Shown one piece after another: positions 1 through 49,388 of a stretch of 49,388 bases of DNA. The notes beneath the pieces were generated by a model. The model ran no database searches. It saw nothing but the letters and a program-made list of their open reading frames with translations, and was not told the origin of the DNA. The stretch lies in the NCBI GenBank assembly GCA_022321325.1, contig JAKOEO010000021.1, forward strand, positions 1-49,388, read 5' to 3'. The position numbers and the translations under genes are program-made. How positions within the stretch are numbered: the first letter of the stretch is position 1; every line of letters begins with the position of its first letter. The stretch is from Candidatus Magnetominusculus sp. LBB02. Its GTDB lineage: Bacteria; Nitrospirota; Thermodesulfovibrionia; Thermodesulfovibrionales; Magnetobacteriaceae.

Positions 1-258
1 TGCTTGTTTTTACAACGGATTTTAGCCTTGTTTAATTACGACTGTCGAAGGTGAGATTAAACTACATGTTAATTATCATAATTGTCAAGATTTATTTTTA
101 TAATTTCATTAGTGTCAGATTAAGATAAAGAAGGTTGTCTGATAGGTTTGTAGACGCGACAACGATTAAATAGATGCCGAAAGTTTAGACCTAGCCGGTG
201 AGTAATCCGACAAGGTTTGACAGGTTAAGTTAATTTTCTATTGCGGTTTATGGGTTGA

Positions 259-329
259 AAGAGTGGGGGGTCTAACCAGCATGTATTGCAATACAATGCA
301 ATATATACTGCGGGTTCGACCCCGCTCTT
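259..329. other. Inverted repeat / hairpin of unknown role
   Basis: AAGAGTGGGG at 259-268 pairs with CCCCGCTCTT at 320-329 with one G-T wobble. Inside lie a perfect 12-bp palindrome GTATTGCAATAC (283-294) and a short GGGTTCGACCC hairpin. The GGTTCGA string recalls a tRNA T-arm, but the loop is one base short and no D-arm or acceptor partner fits, so I do not call a tRNA. The rest of bases 1-395 is AT-rich and I see no gene in it. Confidence 0.35.
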
Positions 330-395
330 ACTGTTAGGGAATGATCAGCGTCGGTGAAACCGAACCAATCACTTATAATTCATGCAAATTCTATG

Positions 396-590
396 CCATA
401 TGAGGTTCTCTTTAATATCAATGCGTTGCATATAGTGCGGCTTGTCCCCATTTCAGTGTTGTTCCCCATATGGGGATTTCTTTAATATCAATGGGTTATA
501 TATAGCGAGGCTTATCCCCACTTTATTGCTATTTCCCATGTGTGTATTTCTTTAATATCAATGGTTTGTATATTATCAGGCTGTCGTTTT
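396..590. repeat. Three tandem 70-bp direct repeats
   Basis: The block CTTTAATATCAATG recurs at exactly 70-bp intervals (core at 411, 481 and 551). Copies are 396-465, 466-535 and a diverged third copy from 536. Each begins CCATRTG and the first two end around TTRTCCCCA. A small hairpin TGTCG-TTTT-CGACA (582-595) follows. The array lies just beyond the stop codon of the minus-strand response regulator gene, so it is 3' to that operon. The repeats are too few and lack spacers, so this is not a CRISPR. A protein-binding array is possible but unproven. Confidence 0.7.
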
Positions 591-627
591 CGACACATTC
601 TGTATGAATTGCGACACATTTTGCCGC

Positions 628-1092
628 TTATGGCTTTCTCAGCTCCTCAAGGTACTGCTGCGCTAACTCCGCCCTTATCGGGTCTGACGCCTTATAATAT
701 TCTATTACCTTGTCCGCTATCTCCCTGTGATTAAACGGCTTCACTATGTAGCCCTGGATGCCAAGCCTCAGGCAATTGTTGATTGTATCAAGGTCGGCAA
801 CCGATGTGGCCATCACTATCGTCGTCTTTGTGTCACCGCACTGCTGCCTTATGTGCTGCAATACCTCATACCCTGTCATATCCGGCATCACAATGTCCAA
901 GACCACTATGTCCGGCCTAAAGCGCTCATATGTCTCAATCGCACACCTGCCGTCTTCGCATGACCGCCTCTTAAACAGCGAGCCGTTTCTCACTCCAAGA
1001 TAATACAGCCGCCGGATCTTCTTGTCATCATCCACTATCAGCACCCTTATGTGCCTCATAGATAATACGCCTGAGTCCTCTGCGTTTTGCAT
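628..1092 (-). CDS. CheY-like single-domain response regulator
   Basis: A 154-residue protein that is essentially one receiver domain: acidic pocket IVDDD near residues 19-23, phospho-acceptor Asp66 in VVLDIVMPDMTG, and the conserved Lys in YIVKPF near residue 118. There is no DNA-binding or enzymatic output domain, so it probably acts by protein contact or as a phosphorelay intermediate. The start at 1092 is preceded by GAGGAG at good spacing; an internal Met12 is the alternative. It follows the hybrid kinase gene by 24 bp on the same strand, so the two are very likely cotranscribed and functionally paired. Confidence 0.85.
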   Translation of the reverse strand: MQNAEDSGVLSMRHIRVLIVDDDKKIRRLYYLGVRNGSLFKRRSCEDGRCAIETYERFRPDIVVLDIVMPDMTGYEVLQHIRQQCGDTKTTIVMATSVADLDTINNCLRLGIQGYIVKPFNHREIADKVIEYYKASDPIRAELAQQYLEELRKP

Positions 1093-1116
1093 CGTGTCTC
1101 CTCTGTCTCTCTCTCT

Positions 1117-3468
1117 CTAATATACTATGCGCACATTTTCTATATAGTTTGAAAGCTTATCAAGCAGCTTGAGTATTTCGCCGGTATTGTCTGTTTTTGC
1201 CGCCTCTTCAATCGCCTTTCCAAGGGCCGTAATGGCCTCAAATCCATAGCCGCCGCCTGCGCCTTTGATGTTATGCCCTATCTTCTGAGCGGCTCTGATA
1301 TCTGCCGCGTTTAGCGCCTCCTGTATCGCTTTAATATCGCCGCCGACTTCTTTCAGAAATGTCGGGATGATATGCCTTAGTTCAGGGTCAATGCTGACTG
1401 TCATATGGTCAGAGATATTAACGGGGGCCGTCGCCGCCGGCATAGGGGGTAGGGCAGGGCTAACCGCAGCTTTCGCATTAGTCAGCCTTACTATTGTCTC
1501 CATCAGGGCAAGTTTCTTTATAGGCTTGGATAGATGTGCCGTGCAGCCGGCGGCAAGGCTCTTCTTTACATCTTCGTCAAGGGCATAGGCCGTCAGAGCG
1601 ACGATTGGAACCGGTCTTAATCCGCTGAGTTTCTCATGTTTTCTGATTTCCTCAGTGGCCTGTAGCCCGTCCATTACAGGCATCTGTATGTCCATCAGGA
1701 TAATGTTGTAGCCGCCGGCTTTGGCCTTGTTAACTGCCGCAGCGCCATCCTCTGCCGTATCAACAATGTATGGCATATTTTTGAGATATGTCTGGATGAG
1801 AATGCGATTTTGCGCATAGTCCTCAACCAGCAGTATATGTAATGGCTCAAGGGTGTCGTATCTAAATGAGACAAGCTCATCGGTCTGCGCCTCGGCCTTG
1901 ATTTCATATCCCATAGCCGTGCGTACTGCGTTAAGAAGGGCGGCCTTTTTAACCGGCTTTACAATGCAGGCATTTACCCCTGCTGCCATAGCCTTTTGCC
2001 GGTCACCGGTGTCTGAAAAGAGCATCATAATAGTGGCTTTTGCAAGGGCGTCCTTTGTTATAATTCTGGCCGTCTCAAAGCCGTCCATTGCCGGCATACG
2101 GCTGTCAAGCAGGACAATGTCATATGGCGACTGACTTAGCCTCTTCAGGCCGCTTGCCGCATCCACCTCGGCTGCCGCTTCAATCCCCATATCGGCTAAC
2201 TGCCCGGTTAATATCTGGCGGGTTGAGGCGTTGTCGTCTATGATCAAGGCTCTAAGGCCGGCAAGGCCGTCTGTCTGCGGCTTTGGTTTAATATCGTCGC
2301 TCAATCCAAAACCTGCCGTGAAGTGAAACGTACTTCCTCGTCCATGTTCGCTCTCTATCCATATCCTGCCATCCATCAACTCGACAAGTTTCCTCGATAT
2401 TGACAGACCAAGCCCCGTGCCGCCGTATTTGCGCGTTGTGGATGAGTCGGCCTGTGTGAATTTCATAAATATCATGTCAAACTTATCTTCAGGTATTCCT
2501 ATGCCGGTGTCCGATACTGAAAACAGGAGATGTGCAGCGTCTTCGTCTTTGAATTCAGGGTCGTTTGTTATGCGTAGCAGCACCTCGCCGCAGTCTGTAA
2601 ATTTAATGGCGTTTCCTATAAGATTAATCAGTACCTGGCGCAGTCGTCCCGGGTCGCCAATTATATGGCCTGGGACATCGGGATATATATGATAGTTCAG
2701 CTCAAGTCCCTTCTTATGAGCGCGAACTGAGAGGATTTCAAAGATCTTCTCAACAACTTCAGATAGATCAAAGCTGACACGGTCAAAACCAACTTGCCCG
2801 GCCTCGATCTTAGAAAAGTCTAAGATGTCGTTAATAATATCGAGCAGGTTCTCGCCTGCCGTTTGAAACGCTGCGACGTATTGGCGCTGCTCGGCGGTAA
2901 GCGTGGTCTCCGTAAGCAGCTCTGCCATGCCGATGATGTCATTCATAGGGGTTCTTATTTCATGGCTCATGCTTGCGAGGAAATCGCTCTTGGCGCGGTT
3001 GGCGTCCTCGGCTTCAGTCTTTGCCCTTCGCAGCTCAGCCTCTGCCCACTCCTGTTTTTGCGCGTAACTGACTATCTCGGTTACGTCCTCAACGGTGATG
3101 AATATGTAGTTAATTACATCATTTTCGTCTCTTAAGGGCCCAAGCGTACAGGTCTGCTGCATGTACTCAAAGTCAGCCGCATACTGCCCGGTGAGCTTAA
3201 ATGGGAACAGGTAGTTGTGCAGCTTTTGGGTTAAGAAGATAAAATTTCCAAACGTGAATATGGACTTACAGCTCTTCAAAAATGATGGCTTATCCAGATT
3301 CGGGAAGTAGTTGAGCAGTTCAGCCCCTATAATATCGTCGCTTTTAATGCCGCTTTGCATCACCAGCCAGCGGTTCCAATAGACTACTTTCAGTTGCCTG
3401 TCAATAATCGCCACTCCTGTGTTAAGCATATCCAGAAGCTGATGCGTTATTAGCTGAACGACTTCCAT
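1117..3468 (-). CDS. Hybrid sensor histidine kinase (PAS-HisKA-HATPase-REC-REC-HPt)
   Basis: A 783-residue hybrid kinase without an obvious membrane span, hence probably cytoplasmic. Order: PAS-like sensor about 5-130; short coiled linker; HisKA with the H-box SHEIRTP (His169); HATPase with N-box [14 protein letters not shown] and GGTGLGLS to about 390; receiver 1 about 400-520 with [12 protein letters not shown]; receiver 2 about 535-655 with [12 protein letters not shown]; HPt about 700-783 with the HNIKGAGGG phospho-site. This is the unorthodox BarA/ArcB-like layout, able to run a complete His-Asp-His relay internally and hand phosphate to the small response regulator 24 bp downstream. The input signal is not evident. 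Confidence 0.9.
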
Positions 3469-3572
3469 AATATGTCAGACCCCCTCTGCAAAACACTATG
3501 CTAACATATAGCGGCTGTTGGCGGCAAATCACTACACAAGCGCCCATGAGTGTCATTTAACTTTGGCGGCTA

Positions 3573-3601
3573 TTGCAAAAATTTATACATTACATTATAC
3601 T
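3573..3601 (+). promoter_or_regulatory. Sigma70-type promoter for the patatin gene
   Basis: TTGCAA (3573-3578), a 17-bp spacer, then TATACT (3596-3601). It lies about 55 bp upstream of the ATG and the AGGAGG ribosome site of the patatin gene, in the divergent gap after the hybrid kinase. Confidence 0.5.
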
Positions 3602-3655
3602 TATAGCTGGTTGTTAGCTGATTAGTTGTTTGCCAAAAAACAATCAGGAGGAATT

Positions 3656-4855
3656 ATGAAACGAAGAGCAGACCAGAGAAAACATCACAGAAGTAATACC
3701 CCACACGAGCGTATAGCACTTGCCTGTCAGGGCGGGGGTTCTCTTGGGGCTTACCACGTTGGCGCATATGAGGCCATGGCCGAGGATGGCTATCTGCCAG
3801 ATATAGTCTCCGGTATCTCCATAGGGGCATTTACTGCCGCTATAATTGCCGGTAACGACCCGGATGTACGGCTGCAGAAGCTGAATGAGTTTTGGGATTA
3901 TATCTCATGGCCTGAATTCGAGTATCTTTCTAATTGCCTCAAGCATTTTCCAGATATCTCTACTCAACTAAGAAAATCTCACAACACTATTAGCTCTGTG
4001 CAGGGATTTGTTTTTGGACAGCCTCACTTTTTTGTTCCACGCATTCCGCCGCCCCAGCTCGCACTATCAGGCACTACTGAGGCTACAAGCTGTTACGACA
4101 CTGATCCTTTAAGGGATACGCTGCTGAAATTTGTGGATTTTGACCGTATCAACGAAAATAAGACACGCCTAATCCTTGGGGCAACGAAGGTTAAGGATGG
4201 CACGCTGGTATTTTTTGACAGCGCCAGCGCTAAGATTACTCCTGAACATGTCATGGCAAGCGGTTCAATGCCTCCCGGTTTTCCAGGAGTACGCATAGAC
4301 GGCGATTTATACTGGGACGGCGGCTGCGTTTCAAATGCCCCGCTTGACGGGATACTGGAAGCAGAGCCTAAGAAAAGCACCCTTGCCTTTGTGGTAGATT
4401 TGTTTAATCCTAAAGGGAAAGAGCCGAAAAATATGGATGACGTTGCCATACGCCAAAAAGAAATCCTCTTCGCCAGCAGGACTTCAAGCCACATTCGCAG
4501 GATAATCAAAAACCATAATCTGTCGCACTCTCTTTCAGCAATTCTCAACGGCCTGTCCAAAAGTGCGGAGAGCAAATCATTGATAAAAGAACTGAGATTA
4601 CTTGCCAAAAGCCATGACATTGATTACGTTGCTGACCTTGACATTGTACACATTGTCTATGACGCACCGCCTTATGAGGTGCCTACTATGGACTGCGAGT
4701 TTTCTAAAACATCCATCGAAGACAGGTCTGAACATGGGTATGCCGATATGAAGGAGACGCTTATAGAGTGCCCGTGGCTTGCGGCGAAGGCTGCGCATGT
4801 TGGCTCAAGGGTATATAAGTGCGTGGGTGGACAGTGCCATGAGGTTGATGTCTGA
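3656..4855 (+). CDS. Patatin-like phospholipase with DUF3734-type C-terminus
   Basis: A predicted acyl hydrolase of 399 residues. The oxyanion-hole glycine loop (CQGGGSLGAY), the nucleophile elbow GISIG and the catalytic-Asp motif DGG in WDGGCVSNAP are all present, so the Ser-Asp dyad is intact. The C-terminal region resembles the DUF3734 extension common in bacterial patatins. No signal peptide or membrane span is seen. The track start at 3626 is too early: AGGAGG sits just before ATG 3656, which gives MKRRADQ. It appears monocistronic. The substrate is unknown; members of this group hydrolyse phospholipids or neutral lipids. Confidence 0.88.
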   Translation: MKRRADQRKHHRSNTPHERIALACQGGGSLGAYHVGAYEAMAEDGYLPDIVSGISIGAFTAAIIAGNDPDVRLQKLNEFWDYISWPEFEYLSNCLKHFPDISTQLRKSHNTISSVQGFVFGQPHFFVPRIPPPQLALSGTTEATSCYDTDPLRDTLLKFVDFDRINENKTRLILGATKVKDGTLVFFDSASAKITPEHVMASGSMPPGFPGVRIDGDLYWDGGCVSNAPLDGILEAEPKKSTLAFVVDLFNPKGKEPKNMDDVAIRQKEILFASRTSSHIRRIIKNHNLSHSLSAILNGLSKSAESKSLIKELRLLAKSHDIDYVADLDIVHIVYDAPPYEVPTMDCEFSKTSIEDRSEHGYADMKETLIECPWLAAKAAHVGSRVYKCVGGQCHEVDV

Positions 4856-4872
4856 ATAGTTGTACTAAGCAT

Positions 4873-4895
4873 CCCCCGCGGCAGGGCCACGGGGG
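4873..4895. terminator. GC-rich hairpin between convergent genes
   Basis: CCCCCG (4873-4878) pairs with CGGGGG (4890-4895) around an 11-nt loop, 18 bp after the patatin stop codon. There is no strong T-run on either side, so it is a weak intrinsic terminator at best. Its position suggests it ends transcription of the patatin gene and perhaps of the small minus-strand ORF. Confidence 0.4.
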
Positions 4896-4909
4896 GCTTG
4901 GAGTGTTTA

Positions 4910-5047
4910 TTAGTGGCCTACCATGTTTGTGCCGTCATAGCAGGTATAGCCAGTCATATTTCTCTTGGGAGATGTGGTTCCCTGAAAGCATGATATCAAT
5001 ACTGTTTGGCACGCTGATGACAATTTGTGCTTAATCTCCTGATTCAT
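4910..5047 (-). CDS. Possible small ORF, 45 residues, unknown
   Basis: Not in the ORF track. Reading the minus strand from ATG 5047 gives an uninterrupted 45-residue peptide beginning MNQEIKHK and ending DGTNMVGH, with three cysteines. No clear ribosome-binding site precedes it and I recognise no family. It fills most of the otherwise empty 330-bp gap between the patatin and ChrB genes. It could equally be chance. Confidence 0.25.
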   Translation of the reverse strand: MNQEIKHKLSSACQTVLISCFQGTTSPKRNMTGYTCYDGTNMVGH

Positions 5048-5147
5048 TACGTTGTCTATTATAATCCCATCTAATATGTATATCATTCATTATGACATTT
5101 ATTTGGATAATGTCTCATTTTCGGGCTACACTATACAACCAAAGCCC

Positions 5148-5192
5148 TTGACAAATATGTAACACATGTTCTAATATAGTTTCATGTTACAT
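5148..5192 (+). promoter_or_regulatory. Strong promoter with overlapping inverted-repeat operator
   Basis: TTGACA (5148-5153), an 18-bp spacer, then TAATAT (5172-5177). An 8-bp inverted repeat flanks the -10 box: ATGTAACA (5157-5164) and TGTTACAT (5185-5192). The predicted transcription start, about 7 bp after the -10 box, coincides with the ATG at 5184, so the mRNA would be leaderless. The geometry suggests a repressor that blocks RNA polymerase. ChrB-family proteins are reported as chromate-responsive regulators, so self-regulation is possible. Confidence 0.6.
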
Positions 5193-6149
5193 AGCAACAA
5201 ACACAGGTGGCTGCTATTCTTCTACAGTATTGCGGCTAAGCCTGTCAGCGGTCGGGTTAAGGTCTGGCGGCGGCTTGTTCAGGCCGGGGCGGTTCAGCTT
5301 AAAGACGCCGTGTATGTGCTGCCTTATACTGACGCGCACTTCGAGTTCTTCCAGTGGCTCTCATCAGAAGTCGTCTCTCTGGGCGGGGAGGCTATGTTTA
5401 TCAAGGCCGAAAAGATTGAAATGCTCGATGACGCCGCAATAATTAATCTGTTTAACCGGCACAGAAAGAAAGACTACGCCGCCCTTGAAAGACAGTTAAA
5501 TGACATTGAATCAAGAATTATGCCGCCTCTGAAGGACTCCAATATTAAAAAACTCGCTGACAGCTTCCACAAGTGTGTAAAAGAACTCGGCGAGATCAGA
5601 AAGATAGATTTCTTCTCAGACGAGGGAAAGAGGCTGTCAGCTAAAATAGACGACCTCGGAGGCAAGTTAAAAGGCATCACCAGCCTAAGCGCCCAAAGTC
5701 AGCCCGCCATCGAACAAAAGAGACGCGAGGACTATCAGGGCAAGACCTGGGTAACACGGCAGCGCCCCTTTGTGGACAGAATGGCCTCTTCCTGGCTGAT
5801 TAAGAGATTTATAGACAAGGCGGCGGCCTTTATACTAATCGCCGAGGGCGATATACTGCCCTCTGACGCGGCGGCGTTTGACATTGTGGGCGGGGAGTTT
5901 TCGCATGTGGGCACATTGTGTACGTTTGAGGTCATGGTGAAGGCATTTAGTATTAAGGACAGGGCGGTTAAGAAGATTGCCGAAATAGTCCACGAGATAG
6001 ATATACGCGGCGATGAGTATAGAAATCCAGAATCGCCGGGAGTTGAAGAAATTCTGACGGGCATTCAGATGACGGCAGAGACTGGCACAGAGGCACTTGA
6101 AAAGGGGGCGGCAATCTTTGAGCTGCTCTATTTATCAAAGACTGGCTAA
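5184..6149 (+). CDS. chrB: ChrB-family chromate resistance/sensor protein
   Basis: A 321-residue protein with the ChrB N-terminal region (FFYSIAAKPVSGRVKVWRRL and following, about 10-90), a charged helical middle (110-175), and a C-terminal ChrB domain starting TWVTRQRPFVDRMASSWLI (about 190-310), which ends with HEIDIRGDEYRNPE. ChrB proteins accompany the chromate exporter ChrA and regulate or support chromate resistance. No chrA is in the window; an MFS gene follows instead. There is no ribosome site before ATG 5184 and the promoter places the transcript start at that codon. The symbol is by family; chromate specificity is inferred. Confidence 0.78.
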   Translation: MLHSNKHRWLLFFYSIAAKPVSGRVKVWRRLVQAGAVQLKDAVYVLPYTDAHFEFFQWLSSEVVSLGGEAMFIKAEKIEMLDDAAIINLFNRHRKKDYAALERQLNDIESRIMPPLKDSNIKKLADSFHKCVKELGEIRKIDFFSDEGKRLSAKIDDLGGKLKGITSLSAQSQPAIEQKRREDYQGKTWVTRQRPFVDRMASSWLIKRFIDKAAAFILIAEGDILPSDAAAFDIVGGEFSHVGTLCTFEVMVKAFSIKDRAVKKIAEIVHEIDIRGDEYRNPESPGVEEILTGIQMTAETGTEALEKGAAIFELLYLSKTG

Positions 6150-6204
6150 AAGTGTTCACATGGACAGCGGCGTTGTCCAAATTTTTAATACAAGGAGGCA
6201 AACA

Positions 6205-6759
6205 ATGAAGGCAATATCGGAGATGGCGGCTGGACTTATGGCGGCGGCGGCAAGGACTGCCCCAAAGGCGGGCGGGAAGGATTTCATGGAGATAGTGGTG
6301 ATTACAAAAGACGAAGACCTGAAGAGGATTGCCGGGACTATGAAAGAGTACGCCCCAAAGAGCACGAATGAGGCGTTTTGGCTGCGCGACGCCTCAAATA
6401 TCGAACACTCAGAGGCGCTGGTGTTGATAGGTTTAGCAAAGGCCGTAACGGCAGGATATGACTGCGGCGGCTGCGGCTATGCTACATGTGCGGAGTTTAA
6501 CAAGGCCAGAGAGCTGAAGGCTAAGGATATGGGCTACACGGGGCCGCACTGCATAATGAGGATGATGGACATAGGGGTGGCACTGTCCTCGGCGGCTAAG
6601 ACGGCAAGCCTTTTAAGTGTGGACAACCGCGTTCAGCAGAGGGTGGGGGCGGCGGCAAAGGCAATTGGGCTTATTCAGGCAGAGGTAGCAATGGGAATCC
6701 CTATTAGCATTACGGGTAAGAGCATATATTTCGATAGACAAACGGCAGCTAAACATTAG
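6205..6759 (+). CDS. DUF2148 ferredoxin-like domain protein
   Basis: A 184-residue cytoplasmic protein. A cysteine cluster DCGGCGYATC (about residues 92-101) plus GPHC about 20 residues later resembles the 4Fe-4S binding region of DUF2148 proteins. The real start is ATG 6205 behind AAGGAGG, not the earlier track start, which runs through the end of chrB. It lies 55 bp after chrB and 15 bp before the MFS gene, so it is the middle gene of a three-gene operon. A redox role beside a chromate-related gene is plausible but not shown. Confidence 0.78.
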   Translation: MKAISEMAAGLMAAAARTAPKAGGKDFMEIVVITKDEDLKRIAGTMKEYAPKSTNEAFWLRDASNIEHSEALVLIGLAKAVTAGYDCGGCGYATCAEFNKARELKAKDMGYTGPHCIMRMMDIGVALSSAAKTASLLSVDNRVQQRVGAAAKAIGLIQAEVAMGIPISITGKSIYFDRQTAAKH

Positions 6760-6774
6760 AGGAATGGGGGCACA

Positions 6775-7965
6775 ATGACGCCGCTTTATTTAGTGGGATT
6801 TTTCGCGCGATTTTCCTATGCCCTGGCCAGAAGCCCTGTGCTGCCGCTGTTTGCCATGTATCTGGGGGCAGGGCCAGAGGCTATTGGCATGGCGGTTGGG
6901 ATTTCCACGGTAACGGGGATCTTCTTTAAGCTGCCGTCAGGGGCGCTGTCAGACATCATCGGCAGACGCCACACTATGCTCATTGGGCTGTGCGTGTTTG
7001 CCGTGATGCCCTTTACGTACATGTTTATACACGACTACAGGGCGCTGGTCATAGTGAGATTTCTGCACGGGTTTGCAACGGCAGTATATGGGCCGGTTGC
7101 GATGGCGGTTGTGGCGGACATCGCCGGGGAAAAGCGCGGTGAGGCTCTGTCGTGGTTTTCCTCTGTAACGATAATTGGCAATCTGGTTGGCGCTCCTGTC
7201 GGCGGCTATTTGCTTCATCATGGTGCGGCGGCTAAGGAGCCAGTACTCTTTGATTTTCAGGTTGTGTATATCATAAGCGGCGTACTTGGAGTAGTATCTC
7301 TGCTTATAGGCATTAAATACTTGAAAGGAAAAGAAAATATTGAAACAGGAAAGTCACTGAAAGAGTCACTGAAGAGATTCGCCTCAGGCATTAAGGAGGT
7401 GGTAAGCGACAAGCGCGTCCTGATAACGTCCAACATGGAAGGCATACAGAACATGTGCATGGGGGCGTTGGAGGCGTTTCTACCAATATACTGCGTAAAG
7501 GTGGCGGGGCTGAATGAGTTTCAGGCGGGGCTTTTGTGGGGTGTGCAAGTGGTCTCCACAATTGTGTCCAAGCCGATAATGGGCAGGAATTCTGACAGGT
7601 ACGGCAGGGTGCCTATAATTGCAGCAGGGCTGTTGATGTGTGCGGTGTCATTTGGGGCGATACCGCTGTTTACGAGTTTTACGCTTCTGATAGCGGCGGC
7701 GGTGGTCTTTGGTTTAGGCGAGGCATTTGTAACGTCATCGTCGGCAGCGCTTGTGGCTGACATATGCAAAGAGAAACACTACGGCACGGCAATGGGGACA
7801 TTTGGCACGATATATGACGTGGGACATGCCTCTGGGCCTATTCTGACAGGGATATTGCTTGCTAAATTCAATAACAACTTTCAGTATTCGTTTTGGATAT
7901 TATCAGCGCTGGTGCTTCTGACTATACCGGTATTTGTCCTGACTATGAGAGTGAAAAAGGTCTAA
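6775..7965 (+). CDS. MFS transporter, 12-span exporter type
   Basis: A 396-residue integral membrane protein with about 12 hydrophobic spans and the MFS loop 2-3 signature GALSDIIGRRHTM (about 60), partly repeated in the second half as GRNSDRYGRVP. This half-repeat pattern is typical of drug/H+ antiporters and small-molecule exporters. It is the last gene of the chrB operon, taking the place where a ChrA exporter would be expected. The substrate is unknown. Its 3' end overlaps the convergent CDF-like gene by 4 bp. Confidence 0.82.
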   Translation: MTPLYLVGFFARFSYALARSPVLPLFAMYLGAGPEAIGMAVGISTVTGIFFKLPSGALSDIIGRRHTMLIGLCVFAVMPFTYMFIHDYRALVIVRFLHGFATAVYGPVAMAVVADIAGEKRGEALSWFSSVTIIGNLVGAPVGGYLLHHGAAAKEPVLFDFQVVYIISGVLGVVSLLIGIKYLKGKENIETGKSLKESLKRFASGIKEVVSDKRVLITSNMEGIQNMCMGALEAFLPIYCVKVAGLNEFQAGLLWGVQVVSTIVSKPIMGRNSDRYGRVPIIAAGLLMCAVSFGAIPLFTSFTLLIAAAVVFGLGEAFVTSSSAALVADICKEKHYGTAMGTFGTIYDVGHASGPILTGILLAKFNNNFQYSFWILSALVLLTIPVFVLTMRVKKV

Positions 7966-8639
7966 ACGCCGGAGTTGGTTTTTGGCGTACAGGCATGACC
8001 GCAAGAGCAGGTCTTCTTGCCCCGTGCCTTTTCAAATGCCTCGCGGCCCTCTTTGTATGATAGTGCCGCGATAAAGAGCGCCCCGGCGGAGTCAAACCAG
8101 CCTACGCCCGAAAGTTCATAGCCGGCGCTTCCCAATAGCAGCACGGCTGACAGGTACATGCAGGTGCGGCTGCAGGCGGCGTCTGAAAGGATTGCCTGCG
8201 AGTTCAGCTTCGTTCCCACTTTGACTTTGAAATGGACTAAAAGCCACATTGACATAATAGAAATCAACGAGATAATAACGCCCCAGAAGGCGGTCTTTGG
8301 GTGTTTTCCCTGAATGATATTAATCGCAGAGGACACGGCAAGGCCGACTGCGAGGACATAGAATGCCCCGCCTGTGATGCGCAGCGCCTGCCGCTGAAAT
8401 TTGTCCGCTTTGCCGTCAATATTATGCCTGATTTTTGCAACCATATGCCAAACGCCGACACCCGATACGACCTCGACAAACGAATCAAGTCCAAAACCAA
8501 ACAGCGACAGCGCATCGTCCTCAAATCCAAGATATACAGAGACAAGCCCCTCAAGCAGATTGTAAAACACGGTAATCACGGCCAGAAGGATGGCCGCTTT
8601 GTAGAGCCTATCGAAGGGAAATCTCTTATCATCCATCAC
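7962..8639 (-). CDS. CDF-like cation efflux membrane protein
   Basis: 225 residues with five or six membrane spans arranged like the cation diffusion facilitator core. FGFGLDSFVEV in the second span retains one Asp of the usual metal site; SQAILSDAACSRTC in the fifth span keeps an Asp but lacks the first His of the HxxxD pair. The cytoplasmic dimer domain is missing and the protein ends in a Cys/His-rich tail CSCGHAC. It could be a divergent heavy-metal transporter or a metal-sensing relative. It is transcribed towards the MFS gene and diverges from the sensor kinase at 8858. Confidence 0.6.
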   Translation of the reverse strand: MMDDKRFPFDRLYKAAILLAVITVFYNLLEGLVSVYLGFEDDALSLFGFGLDSFVEVVSGVGVWHMVAKIRHNIDGKADKFQRQALRITGGAFYVLAVGLAVSSAINIIQGKHPKTAFWGVIISLISIMSMWLLVHFKVKVGTKLNSQAILSDAACSRTCMYLSAVLLLGSAGYELSGVGWFDSAGALFIAALSYKEGREAFEKARGKKTCSCGHACTPKTNSGV

Positions 8640-8857
8640 GGTAGATATATTATAGTCAAGCGCCGTGGGTTTAATCTATAGGGGGAGGTTGAAAATACAA
8701 CGAAAACGTTTCACCATCCGTATGGACGCGCCTTCAATATTCTGGCTATAATTGAGGCTTTCATGTTACTATGAAATAGCATATGTCCTTTTTTGCAGCT
8801 CTAATGTATGCTCAGCGATAGTGGATGTACTTGTAGGTTGCACGAGGAACCTGAAAA

Positions 8858-11497
8858 ATGATAAACAAATTGAAAAGCGCTGCGACCTCCGGCAGATACT
8901 CATACATATTGTCTTTACGCTTTATAATTCAGCTTATCTTTGCGCTGACGACCATATTATGTTTTCTTCTTGTAAATTATTTTGAGAGACAAAGGTCATT
9001 AAAACAGATTGTGCAAGAAGGCGAAAGAGAAGTTATGCACCTGACGGCGGACTTTCAAGATCTTCTGGAACATCTGCTTAGCGACAATAGTATGTATTTA
9101 GTCCAGAAACAGATAGAGTTGCACGGCTCTAACGTCAATTTTAGGAAGCTATTGCTGGTGGATAGAAATGACAATATTATTGCATCCAGTCCCCCGAAAT
9201 GGATAGAACATAAAATTGGCGACGTACTGGAGGGCAATGAAAAGGAGAATTTTATAAGGAACATTGAAACTACTCTGTCAAATAGGAAGGCAAGCATCAC
9301 TATAAGCGATAATCAAACCTCTATATATGCTCTAATTCCACTATATTACGGAGTATCAAATGACAGTCAGGTCAGTATTCTTGTTATAGATTATGATTTA
9401 TCCGGGCAGATCGCCAGGTCGAATATGGCAATTCTATTTAATAGTTTGAAATACTCGATATTCTTCATCATCGCAAATATTCTTATGGTGGCGTCTCTTC
9501 GTATGTTGGTTATGCGAAGATTAGTCAAATTGAATGCGGTTGTTAACAGGTTTGCAAGCGGAGACATTGCATCGAGGGCTGATATTGGCGGTACAGACGA
9601 GATATCTAATCTTGCCGCCGGTTTAAATATAATGCTAGATAGGATTGTAGAAACCCAGTCCACTTTGCAGAGTTCTAAACGCGAATTATTCGATATGCTG
9701 GAAAGCATCAGCGATGGTTTTTTCACGCTGAACAGGGAGTGGCGTTATACATTTTTAAATACAAATGCCGCGAGAATGATAAAGCGAGAGGTCAAAGATA
9801 TATTAGGAAAAATCATTTGGGATGAATATCCTGAGGCCATTGACACGCGATATTACCAGCTCTACAGCCATGTAATGGAAACTGGCGAGGTAACGCATTT
9901 CGAGGAGTACTATCCGGCGCTTGAAAGATGGTATGAGGGCACTATTTACCCCTATCCAGACGGCATTTCTATATATTTTCAAAATGTTACCGAACGTAAA
10001 ATAGCAAGCGAGGCGATATATAAGTTACAGCAAAAACTCTCTACCCACCTTGAGCAGACCATGTTCGCAGTCATAGAATGGGACAGGGAGTTCAGGGTTC
10101 AGTACTGGAATCCCGCCGCAGAGAAGATCTTCGGATACACCAGGGAACAAGCCAAAGGCCGGTTTGCCTCAGAGCTGATTATCCCTAAAAGCATTCATGC
10201 AGAAATAGCTTCTGCATGGAATATTCTTTTGAAAAAATCAGACAGTTATTGCAATACCACTGAAAACATCACAAAGGACGGCAGGACTATTATCTGCGAG
10301 TGGGTCAACACGCCTATCACTGATAACGAAGGCAACATAACAGGCGTGATCTCCTTTGCCAACGATATTACCGAACGCAGGACAGTAGAGGAGCAGTTTA
10401 AGATAATCATCAGGACTTCTTTGGACTTCTTTTTAATGTTGAATAAAGAGGCCATGATTTTAGATGCAAATGACTCATTTTGCAATGCTATGGGATACTC
10501 TCGTGATGAATTGCTGAACATGTCCGTCATGAATATCGAAGCTGCTGAACGTCCGGATGAAATCAGTCAGCGTATAGAGCGAATTGTCTCTGTAGGGTCA
10601 GATAGATTCGAATCCAAACACAAGACAAGGGACGGCAGGATAATTGACGTTGAGATAAGCATAAATTATATGAAGGCAAGCGGAATTATGTTCGCATTCA
10701 TTCGAGATATTACCGATAAAAAGAAAATGGCATACGAACTCAACGAATTCAACAAAACCCTGCAAATGAGGGTAAACTTAGAAGTGGAAAAAAACAGGGC
10801 AAAGGACCAACTCATTTACGAACAAATACGCCAAATATCAATGTCTGAATTGCTTGTCAACATATCGCACCATTGGAGACAGCCGCTTACCTCCACATCG
10901 CTTTTAATTCAGGACATCAGGGACGCTTGCCGGTATAATGAATTAGATGAGGCATATCTGAATAAGAATATAGACGTTGCAATGTCTGAGCTGAGGTCGT
11001 TATCCGCTATGATAGATAATTTCAGGAACTTCTATGTTCAGGATAGTGCACCACAGCAATTCAATATATCGGCAGGGATAAACAAGACTATTGCTCTTTT
11101 ATCAGCGTCTTTCAAAGAGAGGGATATTATTGTAGAGAAGGAATTGGATGAGACCCTATCCGTACATGGTTATCATAATGACTTTGCCCAGGTAATCTTA
11201 AATATTCTAAACAATGCCATAGACAAATTTATAAAAAGTAATATTAGGGGGGGGATAATCAGGATAAAATTATATAGGCAAGACGCAGGGATAATAATAA
11301 CTATTGCCGATAACGGCGGGGAAATCCCCTATGATATAATCGGCAACGTGTTCGATCCATATTTTACAACCAAAGACAAGGCAAGAGGGACTGGCATGGG
11401 GCTGTATATGGCAAAGGTATTCATTGAAAAGAATATGAATGGCTCTATCACTGTAAGAAATACTGATGGATGGTGTGAGTTTAGGATAGAGATATAA
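8858..11497 (+). CDS. Membrane PAS sensor histidine kinase (HWRQPL type)
   Basis: 879 residues: TM1 about 20-45; extracytoplasmic sensor about 46-188; TM2 about 190-215; HAMP about 215-265; three PAS domains about 275-385, 400-510 and 515-625; a coiled linker; then a phospho-acceptor region with SHHWRQPL (about 670) and HATPase (about 770-875) with NNAID, ADNGGEIP and GTGMGLYMA. This HWRQPL group of kinases often lacks a neighbouring regulator, and none is adjacent here. GAGGAAC precedes ATG 8858. The signal and target are unknown. Confidence 0.88.
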   Translation: MINKLKSAATSGRYSYILSLRFIIQLIFALTTILCFLLVNYFERQRSLKQIVQEGEREVMHLTADFQDLLEHLLSDNSMYLVQKQIELHGSNVNFRKLLLVDRNDNIIASSPPKWIEHKIGDVLEGNEKENFIRNIETTLSNRKASITISDNQTSIYALIPLYYGVSNDSQVSILVIDYDLSGQIARSNMAILFNSLKYSIFFIIANILMVASLRMLVMRRLVKLNAVVNRFASGDIASRADIGGTDEISNLAAGLNIMLDRIVETQSTLQSSKRELFDMLESISDGFFTLNREWRYTFLNTNAARMIKREVKDILGKIIWDEYPEAIDTRYYQLYSHVMETGEVTHFEEYYPALERWYEGTIYPYPDGISIYFQNVTERKIASEAIYKLQQKLSTHLEQTMFAVIEWDREFRVQYWNPAAEKIFGYTREQAKGRFASELIIPKSIHAEIASAWNILLKKSDSYCNTTENITKDGRTIICEWVNTPITDNEGNITGVISFANDITERRTVEEQFKIIIRTSLDFFLMLNKEAMILDANDSFCNAMGYSRDELLNMSVMNIEAAERPDEISQRIERIVSVGSDRFESKHKTRDGRIIDVEISINYMKASGIMFAFIRDITDKKKMAYELNEFNKTLQMRVNLEVEKNRAKDQLIYEQIRQISMSELLVNISHHWRQPLTSTSLLIQDIRDACRYNELDEAYLNKNIDVAMSELRSLSAMIDNFRNFYVQDSAPQQFNISAGINKTIALLSASFKERDIIVEKELDETLSVHGYHNDFAQVILNILNNAIDKFIKSNIRGGIIRIKLYRQDAGIIITIADNGGEIPYDIIGNVFDPYFTTKDKARGTGMGLYMAKVFIEKNMNGSITVRNTDGWCEFRIEI

Positions 11498-11498
11498 A

Positions 11499-11534
11499 AA
11501 GGAAAAGGAGCTGCAAAAACGCCTCCTTATCCTT
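11499..11534 (+). terminator. Hairpin after the sensor kinase gene
   Basis: AAGGAAAAGGAG pairs with CTCCTTATCCTT (11 of 12 positions) around a 12-nt loop, beginning just past the kinase stop. It is followed by GTTG and an A-run rather than a T-run, so it is not a classic intrinsic terminator, though its position suits transcript ending or 3' protection. Confidence 0.4.
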
Positions 11535-11618
11535 GTTGAAAAAAAAACACCCCGCTTATTATGTTTAATGGTATAATACCGCCAATGAAACACTATACCC
11601 GGAGGGCAGGTTAATACT

Positions 11619-12416
11619 ATGGCACAATCGGCTATTACTGAAATTTTCAGAAAGATGAAAGAGGCTGGCAATGGGGCAAAGGCATTCATTCCATATATCA
11701 TGGCCGGGGAGCCGTCGTTAAACGCGACCTTGGACATCGTCCTTGAGCTTGAGGCGATGGGGGCTGATATTGTCGAGCTTGGCGTGCCTTTTTCTGACCC
11801 CGTTGCCGACGGCCCTACGATTCAGCAGGCCGCTATGAACGCCCTTAGCAGGGGCGTAACGCTTCATAATGTCATTGATTTAGTTGGCGCTATAAGGAAA
11901 AAATCGCAAATTCCCATCGTTCTGATGACGTATTTTAATCCGGTGCTGAGATTTGGACTAAATAATTTCATTGAAGCCTCCTTAAAGAGCGGCGTTGACG
12001 GCATCATCATACCGGACTTGCCGCCGGATGAGGAGACAGACTTTATCGCCTCATGCCATAAAAACGGCCCTGATACAATATTCCTCCTAGCCCCCACGTC
12101 AACTGACGTGCGCATTGGGCTAGTCTCTGAAAAATCGCGCGGGTTTATATACTACGTATCGGTAACCGGCATAACCGGTGCTGACATCTCGATAGACGCT
12201 CAGTTTAGGGCGCAGATTGACAAGATTAGAATGAAGTCAAATAAACCCGTAGCCGTGGGATTTGGCGTTAAGACAGCGGATGAGGCGGCTAAGGTAGCGG
12301 CCATTGCCGACGGCGTTATCGTAGGAAGCGCAATTGTCAAGGCCATTGGACAAGGGCAGGAGCAATTCAGAGCGCTTGTGAAATCCCTGAGGGCTGCAAT
12401 CCATGCCGTGGTTTAA
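11619..12416 (+). CDS. trpA: Tryptophan synthase alpha subunit
   Basis: 265 residues, the normal TrpA length. It cleaves indole-3-glycerol phosphate to indole and glyceraldehyde 3-phosphate and channels indole to TrpB. The signature FIPYIMAGEPS, the catalytic Glu in DIVELGVPFSDPVADGPTIQ with the following Asp, the GVDGIIIPDLPP strand and the phosphate loop GFGVKT are all present. A GGAGGG ribosome site precedes the ATG and a TATAAT box lies at 11572. No other trp gene is adjacent; it heads a trpA-accD-folC-crcB operon and overlaps accD by 14 bp. Confidence 0.95.
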   Translation: MAQSAITEIFRKMKEAGNGAKAFIPYIMAGEPSLNATLDIVLELEAMGADIVELGVPFSDPVADGPTIQQAAMNALSRGVTLHNVIDLVGAIRKKSQIPIVLMTYFNPVLRFGLNNFIEASLKSGVDGIIIPDLPPDEETDFIASCHKNGPDTIFLLAPTSTDVRIGLVSEKSRGFIYYVSVTGITGADISIDAQFRAQIDKIRMKSNKPVAVGFGVKTADEAAKVAAIADGVIVGSAIVKAIGQGQEQFRALVKSLRAAIHAVV

Positions 12417-13260
12417 AAAGACGACTGCCCTTGGCAGCGATGTCTCAAAGAAGGTGAAAATCCCCGAAGGGCTTTGGGTCAAGTGCGCAGATTGCAAAGA
12501 GATAGTTTATAGGAAAGAATTCGAGAAAAACCTTAGAGTTTGTCCAAAGTGCAACTACCACAGCCGAATAGGAGTACGGGAACGCGTCCATCTGACGGCT
12601 GATACGGGGAGTTTTGTTGAGATAGCCGCCTCGCTTAGCGCCTGCGACCCGCTTGGCTTTACCGACACTGTATCATATAAAGAACGAATAGAGGCAAACC
12701 AATCAAAGGCCGGTCTGAAGGACGCAATCATTGCCGGGACGGCTGCGGTTAATAAGACCCCTGCTGTCATTGCGGTGATGGACTTTTCCTTTATGGGCGG
12801 CTCGATGGGAAGCGCCGTAGGCGAAAAGATGGTAAGGGCAGCCGAGGCGGCCATAGAAAACAGCCTCCCTCTGGTAGCGTTTACATCCTCTGGAGGGGCG
12901 CGAATGCAGGAGGGGATTTATTCGCTCATGCAGATGGCAAAGGTATCAGCCGCCATAGGACAGCTTAAAAAACATGCCCTGCCATATATTACCGTCCTGA
13001 CTGACCCCACGTTTGGCGGCGTCAGCGCCAGCTTTGCCATGCTTGGCGATATAATCATCGCAGAGCCGAAAAGCCTGATAGGATTTGCAGGCGCCAGGGT
13101 CATCCAGCAGACCATAAACCAGCAGCTCCCGGATGATTTTCAGCAGGCAGAGTTCCTGCTGAAAAAGGGCCTCATTGATATGGTCATCCACAGGAAAGAC
13201 CTGAAGGCCGCCATAGCGCGGCTCATCAGAATTCTGAGGGGCAGCCCCAGAAATGCCTGA
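12403..13260 (+). CDS. accD: Acetyl-CoA carboxylase carboxyltransferase subunit beta
   Basis: 285 residues, normal length. The N-terminal four-cysteine zinc ribbon (CADCKE then CPKC, about 24-46) is followed by the crotonase-like carboxyltransferase core with TSSGGARMQEG and GGVSASFAMLGD. It works with AccA to move the carboxyl group from biotin to acetyl-CoA, the first step of fatty-acid synthesis. It starts inside the end of trpA and overlaps folC by 8 bp, suggesting translational coupling through the operon. Confidence 0.95.
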   Translation: MPWFKKTTALGSDVSKKVKIPEGLWVKCADCKEIVYRKEFEKNLRVCPKCNYHSRIGVRERVHLTADTGSFVEIAASLSACDPLGFTDTVSYKERIEANQSKAGLKDAIIAGTAAVNKTPAVIAVMDFSFMGGSMGSAVGEKMVRAAEAAIENSLPLVAFTSSGGARMQEGIYSLMQMAKVSAAIGQLKKHALPYITVLTDPTFGGVSASFAMLGDIIIAEPKSLIGFAGARVIQQTINQQLPDDFQQAEFLLKKGLIDMVIHRKDLKAAIARLIRILRGSPRNA

Positions 13261-14578
13261 GAACAAGTACGAACGCGTAGTATCATATCTGTACAGCCTG
13301 CAAAAACACGGTATAAAACTTGGCCTTTCCAACATAAACCAAATGTCGTCCCTGCTCGGCTCTCCTCAGACCGCCTATAAATCAGTGCATGTTGCCGGCA
13401 CTAACGGCAAAGGCTCGACATGCGCTATGCTTCAGGGGATTTTAATGGGGCGCCGTTATAGGACAGGGCTTTTTACCTCGCCACATATGGTCAGATTTAC
13501 TGAGCGCATTAAAGTCAATAATGAGGAGATTACCCCAGAGGATGTTGTTACTCTGACGGAGGAGATAAATCAGGCGATAAGCGGCGCTGACGGCGTCAAC
13601 CCAACGTATTTTGAGTTTGTAACGGCGATGGCATTTCTATATTTCAAGAGACAAAACGTGGATTGGGTCGTTTTTGAGACCGGCATGGGCGGACGCTTTG
13701 ACGCGACAAATATAATCGTGCCGGAGGCGTCTGTAATAACAAACATCGCAATGGACCACATGGAGTATCTTGGCAGTACGATAGAGGAAATTGCGGTGGA
13801 AAAGGCTGGAATTATCAAGCCGGGCATACCTGTTGTGACAACCTCTCAAATTCCGGGCGCACTCGATGTACTAAGAAAACGGGCGGCTGAGCAGCGCTGC
13901 CGGCTTGACGTTTTCGGGATTGACTTCAACGCCAAGACCGTACAAGAGGACGTTACAGGGACAGTATTTAATTATTCCGGATGTAGTGAAATTAATGGCT
14001 GTAAGATCCCCTTCACCGGATGCCATCAGATTGAAAACGCGGCGTGTGCCGTGCGAACTTCTGAAATATTATTAGGCGGCACAGAGGGCATTGCCAATGC
14101 CCTAAGCGGCGTTAAATGGCCGGGCAGGTGCGAACTTGTAAGACATGCGGGCATGGACATACTGCTTGATGGGGCGCATAATCCAGCGGCGGCTGAGGCG
14201 CTTTCGCACACGCTTGAGAGGCTGTATTTGAGAGAGCGGTTTTCAGAGATAATCATTATCATAGGCGCAATGGCCGACAAGGACAGCCCGGCAATGTTAA
14301 AGGCGCTCATGCGGCGGGCAGGTACGGTAATCCTAAGCGCGCCATCATATGAAAGGGCGGCAAGGCCGCAACGCCTGCTTGAAGCGGCAGGGACGTTATC
14401 CAGGGCCGGCCAAACGCTTGTCACTGCCCCCACAATAGCCGAGGCGATTAAGGTGGCGGCAAATCTCTATAAAACGGGCAGCCTTGTCGTCATCACCGGT
14501 TCGTTTTACACCGTGGGAGAGGCAAAGGAGGCGATGGGAGAGACGGCGCTGCTAAAGGAACTTGCAGAGTTCAGGTAA
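13253..14578 (+). CDS. folC: Folylpolyglutamate synthase / dihydrofolate synthase
   Basis: 441 residues of the Mur-ligase fold. P-loop VAGTNGKGSTCAMLQ (about 46-60), NIAMDHMEYLG (about 162) and LLDGAHNPAA (about 305) are FolC hallmarks. It adds glutamate to dihydropteroate or folates. Its ATG lies inside the last codons of accD. The gene is intact and 8 bp from the crcB start. Confidence 0.94.
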   Translation: MPENKYERVVSYLYSLQKHGIKLGLSNINQMSSLLGSPQTAYKSVHVAGTNGKGSTCAMLQGILMGRRYRTGLFTSPHMVRFTERIKVNNEEITPEDVVTLTEEINQAISGADGVNPTYFEFVTAMAFLYFKRQNVDWVVFETGMGGRFDATNIIVPEASVITNIAMDHMEYLGSTIEEIAVEKAGIIKPGIPVVTTSQIPGALDVLRKRAAEQRCRLDVFGIDFNAKTVQEDVTGTVFNYSGCSEINGCKIPFTGCHQIENAACAVRTSEILLGGTEGIANALSGVKWPGRCELVRHAGMDILLDGAHNPAAAEALSHTLERLYLRERFSEIIIIIGAMADKDSPAMLKALMRRAGTVILSAPSYERAARPQRLLEAAGTLSRAGQTLVTAPTIAEAIKVAANLYKTGSLVVITGSFYTVGEAKEAMGETALLKELAEFR

Positions 14579-14586
14579 CGATTATA

Positions 14587-14961
14587 GTGGCTGATTATCT
14601 GATAGTAGGGATAGGCGGCTTTGCCGGTGCGGTATCCAGATATGCACTGGCGCTGTGGATAACGCAGATATGGGGCAGGGCATTCCCGCTTGGCACGTTC
14701 GTAATCAACGTAACCGGCAGTTTTCTGATAGGGTTTGTAATGTCAGTGCTTGCCGCAAGGAACATCATAGACCCGCACTGGCGGCTGTTGATAGTGGTAG
14801 GATTCCTTGGCGGCTATACTACATTTTCGGCGTTTGAGTTTGAGATAGGCAGCCTGCTAAAACAGGGCCAAACGCTGACCGCAGCGCTCTATGTAGCGCT
14901 AAGCGTCATCGTAGGATTTCTCGCGCTCAAGATCGGCGATATTGTTGGAAAGGCTGTTTAA
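14587..14961 (+). CDS. crcB: Fluoride ion channel CrcB/Fluc
   Basis: 124 residues with four hydrophobic spans, the length of a Fluc subunit. Signature stretches are GGFAGAVSRY near the N-terminus, GTFVINVTGSFLIGF (residue 37 onward) and GFLGGYTTFSAFEFE (about 77-91), containing the conserved Asn and the Phe-box/TTFS region. The start codon is GTG at 14587. No fluoride riboswitch is visible upstream, which fits its place as last gene of the trpA operon. Confidence 0.92.
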   Translation: MADYLIVGIGGFAGAVSRYALALWITQIWGRAFPLGTFVINVTGSFLIGFVMSVLAARNIIDPHWRLLIVVGFLGGYTTFSAFEFEIGSLLKQGQTLTAALYVALSVIVGFLALKIGDIVGKAV

Positions 14962-15047
14962 CCGCTATGATGATCTCCGCATCTATGACGATACTGTTAG
15001 ATACCTGACAGTAGGGCTCTCCATGAGGTTATATAAGTGCTCTCTAT

Positions 15048-15095
15048 TTTATAAGTGCCCTCTACAGGATTTGAACCTGTGGCCCCATGATTAGG
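15048..15095. repeat. attL-like direct repeat (tRNA-Arg 3' half)
   Basis: A 48-bp perfect copy of 18929-18976. It contains the complete 3' half of tRNA-Arg(CCU), from the anticodon to the end of the acceptor stem, plus flanking TTTATAAGT. It ends exactly at the anticodon, a common crossover point for tRNA-targeting tyrosine recombinases. Confidence 0.85.
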
Positions 15096-15105
15096 GAATG
15101 CCTGA

Positions 15106-18100
15106 TTAGGAGCAGCAGGTACGGCAGCGGACGAAGATGTCAAGACAGGATTTGAAGGCGAACACCCAACAGTAGGACAGGCCTTATCTAAATATTGCAA
15201 GTAATCCGTCTAAGTATATTGACCCTGCTATTGTTGGTGGCTTGACAGGCGGCATATTGGGGGCTGCATTGAGACCTAAAACAAATATAGTACCGGCTAC
15301 AACTACAAACACGACCGCCACGCCGACAGAAGGGCAGCCGACAACAGATTTAAACGTGGCCCGCTGTGCAGGACAATCAATGCCTACAGAGGCACTAACA
15401 CCGCAGACGGCCAATGACATTTTATCTCAACCCGCGGAGATTACCCCAGTGGTTCAAGCAGCGATAGATAAACCAAATACTACTCCAGAGGCCAATAAAT
15501 TAATAAAAGGGTTAGAACCCGAAGCGGCCAATACGACCACGCCGGACATGCTCCAATCAGCCATAACCGACATACATGGCGGCAAGACATGGGGCAAGCT
15601 CACAGCCGACCAGAAGGCCGCCTCAAAAGACGCAGGGCTGGTTCAGGGTAAGATAGCAAAGGCGAGTGAGATACAGGCGATTAAGGAGACGGTGAAACCG
15701 CAAAATACAGGATTGCAATTATCAGAAAATGATACGCACTTGCTTAATTCTATGAAAAAGGCAATAGATATAGCAGAGGCAGGGCGTAGGTATTCGATAG
15801 AAAATCCTCACTCATTGCACCCCGATTGGACGGGAAGCAAATCTACATTTCCTGAATGGGCAAAAAATACTGGCATAACAAAAAAACGGTTTTTTGATTT
15901 ATATAACAGGGCGATGGGACAACATGAGAAAGGATTGGCATTAACAGACAAAATGAGAGATGAATTAAATTTTTATCTGAATGCCGCAAGGGACGAAGTA
16001 AACCTTAAACCCAACGGGGACGCAGCATATTTATATAAGCATGAAAAAGAGCATGCAGAGGCATTAAGAAGCCCTGAAAAGAAAACAGACATCAGTGAAT
16101 TGCCGGTAGAAGAAGGCGACAAAGTTAAGATGATAAACAAGTTTGGACAGCCCGACACTTTCACATATAAAGGGGTGAACGAAAAAGGCAACATGGAGTA
16201 TCAAGACCATTATACAGAGGAAGTGCCAATATTTGGAGAGCCAGTAAAAAGAGAAGTCTTAGGGATAAAAAAGAAAGGCGAAGGCAGTTTCGGATTAACC
16301 GCCCCGGAAACAAAGACAGAAAAGCCCAAAGCACAACAAACACCTGACATGTTTGGACACAAAAACGCAATGGAAGGCGGTATATCCGGCGGTCAAGAGA
16401 AACTAACCCCGCTTGAGACAGCGAACAGAGACGCGGCAGAGGCACGGGCTAAGGCGGACGAAGAGAAGCGGCAGGGGAAGTTGCCGGAAGGCGACACCAG
16501 CTATGACGTGATGAAGCAGAAGAATGTTGACGAATCAGCATATCCTGAAAAGGTTAAATATATAACTAAATTGATAGAGAGTGGTGGCGGCGGAACGCCA
16601 ATGTCATATGAAGCCGCTATGGATAAACTGTTTAAAGAAACAAAAGAAAAGCCTGGAGCATTACAGAGAGTGGCTTTGGGAAAAGTGTCATCAGAAAATG
16701 TTGAAGAGATAAGACGAACTGCAAAAGAAAAAGGCAGAGACATTGATGTTACAGGCTATACACACACTATTGACAACTCATTCATAAATCATGCACTTGG
16801 TGAACATGATGATATAATATCGGAGAAATCACGAGGGCTTGTAGCCATTACAGAGAAAGATATTTCTCGAATTCCTGAAATAACGTCAACCCCTGATAAG
16901 GTTGAATATCTCCCAGAAACAAAAAAGAGTAAAGCAACTGTCCTATATATAAAGCGCATAAATGGTGAAGTTTACTATTATGAAGAGATTAGAGAGGGAA
17001 GGAAGGAACTTGCAGCGGCAACACTATTTAAAAAGAGGGCTACACTCGGCGAGCAAATGCCCCAAAATGAGACCCCTCTCACACAGCCTGACCTGCTCCG
17101 AGGCTCCTCTCTTGATTCTACAATACCACACCCCGACGAGCCTGTCAAGGGGGAAAATGAAGCCGCACCCCTTGACCAGACAAAAAAAGACATATCAGAC
17201 GAACAGAAGCGCATACTTGGCGAAGGCACTAAGACGGAATTTGTTGAAGGCGATGTCCGTAAGGCCCATACACCTGAAGAGGACGAAGCCGCCTTGAGTA
17301 AGCACGGCTTGACACCTGATACGGTCGGTGAGGCCGTCGCCGTCGGCTCACACAAGTTCGATAAGGACAACCTTGTACATTCAATTAAGCTGTCAATGAT
17401 GTCTCCAGAGGAAATGTGGGCTACGTCTTTACATGAAATCGGGCACGGCATACAGAAGACCTTAGACGCGATGGGAAGGAAAACAGATAAGGCGCTTCTT
17501 GAGAGCGCGTTTAAGAAAGAGGCCAAAGCCAACGGTGAGGCCGTCAGTGAGACAATAGCCGACAAGTTCAGGGATTACGTCTTAGGCAAAGAAAACGCAG
17601 AGCCGAAGGGCCTAGTGCGCCGTATCTTTGACAGGATAATGGAGTTCACTGAAAAGCTAAAGAACTACTTGAATGACAGAGGGTTTAAGTCGGTCAACGA
17701 TATATTCGGTGAGGCGTATCGTGGGGATTTGGCGAAGAAGGATGTTGTAGCACCAGAATCTAAAGAAATGCTATATTCAAAGCCGGACATGAATATAACA
17801 AGACTTGACGATAGGATGTTTGGCGATACGATATGGACTGCGAGAAAAGAGGCAGAGAAATGGGCAATGAAAAACCTCAGGGATAAGTCTTTTGTTAATA
17901 AAGATACCGATTGGGGAATTGAGGTTACAGGCAAAAATATAAAAAAAATACGAAGTGGCGACAGGATAAGCCCATTTGACCACGTTGAAGCCATTAGAGC
18001 AATTCCTGAGTTAATAAAAAAATGCTGTATTAGCAGAAACACGGTCAGATAGGAACAATAATCCTGATATTAAAAATATCCATATATTTTATGCTCCTTT

Positions 18101-18869
18101 AGAGGTAGGCAATCATCTTTATCGAGTAAAAATGACAGTGAAAGAGACTAATGAGGGGAAACGGTACTATGACCATAGTCTGACAGAAATGGAAAAGCCC
18201 GCTGCCGGTCGAGCTTTGCACACGGGAGATACCTTCTCAGGCAGTGCGCCCCGTATGGAGCAGCAGGCTCGTACTATTAGTGTAAAGGATTTGCTCAAAG
18301 ATGTCAAGACCTCTGACGGCGGGGACATGAATTATTCCATTAAGAAAGACGAGGCCGACAAAGAGCCGACTAAGACCAAATGGCAGCAGTTAAGAGAAAA
18401 GAACAAGGCCATAGACGCGGTATCTAAAGGCTGGACTACACGAAAGGACGAGATTAAAAGAGCCTTTGCGCCTGTTACAATGGGCGAGGCGGCCAGTAAG
18501 ACTGGCGGTATCGTTAGAGAGAACGCCGCAGAGATGGTAAGGAAGTATGATGTTGCAGAGGCCGCCATGAGAGATACGCGGGCTTTATTTGATAAGCGGG
18601 ACAAGCAATCGAATCTCGATTTCATAGATAACTATGAGACCGGCAAGGGGCAGGTTGACCCAAAACTACAGGAGACGGCCAGCACCATTAAGGAGTTACT
18701 TGACCAGCGTGTGAAGCAGGTACTCGATTTAGGAACGGGCAAACTTCAAAACCTCATAGAAAACTATTTCCCTCATTTGTGGAAAGACCCTGAGAAGGCG
18801 AATAAATACTATCCATTTGATATATTAAACACACTTGCCGACATGGGTGAATGTGTACGCAGTTTGTAA
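15106..18869 (+). pseudogene. Phage-type large polyvalent protein, frameshifted fragment
   Basis: The track splits this into 936 aa (15242-18052) and 245 aa (18132-18869). Removing one A from the A7 run at 18016-18022 joins them in frame (ELIK-NAVLAETRSD through to YYDHSLTE). A second break near 15185 joins an upstream fragment ending TVGQALSK. Recognisable parts: a PBECR-like (barnase/EndoU/colicin E5/RelE-like) nuclease region at about 475-600 of the main ORF; a zincin-like motif LHEIGHGIQ at about 730; and an LPD3-like region across the frameshift. Such domains occur in giant phage and ICE polyvalent proteins, thought to be injected with DNA. Both ends appear cut near the att repeats. Confidence 0.7.
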
Positions 18870-18928
18870 GCAAAACACACACAAATTTACCACTTTATGC
18901 TACTTTCAAGATTGGCTTTCTATGCAGG

Positions 18929-18976
18929 TTTATAAGTGCCCTCTACAGGATTTGAACCTGTGGCCCCATGATTAGG
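18929..18976. repeat. attR-like direct repeat within tRNA-Arg
   Basis: Perfect 48-bp match to 15048-15095. Because it is continuous with the 5' half of the tRNA, this is the copy that keeps the tRNA gene functional. Confidence 0.85.
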
Positions 18977-19010
18977 AATCATGTGCTCTATCCTACTGAG
19001 CTAAGAGGGC
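18937..19010 (-). tRNA. tRNA-Arg (anticodon CCU)
   Basis: 74 nt on the minus strand. Acceptor GCCCTCT/AGAGGGC, D-stem GCTC/GAGC, anticodon arm CATGA-TTCCTAA-TCATG with anticodon CCT, and T-arm ACAGG-TTCAAAT-CCTGT all pair. The discriminator is A and CCA is not encoded. It decodes AGG. The 3' half serves as the att site for the element to the left. Confidence 0.95.
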
Positions 19011-19078
19011 GCTACGTAGTAATTGTAGCATATTAGCGATGGCCAACTCAAGAAAGCCCCCAAAAAAATATTCGGCAT

Positions 19079-20203
19079 TCAGGCGCGCCGCATTGCGTTG
19101 TCAAAGGCCGTCAGCATCTTGGCGCCAAACTGCTCCCATGTCAGGTTGTCTTTGACAAACTGCCTGCCTCGCCTTGCCGCTTCCTTATGTCTTTGCCGAT
19201 TGAGATAGACATCCATGACCGCCTTGGCGTAGTCTGCCGTTACTGTGCCGATTGCATTTGATTGTATCAGTGAGGCGGCAGTCATTTCAGTTGAAACTAC
19301 AACAGGGGTCTCTGCAGAGAGCGCCTCAAACGGAGAGAGCCAGCCGCCCTGAGATTTTACAGGGTGAATGAGCATATCGGCGGCATAGTATAGCTGCCTG
19401 AGGTCTGCCCTGTTTATATGGCCGGTCAGGCTTACTATATCATCGAGGCGGTGCTCATTTATATATTTTTTGACCTCTTCAAAATATGGCCCGCCCTGGA
19501 AACCGGCTAATATCAACTGTATCTCCGGTATTTTATCCCGCAATGAGGCAACTGTCTGAAGTGTTTTCAACTGATTTTTATATGGGTTAAACATGCCTGA
19601 CTGAAAAACGACAAATCGGCCTTCATTTTTCGGTATTAACTCAGGCGCCGTGGAGAAAAAATCATAGTTAATCCCATAAGGGATTATCTGCGGCGTCATG
19701 CCGTAGAGCGATTTGAATCGCATAGCGTTAAAGTCGTCCGCCACGACGACATTTCTTACGAAGCGCCTGACGATAAGCTTATCGAGGGCATAGAATATAG
19801 ACTTGGCAAGTCGTTTCGGCGCGCTATCGCGGGCGTGGCTGCCGCCAAGGAATACCTCCGGCGGCTCGTTACAAAGCCACACAGACGGTTTTGACGCAGC
19901 CAATGCCGCTATTTCAGCCGGGCAGTTGTGAAAATTAATAATGTCAAATCGTTTGGCGTGACGGGCAACTCCTTTACTTAGCAGCCACATGTTTTGTAAT
20001 AAGTCACGCCAGTCATTTGACGCGGCAAACGGGTAGTTAATGATTTCAGTTGCGATGAGCGCCTTTTCTATCTCTGGAAGCAGCCCTGTGCAAAGCAGCG
20101 CGTGTTCAATTCCGTTGTCGGCCATGTAGTTTAACAGCTCTACGACGACGAGTTCGGCGCCGCCGTAGATGTACATATTGGGGGCTACTACAAGGACGCG
20201 CAT
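19079..20203 (-). CDS. Glycosyltransferase family 4
   Basis: 374 residues of the GT-B fold. The N-terminal acceptor half starts MRVLVVAPNMYIYGGAELVV. The C-terminal donor half has IPYGINYDFF, FVVFQSGMFNPYKN and the nucleotide-sugar motif SPFEALSAETPVVVS with the EX7E-like glutamate. It transfers a sugar from an NDP donor, probably in surface polysaccharide or glycolipid assembly. Its ATG follows directly on the TAA of the radical SAM gene (TAAATG), so the gmd-radical SAM-glycosyltransferase operon is translationally coupled. Confidence 0.88.
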   Translation of the reverse strand: MRVLVVAPNMYIYGGAELVVVELLNYMADNGIEHALLCTGLLPEIEKALIATEIINYPFAASNDWRDLLQNMWLLSKGVARHAKRFDIINFHNCPAEIAALAASKPSVWLCNEPPEVFLGGSHARDSAPKRLAKSIFYALDKLIVRRFVRNVVVADDFNAMRFKSLYGMTPQIIPYGINYDFFSTAPELIPKNEGRFVVFQSGMFNPYKNQLKTLQTVASLRDKIPEIQLILAGFQGGPYFEEVKKYINEHRLDDIVSLTGHINRADLRQLYYAADMLIHPVKSQGGWLSPFEALSAETPVVVSTEMTAASLIQSNAIGTVTADYAKAVMDVYLNRQRHKEAARRGRQFVKDNLTWEQFGAKMLTAFDNAMRRA

Positions 20204-21292
20204 TTAGTCCCCACTGGATTTATAAATGCAGCAGTTGCCGCATGGCGGTGGGCACTTCCCCGCCCTGAGCATCGTTTTAAGCGTCCTGTAGCGCTGCCCT
20301 TTCCAGATTTCCTTAAAGTCTTGTTTAAAGATATTTCCAAGCGATGTCTCGCGCTGAAAGTTCCTCTGGTTTGCCTCATTGCCCGAACAGCATGGGATAA
20401 CGTCTCCGGTCGCAAATATAAACGGCATCGTCCACTCGATACAGTTACTCATCGCCGGTTTATTTGCAGGTACATCAAGATTCCATGTTATCTTTACGCC
20501 ATGCCTCTTGCCGGCCTCAACCGCAAGGGCTATGGTCTCATCGGGGACTTTTATATAGAGGCTGTCTGTTTCTTTGTATCTATGGAGCATCTGCGAAAAG
20601 AATATAGTGACATCCTCACCGCCGGACAATTCAGAGACCAGAGCAACATATTTTGATACCTCGCCGCAGTTTAGTTTGTTGATTATGTAGTGGAAATTCA
20701 TTTCAGGGAAAAACGCCCCCATCTCTTTTTTAATCCTGAAAAATTGCCTCACATTGTTTGTCACCCTGTCCCAGTCAGACCCAACGCGAAGCGCCTCATA
20801 TGTCTCCTTAGTCGCCCCATCCAGCGAGACAAAGAAGTTTTCTATGTTGATTTCTATAAGCCTTCTTGCTACCGTCTCGTCAATAAAATAAAACGTATCG
20901 AATAATTCCACAATAGCGCGTTTCTTCTTAACGTACTCAAGCATGTTTAAGAAATCCTTGTGCATAAAACTCTCGCCAATTCCGGTAAGCCCAATCCATT
21001 TCAGGCGAGGGAACTGCTCAACAATATGCTTAAAGCTATCAAACGGCATGTCAATCGCCGCCTCTTTCCAATACGTGTGCTCACACTGAATGCAGCGAAG
21101 ATTGCACCGCGTTGTCACCTCAATCTCCAGATACTGCGGGTATGAGTTCAGAAGATACAGTAATTTTACAATAAGCGGATGGCGGGCAAACCAGAATATA
21201 TGGTAATGCAGATAGTGATAGGCATAGCGAAAGCCCTTAAATCTGAGGGCAGCCACGATGCGCCTCAAGCCGGAGACGTATTTGTTTGTCAT
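20204..21292 (-). CDS. Radical SAM/SPASM domain protein
   Basis: 362 residues. The radical SAM cluster motif CNLRCIQC (CxxxCxxC) is at about 64-71. The C-terminal SPASM-like region has cysteines in VIPCCSGN and GKCPPPCGNCC, expected to bind auxiliary 4Fe-4S clusters. SPASM enzymes modify peptides or carbohydrates. Located between a GDP-mannose dehydratase and a glycosyltransferase, a role in sugar or glycan modification is likely. It overlaps gmd by 4 bp (ATGA). Confidence 0.88.
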   Translation of the reverse strand: MTNKYVSGLRRIVAALRFKGFRYAYHYLHYHIFWFARHPLIVKLLYLLNSYPQYLEIEVTTRCNLRCIQCEHTYWKEAAIDMPFDSFKHIVEQFPRLKWIGLTGIGESFMHKDFLNMLEYVKKKRAIVELFDTFYFIDETVARRLIEINIENFFVSLDGATKETYEALRVGSDWDRVTNNVRQFFRIKKEMGAFFPEMNFHYIINKLNCGEVSKYVALVSELSGGEDVTIFFSQMLHRYKETDSLYIKVPDETIALAVEAGKRHGVKITWNLDVPANKPAMSNCIEWTMPFIFATGDVIPCCSGNEANQRNFQRETSLGNIFKQDFKEIWKGQRYRTLKTMLRAGKCPPPCGNCCIYKSSGD

Positions 21293-22272
21293 GCCTTGAG
21301 CCTTGCCATGTCAGAGTCAACCATCATGTGTACGAGCGCTTCAAATCTGACCTTTGGCGACCAACCGAGGGTCTTCCTTGCCTTTTCCGGGCTTCCCCAA
21401 AGTGTGTGAACCTCTGTGGGGCGGCTGAATTTTGGGTCAAACTTTACGTACCGCTCCCAGTTGCCGAGCTCCAGACGCTTAAACGCGGTCTGCAGAAACT
21501 CGCGTATAGAGTGAACCTCGCCGGTTGCTATGACATAGTCGTCAGGGCGTTGATGTTGCAGCATCAGCCACATCGCCTCTACATAGTCACCGGCAAAACC
21601 CCAGTCGCGCCTTGCGTCAATGTTGCCAAGTATCAGCTCATCGGCAAGGCCAAGTTTTATCCTGGCAGCGCCTGTGGTTATTTTTCTGGTAACAAACTCC
21701 TGCCCCCTGATAGGGGATTCGTGGTTGAACAGGATGCCGTTAGCGCAAAACATATCGTAACTCTCCCGAAAGTTTACGGCCATCCAGTAGGCGTAGAGCT
21801 TAGTAACGGCATAGGGGCTGCGCGGTTTAAACGGTACGTCCTCGTCCTGAATGCCGTTTATGCTGTTATTGCCAAAGAGGTCGCCGGTTGACGCCTGGAA
21901 AAAGCGCGCACCCGGGCATACCTGCCTGATTGCGTTAAGCAGGTAGAGGACACCGAGAGAGTTTATCTCTGTGGTGGTTTTAGGTTGTTCCCATGAGACG
22001 CCGACAAAGGACTGAGCGGCAAGGTTATATACCTCATCCGGGGTTATTAGCTTGAAAATTGTCATCAGGGATTTTTCGTCAGTCATATCGCCGGTCACAA
22101 ACTCCACATCGCCGGTAACGCCGAGGAAGTCCGTGTTGCTGAAGTTCGGATTTGAATACCTGCGTATAAGACCATAGACCTTGTAGTCCTTCTCAAGCAG
22201 CAGACGTGCCAAATATGGCCCGTCCTGCCCAAGAATTCCGGTTATTAATGCCGTTTTTTTGGCCAATTTCAC
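21289..22272 (-). CDS. gmd: GDP-mannose 4,6-dehydratase
   Basis: 327 residues, an extended short-chain dehydrogenase. ALITGILGQDGPYLARLLLEK holds the NAD(P)-binding loop in its Gmd-specific form, followed by the GLIRR nucleotide motif, the catalytic Thr/Ser in QASTGDLFG, YAVTKLYAYW (YxxxK), and the GDP-sugar region RRDWGFAGDYVEAMW. It makes GDP-4-keto-6-deoxymannose, precursor of fucose, rhamnose or perosamine sugars. First gene of the minus-strand operon and divergent from the citrate-synthase-like gene. At 327 residues it is slightly shorter than the E. coli enzyme. Confidence 0.92.
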   Translation of the reverse strand: MKLAKKTALITGILGQDGPYLARLLLEKDYKVYGLIRRYSNPNFSNTDFLGVTGDVEFVTGDMTDEKSLMTIFKLITPDEVYNLAAQSFVGVSWEQPKTTTEINSLGVLYLLNAIRQVCPGARFFQASTGDLFGNNSINGIQDEDVPFKPRSPYAVTKLYAYWMAVNFRESYDMFCANGILFNHESPIRGQEFVTRKITTGAARIKLGLADELILGNIDARRDWGFAGDYVEAMWLMLQHQRPDDYVIATGEVHSIREFLQTAFKRLELGNWERYVKFDPKFSRPTEVHTLWGSPEKARKTLGWSPKVRFEALVHMMVDSDMARLKA

Positions 22273-22332
22273 GCAGTATCCTTCATTTTTTGCAGCCTCG
22301 CACCCTCATTTTTGGATTATAACAAAAATTGC

Positions 22333-22361
22333 TTGATATAAAAAACAAAATATAGTAATAT
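22333..22361 (+). promoter_or_regulatory. Sigma70-type promoter for the citrate-synthase-like operon
   Basis: TTGATA (22333-22338), a 17-bp spacer, then TAATAT (22356-22361), about 40 bp before the ATG at 22401, with an AAAGGAA ribosome site. It lies in the divergent gap with gmd. Confidence 0.6.
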
Positions 22362-22400
22362 CTATGCAGCAAAAATTCCGAAAGAAAGAGGTTAAAGGAA

Positions 22401-23636
22401 ATGGCAAACACTGTACACATTATTGACGTTACAAATCGCGACGGGGTTCAGACGTCCCGAATACTGCTTCCAAAGCTATCCAAGACGATGCTTAATATCT
22501 ATCTTGACGAGATGGGGATATTCCAGACCGAGGTGGGTTTCCCAACGCTGAAACATGAAGTAGGCTATATAAATGGCAATTTAAAACTGTTTGAAAAAGG
22601 CGTTATGAAGCAAATCCATCTTGAAGGCTGGTGCAGGGCTGTTGTAGAGGACATCGAGGCTACATTTAAGAATTGCCCAAATATGCGGCATCTCAATATC
22701 TCGGCCTCAACATCTGACATTCTCATACAGGGGAAATTTCAGGGCCGTAAGACATTCAAAGACGTAATTGACGGGATGGTAAAGGCGCTGAGGGCGGCAA
22801 AAGACGCGGGGGCAGAGACTGTAGGTGTAAACGCGGAGGACGCCTCGCGCACCGATATTGCCAAGCTTGAGGAGTTCATCATTGCCGGCAAGGAAAACGG
22901 CGCTGCCAGATTCAGATACTGCGACACGCTTGGCTCTGAAGACCCAATCTCCATGTACGAAAAGATAAAGACCCTGTCTGAGAGGACAAAGTTCCCCATC
23001 GAGATGCACTGCCACAACGATTTAGGCATGGCCGAGGCGATATCCATTGCCGGGGCGCGCGGCGCAATCGAATGCGGCATAGACACATATATCAACACAA
23101 CGGTAAACGGTTATGGGGAGCGGGCGGGAAATGCCGATTTGGTATCAATACTCCTGGCTCTGAAGTTTTCCCCGTATTTTATTAGTAAAGGGATCACAAG
23201 CGACAAAGTTGACTTGAAGAAATCATGGAGGATTGCCAAATACGCCTCCTACGCCTTTGGGCTTCCAATAGCCATTAACCAGCCCGGCGTCGGCGCTAAT
23301 GCCTTTGCTCACGAATCGGGCATTCATGCTGACGGCACACTCAAAGACCGTCGCAACTATGAACTCTATGACTACGAAGAGGTGGGGCGCGGCGAGCCAG
23401 ACCTGCTGCAGACCGGCAGGGTTATAACCACAGGGGCATATGGCGGCATCACAGGCTTCAGGCACGTATATGACGGACTTGGGATTCATTTTAACAGCGA
23501 TGCCGAGGCCAGAGAAATCCTTGAACTTGTCCAGTATGCCAATCTGCATACGCAAAAGCCGCTGACAGACGATGAGCTTCGCCTGCTTGCAAACCATCCG
23601 GACGAGGCGCGTGGAATTCTAAGGATAAGCCTATGA
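22401..23636 (+). CDS. Homocitrate/isopropylmalate-synthase family protein, probable Re-citrate synthase
   Basis: 411 residues, DRE-TIM metallolyase fold. NRDGVQTSR carries the catalytic Arg-Asp start; HCHNDLGMA is the metal-binding Hx[12 protein letters not shown] is the family signature; and HESGIHADG is present. It lacks the long LeuA regulatory domain of leucine-pathway enzymes. The reaction is acetyl-CoA plus a 2-oxo acid, giving citrate, homocitrate or a relative. The next gene overlaps by 4 bp and is an isocitrate dehydrogenase, so citrate formation (Re-citrate synthase, as known in Clostridium kluyveri and some anaerobes) fits best. NifV-like homocitrate synthase is the alternative; no nif gene is visible. 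Confidence 0.8.
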
Positions 23637-24712
23637 AGAAGCATGATATAACGTTGATACCGGGCGATGGTGTAGGGCCGGAGATAACCGACGCGGTGGT
23701 GAGGGTGATTGCCGGGGCCGGAGTTAAGGTAAACTGGGACATTCAGCACGCGGGGACTGATGTGTTTGAGGCCGAGGGCGTACCACTTCCGACGCGTGTC
23801 ATAGACAGCATAAAGAAAAACAAGGTGGCGCTTAAAGGGCCTGTAACAACGCCGGTTGGGACTGGTTTCAGAAGTGTAAACGTAACGCTTCGTCAGGAGT
23901 TGGACTTGTACGCCTGTCTGCGTCCATGCAAGTCATATGAGGGGGCGCGGTGCGTCTATCCAAATGTTGATCTTGTCGTGGTACGTGAAAACACAGAGGA
24001 TTTGTATGCGGGCATAGAGTTTCAGAAGGGTAGGGCTGAGACGCAGGAGCTTATAGATTTCATAAAATCAAAGACGAACAAGGCGATTCTTCCCGATTCC
24101 GGCATTAGCATAAAGCCTATATCTGTGTTTGGTACGCAGAGGATAGTCCAGTTTGCATTTGACTATGCAAGGAAAAATGGCAGAAAGAAAGTAACCTCAG
24201 TCCACAAGGCAAACATAATGAAGCACTCAGACGGCCTGTTCTTAGAGGTGGCTAATAACGTAGCGAAGTCATACACGGACATAGAGTATGAGGACAGAAT
24301 CATAGACAACATGTGTATGCAGCTTGTGCAGAAGCCGGAGCTGTATGACGTGCTGGTGCTGCCGAATCTCTATGGCGACATAGTCTCAGACCTTGCGGCG
24401 GGGCTGATAGGCGGGCTTGGGCTTGCCCCCGGGGCAAACATAGGCGGCGAGATGGCGGTCTTTGAGGCCACGCACGGCAGCGCCCCGAAATACAAGGGTT
24501 TAAACAAGGTAAACCCGATGGCGATGATGTTATCGGCGATAATGATGTTAAACTACATAGGGGAGCGCGACGCGGCCACACGCATAGATGCGGCAATTGC
24601 CTCAATAATCAAAGAGGGCAGGCACGTCACCTACGACATGAAACCCCAGCCCGATGACCCAACGGCGGTAGGAACCTCAGAGGTCGCCGACGAAATTATA
24701 AGACGCTTATAG
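23633..24712 (+). CDS. NAD-type isocitrate dehydrogenase
   Basis: 359 residues of the isocitrate/isopropylmalate dehydrogenase family. [13 protein letters not shown] is at the N-terminus, and [20 protein letters not shown] contains the isocitrate-binding Ser, Asn and Arg residues typical of isocitrate rather than isopropylmalate enzymes. [25 protein letters not shown] and the metal-site [10 protein letters not shown] and GSAPKYKG follow. It oxidises isocitrate to 2-oxoglutarate and CO2. The length and the neighbour support an NAD-dependent enzyme in an anabolic TCA branch; aconitase is not in the window. Confidence 0.88.
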
Positions 24713-24731
24713 TGGATAGAAGCTTACGCGG

Positions 24732-24759
24732 CGCTGGCCGATGTGACAGTTGGTCAGCG
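24732..24759 (+). terminator. Hairpin terminator after isocitrate dehydrogenase
   Basis: CGCTGGCC (24732-24739) pairs with GGTCAGCG (24752-24759) with one G-T wobble, followed by TTAGAGTCTTTCTT. It is placed 20 bp beyond the stop codon. Confidence 0.55.
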
Positions 24760-24789
24760 TTAGAGTCTTTCTTGCGGTTTAATTAGTGA

Positions 24790-25146
24790 TTATTTAAGAA
24801 ATGCCTTGAGCATGGCGAACATTGCAAGTAGCTGCCCCGCCCAAAAGAGAAACATCCACTTTAGAGTTTCAGACTTTGACTTCTCAATCTTCAGCTCGAG
24901 ATCTGATCGTATGGACTCAATCTTCAGATCGAGATCTGATCGTATGGATTCAATCTTTAGTTCGAGATCTGACTTTACAGATTCAATCTTTAGTTCGAGA
25001 CGCAGCTCCGCACCTTTGAGATCGTCTTTGGTGGCCATGTCGTTACGCGAGCCGAAATTGGCCTCATTGATAACGGCAACAAGGGCGTCAACGCCGTCAT
25101 CGCCGAGTTTCTCACGCAGCGGTCTTGGTATCGTTATCACACTCAT
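24790..25146 (-). CDS. Coiled-coil membrane-anchored small protein (DUF1640-like)
   Basis: 118 residues: a short N-terminal globular part, a long coiled coil built from 11-residue repeats (LELKIESIRSD type, four copies), then one C-terminal membrane span (WMFLFWAGQLLAMFAML). The shape resembles DUF1640/CCDC90-type proteins. The coding strand is minus; the plus-strand ORFs over the repeat are shadows. Function unknown; possibly an oligomeric membrane organiser. Confidence 0.65.
   Translation of the reverse strand: MSVITIPRPLREKLGDDGVDALVAVINEANFGSRNDMATKDDLKGAELRLELKIESVKSDLELKIESIRSDLDLKIESIRSDLELKIEKSKSETLKWMFLFWAGQLLAMFAMLKAFLK
24894..25015. repeat. 33-bp tandem repeat coding for hendecad coiled coil
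   Basis: Units at 24894-24926, 24927-24959, 24960-24992 and a partial unit to 25015 share TCAATCTTCAG and CGAGATCTGA blocks. Each encodes 11 residues. The near identity of the first two units at DNA level points to recent duplication and likely copy-number variation. Confidence 0.8.
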
Positions 25147-25179
25147 GTTTTAATTATAGCCTAAACAATAAAGATATTA

Positions 25180-25584
25180 CTACCTGCCAGAACTCTTTCC
25201 CGTTGTATCGCTTACCTTTATCGAGCCGCGGCTGATTGCGCGGGCAATGGCAAATATGACGCCAAAGACAAACAGCGGTATAGAGATTATAGTCTGCCAT
25301 GAATTCAGATTTTGCGCCGGTTGGATGTGATTGTTATTGGGGGCGTCGGGCGTTTTGGCAATGTTGTGTAAATATTTGAGAGTAACCCTTGTGAGGAAAA
25401 TGCGCTTGACGGTCAAATCATGTGATAATATCTTAAATGCCCCGGCGGTGAAGCCATTTTCGGTGAGTTCTAAAAACATCTGAAGCGGGCAGAGGTATCT
25501 CTCCAATACCTGCTCAATTTCTAAGGTATTGCCAAGCGCCCGCAGCAGATTCGCAATAGTTTTTTTTAGAGATATAATACCCAT
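25180..25584 (-). CDS. Hypothetical single-span membrane protein
   Basis: 134 residues, not recognised. It has a helical, leucine-rich N-terminal 75 residues, a polar linker, and one C-terminal membrane span (IISIPLFVFGVIFAIARAI). No convincing ribosome site precedes the ATG. It lies between the coiled-coil gene and other unknown minus-strand ORFs. Confidence 0.45.
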   Translation of the reverse strand: MGIISLKKTIANLLRALGNTLEIEQVLERYLCPLQMFLELTENGFTAGAFKILSHDLTVKRIFLTRVTLKYLHNIAKTPDAPNNNHIQPAQNLNSWQTIISIPLFVFGVIFAIARAISRGSIKVSDTTGKSSGR

Positions 25585-25624
25585 ATATTATTCTAACACG
25601 CAGAGCATACGGATTGTAAGAGGA

Positions 25625-25948
25625 TTATACTACTGAGCAGATATGCAGCTTTCTGAATGTTGTAACATATTCACTGGCATTTTTAGTAGTACCTCTGAAA
25701 GGCGTCAGGTCTTGACGGGCTGTTGCACAAAACCGGCGAATCAATCTGATTTCAATGTCCCAACGACATTCTTTACAATTCTTAACAGATAAACGGCGCT
25801 GATAGATAGAACGTGAACTTACCTGATCACGGCGCAATATTATCTCCAATTCCGATGATGGGAAAATAGCGAATTGATTTAAAAATACACCCAACGATAC
25901 GTCAGAGAATGAGAAGATATTGCCCTGCCGATTAATAAAGTCAAGCAT
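25625..25948 (-). CDS. Hypothetical protein, uncertain
   Basis: About 107 residues from ATG 25948 (the track uses TTG 25954). Arg- and Cys-containing, with no recognised domain. It follows the 264-residue gene after 11 bp. It may be a small partner or a chance ORF. Confidence 0.33.
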   Translation of the reverse strand: MLDFINRQGNIFSFSDVSLGVFLNQFAIFPSSELEIILRRDQVSSRSIYQRRLSVKNCKECRWDIEIRLIRRFCATARQDLTPFRGTTKNASEYVTTFRKLHICSVV

Positions 25949-25959
25949 TTCCAACGCAT

Positions 25960-26754
25960 TTAACTAATATCTGTGATATCTCCATTTTGTTGAATTATAA
26001 ATTTATCCATAAGCACTATTTTATCATGAGTATCTTTATCAGATTCCTTGTTGATATCAACCTCAATGCCGCCCATGTAAATGATGTCTATCTCATCTTT
26101 TTGCGCAAGTTTTTTCAGTTGCTGCTTTAGCCATGGAATCTGATCATTATATAAGTTTATTGTAACCTCTAATAAATCATGGCCAAGTGGCTTCGGTTTT
26201 ATATTATGAATGGAAATTATTTTTTTTATATACTTGGTAAGCGCCCTAAGGTCGTAATCCGAGGGCATTTTTATCCCTTTAAGTATTTGATCATAACAAG
26301 ACTTTATAGCTCCACACGCCGGGGTAGGACTGTCGTGTCCATGCCTAACAAATGAACCGAACTCTTTTGTATTGCCGTCATATCCTATATGCGATAAGTT
26401 CAAGATCAAGAGCTTATCGTCTTCTTTTACCGGCACATGATGGGCAGCCGGCAGGAGACTTTCATAAGTCTTTATTTTAGGTAAAAATATCCCCCCAAAA
26501 AGACGCATATTGTAGAATTTTTCTATTTTAATTAAAGTATCATTATCAATAATGGCAGGATAAAACCTTCTCATCTCATACTTGATATTATCTATAACTG
26601 TAGTGCATTGCTCATCAAGGCAGTTTATTACGACCACAACCACATTAACCCCAAGAAATACACTATATCTTTCCATTATTCCATTGATAACTTCACACAA
26701 CTGCGGTATATCTATTGCCTTTGCAAGAAAATTATCAGCCGATACTTGTCCCAT
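25960..26754 (-). CDS. Unknown protein, possibly degenerate carbonic-anhydrase-like
   Basis: 264 residues. VVVVVINCLDEQ (Cys45, Asp47) followed about 95 residues later by RHGHDSPTPACGAI (His140, Cys147) loosely matches the Cys-Asp / His-Cys zinc-site layout of beta-type carbonic anhydrases and putative relatives (INCMDGR ... GHxxC). The key Arg of the Asp-Arg pair is missing and the His-Cys spacing is longer, so activity is doubtful. No signal peptide. It sits upstream of the STAS gene and near two calcium exchangers transcribed the other way. Family assignment is inference only. Confidence 0.5.
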   Translation of the reverse strand: MGQVSADNFLAKAIDIPQLCEVINGIMERYSVFLGVNVVVVVINCLDEQCTTVIDNIKYEMRRFYPAIIDNDTLIKIEKFYNMRLFGGIFLPKIKTYESLLPAAHHVPVKEDDKLLILNLSHIGYDGNTKEFGSFVRHGHDSPTPACGAIKSCYDQILKGIKMPSDYDLRALTKYIKKIISIHNIKPKPLGHDLLEVTINLYNDQIPWLKQQLKKLAQKDEIDIIYMGGIEVDINKESDKDTHDKIVLMDKFIIQQNGDITDIS

Positions 26755-26858
26755 ATTTCTATCTCCCGTTAAACCAATGTGTTGATGGCAAGAACAGATC
26801 CCCTTACAAAAAGGCTATGAAACCTTAACCACGATGTTGAGAGACTTCGTTCAGCAAG

Positions 26859-27197
26859 TCAGGGCGCTAAACTGTTGATAGCATCATCCGTGGATTTGTA
26901 TATCTTCAGAATCATATCTAGTCCAGACATCTTCAGCACCTTAAGCACCTGGTCGGAGATTTCGGCAAAGGCCAGCTTACTACCGGTCTTTTTCATCTCT
27001 TTAGCGGTGGTAAGAAAAATCCTCAACCCTGCACTACTCACATAGTCAAGCCCTTTAAGCGACACAACTACCTTCTCAGGGCTTTTGGCTAAAACACCTT
27101 TGAACTTCTCATCTGCTGCTGAAGCGTTTGACGTATCCATGCGGCCTTTTAACGAAATGACTACTATCCCGTTTATGTCATCTATATTTATCTCCAT
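26859..27197 (-). CDS. STAS-domain anti-sigma factor antagonist (RsbV/SpoIIAA-like)
   Basis: 112 residues, a complete STAS domain: INGIVVISLKGRMDTSNA, VVVSLKGLDYVSSAGLRIFL with the phosphorylatable Ser (54/55), then an amphipathic helix. In partner switching the unphosphorylated form binds an anti-sigma kinase and frees a sigma factor or other target. The start is ATG 27197, because GGAGG lies inside the upstream part of the track ORF. No cognate kinase is adjacent; the RsbU-type phosphatase at 37317-39290 could be its activator. Confidence 0.88.
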   Translation of the reverse strand: MEINIDDINGIVVISLKGRMDTSNASAADEKFKGVLAKSPEKVVVSLKGLDYVSSAGLRIFLTTAKEMKKTGSKLAFAEISDQVLKVLKMSGLDMILKIYKSTDDAINSLAP

Positions 27198-27398
27198 GCA
27201 ACCTCCACTTGTGCGCATAAATTGATGATAGACAATGATACCATTTCAACTATGACAATGCAAACACCATTGTTAGCGGCGTGTGCTTGAGGGCGTTATG
27301 CCTCAAATAAGAATCTCTATGAAACAGGTCTCTATATTTTTATCTGTATTATATGATAGGATACATGGAGCGTCATGTCTGTCAGGGGGTGTTAGTAG

Positions 27399-28385
27399 AT
27401 GGGTAACAGCGTTGTCACTGTGTTTGCCATGCTTACCGTGGGTATCGCCCTTTTGGTATTCGGGGCGGACAAGTTTACATATTGCGCAGAACGTATTGGT
27501 AAAACCCTTAAACTGCCGGGCTTTGTCATTGGCGCTGTAATAATCTCGATTGGTACGTGCTTGCCCGAGTTGATTGCATCTATTTTTGCCGTTTTAAAGG
27601 GATCTACGACGATTGTTGCCGGTTCTGTAGTTGGATCAAACGTTACAAATACCTTTTTAGTGCTGGGAATAGCTTTTTTATTTTTCAAAGGCGAACACAT
27701 AAAAGTTGAGCTTATAAACATAGACATACCATTTTTCCTTACGGCGACTGCACTTTTTTCTTTCATGACCTACCGTGGTCAATATAGGGCTATGGACGGG
27801 ATACTTTCTTTGATTGGAGTCTCTATCTACATATGGTCGGTGTTTTCGAGAAAACCAAGGTCTGAGGATGAAGCCGTCCCGGAGGATGGCGGAGCAGGTG
27901 AGGGCGAGGTAGTCCCCGCAACGCCGTTCACATACATTCTGCTGGTCATCAGCTCTGTAATGCTTTATTTTGGAGGCGAATGGACTGTAGATAATATTAA
28001 TGAGATTGCTAAAATATATCATCTGAACGAAGGGGTTATAGCCGGTACAGCGGTTGCCGTTGCATCCTCTTTACCCGAGCTTATGATAGCAATAAAGTTT
28101 GCCAGAAGGGGCAAGCTCGACATTGCACTGGGTAATGTCGTCGGTTCAGGGATCATTAACTTTTTCTTAGTAATTGGAGTGGCCTCTCTGTTTAGTTACT
28201 TTACGCCAAACCCTGGTGTGCTATTAGTTGCCGAGGATACTATAAATAAGGGATTGCCGGTGATGCTTTTTGGTTCAATAATTTTTACCTTTGTCGTTAT
28301 TGACAAGAAGCCGTCAAAGTATGAGGGCGCGATGTTTTTGCTAATATATGTATTTTATGTCGGGAGAATGCTTAAATGGTTGTAG
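27399..28385 (+). CDS. Ca2+/cation antiporter, YrbG-type (CaCA family)
   Basis: 328 residues with ten or so membrane spans and the two inverted alpha-repeats that define the family: GTCLPELIASIFAVLKGSTTIVAGSVVGSNVTNT (quoted only as landmarks at its ends, GTCLPEL and GSVVGSN) and ASSLPELMIAI with GNVVGSG in the second half. The paired Glu residues bind Ca2+ or another divalent cation in exchange for Na+ or H+. First gene of a long co-directional run and overlaps the next exchanger gene by 10 bp. Confidence 0.88.
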   Translation: MGNSVVTVFAMLTVGIALLVFGADKFTYCAERIGKTLKLPGFVIGAVIISIGTCLPELIASIFAVLKGSTTIVAGSVVGSNVTNTFLVLGIAFLFFKGEHIKVELINIDIPFFLTATALFSFMTYRGQYRAMDGILSLIGVSIYIWSVFSRKPRSEDEAVPEDGGAGEGEVVPATPFTYILLVISSVMLYFGGEWTVDNINEIAKIYHLNEGVIAGTAVAVASSLPELMIAIKFARRGKLDIALGNVVGSGIINFFLVIGVASLFSYFTPNPGVLLVAEDTINKGLPVMLFGSIIFTFVVIDKKPSKYEGAMFLLIYVFYVGRMLKWL

Positions 28386-29491
28386 ACTTGAAAAAACTGG
28401 GAAAATATGAAATTGGCATATTAGACTATTTTCTGCTATTTATTCCAATTGCCGTAGTGTTGGAGCTTAGACATGCCAGCGGTACGCTAATCTTTGCCGC
28501 ATCTGCGATTTCCATAATTCCTTTGGCGGCTATTATGGGCAATGCCACCGAGCACCTGTCCGAGAAACTTGGCTCCGGCATTGGCGGATTTCTCAATGCT
28601 ACATTTGGCAATGCAGCTGAACTGATTATTGCAATAGTTGCGCTTAAAGCTGGATTTTATGAAGTCGTAAAGGCATCAGTAACAGGTTCTATTATAGGCA
28701 ATATACTGCTTGTCCTCGGGCTTAGTTTCGTAGCCGGTGGTACCAAGCAAAAAATAGTGCACTTCAACGCCACGGCAGCCGGCTTGAACTCTTCGATGCT
28801 GGTACTCTGCTCTTTCAGCCTTGTAGTGCCGACCCTTATTGATACACTTTTAGGGCAACATACGTTAACAAAAGTCGGCGTAGAGAGTTTAAACCTTAAA
28901 TTAAGCCTTGCAATTGCCATAGTGCTCTTTGTTACATATGTGCTTAGCCTGGTGTTTTCGCTAAAAAGCCACAAACACTTGTATGGCGTAGACGATGAGA
29001 ATGCACACGGCAATGAATCGGGACATAGTTGGAGCAGCGCTAAGGCCCTCTCTGTGCTTGTAGCCGCTACGGTCGGAATCAGTTTTATGAGTGAATTTCT
29101 GGTAAAATCTCTGGAGTCGGCAACGAAATCATTTGGCATGAACGAGGTATTTGTCGGCGTAATAGTTGTTGCGTTGGTTGGCAATGCCGCAGAGCACAGT
29201 ACAGCGATTCTTATGGCACTCAAGAAAAAGATGGATGTGTCAGTCTCGATAGCCATTGGCTCAAGTTCTCAGGTCGCCATGTTTTTAGCCCCTGTTCTCA
29301 TATTCATAAGTTACTTTGTAGGACCATTGCCTATGAATCTGACGTTTACTCCGCTTGAGACCATCTCCATATTATTTTCTGCCTTTTTAGTCAATTTTAT
29401 CACCTCTGACGGGCAGTCTCATTGGATGGAAGGCGTACAGCTTTTGGCGTTGTATGTAATTTTAGGTATGGCTTATTTCTTTATATATTGA
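28376..29491 (+). CDS. Ca2+/H+ antiporter, CAX type
   Basis: 371 residues, about 11 membrane spans. The two CAX repeat motifs are clear: GNATEHL and FGNAAELIIAI in the first half, and GNAAEHSTAI with IAIGSSSQVA in the second. This protein would expel Ca2+ (or Mn2+) using the proton gradient. Two distinct exchangers in tandem suggests calcium or divalent cation handling is the theme of this locus. The P-type ATPase follows after 35 bp. Confidence 0.9.
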   Translation: MVVDLKKLGKYEIGILDYFLLFIPIAVVLELRHASGTLIFAASAISIIPLAAIMGNATEHLSEKLGSGIGGFLNATFGNAAELIIAIVALKAGFYEVVKASVTGSIIGNILLVLGLSFVAGGTKQKIVHFNATAAGLNSSMLVLCSFSLVVPTLIDTLLGQHTLTKVGVESLNLKLSLAIAIVLFVTYVLSLVFSLKSHKHLYGVDDENAHGNESGHSWSSAKALSVLVAATVGISFMSEFLVKSLESATKSFGMNEVFVGVIVVALVGNAAEHSTAILMALKKKMDVSVSIAIGSSSQVAMFLAPVLIFISYFVGPLPMNLTFTPLETISILFSAFLVNFITSDGQSHWMEGVQLLALYVILGMAYFFIY

Positions 29492-29526
29492 GTCTGATAC
29501 TAACTTTTTTAAAATAGTGAGGTTAA

Positions 29527-31863
29527 ATGGAAACAGTACCCAAGATTAGCGAGGACTATGAGCAGAACTCGCCCGAGGCAAATGCCGGGGGCGCTTGCGG
29601 CGCTTTGACTCATCAGAGTTCAGCGCCTCCAACCAATGCCGCTTGTCCGGCCAATGTCATTAATGTGGAAAAAAGCTGGGAAATCCAAAGCAATGACTCC
29701 TCCGCTGTTATAGGGATTAAAAGCGCTTTTCTTAAGCTGCGTCTTGCTTGTACTGTTAAACATGCCATAAAAGGACGTTTTCGTATATGTATCTCGCTCT
29801 TAGCGTCATATAAGGATTTGAGCATAACGCTTTGCAACTATTTAAAGACACAAAGCGCAGTGACCGATGTGCATGTTAACCATTACTGTGGGAGTTTTAC
29901 CATCTATTACGATAAGGACAAGCCGGTAAAGGATAAAATCATGGCCGCGATTTCTTCGATGACTGTCTCTGACATAGTGGACTTGAAGACGCAGCTAGTT
30001 CAGCTAAAAAAGGATGACAAAGAAATCTCTCTGTCTTATTTTAGGTGGGCGTCTGTTGCAATGGGGTTGAGCCTCTCTCTTGGCGGCATTCCTGTGCTTG
30101 CCCTGGCTATAGTCTATCCGATGCTGATGTATATTGCAGTGCCTGTTTATAGACGAACCTACAAGTGTATTAAAAATGAACACAGGCTGAATGTTGATTT
30201 CCTCGATGCCGCCGCTCTGACTGTAGGTATGCTTACCGGAGATGTTATGAACGCCTCCGCTATGGTATGGCTGATTCACCTTGGTGATTACATAAGAGAT
30301 CTTACAGAGGCAACCTCGCATAAAACGATAAGAAAGTTATTGGATTTTCAAGAGAACTACGCATGGGTTGTAAGAGGGGATGTTGAGCAGAAGGTTAGGG
30401 TTAAAGATATTGAAGTTGGCGAGGTAGTTTCCTTAAACGTGGGAAACCTTATTCCGGTAGACGGCCAAATAATCGAGGGTGAAATCATCGTTGACCAGCA
30501 GGTGTTAACCGGCGAGTCGTTTCCTGTTCACAAAGAGGTTGGCGATACTGTGCTTGCCGCAACAGTAATAAAAGACGGCAAGGCGTATGTAAGGGTTGCC
30601 AAAACCGGAGATAATACAAAGGTGGCTCAGGTGGTTAAAATGGTAGAGGATGCCCCGATTTATGAAACTAAAATACAAAACCACGCTGAAAAGTTTGCTG
30701 ATAGAATCGTAATGCCCTCATTAGTTACCACATCTTTAATCTTCGCCAGTACGTTAAATCTTCACCATCTCGCGGCTCTTCTTACCGTGGATTTTGGCAC
30801 AGGCGTAAGGGTCTCGGCGCCGACGGCGGTATTGTCCTGCATGATTTCAGCCACATCGCACGGGATACTAATAAAGGGCGGCAGCTATCTGGAAAAACTA
30901 TACAAATCCGACACTATTATATTCGATAAAACGGGGACGCTTACAACCGGAGAGATTAAAGTGGAGGACGTAATTGGTTTTAACGGCTATATGCAGGATG
31001 AGATAATCTCATATGCCGCTGCCGCCGAGCTGCAGATGACACATCCAATAGCTGAGGCGGTGGTAAGGTATGCGGAAGATAAACAAATAGAGCTTAAAAT
31101 ACGAGATGCCGTCCAGTACTGTGTCGGACGCGGCGTAGATGCCTCGATAAACGGCAAAAATGTGCTTGTCGGCAGTTTGAGGCTGCTTAATGAAAACTCA
31201 ATCTCAATAGACGATGAGATTATAACGGTTACAGATACTCTCATAAGCGACGGCAAAGCCGCTCTATATATTTCCATAGATGGAAATCTTGCCGGTATCA
31301 TTTCTTTCAGGGACCAGATACGTAAAGAGGCCAAAGAGATGATAGATGAGCTTCACAGAGTTGGCGTTACTAATGTCATAATGCTTACTGGGGATGTGAA
31401 AAAGGTGGCCTATCCGGTGGCAAAGATGCTGGGTATTGACCGATGTATTGCCGAGGTGCTGCCAGAGCAAAAGGCCGAGGTTGTGATAGATTTAAAGAGC
31501 AAAGGCCACGTAGTGGCTTTCGTTGGCGATGGGATAAATGACTCAGTAGCGCTTTCTTATGCTGATATCGGGTTTTCCGTAAAAGGAGGTGCAGATATCA
31601 CAAAAGAAACGGCAGGGGTAATTTTGCTTGATGACAATCTGCATAAAATTCCTAAGGCGTTTGAGATAAGCAAGGAAACAATAAAGCTGATCAAGGAAAA
31701 TTACGCGATAACAGGAGGGCTTAACGTAGTGGCTTATGCCCTTGCGGCATTCAATTTGATTTCTCCTGTTCTAACAACCCTTATCAGTAATGGCTCGGCA
31801 ATCATAGCCTGTATTAATGGCATGAAACCTATAATAAGAATGAAACTCAATGGTCATAAATAA
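29527..31863 (+). CDS. P1B-like metal-transporting P-type ATPase with HMA-like N-domain (CtpC-like)
   Basis: 778 residues. A Cys-poor N-terminal HMA2-like domain (about 75-155, KHAIKGRFRICIS then NHYCGSFTIYYD) lacks CxxC. The catalytic set is complete: TGES (about 328), DKTGTLT with phospho-Asp (about 466), HP (505) and GDGIND (667). The metal-selecting motif of the sixth core span is APT, not CPC or SPC, like Mn-related CtpC-type pumps rather than Cu or Zn pumps. It probably exports a divalent metal. The first 60 residues are low-complexity. Cargo is not proved. It heads the HMA-like/PilT-like part of the operon. Confidence 0.88.
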   Translation: METVPKISEDYEQNSPEANAGGACGALTHQSSAPPTNAACPANVINVEKSWEIQSNDSSAVIGIKSAFLKLRLACTVKHAIKGRFRICISLLASYKDLSITLCNYLKTQSAVTDVHVNHYCGSFTIYYDKDKPVKDKIMAAISSMTVSDIVDLKTQLVQLKKDDKEISLSYFRWASVAMGLSLSLGGIPVLALAIVYPMLMYIAVPVYRRTYKCIKNEHRLNVDFLDAAALTVGMLTGDVMNASAMVWLIHLGDYIRDLTEATSHKTIRKLLDFQENYAWVVRGDVEQKVRVKDIEVGEVVSLNVGNLIPVDGQIIEGEIIVDQQVLTGESFPVHKEVGDTVLAATVIKDGKAYVRVAKTGDNTKVAQVVKMVEDAPIYETKIQNHAEKFADRIVMPSLVTTSLIFASTLNLHHLAALLTVDFGTGVRVSAPTAVLSCMISATSHGILIKGGSYLEKLYKSDTIIFDKTGTLTTGEIKVEDVIGFNGYMQDEIISYAAAAELQMTHPIAEAVVRYAEDKQIELKIRDAVQYCVGRGVDASINGKNVLVGSLRLLNENSISIDDEIITVTDTLISDGKAALYISIDGNLAGIISFRDQIRKEAKEMIDELHRVGVTNVIMLTGDVKKVAYPVAKMLGIDRCIAEVLPEQKAEVVIDLKSKGHVVAFVGDGINDSVALSYADIGFSVKGGADITKETAGVILLDDNLHKIPKAFEISKETIKLIKENYAITGGLNVVAYALAAFNLISPVLTTLISNGSAIIACINGMKPIIRMKLNGHK

Positions 31864-31932
31864 CACTTGAGTTTTTATGTGCGAAAAAGTTAAAATATTG
31901 TATCAAAGCAGTTCAATAAACAGGAGGTCACT

Positions 31933-32166
31933 ATGGAAACCTTGATATCTGGGGTAATTGGCGGGGCGGTAGTTTTTGTTGCAGGCAAATCTGATTTTCT
32001 GAGGAACTCACTGAAGGGAGTTATAAAGATGGGTTATTCGGTTACGGACGCACTAACCACTGGCGGAGGGGAGACGCTGGAGTCAATTAAAGACATTATT
32101 GCTGAGAGCAAGTCAGAGTACGACGCTGAGCAGGCCGCCAAGGCTGAGGCAATGGTTAAGGCGTAA
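31933..32166 (+). CDS. Small single-span membrane protein, copy 1 (PacL-like)
   Basis: 77 residues: an N-terminal glycine-rich span (ISGVIGGAVVFVAG), an amphipathic stretch, and an acidic tail with ESIKDIIAESKSEYD. AGGAGG precedes the ATG. It is paralogous to the next gene. Layout and position beside a CtpC-like ATPase recall mycobacterial PacL/DUF1490 proteins, which scaffold and supply metal to P-type pumps, although the terminal His/Asp metal motif of PacL1 is absent. DUF5132-type proteins are another possible label. Role inferred. Confidence 0.7.
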   Translation: METLISGVIGGAVVFVAGKSDFLRNSLKGVIKMGYSVTDALTTGGGETLESIKDIIAESKSEYDAEQAAKAEAMVKA

Positions 32167-32167
32167 T

Positions 32168-32404
32168 ATGGGATATATAATTGCCGGCATAGTGGGGGGC
32201 CTTGTTGTAGTGTTGATTACAAAAGTGCTCCCCAATAAAAGTTTTATTAAAAGTCTGATGAAAGTGATGTATTCTTTAAAAGACTCATTGTTCGCGTCTG
32301 TCTGCCATTCATTTGAGGAATTTAAAGATATAGCGGCAGAGAGCAAGGCCGAATATGAGTTCGAGAAAATGAAAGAAGCACAGGCAAAGGCCGGGAAGAA
32401 ATGA
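32168..32404 (+). CDS. Small single-span membrane protein, copy 2 (PacL-like)
   Basis: 78 residues from ATG 32168, one base after the previous stop; the track start at 32099 is inside the upstream gene. It has an N-terminal span (YIIAGIVGGLVVVLITKVL) and the tail FKDIAAESKAEYEFEK, matching the tail of copy 1 (KDI-AESK-EY). The glycine-zipper-like span suggests oligomerisation. Overlaps the next gene by 4 bp. The tandem pair may form a hetero-oligomeric scaffold for the P-type ATPase. Confidence 0.7.
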   Translation: MGYIIAGIVGGLVVVLITKVLPNKSFIKSLMKVMYSLKDSLFASVCHSFEEFKDIAAESKAEYEFEKMKEAQAKAGKK

Positions 32405-33003
32405 CCGGCGCATATAAAATAGAAGTGGCTCATTATGTAAGCGGGCGGCTCAGGCTGAGGGTTGAGACAGCTATGGACATGAGGGTGTTCTTTATCTTTT
32501 TACACTCTGCCATTGGAAGAGTTCAGGATATAAAAAAAGCGCAGTATAGCCGTTTTGCCGCTTCAGTAACCCTTTATTTTGATAATCGCTTCATTGACAA
32601 AGGCGTTATAATGGCAAGGCTTAGCGAGCAGATAGATTTTATCATGTCGCTTCCGAATTTCTCCGGTGCATATGAGGAGATACTGAATGCTTTGTGTTGT
32701 GGCGAAAGCGATGACATAGAAATAACAATCAAAGATGATGAGGTCACGGTAAACTATGTTTACGGGCAAATCATAAAAACCTTTTCACGGTCAGGCGTTT
32801 TCAAGAAAGACACTGTTATTTCGGCAACAACCATGTCTGCAGGGCTTTTTACGCTTCTTTTGGCCCCGGCGCTTCCGACCCCTGCGTGGTTGGTTCTTTT
32901 ATTTTTTGGCTACAGCTCTCTTAAACAATATGAGTCCACCAAAGTAATTGAGCAGCTCCTAGTGCAGTCACTGAAACACGAAAAACAGGACGCAAATGAA
33001 TAA
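32401..33003 (+). CDS. HMA-like membrane protein of unknown function
   Basis: 200 residues. The N-terminal region (YKIEVAHYVSGRLRLRVE, later VTLYFDNRFIDKG) has the fold pattern of the Cys-less HMA2-like domain also seen in the P-type ATPase and the next gene. The C-terminal part is membrane-inserted (ATTMSAGLFTLLLAPALPTPAWLVLLFFGY). No metal-binding CxxC. It may be a regulatory or assembly subunit. Overlaps neighbours by 4 and 8 bp, so it is firmly within the operon. Confidence 0.65.
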   Translation: MTGAYKIEVAHYVSGRLRLRVETAMDMRVFFIFLHSAIGRVQDIKKAQYSRFAASVTLYFDNRFIDKGVIMARLSEQIDFIMSLPNFSGAYEEILNALCCGESDDIEITIKDDEVTVNYVYGQIIKTFSRSGVFKKDTVISATTMSAGLFTLLLAPALPTPAWLVLLFFGYSSLKQYESTKVIEQLLVQSLKHEKQDANE

Positions 33004-33622
33004 CATCATTGCTAAGACCGAGACTGCCGCTGTGTTTGATTACGCTTCCATGCCTGATGACCACCAAACCGCGGCGGCTCTGGAGATGTATATACCTTAT
33101 GAGGTTAGGCACGCCATTGCAGGGCGCATCAGGGTGGTGTCTGAGGCTTTCATGGTAAATAAGTACCTGGGCATGATGGTTAGCAATATCATTGGCGGCT
33201 TGCCAGGCGTTACCGAAATATCGTTAAACAGTTGCTGCGGCAGTATGACTATATACTATGATGAGAATGTGATTGACAAGACTGAAATCCTAAGAAACAT
33301 GAGCGCTATTACTATGAATGTGGTGGTTACAAGCAATACTTTTAATATATTGTTTGAGAAATCTATGTTCACGGAGGTTAAGGGCAACGCTGGCGCAAAC
33401 TGGTTTTATGAGATTGCCGGAGTTCTTTTAGCGGCTTTTGGAGTGGTTATGGTGATTCTTCCGGGGATTCCTGGTATACCAATTTTACTGCTTGCTGCTT
33501 ATTTTTTAGCAAAAGGCGCCGGGCCTGTATATAAAAGACTAATTAGAAACAATTATTTTGGTAAGTATTTACAAAAACCTGAGCAGCTTGCAATCACGGA
33601 TGCAGACAAACAACAGCAATGA
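32996..33622 (+). CDS. HMA-like domain fused to DUF454/YbaN-like membrane domain
   Basis: 208 residues. Residues about 30-110 form an HMA2-like domain (VRHAIAGRIRVVSE, then LNSCCGSMTIYYDEN), very close in pattern to the N-domain of the P-type ATPase. Residues about 135-195 match the DUF454/YbaN shape: two spans around LPGIPGIPILLLAAYFLAKG and then the conserved tail KRLIRNNYFGKYL. Both parts appear intact. The fusion ties a metal-transporter-type domain to an inner-membrane family of unknown function. Overlaps the PilT-like gene by 4 bp. Confidence 0.7.
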   Translation: MNNIIAKTETAAVFDYASMPDDHQTAAALEMYIPYEVRHAIAGRIRVVSEAFMVNKYLGMMVSNIIGGLPGVTEISLNSCCGSMTIYYDENVIDKTEILRNMSAITMNVVVTSNTFNILFEKSMFTEVKGNAGANWFYEIAGVLLAAFGVVMVILPGIPGIPILLLAAYFLAKGAGPVYKRLIRNNYFGKYLQKPEQLAITDADKQQQ

Positions 33623-34707
33623 ATATGAAAGGGCTATTGTTTTTTGAATCCCTTTGCTGTCTTTTAAATGAAAAGCGTGGGTCTGTACTCTATTTGACCG
33701 CAAATGAAACGCCGTATATCAGAGTAGGAAAGACCCTGTCAAAGATTGATAATCTGACGCCCGTTAGTGAAAAGCTCATCGTTTCGCTGATTAACTTACT
33801 CGTTAACCGCTCAACTGTAAATATAAAAAAACCCTTTATGGAAGCACAATTTAACTATGACTCTAAAGATTCAGGCAAATTCAGAGTGCTGATATCACGC
33901 AGCAGTGATGGTTACATGTTGGCAGTAAGCCCTGTTCATGATGACATACCAGAGATGGACTCTTTGAATCTCCCACATAGAATGAAACAACTCATACATG
34001 TCCAGTCAGGTCTGCTCCTTATTATTGGGAAACGCAACTCTGGCAAAAGTTCTACAGTAGCGTCGCTGGTAGATTTCATTAATAAAAATTATAGTAAAAG
34101 GATTATGGTTATGGAGAACTCTCTTACGTATCTTCATAAAGATTGGCTCTCAACGATAAAGCAATCATTTTTCAGAGCATCGGACATTTTAAACCTGTCA
34201 AATGCTGAATTCGATAAAACCATAGGGGACTCATCGGTGGTTGCCTTAGATGGATTTCCTATGTATGAAACCATCAGACTATCGCTTGTGGCCGCAAGGA
34301 AAGGCGTTTTGGTAATAGCCTCGTCAGATATAAACGGAGGTGTTTCTGAGGCCCTTCGGCTGATGATAGAATGTTTTGACGAAAATGATAGAAACGAAGC
34401 AAAAAAAACGCTATCCGCTACGTTGAAGGCACTGATATGGCAAACGCTGTTGCCTAAAAATGATGGTACAGGGGTAATGCCAATTTTTGAAATGCTTATT
34501 AACGACCCCATAATATCCTCCCAGATATATAATGAGAGGTTTCATTTGATCAGGCCGACAATGGCGGCGGGGTCTTCAAGGGGTATGGTAACTATATCTC
34601 AGGCATTAGCTGGGGCCGGTGATTTTTTAAACAAAGATGCCATGAGAAAATTCAGAGATGATACTTATTCATATTATGTAAATTCGGTTAAAGAGGCTTA
34701 TTATTAA
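33619..34707 (+). CDS. Divergent PilT-like ATPase, copy A
   Basis: 362 residues. A PilT/GspE-type N-domain (to about 120) precedes the Walker A GKRNSGKSS (about 137-145) within a HVQSGLLLIIG context typical of PilT. The Asp-box position reads VMENSLTYLH instead of VTIEDPIEFVH and the His box is absent, so catalysis may be weak. The C-terminal helical domain (LKALIWQTLLP, ISQALAGAGDF) still follows PilT. No pilin, PilC or secretin genes are nearby. It is coupled to the HMA-like/DUF454 gene upstream (4-bp overlap) and lies 15 bp before copy B. Confidence 0.75.
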   Translation: MNMKGLLFFESLCCLLNEKRGSVLYLTANETPYIRVGKTLSKIDNLTPVSEKLIVSLINLLVNRSTVNIKKPFMEAQFNYDSKDSGKFRVLISRSSDGYMLAVSPVHDDIPEMDSLNLPHRMKQLIHVQSGLLLIIGKRNSGKSSTVASLVDFINKNYSKRIMVMENSLTYLHKDWLSTIKQSFFRASDILNLSNAEFDKTIGDSSVVALDGFPMYETIRLSLVAARKGVLVIASSDINGGVSEALRLMIECFDENDRNEAKKTLSATLKALIWQTLLPKNDGTGVMPIFEMLINDPIISSQIYNERFHLIRPTMAAGSSRGMVTISQALAGAGDFLNKDAMRKFRDDTYSYYVNSVKEAYY

Positions 34708-34722
34708 ATGGAGGTGTACTAA

Positions 34723-35862
34723 GTGGATGACTTAAAGAAAAACGATAAGGCGGAGACAGACGAATATATCTATAAGGTGGAATCGCTGACAAGGCCAAAG
34801 AAGGACTTGCCGGAGATAGTCAATTACTTAATGGCAGCACGAGATATGAGCGCCTCTGATATTTACTTTTCTGTTGATGAGTGTCCAGTGCTAAAGCGCC
34901 ATGGAAAGTTTTATAAACTATTGGAACACCCTTTTTACCGGCAAGATGAGCTTAAGCGTATGCTATATGAAATATTGGATAAGAGCCAAATAATGAGATT
35001 TGAAAAGCAGTTGGATATGGAACTGCTCTACGTCAGCGATGATACAGGCAGCGTCAGAATTAATCTTTATCACGCACAGGATGGCATAGGAGCGGCGTGC
35101 AGGATAATTCCACGCAACATTCCGCAATTACAGGAATTGGGACCAAAGGAATCACTTGAAAAAATTGCTGATTTAGAAGAAGGATTCGTTCTGATAACAG
35201 GCGAGGCAAGGTCAGGTAAATCCACTACCCTTGCTGCCATAATTGAGCACATCAATATAAACAAGAAGAAAATCATTGTCACTATAGAGGATATAATTGA
35301 ATTTCAACATTCCAACCAGTCTTCTGTGGTAGACCAGCGCCAACTAGGGGTTCACACCTTGAGTTATGCCAATGCTATTAATGCCGCAATGCGAAGTAAG
35401 GCAGACGTTATAATCCTTTCAGATATTGAGGGCAAAGACGAGCTAAATCTTGCTATGAATGCCGCCGACGCCGGTATTTTAGTCATAGCGGTTATGAGAA
35501 CATTTGGCGGTACGGGCGAGGCGATATACAGGATGCTTAATTTTTACAATGAGAGTGACCAAAAATTTGCAAGATATCAACTCTCGCGGGTTTTGAGAAC
35601 CTTTATATGGCAGCATCTGCTGCCTCTTAAAGACTACGAAGGAACGGTTCCGGCAATGGAAATTATGCATAATACCAAAAAAATATCGGAATTGATACGA
35701 ACAAATCAATTGGATAAGATTTACAAAGAGGTTGGAAAGAACCGCGCATTAGGAATGCAAACGATGGAACAGTCCTTTGAATTCCTTCAAACCATACACG
35801 AAATTGAGAGTAATGTATCACTTGCCTTCAAATATGGAAAGTTTCTTCTTGCATTATTATAA
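34723..35862 (+). CDS. PilT-like ATPase, copy B
   Basis: 379 residues, GTG start behind GGAGG. It is better preserved than copy A: N-domain with SASDIYFSVDECPVLKRHG; Walker A GEARSGKSTT (about 160); Asp box VTIEDIIEFQH; QRQLGVHTLSYANAINAAMR; Walker-B-like DVIILSD. The His box (normally TLHT) reads VMRT. PilT proteins are hexameric motors that pull apart type IV pili, but no pilus genes are present. With copy A this may form a mixed motor like PilT/PilU, working on the metal-transport membrane complex encoded upstream. That role is inference. Confidence 0.8.
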   Translation: MDDLKKNDKAETDEYIYKVESLTRPKKDLPEIVNYLMAARDMSASDIYFSVDECPVLKRHGKFYKLLEHPFYRQDELKRMLYEILDKSQIMRFEKQLDMELLYVSDDTGSVRINLYHAQDGIGAACRIIPRNIPQLQELGPKESLEKIADLEEGFVLITGEARSGKSTTLAAIIEHININKKKIIVTIEDIIEFQHSNQSSVVDQRQLGVHTLSYANAINAAMRSKADVIILSDIEGKDELNLAMNAADAGILVIAVMRTFGGTGEAIYRMLNFYNESDQKFARYQLSRVLRTFIWQHLLPLKDYEGTVPAMEIMHNTKKISELIRTNQLDKIYKEVGKNRALGMQTMEQSFEFLQTIHEIESNVSLAFKYGKFLLALL

Positions 35863-36003
35863 AATCGCCTGGAATCTTAATATTATTGGTTCAATAATAT
35901 ACTATGTACACAATAAGAGTCCAAATGGGGCAATATAGGCGGTCTGCCGCATCAGAGGATTATCCCCGGAGAATCAAAGGGATATTAACCGCATGGGCGG
36001 CTG

Positions 36004-37278
36004 ATGAGTATTAGTTATCCGGGTATTTCAAAGAAACTTGAAGCGTTAATGCCGCTCATCTCTGTTATTTTTCTTTTATTGGGCATGTCGGCGGCAAGGG
36101 CATCCCATACTCTAAGTACTTCCCTTGCTTCATGCCTTTCATGGCTTATAGATGTGTACAAGTATGCGTCGCCGCTTGTAATTTTTATCGTCCTCGCTTG
36201 TTCGCTTTCTCATATTTTCAAAGAGAGCAAGGGGAAGTTTGCAGTTCGGGCGATTTTCTTTTTCTTGAAGGCCAGGACTCTGGCTTGCATATGGGCCATA
36301 GTTTTCACTTGTTTCTGTCTGAGATTACCGTTTCTTCCGCGCACTTTTAAAGGTTCTTTCAGTGAGTTCAAAGACTCGGCCAATACGTTGATGATATCTT
36401 TGGCGCAGAATACTTTTTCATATGCGATACTATTGGCTGTTATAGTTTCTTTATTGTCAAACAAATATACTTCCATTTATAAAATTATGAACGCTCCTTT
36501 TACATTGATTGAGAAGTTTGGCAATATACTTTTCCCATTAATACCAGTTTTCATGTTCATGGTCGGAGTTTACATCTATTCCCTTCCAAGTGAGGTGAAT
36601 AAGTTAATGTCAGAAGAAGGTACAAATACCTTGATTTTCAGTGGCTTTAAGGTATTTGGCCTGTCGCTTTCAGTTGATAATCAATGGGGATTATTTGGCG
36701 TTTATATTGTTATTTCGATGCTGGTCGGGTTAGCCACTTTGCTATGGCATGTGGGATTTGTTTTTTTTGTAAGGATATTTGTAAAAGGGTTTTCCATCAG
36801 ACACTATTTTTCCAAATACTGGATACATATGTTCCCTTTTTTGTTTGCCACGGCCTCAGAGTCGCTGTCAATGCCTCTTAATCTTGTGTTAGTTAATAAA
36901 TATTTTCCGGAAATAAACAAGATGATAAAAGACTTTATCGTGTCTATTGGAAGTTATATCGGCATTAACGGAACTACGATATGTGTTTTTGTAATGGCTG
37001 CTTTCGTAGCAAAATTAGTCGGGGTCGAGCTTTCTTTTATGGAGCTTTTGATAAGCATCCCCATCGTGATTATTATAGGGCTTGGCGTGCCTGGAATTCC
37101 CGGTGAGCTGCTGCTTTTTGGCGCTCCCCTTGCAGCCTTTTACAACCTGCATGGTCCGGTCTCTATCGTATTCATAACAATATTTGTAGGATTACAGTTA
37201 GGGCTGCCGGATTCTTTTCGTACTGGAGTGAATTCTACAGACAATAGCCTTGTCTGTATCTATCTAGACTCGAAATAA
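36004..37278 (+). CDS. DAACS-family (glutamate/dicarboxylate-type) symporter
   Basis: 424 residues, about eight spans plus re-entrant loops. The second half carries degenerate DAACS landmarks: FATASESLSMP (serine-rich loop), GINGTTICVFVMAAFVA (NMDGT-like), GVPGIPGELL, and DSFRTGVNSTDNSLVC matching the substrate-binding D-x-RT-x-N region. The NMDGT motif reads GINGT, so ion or substrate selectivity may differ. It is 141 bp after the PilT-like gene on the same strand, so possibly but not certainly in the same transcript. Confidence 0.75.
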   Translation: MSISYPGISKKLEALMPLISVIFLLLGMSAARASHTLSTSLASCLSWLIDVYKYASPLVIFIVLACSLSHIFKESKGKFAVRAIFFFLKARTLACIWAIVFTCFCLRLPFLPRTFKGSFSEFKDSANTLMISLAQNTFSYAILLAVIVSLLSNKYTSIYKIMNAPFTLIEKFGNILFPLIPVFMFMVGVYIYSLPSEVNKLMSEEGTNTLIFSGFKVFGLSLSVDNQWGLFGVYIVISMLVGLATLLWHVGFVFFVRIFVKGFSIRHYFSKYWIHMFPFLFATASESLSMPLNLVLVNKYFPEINKMIKDFIVSIGSYIGINGTTICVFVMAAFVAKLVGVELSFMELLISIPIVIIIGLGVPGIPGELLLFGAPLAAFYNLHGPVSIVFITIFVGLQLGLPDSFRTGVNSTDNSLVCIYLDSK

Positions 37279-37316
37279 AAAAAGTCTGAATATCTCTTGC
37301 CATGTCTCGATGCCAA

Positions 37317-39290
37317 CTAAAGTTCCTGAATTTTCTTGCTATTGTATTGTAGTATCATCAATGTAATGTCGTCAAACTGCGGCTGTGTGCCAGAGAAATG
37401 CTTTACATCCTCGATTATCTGCAAGACAAGCTCACTTATTGGTTTGTCATGGTTTTCGGTAATCAGGCGGCCTAGTCTTTCCTCTGTGAATTCCTGCTCA
37501 AGGTCGTTGATGGCCTCGGTAACTCCATCGGTATACATGACTATAAAGTCGCCGTTTTGCATCGTGATAAGACCCTTGTCAAAGACAATGTCTTCCTCCA
37601 TGATTCCCACGACGATGCCGCCGCACTCCAATGGTATAAGCTCTGACGTATCTTTTCTATATAGCAGCGGAGGGTTATGCCCTCCACTGGCGAACACCAC
37701 ATCGCCGGTTTCTATATCCAGGATTCCGTAGAAGATTGTCACAAACATGCTGACGCTGTTGTCTTTTGCCAGCTTTGCGTTAACGTTAAAGAGGATTTCG
37801 TTGGGAGAAAGTCCGGCGGCAGTATGCGCCTTCAGCAAAGTCATAGTCATCGCCATAAACAATGACGCCGGCACACCCTTGCCGGAGACATCCGCTATGA
37901 GAAAACACAGATGAGTCTCATCAATGAAAAAGAAATCATAGAAATCCCCGCCTACCTCTTTTGCGGGCAGGATTGCGGCGAACAGGTCGAACTCCGTCCT
38001 TTCTGGAAAAGGCGGGAATAATTTCTGCAGAAAACTCATCTGAATATCATGGGCAATCTTTAGTTCGCTCTCTATTTGCTCCTTCGCCCGAGTGGTCTCG
38101 GTCAATTCTCTGATATATTCCCTGAGGGCGCTCTTCATGTAGATAAACGAGCTTGTAAGCTCTCCAATTTCGTCTTTAGTCTTGGGGTGAGACAATTTGC
38201 AATCGTCGAAACTACCCCTTGCGATGTCCTTTGTGGCGGCTGCGAGCCTTCTCAGCGGACGTGTTATTGAGGCCGAAATAGAGGCGATAAAAATACTTAG
38301 AAAAAGCATTCCGGCTGCTACCAGTGCGATTACTTTTTCGTGCAGCGTGATGATGTCAGAAAGCAGCTCATCATTTGGCACAATCAGGCCAAGCGTCCAG
38401 CCCTCGGATTTCAGCGGCATATAAAACAGCCAAAGTTTCTCTGATTTGCCGGTAGTGCCAAAGCCTTTGATTTGCTTAAAGCCTGTCTCTGATCTTATCA
38501 TGGCCTTGCCGATGGCGCGGAGATTCTTGTCCGACATGGTCTCTGCGATGCTGAATATGCTCTCGTTCATTATTAGTTCTTTATTTGGGTGAGTGAGGAT
38601 GGTGCCGTTTTTCGATATGAGAAAGGCGTACCCTGTCTTGAACATCTTCACTGAGGCAACCGTCTCATGGAGCCAGCTTAGGTCCACATCGGCTGACACC
38701 ACTCCGATGAACCTCCCTCCCGTTGTATTGTCACGAAACGGTACGCTATATGTTGACTCAATTATCTGTGCGTCAGGGTCAAAATATGGTTCGCTCCAAA
38801 CGGGCTGCCCTAATGCCATCGGAATGGCATACCAGTCCTGGTTAAAATAGTTGTCATTTTCACCGCCCAGCGCCCTATATTTCAAAGTATCTGCGCTTCT
38901 GAAATAATATGGGGCAAAATATTTCAGTTCTTTATCTATAGTGTGTGGCTCGAAGGAGATGGCCGCGCCATAGATCTCACGGTTATTTTCAATTACATTG
39001 CGCAGTCTCACATGTAGTTTTTCCTTAGTTTGAGGGACACTCTCCATGTAAAATGCGGTATGTTGATTAATGCGCTCAACGATATTCAGTACACCCTCAA
39101 TCTTGTTTACAGCTATCGCGGCAATGTGTTTAGCATTGTCTTCCGCGTTTTTTAAAATGATTTTCTTTGTCAGTTCGTAGTTATACTTGAAAATCAAGGC
39201 AAATATCAACATGCTGCCCGTAAGGAGCAAAGAGATGAGTTTAAAGGTTATGCCTCTATTTTTTAACACAGCCTTTATAAAATGAGTCAA
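37317..39290 (-). CDS. dCache-HAMP-SpoIIE/RsbU-type PP2C phosphatase
   Basis: 657 residues: TM1 about 18-35; extracytoplasmic dCache-like sensor about 50-320 (FNQDWYAIPM, PYFDPDA, GVVSADVDLSW); TM2 about 330-350; HAMP (ITRPLRRLAAATKDIARG); coiled linker; PP2C domain about 430-655 with GGDFYDFFFI, IADVSGKGVPAS, ASGGHNPPLL and MYTDGVTEA. It should dephosphorylate a STAS-type antagonist in response to an extracellular signal. The first codon in the track is TTG, overlapping the upstream gene by 35 bp, so the exact start is uncertain. The STAS gene at 26859 is a candidate target. Confidence 0.88.
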   Translation of the reverse strand: MTHFIKAVLKNRGITFKLISLLLTGSMLIFALIFKYNYELTKKIILKNAEDNAKHIAAIAVNKIEGVLNIVERINQHTAFYMESVPQTKEKLHVRLRNVIENNREIYGAAISFEPHTIDKELKYFAPYYFRSADTLKYRALGGENDNYFNQDWYAIPMALGQPVWSEPYFDPDAQIIESTYSVPFRDNTTGGRFIGVVSADVDLSWLHETVASVKMFKTGYAFLISKNGTILTHPNKELIMNESIFSIAETMSDKNLRAIGKAMIRSETGFKQIKGFGTTGKSEKLWLFYMPLKSEGWTLGLIVPNDELLSDIITLHEKVIALVAAGMLFLSIFIASISASITRPLRRLAAATKDIARGSFDDCKLSHPKTKDEIGELTSSFIYMKSALREYIRELTETTRAKEQIESELKIAHDIQMSFLQKLFPPFPERTEFDLFAAILPAKEVGGDFYDFFFIDETHLCFLIADVSGKGVPASLFMAMTMTLLKAHTAAGLSPNEILFNVNAKLAKDNSVSMFVTIFYGILDIETGDVVFASGGHNPPLLYRKDTSELIPLECGGIVVGIMEEDIVFDKGLITMQNGDFIVMYTDGVTEAINDLEQEFTEERLGRLITENHDKPISELVLQIIEDVKHFSGTQPQFDDITLMILQYNSKKIQEL

Positions 39291-40233
39291 ATTGCGGGAT
39301 TGTTTCTGTCAGGCCGCCCACCTTGAGCATAGCCGCCGTGCGTTGATAGTCAGCCTGAGTCAGTATGCCGATTTTAGCGGTATTGTTATCAGGGATAATC
39401 AAGTCTCTAATCTTAGAGAGCATCCATTTTTGATGCGCCTTGTTAGATGGGATGTGAGCCATTTTCATATATTTCATTACAATCTCAACGGCCTCATCTG
39501 GATGGGCAAAGGCATAGAGCCATCCCTCAATAGATGCCTGCACGAAGGCGCAGCATAACGCAGAGTCAGCCGCTAACTTATCCTCAGAGACATACAAACC
39601 GTCTTCGGGGAAGTCCAAGCCATGTTCATAGAAGGAAAACACCGCAAGCTCCTCGGGGTCAAGCCCTGAGTTTACTATCGTATGATATTCGTTATAGAGC
39701 ATGGCAGATACGGCGTCAACCGCACCGCTCATGAAGAGGTTTACTGTCTCGGACTGATTGACAAGTTGTACTTTCAGGTCATATTTGTTTAAAAAGGCCA
39801 TTCCCTGAATAGAATAGTCCCCGGCCCACAGGCTCACCTTTTTGCCGTTTAATGCCTGAGGCTCGCCAATGCCGCTATTTTTTCTGGTAATCAGCATCTG
39901 CGATGTGCGCCTTAGGATTTGAGCGATGTTGACCAGTTTTTTGCCATTTGCCCGTGCCTGTATAGCGCTTAAAAGCCACATTGAGGCAAAATCAGCAGTC
40001 CCGTTATCATGCAGCGCGGCTGCTGGGTTTTCCGGGCCGCCTGTAATAATCTTTAAGTCAATGCCACGCTTTTTATATATCCCCTTGTCAAGCGCCACAT
40101 AATAACCGGCGAACTGCGCCTGCGGCAGCCACTGCGGGACAAAGGACGCCTGTTTTAGCCCAGTTTCGCCATAAACCAAAGCGGCAGAGGCTAATACAAC
40201 CAGCGCCGTTATCATTATAAACCATCGCCTCAT
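39256..40233 (-). CDS. THI5/NMT1-like periplasmic binding protein
   Basis: 325 residues with a signal peptide (residues 1-22, ending VYG). The mature part has the NMT1/SsuA-type start FVPQWLPQAQFAGYYVALDKG and a two-lobed binding-protein pattern. Such proteins feed ABC transporters for pyrimidine precursors or sulfonates, but no permease or ATPase is adjacent. Instead the gene overlaps the dCache phosphatase by 35 bp, which suggests the binding protein delivers its ligand signal to that membrane sensor. Confidence 0.85.
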   Translation of the reverse strand: MRRWFIMITALVVLASAALVYGETGLKQASFVPQWLPQAQFAGYYVALDKGIYKKRGIDLKIITGGPENPAAALHDNGTADFASMWLLSAIQARANGKKLVNIAQILRRTSQMLITRKNSGIGEPQALNGKKVSLWAGDYSIQGMAFLNKYDLKVQLVNQSETVNLFMSGAVDAVSAMLYNEYHTIVNSGLDPEELAVFSFYEHGLDFPEDGLYVSEDKLAADSALCCAFVQASIEGWLYAFAHPDEAVEIVMKYMKMAHIPSNKAHQKWMLSKIRDLIIPDNNTAKIGILTQADYQRTAAMLKVGGLTETIPQFDSFYKGCVKK

Positions 40234-40282
40234 CAGGGATTAATGTACTGCCTTTTCACAAATTTTCCCCATACTGTGGCGT

Positions 40283-40515
40283 CTAATGGGCAGATGTTTG
40301 GTGAAGGGTGTCATGATGTTCATTAACATAGCGGCGTACTTGCTTTGGAGTGAATTTTCCCCCTGTAACTCTACAGCTTTTATTTCAGCGCGGAGTCCTG
40401 ATATTTTAGCATGATTGACCGCATAGCGAACGGCATGCTTTGCCGTAGGAAAGAGTCTGGCATCAAGCTCGGCCTCTACCCACTGGGCTGCATCAGGCGT
40501 TAATTCAACTTTCAC
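40283..40515 (-). pseudogene. ParD-like antitoxin, frameshifted copy
   Basis: The N-terminal 50 residues are nearly identical to the intact ParD-like protein at 41196-41429 (VELTPDAAQWVEAELDA). After ENS the track reads a nonsense tail to 40240, but the next frame gives GGKFTPKQVRRYVNEHH ending at a TAG at 40283-40285, the expected antitoxin C-terminus. So a single-base change has broken it. GTG start with a GGAGGG site. A short toxin remnant may follow at 40240-40280. Confidence 0.7.
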
Positions 40516-40681
40516 AAGGAAACCCTCCGTTTGATTCTTTATTGTATGATATATGGCGGCGGCAAAGCAATATGTGTTCAGCTATAATCATTGCTGGTTT
40601 GTGTCATGGACACCCCACTTTTTATCACAGCGGTTGAAGAGAGAGGGGAATCAGCTTTGCGTAAGTCATTGATTTATATGG

Positions 40682-40724
40682 TGGAGCTGAACGGGATCGA
40701 ACCGTCGACCTCTTGAATGCCATT
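40682..40724 (-). repeat. tRNA-Ala(GGC) 3' fragment, probable att site
   Basis: Read on the minus strand this is the 3' half of a tRNA-Ala: anticodon region ATGGCAT, stem TCAAG, AGGTC, T-arm GACGGTTCGATCCCGTT and acceptor AGCTCCA. The 5' half is absent and similarity stops just 5' of the anticodon, exactly as in the tRNA-Arg att copy at 15048. By analogy it marks the left end of an element running rightwards, whose intact tRNA-Ala should lie beyond 49388. The surrounding 40516-40866 has no other gene. Confidence 0.7.
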
Positions 40725-40866
40725 TACTACCTGAGGCTCTGACAAGAGCTTGGAAATACCCGATAAGTACTTGTTTATTAAAGTAAAACAGCACTTTTGA
40801 TTTATTAGGATTTCGTTGTTTATAGTCAGTTATATCACATATTTATCACAGTGCTCAACATGTACT

Positions 40867-41195
40867 TTAGCTGTCCCCATACTGAATGAAATAAGCATCT
40901 AAATCACGCGCACAATGTACGATATGAATAATATACAAGTGGCTGCGTGGCCCGTCTTGGTCGGCATAACGCAGAAAGATTACATAGCTGCCAAAAGTGA
41001 TGCTGCGGTAATTATGCCCGATCTCTGGGCGCGCACGACCTATCAGACTGGGTAGTTTTGCAATTTGTTCGAATAATTCATCAACTTATCAACGAATCTT
41101 TTGGAAACAACACGGCTGGCACTCTCGCGCTCAATATAAGTGGCAATCTCGGCTAGGTTGCGGCGGGCTGCTGCCAGATAAACAAGGCACGGCAT
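40867..41195 (-). pseudogene. ParE/RelE-type toxin, frameshifted
   Basis: Not in the track. The ATG follows directly on the stop of the ParD-like gene (TAAATG). It reads MPCLVYLAAARRNLAEIATYIE to VDKL, then a one-base deletion shifts frame and the remainder reads DELFEQIAKLPSLIGRARPEIGHNYRS to the stop at 40867. The joined protein has the ParE beta-core pattern (YVIFLRYAD, IHIVHCARD). As it stands the toxin should be inactive, leaving an orphan antitoxin. Confidence 0.72.
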
Positions 41196-41429
41196 TTAGT
41201 GACCGGACTGGCTGACAACATGGTCAAGATGATCGAATACAAAGCTGCGCACCTCGTCCGATGTAAAACTGCCACCCTCCGCCTCGGCGGCTTCTATTTC
41301 AGCGCGGAGTCTTGATATTTTAGCATGATTAACCGCATAGCGAACGGCATCTTCTGCTGTAGGAAAGCGCCCGGCATCAAGCTCGGCCTCTACCCACTGG
41401 GCGGCATCAGGTGTTAATTCAACTTTCAT
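41196..41429 (-). CDS. ParD/CopG-like antitoxin
   Basis: 77 residues from ATG 41429 behind AAAGGAGG; the track start at 41495 is too early. Ribbon-helix-helix N-terminus KVELTPDAAQWVEAELDAGRFPTAEDAVRYAVN, then a toxin-binding helix. It would repress its own promoter and neutralise the ParE-type toxin encoded immediately downstream, which is now frameshifted. Confidence 0.8.
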   Translation of the reverse strand: MKVELTPDAAQWVEAELDAGRFPTAEDAVRYAVNHAKISRLRAEIEAAEAEGGSFTSDEVRSFVFDHLDHVVSQSGH

Positions 41430-41522
41430 GAAGACACCTCCTTTGAATACAACCCTAATGTACAATAAATTGTGGAAGTAATGCAATACGTACATACGTG
41501 GGTAGAATGGATGCCCCCAATT

Positions 41523-42776
41523 CTATCTGCCGCCTATAAGCCATTTCCATAATGGCATGTAAATAATATCAACTCGTTCATGAGATTCTTTATTCTCATA
41601 ATCCCATGTGATGACAAGCAGGTTATCGCATGAGGTTTCACGTGCCGCTTTCGTAAGAGCAGACAACTCTCTTTTTTTAGTCGTGAGTTTCTCTAAGTCG
41701 TAGCAAACCTGGATTAGCTGGATTATGCTTAGACCTTCTTTGATGGCAAAATCAACCTCCTTGCCATCATTTGTCTTATAAGAATAATACTCCTTTCCTC
41801 TTCTTAGCAGCTCTATGGCTACTGCATTTTCTATCAATCTCCCTGTGTCAGGCGCTGTTTTAAACTTTACTGCATTGATTAGACCAGTATCATAGGTGTA
41901 GATTTTTTTGGGGCTTCTCATCTGTTCTTTAACTTTAGTGGAAAACCGTTCTATGTAAAATATTAGAAAGGCCTCAGTGAGATACTCTGTGTAGTTTTCG
42001 ACAGTATGTACGCTTTTAAAATCAAGGGCATTTTTCAGACTTGTGTACGAAAACTCATTTGAATGGTTCGTGACCAGATATAGGCCGAGGTCATATAGTT
42101 TTTTTGCGTACCGCACATTGTATCTCTTTACGATATCTTTAAATAAGATGCTTTCAAACAGAGTCGCTATGTAGGTTTTTGGGTCAATGTTTTTTAGCAG
42201 AACTTCGGGGTAACCACCTATTTCAAGGTATTCGATAAGAAGTTTGAGTACCGTTCCCTGACGCTCTTTAAGTCCAAGCATCTCATCTATTGAAAGACTT
42301 CTTGCGCTTAGAAATTCATTAAAAGAAAACGGTAATATCTGAAATTGTACGAAACGGCCAGTCAGGTGAGTAGAGAGTTCCCGGCTTAATAAGCGCGAAT
42401 TCGAACCGGTGACTATCAAATTGAAGCCCTTCCGATGAAGCCTGTTCAGAAAGAGTTCCCATTTATTAAGATTTTGTATCTCATCAAAAAAAATGGTCTT
42501 AGTCTCTCCATAAACTTGCCGGATGCCTTTAAGAAGGTCATCGTAATCGGATGCGCCAAGAAGCCGTTCGTCATCGAAGTTCAGGTAAGCAAAATCCAAT
42601 CCATCGAGTATTTGAATGCCAAACACAGACTTACCAGCCCTTCGCGGGCCAATAATGACTTTGATGAGGTCGTTTTTCATATTTTGCCGGGCATCGTGAA
42701 TTCCTTCCCTTTGGACATACGTTGCCCTAATGAATTCGTCCCGTTCTGCCTTATGGCCTAGCATAATGTCTCTCAT
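41523..42776 (-). CDS. AAA_14/DUF4143 ATPase
   Basis: About 417 residues from ATG 42776, which has GGAG six bases upstream; the track start at 42812 lacks a site. Walker A IIGPRRAGKS, Walker B KTIFFDEIQN, sensor ITGSNSRLL and the DUF4143 C-terminal nuclease-like region (GKEVDFAIKEG) are present. This family is frequent in genomic islands and archaeal and bacterial accessory regions with unknown function. A good -10 box is not evident. Confidence 0.85.
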   Translation of the reverse strand: MRDIMLGHKAERDEFIRATYVQREGIHDARQNMKNDLIKVIIGPRRAGKSVFGIQILDGLDFAYLNFDDERLLGASDYDDLLKGIRQVYGETKTIFFDEIQNLNKWELFLNRLHRKGFNLIVTGSNSRLLSRELSTHLTGRFVQFQILPFSFNEFLSARSLSIDEMLGLKERQGTVLKLLIEYLEIGGYPEVLLKNIDPKTYIATLFESILFKDIVKRYNVRYAKKLYDLGLYLVTNHSNEFSYTSLKNALDFKSVHTVENYTEYLTEAFLIFYIERFSTKVKEQMRSPKKIYTYDTGLINAVKFKTAPDTGRLIENAVAIELLRRGKEYYSYKTNDGKEVDFAIKEGLSIIQLIQVCYDLEKLTTKKRELSALTKAARETSCDNLLVITWDYENKESHERVDIIYMPLWKWLIGGR

Positions 42777-43054
42777 GTTGACTCCAATGGTACCAACTAC
42801 ATAATACTCCATTATATTGTGCAGTATACTTAATTATATGCATATATAAAAGATTTTGCAAGTTTCTATGTCGAATGAAATTGAGGAGGGCAACACCCTG
42901 TGTGAAACTTTGATTGACGAAAAATACCAATGTACTATAATTGTAATATACACACAGTACATAGAAATGCTCAGATACTACTTGGCAACCCTTACCCGCA
43001 CCGTTAAAGGGCAAGGCTTTAATCAAGCTATAACTATGAAAGGATGTGAAAACA

Positions 43055-43243
43055 ATGCTATACAAACAAATACCTGTCCTATGGAAAGACGAAGACGATA
43101 AAAAGAACCCTTATTACACGGGCGACCTTGATTTAGGTGTGTTTGGCCGAGTTAGGATTGCCGTATATATTATAGATAATAAAAAAGCCCAGCACGATTC
43201 GGACGCCACCGTCCACGTAGAATTACGAGAATACGAAAGTTAA
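43055..43243 (+). CDS. Small hypothetical protein of the island
   Basis: 62 residues from ATG 43055, with AAGGATGTG upstream; the track uses GTG 43046. MLYKQIPVLWKDED followed by a beta-rich pattern (GVFGRVRIAVYIID, ATVHVELREYE) resembles small phage or plasmid proteins that accompany single-strand DNA or recombination genes. I do not recognise the family. Confidence 0.5.
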   Translation: MLYKQIPVLWKDEDDKKNPYYTGDLDLGVFGRVRIAVYIIDNKKAQHDSDATVHVELREYES

Positions 43244-43247
43244 GGCA

Positions 43248-43454
43248 CTACCTGTCCTTTATGGCTCTTGTTTTGTAATGATTGATAATCTTATCCAAGA
43301 ACCCGGCCATAGTCCTACAGTCATTGTTTTCCTTCAGCCGTAAAAGATTTTTTTCATCAATTCTTATTCTCTTTTTAAATCTGGTCTTTTTAATAAATGC
43401 CCTTAAAGGCTTCTGCTTTGCTCCTTCCTGCCCGAATCCAAAATAAAGAAATCC
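43248..43454 (-). pseudogene. Ribbon-helix-helix-like small protein, no clear start
   Basis: Not in the track. An open frame of 68 codons ends at TAG 43248-43250. Its C-terminal half KRIRIDEKNLLRLKENNDCRTMAGFLDKIIN looks like a CopG/ribbon-helix-helix regulator. There is no ATG or GTG at the beginning, so it is probably a truncated or frameshifted gene. The minus-strand track ORF 43390-43626 overlaps it in another frame and may be its broken 5' part. The rest of 43455-43680 shows nothing recognisable. Confidence 0.4.
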
Positions 43455-43680
43455 TTAAAGGAAAAAAGTATGATTTGGTATAGGATATCGCTTCTTCGCC
43501 CTCAGAATAAAACATAGATTTCATTTTGGCGGCGAAAAAACCTTCACTCATTTGGTTAGGCAAACCGGCTCCGACAGGGGGTAAATAGTTTCTTACTGGT
43601 TTAACACATATGTCATTTTTACGCAAACCTCGTTACCGCAGGACTGGTATAACTGCTTTCAGGCTGCAAGAGAGAGAGAT

Positions 43681-44284
43681 GTGGAAATCATAAAACTTAT
43701 CTATAAGCACCGATTTCTGTCCTCAGAGCATATTACGGCTTTGATACAGGGCAGCCATCAGAGAATCTTAAGGCGGCTGCAACTATTGTTTCACGGTGGA
43801 TACTTGGATAGACCGATAGAGCAGATTAGGGGATACCGGCAGTTTGGGGCGATGGTTTACGGGTTAGGAAATAAAGGAGCTGACCTTCTTACAAAGCAGT
43901 TTGGCGTTTGGCCTTTATTTTCCTAAGTCTTTGCTAAGAAAGAGGTTGTTTTTCTTTTTAGAGGCAGACAGGGGTACTATGCCGATAAGGAGAAAGAATT
44001 ATTTTACCAGCTCATATTATAAAAAAATACTTGGCTACTGGCAGTCATGGCAACGGGGTGTCTTCAATGCCTTTGGCAATATCCGTGTACTTACCGTAAC
44101 TACGTCAAATAAGAGAATAAACAGCATGATAGGGGCATGTAAGGACGTTGACGCAAGAAAGAAAGGCTCCAGGATGTTCTTGTTTGCCAGAGCAACTGAC
44201 TTTGATATAAAAAATACTGTGAGGACTTTAGAGCGTATATGGTACAATGCAAGGGATAATGACATGGTAAGCCTGATAGATTAG
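43681..44284 (+). pseudogene. Replication-relaxation family protein, frameshifted
   Basis: Two track ORFs join across frames. The first (43681-43926, with sense continuing upstream as LPQDWYNCFQAARERD) gives the winged-helix start EIIKLIYKHRFLSSEHITAL, LRRLQLLFHGGYLDRP. The second (43901-44284) gives FFLEADRGTMPIRR, SYYKKILGYW and RVLTVTTSNKR, the C-terminal half of PF13814-type proteins. Material between is shortened as well as shifted. Such proteins belong to plasmid and ICE replication or transfer modules. Confidence 0.65.
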
Positions 44285-44288
44285 TTCA

Positions 44289-44474
44289 TATATCCACAGG
44301 GCAGTCCCGATTACAGCCTTCAGTTCGGATGGAAAGAAGGTCTGTAATTAGATTTTGACCGTTATTTTACGGTATCCGATCCAAAATCACCGCTCCATAA
44401 ACAAGCCGCTCTTATTATTTTATAAGAGAGCTTAAAGGTCGAGTTTAGGATTGGGAGACTGCCCTCTGGATATA
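44289..44474 (+). ncRNA. Candidate structured RNA or single-strand DNA element with pseudoknot
   Basis: Outer stem P1 pairs 44289-44306 with 44457-44474 (17 of 18 positions). Inside are P2 (44310-44321 with 44336-44348, 12 bp with one bulge), P3 (44351-44362 with 44369-44373 and 44382-44388, 12 bp, with an 8-nt 3' bulge), and P4 (44395-44402 with 44443-44449, then 44403-44406 with 44430-44433, then 44409-44415 with 44422-44428). The P2 loop TCGGAT (44325-44330) is perfectly complementary to ATCCGA (44374-44379) in the P3 bulge, a six-pair pseudoknot. Both P3 and P4 end in TATTTT loops. An intrinsic terminator follows at once. Nearly all pairs are Watson-Crick, so the active strand is not certain. 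The strand is given as plus only because of gene context. Confidence 0.5.
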
Positions 44475-44479
44475 AAAGA

Positions 44480-44505
44480 AAGGACACTGAAGCAGTGTCC
44501 TTTTT
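44480..44505. terminator. Strong intrinsic terminator
   Basis: AAGGACACTG pairs with CAGTGTCCTT around a 3-nt AAG loop, followed by TTTTTG. T-rich sequence also flanks the other side on the minus strand, so it can end both the structured element and the convergent CHC2 pseudogene (stop at 44511). Confidence 0.85.
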
Positions 44506-44510
44506 GTATT

Positions 44511-44896
44511 TTAAAGAGCGAAGATCAGGTGTAAGACCTTTTCTACATCACTGATTACTTTGACACAGCCTTGATAGGCAGACAGCTTGGCCTTTTTAGC
44601 GTAGCGTTCTATAAAGCGGCCTGTCGGGTATCGACATTTTCCATTTTGCTTACGAAATCGATGACGTTACCGCCACCGTTGCAGTTACCAAAACAGTTAA
44701 AGATGTTCTTGTCGGGATTAACCGAAAACTGTCGGGGATTAACCCCTTGATGAATAGGACAGCAGCCCACAAGGTTTTTGCCGGACTGGTTAAGTTTACT
44801 CATCAGGCCGTAATGGTCTAAGACCATTTCCATTGTAATAATGTCTTTGACGGCCTTGAAATCGACCCAATCATGCCCTTTTTTAGATTTAGGCAT
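44511..44896 (-). pseudogene. CHC2 zinc-finger (DnaG-type) protein, frameshifted
   Basis: The track ORF (44609-44896) begins MPKSKKGHDWVDFKAVKD behind AAGGAGG and carries the CHC2 zinc-finger set: CCPIH, then FNCFGNC, then GGNVIDFV. It stops after TRQAAL, but one frame over the sequence continues FIERYAKKAKLSAYQG to a stop at 44511, so a one-base deletion has cut the end. The product resembles the stand-alone zinc-finger modules of primases in mobile elements. With the replication-relaxation relic it suggests a former replication module. Confidence 0.72.
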
Positions 44897-45116
44897 GGAA
44901 TACCTCCTTTGATGATAGGCGCAATACTGGCATTGAAGAGCCGTATGTGCAGGGATTTAGACTTACAGGTAGAATGTTGATTTGTAAGGTGCAAGGACTG
45001 GAAACCAGTTCCTCTGTTTTCTTTATATCACATGTTTAGGGACTTGTCAAGGGGGAGTTGATTAGTTGTGGAGATAACTGAATCGAAATTTAATTTTTTC
45101 TCACAATAAACTTATG

Positions 45117-45122
45117 TTATAA
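45117..45122 (+). promoter_or_regulatory. -10 box for the MntA-HepT operon
   Basis: TATAAT directly upstream of the MntA ATG at 45130, with a T-rich block (45092-45099) at the -35 distance. The transcript would be leaderless or nearly so. The preceding 44897-45110 has no gene. Confidence 0.4.
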
Positions 45123-45129
45123 TGAAAGA

Positions 45130-45423
45130 ATGGAACGTAATGGAGCCATAAGCCGATTAAAACAGCACGAAGCTGACCTTAAGCAGCTTGGCATTGAGCA
45201 TCTTTTCATGTTTGGTTCAACCGCGCGTGGCGAGGCTCGTGATGATTCTGATGTTGATCTGTTTTTCGATCACCCCGAAGGATCGATAGGGCTTTTTGAG
45301 TTGATGGATATAAAGAGGGCCGCCGCTCGAATCCTTAAGTGCAAAACTGAGATTATGACAAGGCGTAGTTTACGTCACGTATTGCGAGAGCGGATCGAGA
45401 AATCAGCATTACAAGTGTTCTGA
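45130..45423 (+). CDS. mntA: MntA-type nucleotidyltransferase antitoxin
   Basis: 97 residues, minimal nucleotidyltransferase. FGSTARGEARDDSDVDLFF fits the GSx10DxD active site exactly. In MntA-HepT systems this enzyme inactivates the HEPN toxin by adding AMP to it. It overlaps the HepT gene by one base (TGATG). The symbol is by family resemblance. Confidence 0.85.
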   Translation: MERNGAISRLKQHEADLKQLGIEHLFMFGSTARGEARDDSDVDLFFDHPEGSIGLFELMDIKRAAARILKCKTEIMTRRSLRHVLRERIEKSALQVF

Positions 45424-45779
45424 TGACCAATCCTTCACCAGTATCACGCCTTACCGACATTATCGAGGCTATAGAGCTTATTCAAAATGAGATGGCCGAT
45501 GTAACGCTTCATGTCTTTGAAGATGACAGGCGCAAGCAATGGTTGGTCGAGCGTGGCATAGAAATTATCTCAGAGGCCAGCCGCCACCTTCCATGTGAAT
45601 TGAAGGCACGACACCCTGATATTCCTTGGCCGGATGTGGCGGGCATAGGCAATATATTACGTCATGATTATGAGCATGTTGCACACGATGTCCTGTGGCA
45701 TGTGGTGAGGGGCAATTTGCCTCTCTTAGAGAAGGTTTGCCCGAAGAGCTATCGGCCGCAAACACCTAACCGGCCTTGA
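45423..45779 (+). CDS. hepT: HepT-type HEPN ribonuclease toxin (DUF86)
   Basis: 118 residues, all helical. The active-site region reads IGNILRHDYEHV: His and Tyr of the Rx4HxY motif are kept but the Arg position is Gly, the IGNxLRHxY variant I associate with a DUF86 subgroup. Toxicity as an RNase is expected, restrained by MntA. The gene is intact, making this the one apparently working toxin-antitoxin pair here. The sequence to 46035 has no gene; TTAGCGGAT (45864) and ATCCGCTAA (45999) form a distant inverted repeat. Confidence 0.8.
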   Translation: MTNPSPVSRLTDIIEAIELIQNEMADVTLHVFEDDRRKQWLVERGIEIISEASRHLPCELKARHPDIPWPDVAGIGNILRHDYEHVAHDVLWHVVRGNLPLLEKVCPKSYRPQTPNRP

Positions 45780-46035
45780 GATCGAAAAACTCTTACCGGC
45801 CACCAAAGCTAGCCGCCACGAAGCCCGCGATCGTTGCCTTTTGCTTCAAGCCCTATCATAATATTAGCGGATAATATATGTTTTGTTGCTATGAATGAAG
45901 ATAGCAGGATAGCGAAAACTCTCTTAATCACCTTCGTATGCCACTGATTACAAAAATTATCTTGATTATTATTGATATAACGGGTTAACATTGGCCTAAT
46001 CCGCTAAAATTAAAGAGGCGGGGAGGGAGGGGAAC

Positions 46036-46724
46036 ATGGAAGTTAATTTTGCAGCTTGTGCTGAATCACTGAGGAGTATTCCGCTGTTTTCAACATTACA
46101 TGCTGAGGAATTGAATCAGATTATCAAAACTATCAATGTGAGGCGTATCCTTAAAGGCTGGGTGATTTTAAGCTGGGAAGACGCTAATAACTTCATGTAT
46201 ATAGTTTTGGATGGCAGCGTCAAGGTTACTCAGCTTACAGAGGATGGGAAGGAAATACTTTTGACCTCACGAGAAACTGGTGAATTCTTCGGGGAAATGT
46301 CCTTGATTGACGGCAAGACCGCATCTGCCACGGTTTCGGCTCAGGATGATTCGGTTGTCGGCATTATTTAAAAAATATCTTCTTCTCTATGCTTCGCTCT
46401 AACGAGAAGGTCTTTGGCAGCCTTCTGCAAACACTTTGCTCAAAGATTCGCGCCTCTACTGAAACCATCCAGCTTTTAAACCATAACCGCGTGTCGCAAC
46501 GGCTAAGGCTGTTGTTCAAATCATTAGCCAGCGATTACGGTCAAGAGACTGACTCAGGCATACTCCTGAAGCATAGGCTAACTAATCAGGAAATAGCCGA
46601 CCGAACCGGCCTAAGCCGCCAGAAAGTCTCCACCGTTATAAATGAGTGGAAAAGGGAACAGTTAATAACCACAGGGGACGACAAATATATGTGCATATCC
46701 CACGAGTTATTTAATCTTTTCTAA
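46036..46724 (+). pseudogene. Crp/Fnr-family regulator, frameshifted
   Basis: The first ORF (46036-46371) is a cyclic-nucleotide-binding-like domain (VILSWEDANNFMYIVLDGSVKV, GEFFGEMSLIDG). The second (46389-46724) is the dimer helix and helix-turn-helix (LTNQEIADRTGLSRQKVSTVINEWKRE). Removing one T at the ATTATTTAA junction joins them as VVGII-KNIFFSML, so one indel splits an otherwise complete protein of about 229 residues. No Fnr-type cysteines are in the N-terminus. It may be inactive or read through by frameshift. Confidence 0.78.
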
Positions 46725-46728
46725 ACAG

Positions 46729-46744
46729 CGTCACCGCGGTGACG
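46729..46744. promoter_or_regulatory. 16-bp perfect palindrome CGTCACCGCGGTGACG
   Basis: A perfect palindrome just after the Crp/Fnr reading frame. The TCACCGCGGTGA core could be an operator for a dimeric regulator or a factor-dependent stop hairpin. There is no T-run behind it. Confidence 0.35.
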
Positions 46745-46807
46745 GACAGCCTCTTTAGACCTCCATTACAATAGAATCAGTAATTAAATGAATATGGAGG
46801 CTTAAAT

Positions 46808-47136
46808 ATGAGGACAACATCAAAAAACATGATAGTCGCAGCAGCAGTGATAGTCAGCATAGTAGGTATAAAGGTTGGTTTTTCGTCAGACTCACCTGTA
46901 AAGGCAGATAGCAGGCAAGAATATACCAAGATAGAAGAGACAGTTGCTCCGGCAAAGTCAGTAAAGAAGGCCGTCATAATGAAAAATCGGATGTTACTTC
47001 TTATATAAACAGCAAGCTCACGCAAGAAAGCTCTATAGGCGATAGAATAGAAGTCAGTAAAGAGCTTTATAAGAATGGCAATGTGAAACTTAACTTCGAC
47101 AGTCATAGGCAAATAAATCTTCGAAGACCCGCATAG
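46808..47136 (+). pseudogene. Small exported protein, frameshifted, unknown
   Basis: The track ORF (66 aa) starts MRTTSKNMIVAAAVIVSIVGIKVG, a signal-anchor-like N-terminus, then stops after MLLLI. In another frame the sequence goes on HNEKSDVTSYINSKLTQESSIGDRIEVSKELYKNG to a stop at 47134. The joined product would be an extracytoplasmic protein of about 108 residues with no family that I recognise. It starts 84 bp after the Crp/Fnr-like gene. Confidence 0.5.
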
Positions 47137-47207
47137 AATGTAGGGATTGGCATCAAAAAAGCCCCAAAAAGTTCAAAAGCGTAGGCACACGGGTTATAAT
47201 AATTATC

Positions 47208-47237
47208 TTGACATATAAGTAGGCATACATGTATAGT
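47208..47237 (+). promoter_or_regulatory. Promoter of the IS1634-like transposase
   Basis: TTGACA (47208-47213), an 18-bp spacer, then TATAGT (47232-47237). Transcription would begin at about 47244, close to the likely ATG codons at 47244 and 47250. The preceding GTTATAATAATTATC is AT-rich. Confidence 0.45.
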
Positions 47238-47249
47238 GTAGGCATGTAT

Positions 47250-47744
47250 ATGAGAACTACGACAAGAAAAAACAAGGACGGCTCTATTGTTAGTTATCTA
47301 CAGTTGGCACATAACGTCAGGGACGGCAAGAAAGGCACAATACAAGCAGAGGTACTGTATAATTTTGGCAGGAGTGATCAGCTTGACGTTGATGCAATAA
47401 GGCGGCTCATAAAAAGTCTGACAAGATTTCTACCGCCAGAGGAACATTTGGCAGCCACCAGCAATTTAGATTTTGTAAGTAGCAAGCCAATGGGAGGCGC
47501 ATATTTATTGCGTAAAATCTGGGAAAAGATTGGAATAAAGGCAATGCTGGATAAAAGTCTGAGGGAGCGGGAATTCACCGCACCTGTGGAATGGGCGATA
47601 TTTGCAATGGTTGCTAATCGGGCATTGTCCCCTGATTCGAAGGTAGGAGTAGAGGAATGGGTAAAGCATGATGTAGTTCTGGGCAACGATGATCCGATAA
47701 GTTTACATCAATTGTATCGAGCAATGGACTACCTTTTGTTTTAG
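47250..47744 (+). pseudogene. IS1634-like transposase, N-terminal fragment
   Basis: MRTTTRKNKDGSIVSYLQLAHNVRDG and the following EVLYNFGR are typical of IS1634/IS4-superfamily transposase N-termini. The reading frame ends after LYRAMDYLLF, where a full protein would continue for some 400 residues with the DDE domain. Sequence typical of an IS3-family left end begins here, so I infer disruption by that insertion. The ATG at 47250 gives the family start; the track start at 47229 is in the promoter. Confidence 0.75.
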
Positions 47745-47806
47745 GTCAGACGGAAGTGGACATTTCCCAAAATCGGTTAGTATAGTAGAGGAAAGGAGGA
47801 AGTGTC

Positions 47807-48118
47807 ATGGTCGACAAGCAAAGGAAGAGATTTTCGTCTGAGGAGAAGATAAGGATATTGAGAGAGCACTTGTTAGAGAAAGTACCGGTATCTGACGTAT
47901 GTGACAAGCATGAAGTTCAGCCGACGTTATTTTACCGATGGCAGAAGGAGTTTTTTGAGAATGGGGCGATGGTATTTGATCGTGGCAATGACAAGCCAAG
48001 TAAGAAGTTGGAGAGGGAGAATGAGGCGTTGAAGGCGAAGCTCTCGCACAAGGATGGGGTGATAGCGGAGATAATGGAGTCGCATGTGGCGTTAAAAAAA
48101 AGTCTTGGGGAGATTTGA
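47807..48118 (+). CDS. IS3-family transposase OrfA
   Basis: 103 residues: helix-turn-helix RRFSSEEKIRILREHLLEKVPVSDVCDKHEVQPTLFYRWQK-type N-half (landmarks FSSEEKIRILREH and LFYRWQKEF) and a leucine-zipper-like C-half (LERENEALKAKL). It binds the element ends. A GGAGGAAG site precedes the ATG. The end overlaps OrfB. Confidence 0.85.
   Translation: MVDKQRKRFSSEEKIRILREHLLEKVPVSDVCDKHEVQPTLFYRWQKEFFENGAMVFDRGNDKPSKKLERENEALKAKLSHKDGVIAEIMESHVALKKSLGEI
48094..48102 (+). promoter_or_regulatory. A8G slippery site for OrfA-OrfB frameshift
   Basis: AAAAAAAAG within OrfA; a -1 shift here moves into the OrfB frame (KKSWGDLTGV), which is open through the overlap. This is the usual IS3 way to make the OrfAB transposase. 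The conclusion is from frame arithmetic; efficiency is unknown. Confidence 0.5.
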
Positions 48119-49095
48119 CAGGGGTGTGGACAGAACCAGACATACGAGATAGTGTGGTTGACTATGTGCATTACTGGTCAGAGAGGGCGTCCTTTCCTGC
48201 CAATCGTTTAGTTGCATGGATAGGTATAGGACGGGGGAAATACTACCAGTGGTGCTGGAGGTATGGGAAAGTCAACGAACACAACGCTTGGATACCTCGC
48301 GACTTTTGGCTTGAGGAGTGGGAAAAGGAGGCGATAATTGCCTATTTTAAGGAACATCCACATGATGGCTACCGGCGGCTGACGTACATGATGATGGATG
48401 CTGATATTGTAGCGGTAAGTCCATCAAGCGTTTATCGTGTGCTTTTTGCGGCAGGGCTATTGAGGCGTTGGAATAGCAAGCCATCACAGAAGGGCACAGG
48501 ATTTGTACAACCGTTAAAACCGCATGAACACTGGCATGTGGATATATCATACATCAATATTTGTGGGACATTTTACTATCTTTGCAGCCAGTTAGACGGA
48601 TGCAGCCGATATATTGTGAACTGGGATATTCGTGAGAAGATGACAGAGGTTGATGTAGAGATAATAATCTGTAGGGCACAGGAGAAATATCCTGACGCCA
48701 AGCCACGGATAATTTCTGACAACGGGCCACAATTCATTGCTAAGGACTTCAAGGAGTTCATAAGGGTCTGCGGGATGACGCACGTAAGAACATCGCCATA
48801 TTACCCACAGAGCAATGGGAAACTTGAGCGGTGGCACCAGTCGCTAAAGGGTGAGTGCATTCGACCTGGCACACCTCTGTCGTTGGATGATGCCCGCCGG
48901 TTAGTAACTGGATACGTTGAGTATTACAACAATGTGCGCCTTCACAGTGCCCTTGGATATGTAACTCCAAAGGATAGGCTGGAGGGGCGAGAAATGGAGA
49001 TTTTTATGTTACGCAATCAGAAGTTGGAAGCGGCTCGTGAAATACGCCGCCGTCATAAAATTTTTGACAAAGTAATTTCTGAGATGGTAAACTGA
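48115..49095 (+). CDS. IS3-family transposase OrfB (DDE integrase core)
   Basis: 326 residues. An N-terminal HTH_21-like region (YFKEHPHDGYRRLTYMM) precedes the rve core with the DDE triad: HWHVDISYI, IISDNGPQF and SNGKLERWHQSLKGE, plus the usual YNNVRLHSALGYVTP tail. The track start is TTG at 48115; expression probably depends on frameshift from OrfA. It appears intact. Confidence 0.88.
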   Translation: MTGVWTEPDIRDSVVDYVHYWSERASFPANRLVAWIGIGRGKYYQWCWRYGKVNEHNAWIPRDFWLEEWEKEAIIAYFKEHPHDGYRRLTYMMMDADIVAVSPSSVYRVLFAAGLLRRWNSKPSQKGTGFVQPLKPHEHWHVDISYINICGTFYYLCSQLDGCSRYIVNWDIREKMTEVDVEIIICRAQEKYPDAKPRIISDNGPQFIAKDFKEFIRVCGMTHVRTSPYYPQSNGKLERWHQSLKGECIRPGTPLSLDDARRLVTGYVEYYNNVRLHSALGYVTPKDRLEGREMEIFMLRNQKLEAAREIRRRHKIFDKVISEMVN

Positions 49096-49388
49096 GATTA
49101 GCAGGCGAAACGGAGACAGGCTCTGCTGGAGAGCAACCTGTCGAGGGATAGCGTGTTGGGACTAATCAGACGGTTAGCAGGGCGTGGGCAAAAGTTTACG
49201 CCCTACAAAAACCTTAACCGGATGAAAGATTCCTTATGCCTTAAAAACTCAGGCTGGATACTTCAGAGCATAACTGCTCTCATAGTATCTTAATTGTGAA
49301 TCGGATTTGTCCAATTCACGCTGAACCAAGACACTTTTAGAAGAAGGAGAGCATCTTCAGAAGGAGGTATTTTTCGCCACGGCGGACT
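49096..49388. other. No gene recognised
   Basis: The last 293 bp hold no convincing reading frame. The only structure I see is a small hairpin GGGCGT/ACGCCC (49180-49203). It may include the right end of the IS element or flanking island sequence. Confidence 0.4.

Follow-up and report, generated by a model that had tools for sequence, protein, structure and literature searches.

In Mycobacterium tuberculosis, the PacL/CtpC effluxosome (DUF1490, with DUF6110 relatives) includes a small GxxG transmembrane protein with a Glu/Ala-rich tail, which is encoded with a P-type ATPase; mycobacterial small proteins with the GxxG motif cluster P-ATPases (PMC9374683, PMC13043812). The description of this system includes neither a PilT-like nor a CAX/NCX gene. 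Also related to the locus studied here are the HMA_2-DUF5132-P-type ATPase modules of Nitrospirota (f29/f32) and of Gloeothece verrucosa PCC 7822. Their core consists of a P-type ATPase headed by HMA_2, small DUF5132-type proteins, and HMA_2 and DUF454 proteins, sometimes with CAX/NCX antiporters; in one Nitrospirota genome (G210), for example, CAX, an NCX-like protein, DUF5132, the HMA_2-ATPase, and DUF454 are found together. Other Nitrospirota and cyanobacteria have this core with no PilT in it, and none of the modules inspected carries PilT-like genes. ATPases of the secretion superfamily, in turn, are the motors of pili, secretion, and archaella, and PilT and PilU of type IV pili are the members to which two proteins of the present locus are related.

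The locus lies in a 49,388-nt window, the whole stretch of DNA that was analysed and to which all coordinates refer, on contig JAKOEO010000021.1 of Candidatus Magnetominusculus sp. LBB02. The core is an ordinary module; the PilT pair is the new part. A literature search, which did not extend to papers on DUF5132 or CoBaHMA, found no link of PilT to HMA/DUF454 pumps.

Layout and conservation of the operon

The operon comprises nine genes on the forward strand (27399-35862), which encode NCX, CAX, a P-type ATPase, and six further proteins. The first gene, for a calcium/sodium-type antiporter of the CaCA superfamily (NCX, 27399-28385), overlaps that of the Ca2+/H+ exchanger (CAX, 28376-29491) by 10 bp, and the pair ends 35 bp upstream of the ATPase gene (29527-31863). 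Six genes then run head to tail from 31933 to 35862: small1 (31933-32166), small2 (32168-32404), a 200-aa HMA_2 protein (32401-33003), a 208-aa HMA_2 + DUF454 membrane protein (32996-33622), PilT1 (33619-34707), and PilT2 (34723-35862), with spacers of +1, -4, -8, -4, and +15 bp. A sequence-only reading of this DNA had proposed a tightly coupled operon with such a run behind the ATPase. The unit is real and the coupling is as tight as it was described; however, the run holds six genes rather than the seven counted, and the start of the unit was missed, as NCX and CAX also belong to it. Both are found upstream of the ATPase in every copy of the cassette (6/6 genomes). An Rfam search returned no riboswitch that would name the ion, and inspection by eye revealed nothing clear by way of conserved upstream DNA beyond ribosome-binding sites.

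The same nine-gene order is present in six genomes from two genera of one magnetotactic family (Ca. Magnetobacteriaceae) and is therefore not peculiar to this genome. The inner overlaps of -4, -8, and -4 bp are kept in all six, and the spacers of +1 and +15 to +18 bp in five. Since the order recurs in six genomes and the overlaps are mostly exact to the base, the arrangement is more than chance. The ATPase and PilT1 show identical presence and absence over 20 family genomes, both occurring in the same six; most members of the magnetotactic family live without the cassette. No PilT1 orthologue was found in the other ~390 Nitrospirota genomes searched, and a plasmid search with PilT1 gave ordinary PilT only (~28%). 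The recurrence in distant phyla on which the sequence-only reading would have relied was not seen as far as searched. Its observation that nothing pilus-related is present holds for the entire window, and no pilus gene stands beside any of the six copies.

A role in magnetosomes was considered and set aside. Magnetochrome domains occur in 18 of the 20 family genomes and the cassette in six, which indicates that the cassette is not needed for magnetosomes.

Two further genes lie near the operon in the window. An SDF gene (Na+:dicarboxylate symporter family, 36004-37278, forward strand; PF00375, 79 bits) is a satellite of the cassette and occurs in five of the six cassette genomes and in one other (G004) among the 20; it lies downstream in this genome and in G002, and upstream in divergent orientation in G006, G007, and G017. 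The gene for an LCIB-type (theta) carbonic anhydrase (25960-26754, reverse strand; PF18599, 41.5 bits) is an occasional neighbour, which adjoins PilT2 in G007 and is found on other contigs in most genomes. It was rejected as a fixed partner because it occurs irrespective of the cassette, in 13/20 family genomes.

Transporters, HMA_2 proteins, and small membrane proteins

CAX scores above the cut-off of TIGR00378 (378 bits against 211), and NCX matches PF01699 with 180 bits and TIGR00367 with 174.4 bits, just below the cut-off of 179.65. The P-type ATPase, which has an N-terminal HMA_2 domain, scores 485 bits to TIGR01525. The TM4 segment of such pumps usually reads CPC or SPC; here it reads DFGTGVR, of which DFGTG is present in 6/6 genomes, and TM6 reads LISNGSAI. 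The same motifs recur, as D[YF]GTG[IV]R and [SN]NGSAI, in the ATPases that are linked to DUF5132 in Gloeothece and in other Nitrospirota. Because TM4 carries DFGTG instead of CPC/SPC and two antiporters of calcium type are encoded alongside, a thiophilic heavy-metal system is unlikely. Judging from the family names, Ca2+ or Mn2+ is a likelier cargo than any thiophilic metal.

Three proteins had been said to share an HMA2-like domain without cysteine. For PF19991 (HMA_2, cut-off 30 bits), this is borne out for the ATPase (33.8 bits) and for the HMA_2 + DUF454 protein (42.1 bits; PF04304, 46.7 bits), while the 200-aa protein falls just under the cut-off (27.2 bits, E 4e-6). The CxxC motif is indeed missing; however, an invariant C-G-S is present in the HMA_2 domains of the ATPase and of the DUF454-type protein. 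For the 200-aa protein, which has a C-terminal hydrophobic segment, AlphaFold predicted a fold of the HMA type that has an additional strand at the N terminus (pLDDT about 75-89 in the domain and 63.7 over the whole chain), and Foldseek matched this model to the HMA chaperones 2qif and 8rnz (TMt 0.66-0.69, E 0.02-0.06). An HMA-type domain without CxxC may point to kinship with calcyanin of the cyanobacterial intracellular Ca carbonate system, the Ca2+ theme being common to both. The same genome contains a second HMA_2 + DUF5132 locus, where a fusion joins HMA_2 to a PMR1/SERCA-like ATPase.

The two small proteins are paralogues (hhalign probability 98.6%). Small1 (77 aa), a probable membrane protein of divergent DUF5132/PacL-like type, has a GxxGG near its N terminus and a Glu/Ala-rich tail; small2 (78 aa), conserved in 6/6 genomes, has one TM helix predicted from hydropathy. 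Among the small proteins G7, G10, and G11 are invariant, and the tail is of the AESK(A/S)EYE type; in the GxxG of the TM segment and the Glu/Ala-rich cytoplasmic tail they resemble PacL. The match of small1 to DUF5132 is weak (14.6 bits, cut-off 25), and 9 of the 12 small proteins match this family weakly (best E 0.0013), with scores that stay below the curated threshold; hhalign aligned small1 and small2 to DUF5132 proteins with probabilities of 92.7% and 69.7%. In contrast to the PacL/CtpC system, no match to DUF1490 was found in the 12 proteins at E up to 10, all of them lack the C-terminal metal-binding motif DLHDHDH, and the pump has no CPC. This operon differs from the HMA_2-DUF5132 modules in its divergent small proteins and in the constant presence of CAX, NCX, and the PilT pair.

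Identity and altered residues of the PilT-like pair

Both PilT-like proteins align with the PilT/PilU fold family over nearly their full length, although they remain under the curated cut-off of TIGR01420 (319.1 bits), with 174.7 bits for PilT1 and 276.5 bits for PilT2. The closest solved structure is that of PilU (9n32) for PilT1 and of PilT (2ewv) for PilT2; they form a tandem pair like PilT and PilU, with the PilU-like gene placed before the PilT-like gene. The structure model of PilT1 is poor (pLDDT 51.5). In the phylogenetic tree, PilT1 and PilT2 form two deep and separate clades apart from PilT, PilU, and a recA-linked PilT; their branches are very long and were flagged by the tree program, which leaves their exact position uncertain. 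The PilT/PilU of this genome lies on another contig (G000:C88), and several PilB-like genes are found elsewhere. By locus and tree, identity of the pair with the PilT/PilU of the same genome is ruled out. The order in six genomes and the co-occurrence with the ATPase support the earlier suggestion that the pair is genetically part of the transport operon rather than of a pilus locus.

The Walker A GKS core is intact in 12/12 sequences (PilT1 and PilT2 from six genomes). In contrast, the Walker B Glu, which is conserved in 51/51 comparators, has become Gly in all six PilT1 and Asp in all six PilT2 sequences. The His-box His is lost in 12/12, with a change to Arg in PilT2, and neither protein retains the Arg-Asp neighbours of the Walker B Glu in any of the six genomes. 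PilT1, the more diverged member of the pair, has lost most of the near-invariant arginines as well; PilT2 has a strongly conserved C terminus, near which the ELIR and GMQT motifs are retained. Because catalytic residues are lost in 6/6 genomes, PilT1 and PilT2 are unlikely to be ordinary motors, and the view of them as twin motors is doubtful. PilT1 is a probable pseudo-ATPase. ATP binding is probably retained by PilT2, with slow hydrolysis or none; the change from Glu to Asp in Walker B may leave some hydrolysis. Both genes are under purifying selection, with dN/dS of about 0.19 for PilT1 and about 0.09 for PilT2.

Possible roles of the nine-gene operon

The union of exchangers, a pump, small membrane proteins, and a catalytically altered PilT pair in one operon points to the recruitment of a pilus motor for organising or gating a complex for ion transport. 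We tentatively propose, at somewhat less than an even chance, that the operon encodes an ion-transport platform in which non-motor proteins derived from PilT/PilU serve as a nucleotide-responsive ring or scaffold. The P-type ATPase, the Ca2+/H+ exchanger, and the Ca2+/Na+-type exchanger would move the ion, probably Ca2+ or another hard divalent such as Mn2+, and the two small GxxG proteins, with their divergent DUF5132 character and PacL-like layout, together with the two HMA_2 membrane proteins would cluster and regulate the pumps. PilT1 and PilT2 would have been recruited from PilT/PilU and would have abandoned the work of a pilus retraction motor; most likely they would form, at the cytoplasmic face, a mixed PilT1/PilT2 ring or scaffold, which would gate or organise the platform in a nucleotide-responsive manner. 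Action of the pair on the membrane complex is suggested by gene order, and partners in an operon need not touch. In a fuller version, which is doubtful, the pair would have given up both its part in pilus function and its hydrolysis and turned into a nucleotide-binding ring for gating or organising a Ca2+/Mn2+ platform of pump and exchangers, as a first case of the pilus-retraction ATPase family in ion transport.

The sequence-only reading had active motors, powered by ATP hydrolysis, that build, cluster, or take apart the pump complex by direct physical action; the intact GKS, the low dN/dS of PilT2, and its conservative Glu-to-Asp change agree with this, but in six genomes both proteins have lost the Walker B Glu with its Arg-Asp neighbours as well as the His-box His, and PilT1 most of the near-invariant arginines too, which makes it rather improbable. 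It is equally hard to favour a role of the pair in the type IV pilus of this genome, as additional retraction ATPases or as regulators that only happen to be encoded here and might couple the pilus to ion status: the proteins are true PilT-family homologues, PilT2 keeps ELIR and GMQT, and PilT/PilU and PilB-like genes exist elsewhere in the genome; however, the same catalytic losses apply to all copies, no pilus gene adjoins them, and PilT/PilU turned up both in family genomes that have the cassette and in others that lack it, while PilT1 was found only alongside transport genes. Two decaying, functionless PilT paralogues carried by an ordinary metal-efflux or homeostasis module would fit the PilT-free core of other Nitrospirota and cyanobacteria and the greater divergence of PilT1. 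Nevertheless, such decay is highly improbable, since all six genomes keep both genes intact, with purifying selection and conserved overlaps, so that the pair is maintained.

A further explanation concerns the cargo: the cassette would load Ca2+ into a Ca-rich compartment inside the cell, either amorphous CaCO3 or a vacuole, and remove H+ as part of Ca/bicarbonate handling. The presence of CAX and NCX in the operon, the carbonic anhydrase gene that adjoins the cassette here and in G007, and a possible resemblance of the HMA-superfamily domains to cyanobacterial calcyanin are in its favour. Membrane-bound Ca carbonate does occur in some magnetotactic bacteria (PMC11773610), with reports from magnetotactic Pseudomonadota; the literature search found no such report from Nitrospirota. 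The carbonic anhydrase is distributed regardless of the cassette and mostly on other contigs, and Ca2+ export might be all that CAX and NCX do; overall, such a compartment seems very unlikely.

If the recruited-scaffold reading is true, a conserved, catalytically altered PilT/PilU pair in an ion-transport operon would extend the family to a new task, and the cassette would be a tractable handle on how bacteria organise P-type ATPase platforms, so far demonstrated mainly for mycobacterial PacL. Since the lineage is magnetotactic, the cassette may be relevant as well to how cells that build mineral organelles handle ions.

Layout and distribution of the operon

In the 3.47 Mb draft genome that contains the window, a P-type ATPase gene (29527-31863) is followed on the same, forward strand by six genes: small1 (31933-32166), small2 (32168-32404), the genes of an HMA_2 protein (32401-33003) and an HMA_2-DUF454 protein (32996-33622), PilT1 (33619-34707), and PilT2 (34723-35862), with successive spacers of +69, +1, -4, -8, -4, and +15. 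The head-to-tail run described in the sequence-only reading is confirmed by the ORF listing and the sequence, except that six genes, not seven, follow the ATPase. Two further members stand at the front of the operon, an NCX of the calcium/sodium antiporter type (27399-28385) and a CAX Ca2+/H+ exchanger (28376-29491; TIGR00378, 378 bits, cut-off 211), which overlap by 10 bp, and CAX ends 35 bp upstream of the ATPase. Promoter-like consensus matches are present at or in the gaps flanking the ATPase on both sides; since such matches exceed the shuffle expectation only moderately (36 vs 23.8 +/- 5.2), the sequence suggests that a single transcript is likely.

PilT1 orthologues were found in five further genomes (56-70% identity), and the order NCX, CAX, ATPase, small1, small2, HMA_2, HMA_2-DUF454, PilT1, PilT2 is kept in all six. 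The overlaps of -4, -8, and -4 are retained throughout, and the spacers of +1 and +15 to +18 in five of the six; the exception is G017, where an extra HMA_2 gene (108 aa; L057:9645-9971, reverse strand), seen only there, separates small1 from small2 and a 160-bp gap precedes PilT2. The PilT1 profile at E <= 1e-55 detected just four of the 396 Nitrospirota genomes, in 2 of 170 genera, and 6 of 20 within Ca. Magnetobacteriaceae; the cassette-type ATPase (about 1650 bits) occurs in the same six. Magnetochrome domains are found in 18 of the 20. Coverage beyond Nitrospirota comprised plasmids and one close-relative scan of 84,980 species genomes, which returned two loci, both from Nitrospirae MAGs (nDJH8bin13 and nDJH8bin6) that the literature assigns, within Ca. 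Magnetobacteriaceae, to the Ca. Magnetominusculus clade (PMC9376291). The G017 cassette adjoins an argD-argF block that its congeners G009 and G015 possess without the cassette; therefore, it appears from gene content that the cassette was gained or lost as one block.

Nearby, an LCIB-type (theta) carbonic anhydrase gene lies at 25960-26754 (reverse strand); its counterpart directly adjoins PilT2 in G007 (L058:877-1737), and elsewhere in the family the gene is independent of the cassette. A sodium:dicarboxylate symporter-family gene (36004-37278) accompanies the cassette in five of the six genomes, on varying sides and in varying orientation, and occurs in one other of the 20.

The pump, its small partners and the transported ion

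The ATPase matches the heavy-metal type (TIGR01525, 485 bits), bears an HMA_2 head, and has DFGTGVR in TM4 and LISNGSAI in TM6 in 6/6 genomes. The motifs D[YF]GTG[IV]R and [SN]NGSAI are shared with related ATPases of Nitrospirota families f29/f32 and the cyanobacterium Gloeothece, whose neighbours are DUF5132 small proteins and HMA_2 proteins, without PilT. The module of genome G210 additionally includes a CAX (46% identical to that of the window), an NCX-like exchanger, and a DUF454 gene, again without PilT. Within the family, an HMA_2 pump module in G012 likewise lacks PilT, and the product of its adjoining small gene has no significant Pfam match.

The modelled HMA_2 protein (E5-13, E16-23, H27-39, E46-50, E55-59, H67-83) retrieved HMA chaperones in Foldseek (TMt 0.66-0.69, at E of only 0.02-0.06), consistent with a fold of the HMA type to which one strand is added at the start. 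The domain may be similar to the cyanobacterial CoBaHMA/calcyanin domain. Small1 and small2 are paralogues (hhalign 98.6%) and, by profile comparison, probable divergent DUF5132 relatives (hhalign 92.7% and 69.7%, respectively; weak DUF5132 matches for 9 of 12 members, best E 0.0013). Their G7-x-x-G10-G11 motif and Glu/Ala-rich tail recall the layout of PacL, whose GXXG motif mediates clustering of P-type ATPases in mycobacteria (PMC9374683, PMC13043812). They are not PacL proteins, since both the DUF1490 match and the metal-binding C terminus are absent.

Ca2+, Mn2+, or another hard cation is favoured as the transported ion because the operon encodes two calcium-type exchangers, TM4 of the pump lacks a cysteine motif and the HMA_2 domains lack CxxC, and a second locus on contig C44 of the same genome (L060, G000:C44:33000-43000; 1310-5891) fuses HMA_2 to a PMR1/SERCA-like P-type ATPase (TIGR01522, 596 bits, under the equivalog cut-off), beside two HMA_2 proteins and one protein that clearly matches DUF5132 (40.9 bits). 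A search for a riboswitch or other direct clue naming the ion found none. Transposase ORFs with an identical start in the window (48115-49095) and on C44 (L060:6773-7753) are apparently copies of one insertion sequence.

Affiliation and active sites of the PilT pair

The best solved relatives are PilT 2ewv for PilT2 (186.6 bits) and PilU 9n32 for PilT1 (138.7 bits). In a tree of 69 family and order sequences, PilT1 and PilT2 each fall in a clade of their own with full support, on stems of 2.8 and 3.6 changes per site, and neither groups with PilT, PilU, or a third PilT group that is linked to recA. The program flagged long branches, which makes any assignment of their origin tentative; their distinctness from the local PilT/PilU is nevertheless considered safe. 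Several families of the order carry the third paralogue next to recA and a recX-like gene, with alaS close by (L062-L065 in G024, G046, G030, and G037; similar matches L030-L053) and no pilus gene in view.

Active sites of six PilT1 and six PilT2 were compared with 51 comparators. Walker A GKS is retained in 12/12. The Walker B glutamate, catalytic in the PilT family and present in 51/51 comparators, is Asp in all six PilT2 and Gly in all six PilT1, and the Arg-Asp following this position is gone from both. The His-box histidine is replaced by Arg in PilT2 and by Gly, Asp, or other residues in PilT1. The near-invariant columns number 70; 36 of these are retained across all six PilT2 and 21 across all six PilT1. 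Median dN/dS is 0.09 for PilT2 and 0.19 for PilT1, comparable to the remaining operon genes (0.09-0.22). Both genes are under purifying selection; therefore, the active sites are being preserved in their altered form rather than decaying.

A possible role of the pair

The sequence-only reading had the PilT-like proteins acting as motors on the transport complex. The link to that complex is favoured, but the motor view is not, given the catalytic loss. The pair would instead bind nucleotide as a ring or scaffold, partnered in the membrane by the small GxxG proteins and the HMA_2 membrane proteins; the HMA_2-DUF454 protein is a candidate docking partner of PilT1, since its gene overlaps into PilT1. 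We infer that PilT1 and PilT2 most likely hydrolyse nucleotide weakly or not at all and organise or gate a platform of pump and exchangers.

Follow-up and report, generated by a model that had tools for sequence, protein, structure and literature searches.

A conserved branched foldback beside a relic MobC-type relaxase gene in Nitrospirota, a candidate DNA site of a decayed mobile island

What is a strongly folding, non-coding stretch doing between two decayed genes of a Nitrospirota genome, and does it act as DNA or as RNA? The question is raised by 186 bases (44289-44474) of a 49-kb stretch of Candidatus Magnetominusculus sp. LBB02, which was analysed over its whole length and is here called the window. 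A preliminary description had proposed an 18-position outer stem enclosing several hairpins, with more nested pairing than chance would readily give. Both statements hold. Four stems, P1 to P4, are present (Table 1); P1 is Watson-Crick at 17 of its 18 positions, with a single C-C mismatch, and the window holds no further inverted repeat of that class; P3 is built in two parts. Taken together with the adjacent terminator, the element has a minimum free energy of -89.8 kcal/mol, against -48.7 +/- 4.2 in 200 shuffles (z -9.9), none of which was equally low. The lack of a match to known RNA types also stands. With membership defined as a score above a family's gathering cut-off, a search of 4227 Rfam families found just one tRNA in the window, located elsewhere, and at the element itself no family came near its cut-off (E up to 10).

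Table 1. Positions of the element, its flanking relics and the related foldbacks; coordinates refer to the window unless a locus is named
Feature	Position	Strand	Remarks
PF13814 (MobC-type) relaxase, N-terminal relic	43681..43926	+	PF13814, E 5.4e-10
Relaxase, C-terminal relic of the same protein	43901..44284	+	aligns to intact homologue
P1 5' arm, outer stem	44289..44306	+	TATATCCACAGGGCAGTC; five compensatory pairs with L027:7600-7615
CCGATT, P1/P2 junction	44307..44312	+	CCCGATT counting the preceding C
P2 hairpin	44309..44349 (44309-44321/44336-44349)	+	13 pairs, 14-nt loop; two compensatory pairs
P2-loop strand, proposed pseudoknot	44325..44330	+	TCGGAT; L027 equivalent GGATAC
P3	44351..44388	+	outer GATTTTG/CAAAATC (44351-44357/44382-44388), inner ACCGT/ACGGT (44358-44362/44369-44373), 3' bulge ATCCGATC; seen directly
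P3-bulge strand, proposed pseudoknot	44374..44379	+	ATCCGA; L027 equivalent GTATCC
P4 and alternatives	44393..44457; apical stem 44403-44433	+	alternatives similar in energy; smaller P4 in L027
P1 3' arm, outer stem	44457..44474	+	GACTGCCCTCTGGATATA
Intrinsic-terminator-like hairpin	44477..44505	. (bidirectional)	2 nt after P1
Primase relic, zinc-ribbon part only, inverted	44609..44896	-	N-terminus of module primase
Foldback A	L029 692-838; L043 1379-1521; L054 290-439; L052 2952-3070; L050 2230-2350; L062 1673-1837		also in L087, L037, L049 and others
Foldback B	L083 964-1107; L043 945-1095; L052 2555-2710; L037 1737-1884; L062 1162-1363; L060 2032-2259; L091 288-421		plus eight more; set: L043, L050, L052, L079, L080, L082, L083, L094, L105, L037, L049, L062, L087, L060, L091

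Homologues in which stem changes are compensated had been named as the check that would support the structure, and one such homologue was found. A small search, confined to loci that carry relatives of the neighbouring relaxase, returned a match to a single-sequence model of the element at about positions 7597-7761 of locus L027, from Ca. Magnetocorallium paracelense, a member of another genus in the same Nitrospirota family (23.4 bits, E 1.7e-4, a score to be read with caution, given that the window element scores 28.4 bits even when reverse-complemented). The homology is settled by the detailed comparison of the two sequences, pair by pair. L027 retains P1, P2 and P3, and both sides have changed in 8 of the 27 counted pairs; the five compensatory pairs of P1 are in register, and the one in P3 falls in its inner helix. 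In this comparison the share of paired cells is 92.6%, and sliding the partners lowers it to 24-39%. The outer helix of P3 reads GGTTTA/TAAACC in L027, which also has CCATGC/GCATGG. Hence the element is a real, conserved and non-random nested structure, and the compensatory changes, found between two sequences, identify it as a conserved structured element, either RNA or single-stranded DNA. L027 also contains short exact repeats (7608-7618/7763-7773 and 7693-7701/7749-7757) that offer the P1 arms other pairing options, reminiscent of a conformational switch.

The complementarity between the P2 loop and the P3 bulge, likewise noticed at the outset, is present as described, and shuffles of loop and bulge reach at least 6 pairs in 1.2% of cases. 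The corresponding loop and bulge of L027 are complementary to each other as well. A GGAT/ATCC core is common to both, with the pairs next to it set in different registers; on these grounds, in two sequences, a pseudoknot is supported, though short of proven. In the minimum free energy form, the bulge strand is instead paired with the 3' side of P4, so that only one of the two, pseudoknot or P4 base, would form at a time.

The genes on either side had been taken for relics of replication genes of a mobile element. A decayed mobile element is indeed what surrounds the structure, but its genes are those of a MobC-type relaxase and a primase rather than generic replication functions. The two relaxase pieces come from opposite ends of a single PF13814 protein whose middle, some 100 residues, is missing, and both align to one intact homologue. 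In intact modules the relaxase is followed by a primase, and the zinc-finger piece shares 54% identity over 95 residues with the N-terminal part of that enzyme; relaxase and primase pieces match one and the same module. PF13814 corresponds to the MobC relaxase superfamily in CONJscan, and its members accompany VirD4 coupling proteins in mobilizable elements (PMC5357655). A VirD4-like coupling protein is present in the intact relatives and was not found beside the relaxase relic in the window. From the identities of relaxase and primase, the locus thus represents the relic of a single VirD4-relaxase-primase module that is missing its VirD4-like gene. The predicted structure of the relaxase has a winged-helix-like N-terminus; its C-terminal domain gave no significant fold match, alone or within the whole protein, and the assignment of a nuclease fold therefore rests on the literature, in which MobC relaxases are described as kin to restriction endonucleases (PMC12857230). 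Two further features of the window were noticed: a nucleotidyltransferase and HepT-like pair (45130-45779), of the MntA/HepT toxin-antitoxin type, adjoins the relic module, and a 156-nt direct repeat (40369-40524 and 41283-41438, 88% identical) overlaps two small unnamed ORFs.

A genome scan yielded 49 relatives of the relaxase in Verrucomicrobiota, Acidobacteriota, Alphaproteobacteria and other groups. In intact modules the gene order is VirD4-like ATPase, MobC relaxase and DnaG-like primase, in some cases with ArdC-type genes; ahead of the ATPase gene these modules bear two recurrent foldbacks, A and B. Foldback A is a branched fold of 100-172 nt whose outer stem, in the closer relatives, reaches to the ATPase start codon or stops a few bases from it; its 3' arm carries a conserved GGAG, the usual ribosome-binding spacing is absent, and the fold could exert translational control over the VirD4-like coupling protein. 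Foldback B (134-228 nt) occurs in 15 intact modules from across phyla, 0.25-1.2 kb ahead of the VirD4-like gene; all 15 have GCCCGAC at the start of P2, and strong covariation is seen in the distal half of the fold. Neither foldback matches an Rfam family, nor does the L027 homologue. A strand call for foldback B from folding energy was dropped, as wobble counts fail to account for the energy difference. In another locus (L025 7556-7832 and 8723-8999), two 279-nt stretches, 90% identical and strongly folding, each precede a different small gene.

The window element resembles foldback B in having a long outer stem (about 13-26 bp in B) and wobble-poor helices within the same gene module. The P2 of B starts with (G)CCCGAC, and at that place the window reads CCCGATT and L027 CCCGACT, together CCCGAYT, in a motif that was picked after the fact. 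The window element differs in that B has a long P2 enclosing two hairpins and lies upstream of the VirD4-like gene. A covariance model (R3) built from 11 foldback B sequences recovers held-out members with E values from 6e-26 to 6e-7, does not detect the window element, and gives L027 a score of 2.6 bits (E 1.4) at the expected place. The window element was considered as a foldback A and next as a foldback B; since the B model fails on it, membership is not claimed, and a relationship to foldback B is possible.

The element is rare in the genomes that were searched. It is present in a single copy in its own genome, and DNA searches with it gave no match in plasmids and phages and only short chance matches from genus to order. 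Among 396 genomes of the phylum the single-sequence model recovered the window element alone, and a two-sequence model of window and L027 (R2) recovered those two only. Across 177 genomes of the order, R2 again finds just these two, and the same two are the carriers of the neighbouring relaxase. R2 had no match in 345 genomes of the phylum of a relative, nor in 26 genomes that contain relatives of the relaxase. Some 240 motif matches in viral contigs were rejected, as the outer stem is absent from all of them and their scores do not exceed 11, compared with 16.0 and 15.5 for the real pair. Both known copies are located in decayed elements, and in both the element lies downstream of the relaxase rather than upstream of the gene for the coupling protein.

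To account for these observations, we propose that the element is probably a leftover working part of a mobile element, either a DNA site or a small RNA, and of these two the DNA site, an origin of transfer or a single-strand site, is the more likely. More specifically, it may be a DNA site in the transfer region of a relic MobC-type mobile island, a tentative reading that we hold with somewhat less than even confidence. As a structured, non-coding segment, it would have belonged to the transfer region of an integrative or mobilizable element of the MobC type, of which a relic is left. While that element was intact, we infer, the segment would have acted as DNA, as a putative origin of transfer or a nearby single-strand site; its hairpins would form once the strand had been nicked and unwound, and the folded strand might then be recognised by the relaxase, the coupling protein or the primase.

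Selection on a folding RNA is expected to tolerate more wobble than is seen here. Although the counts are biased, the helix arms having been picked for pairing, the window element has 67 Watson-Crick pairs and one G-T, L027 has 57 with no G-T and one A-C, and the P2 of foldback B has 263 and one G-T. Of the two options offered in the preliminary description, a regulatory RNA and a single-strand origin, the near-lack of wobble pairs leans toward a DNA site. The DNA reading is favoured also by the terminator, which is bidirectional and lacks an equivalent where the L027 homologue ends, and by the plus strand upstream of the window element, where no promoter-like site was found. It gains support from the conservation of the fold in two genomes with its doubly changed pairs, from the co-occurrence of element and relaxase in the same 2 of 177 genomes, from the relic module, from the link of PF13814 to MobC relaxases and VirD4 coupling proteins, and from the strongly covarying foldback B and its position upstream of the VirD4-like gene. 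It is weakened by the failure of the B model to detect the window element, by the lack of pAD1-type direct repeats nearby, by the place of the element downstream of the relaxase, and by the adjacent terminator, which fits an RNA.

The best-surviving alternative is a trans-acting structured RNA, a mobilization or regulatory small RNA, with plus-strand transcription stopping at that terminator. The very stable fold, the pseudoknot-like match and the compensatory changes relative to L027 all agree with it, and there is a precedent in Salmonella Genomic Island 1 (SGI1), where a self-encoded small RNA beside oriT is needed for mobilization (PMC9299015). The properties of promoter, terminator and wobble pairs given above stand against it, as does the absence of an Rfam match, and we regard such an RNA as unlikely, if still a serious contender. 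The strand in particular is not to be taken for granted: the element folds equally well on both (-75.3 kcal/mol on the minus strand vs -72.4 on the plus), and the consensus fold of window element and L027 has its lower energy on the minus strand (-44.7 vs -33.6 kcal/mol). Of the strong intrinsic terminator reported in the preliminary description, the hairpin is there, but its implied plus-strand RNA with an end at this point is not supported.

The position of the element, beginning 5 nt past the relaxase stop codon, between convergent relics and beside a bidirectional terminator, would also suit a large palindromic insulator or 3'-end structure that stabilised or ended the relaxase and primase mRNAs and had no other role. 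We consider this improbable, because the L027 copy is 2.25 kb from the relaxase, with other genes on either side, and retains the internal hairpins and the loop-bulge match, features that a simple terminator could do without. A non-autonomous foldback transposon (MITE), with the outer stem as its terminal inverted repeat, would fit the TATA at both ends, the length of about 190 bp and the decayed region, and is disfavoured as very improbable by the single copy in its own genome, the absence from the other sampled genomes of the phylum, a target duplication that is not obvious at the L027 copy, and the conservation of the inner hairpins.

The reading as a DNA site in the transfer region bears on a group of enzymes that has received little attention: MobC-type relaxases are little studied and few of their transfer origins have been mapped. 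A wider proposal, plausible but held with less confidence than that reading, is that the large branched folds (window and L027, A, and B) form a new class of transfer-initiation structure, acting as folded T-strand DNA or as mobilization RNA. If so, the MobC relaxases of VirD4-relaxase-primase islands would use these folds in the transfer region. The element and the two Rfam-unmatched foldbacks, which come from several phyla, are candidates for marking or controlling the transfer of island DNA.

Among known systems, the sgm-sRNA of SGI1 is comparable as a non-coding structure carried by a mobilizable island, and it is encoded between a mobilization gene and oriT (PMC9299015). SGI1 differs in its mobilization proteins, MpsA and MpsB, which are tyrosine-recombinase-like (PMC9299015). 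The 3'-terminal portion of a 650-700-nt transcript gives rise to the sgm-sRNA, which is a functional precedent for the window element. In pAD1, TraX binds at five direct repeats that lie 70-120 bp away from nic (PMC12857230); repeats of this type were not found near the window element, and the portion of the pAD1 TraX literature consulted describes no branched foldback of 150-190 nt. What the oriT regions of pAD1 TraX and CloDF13 MobC share with the window is a relaxase of the same superfamily in the locus and a non-coding element within a mobilization module.
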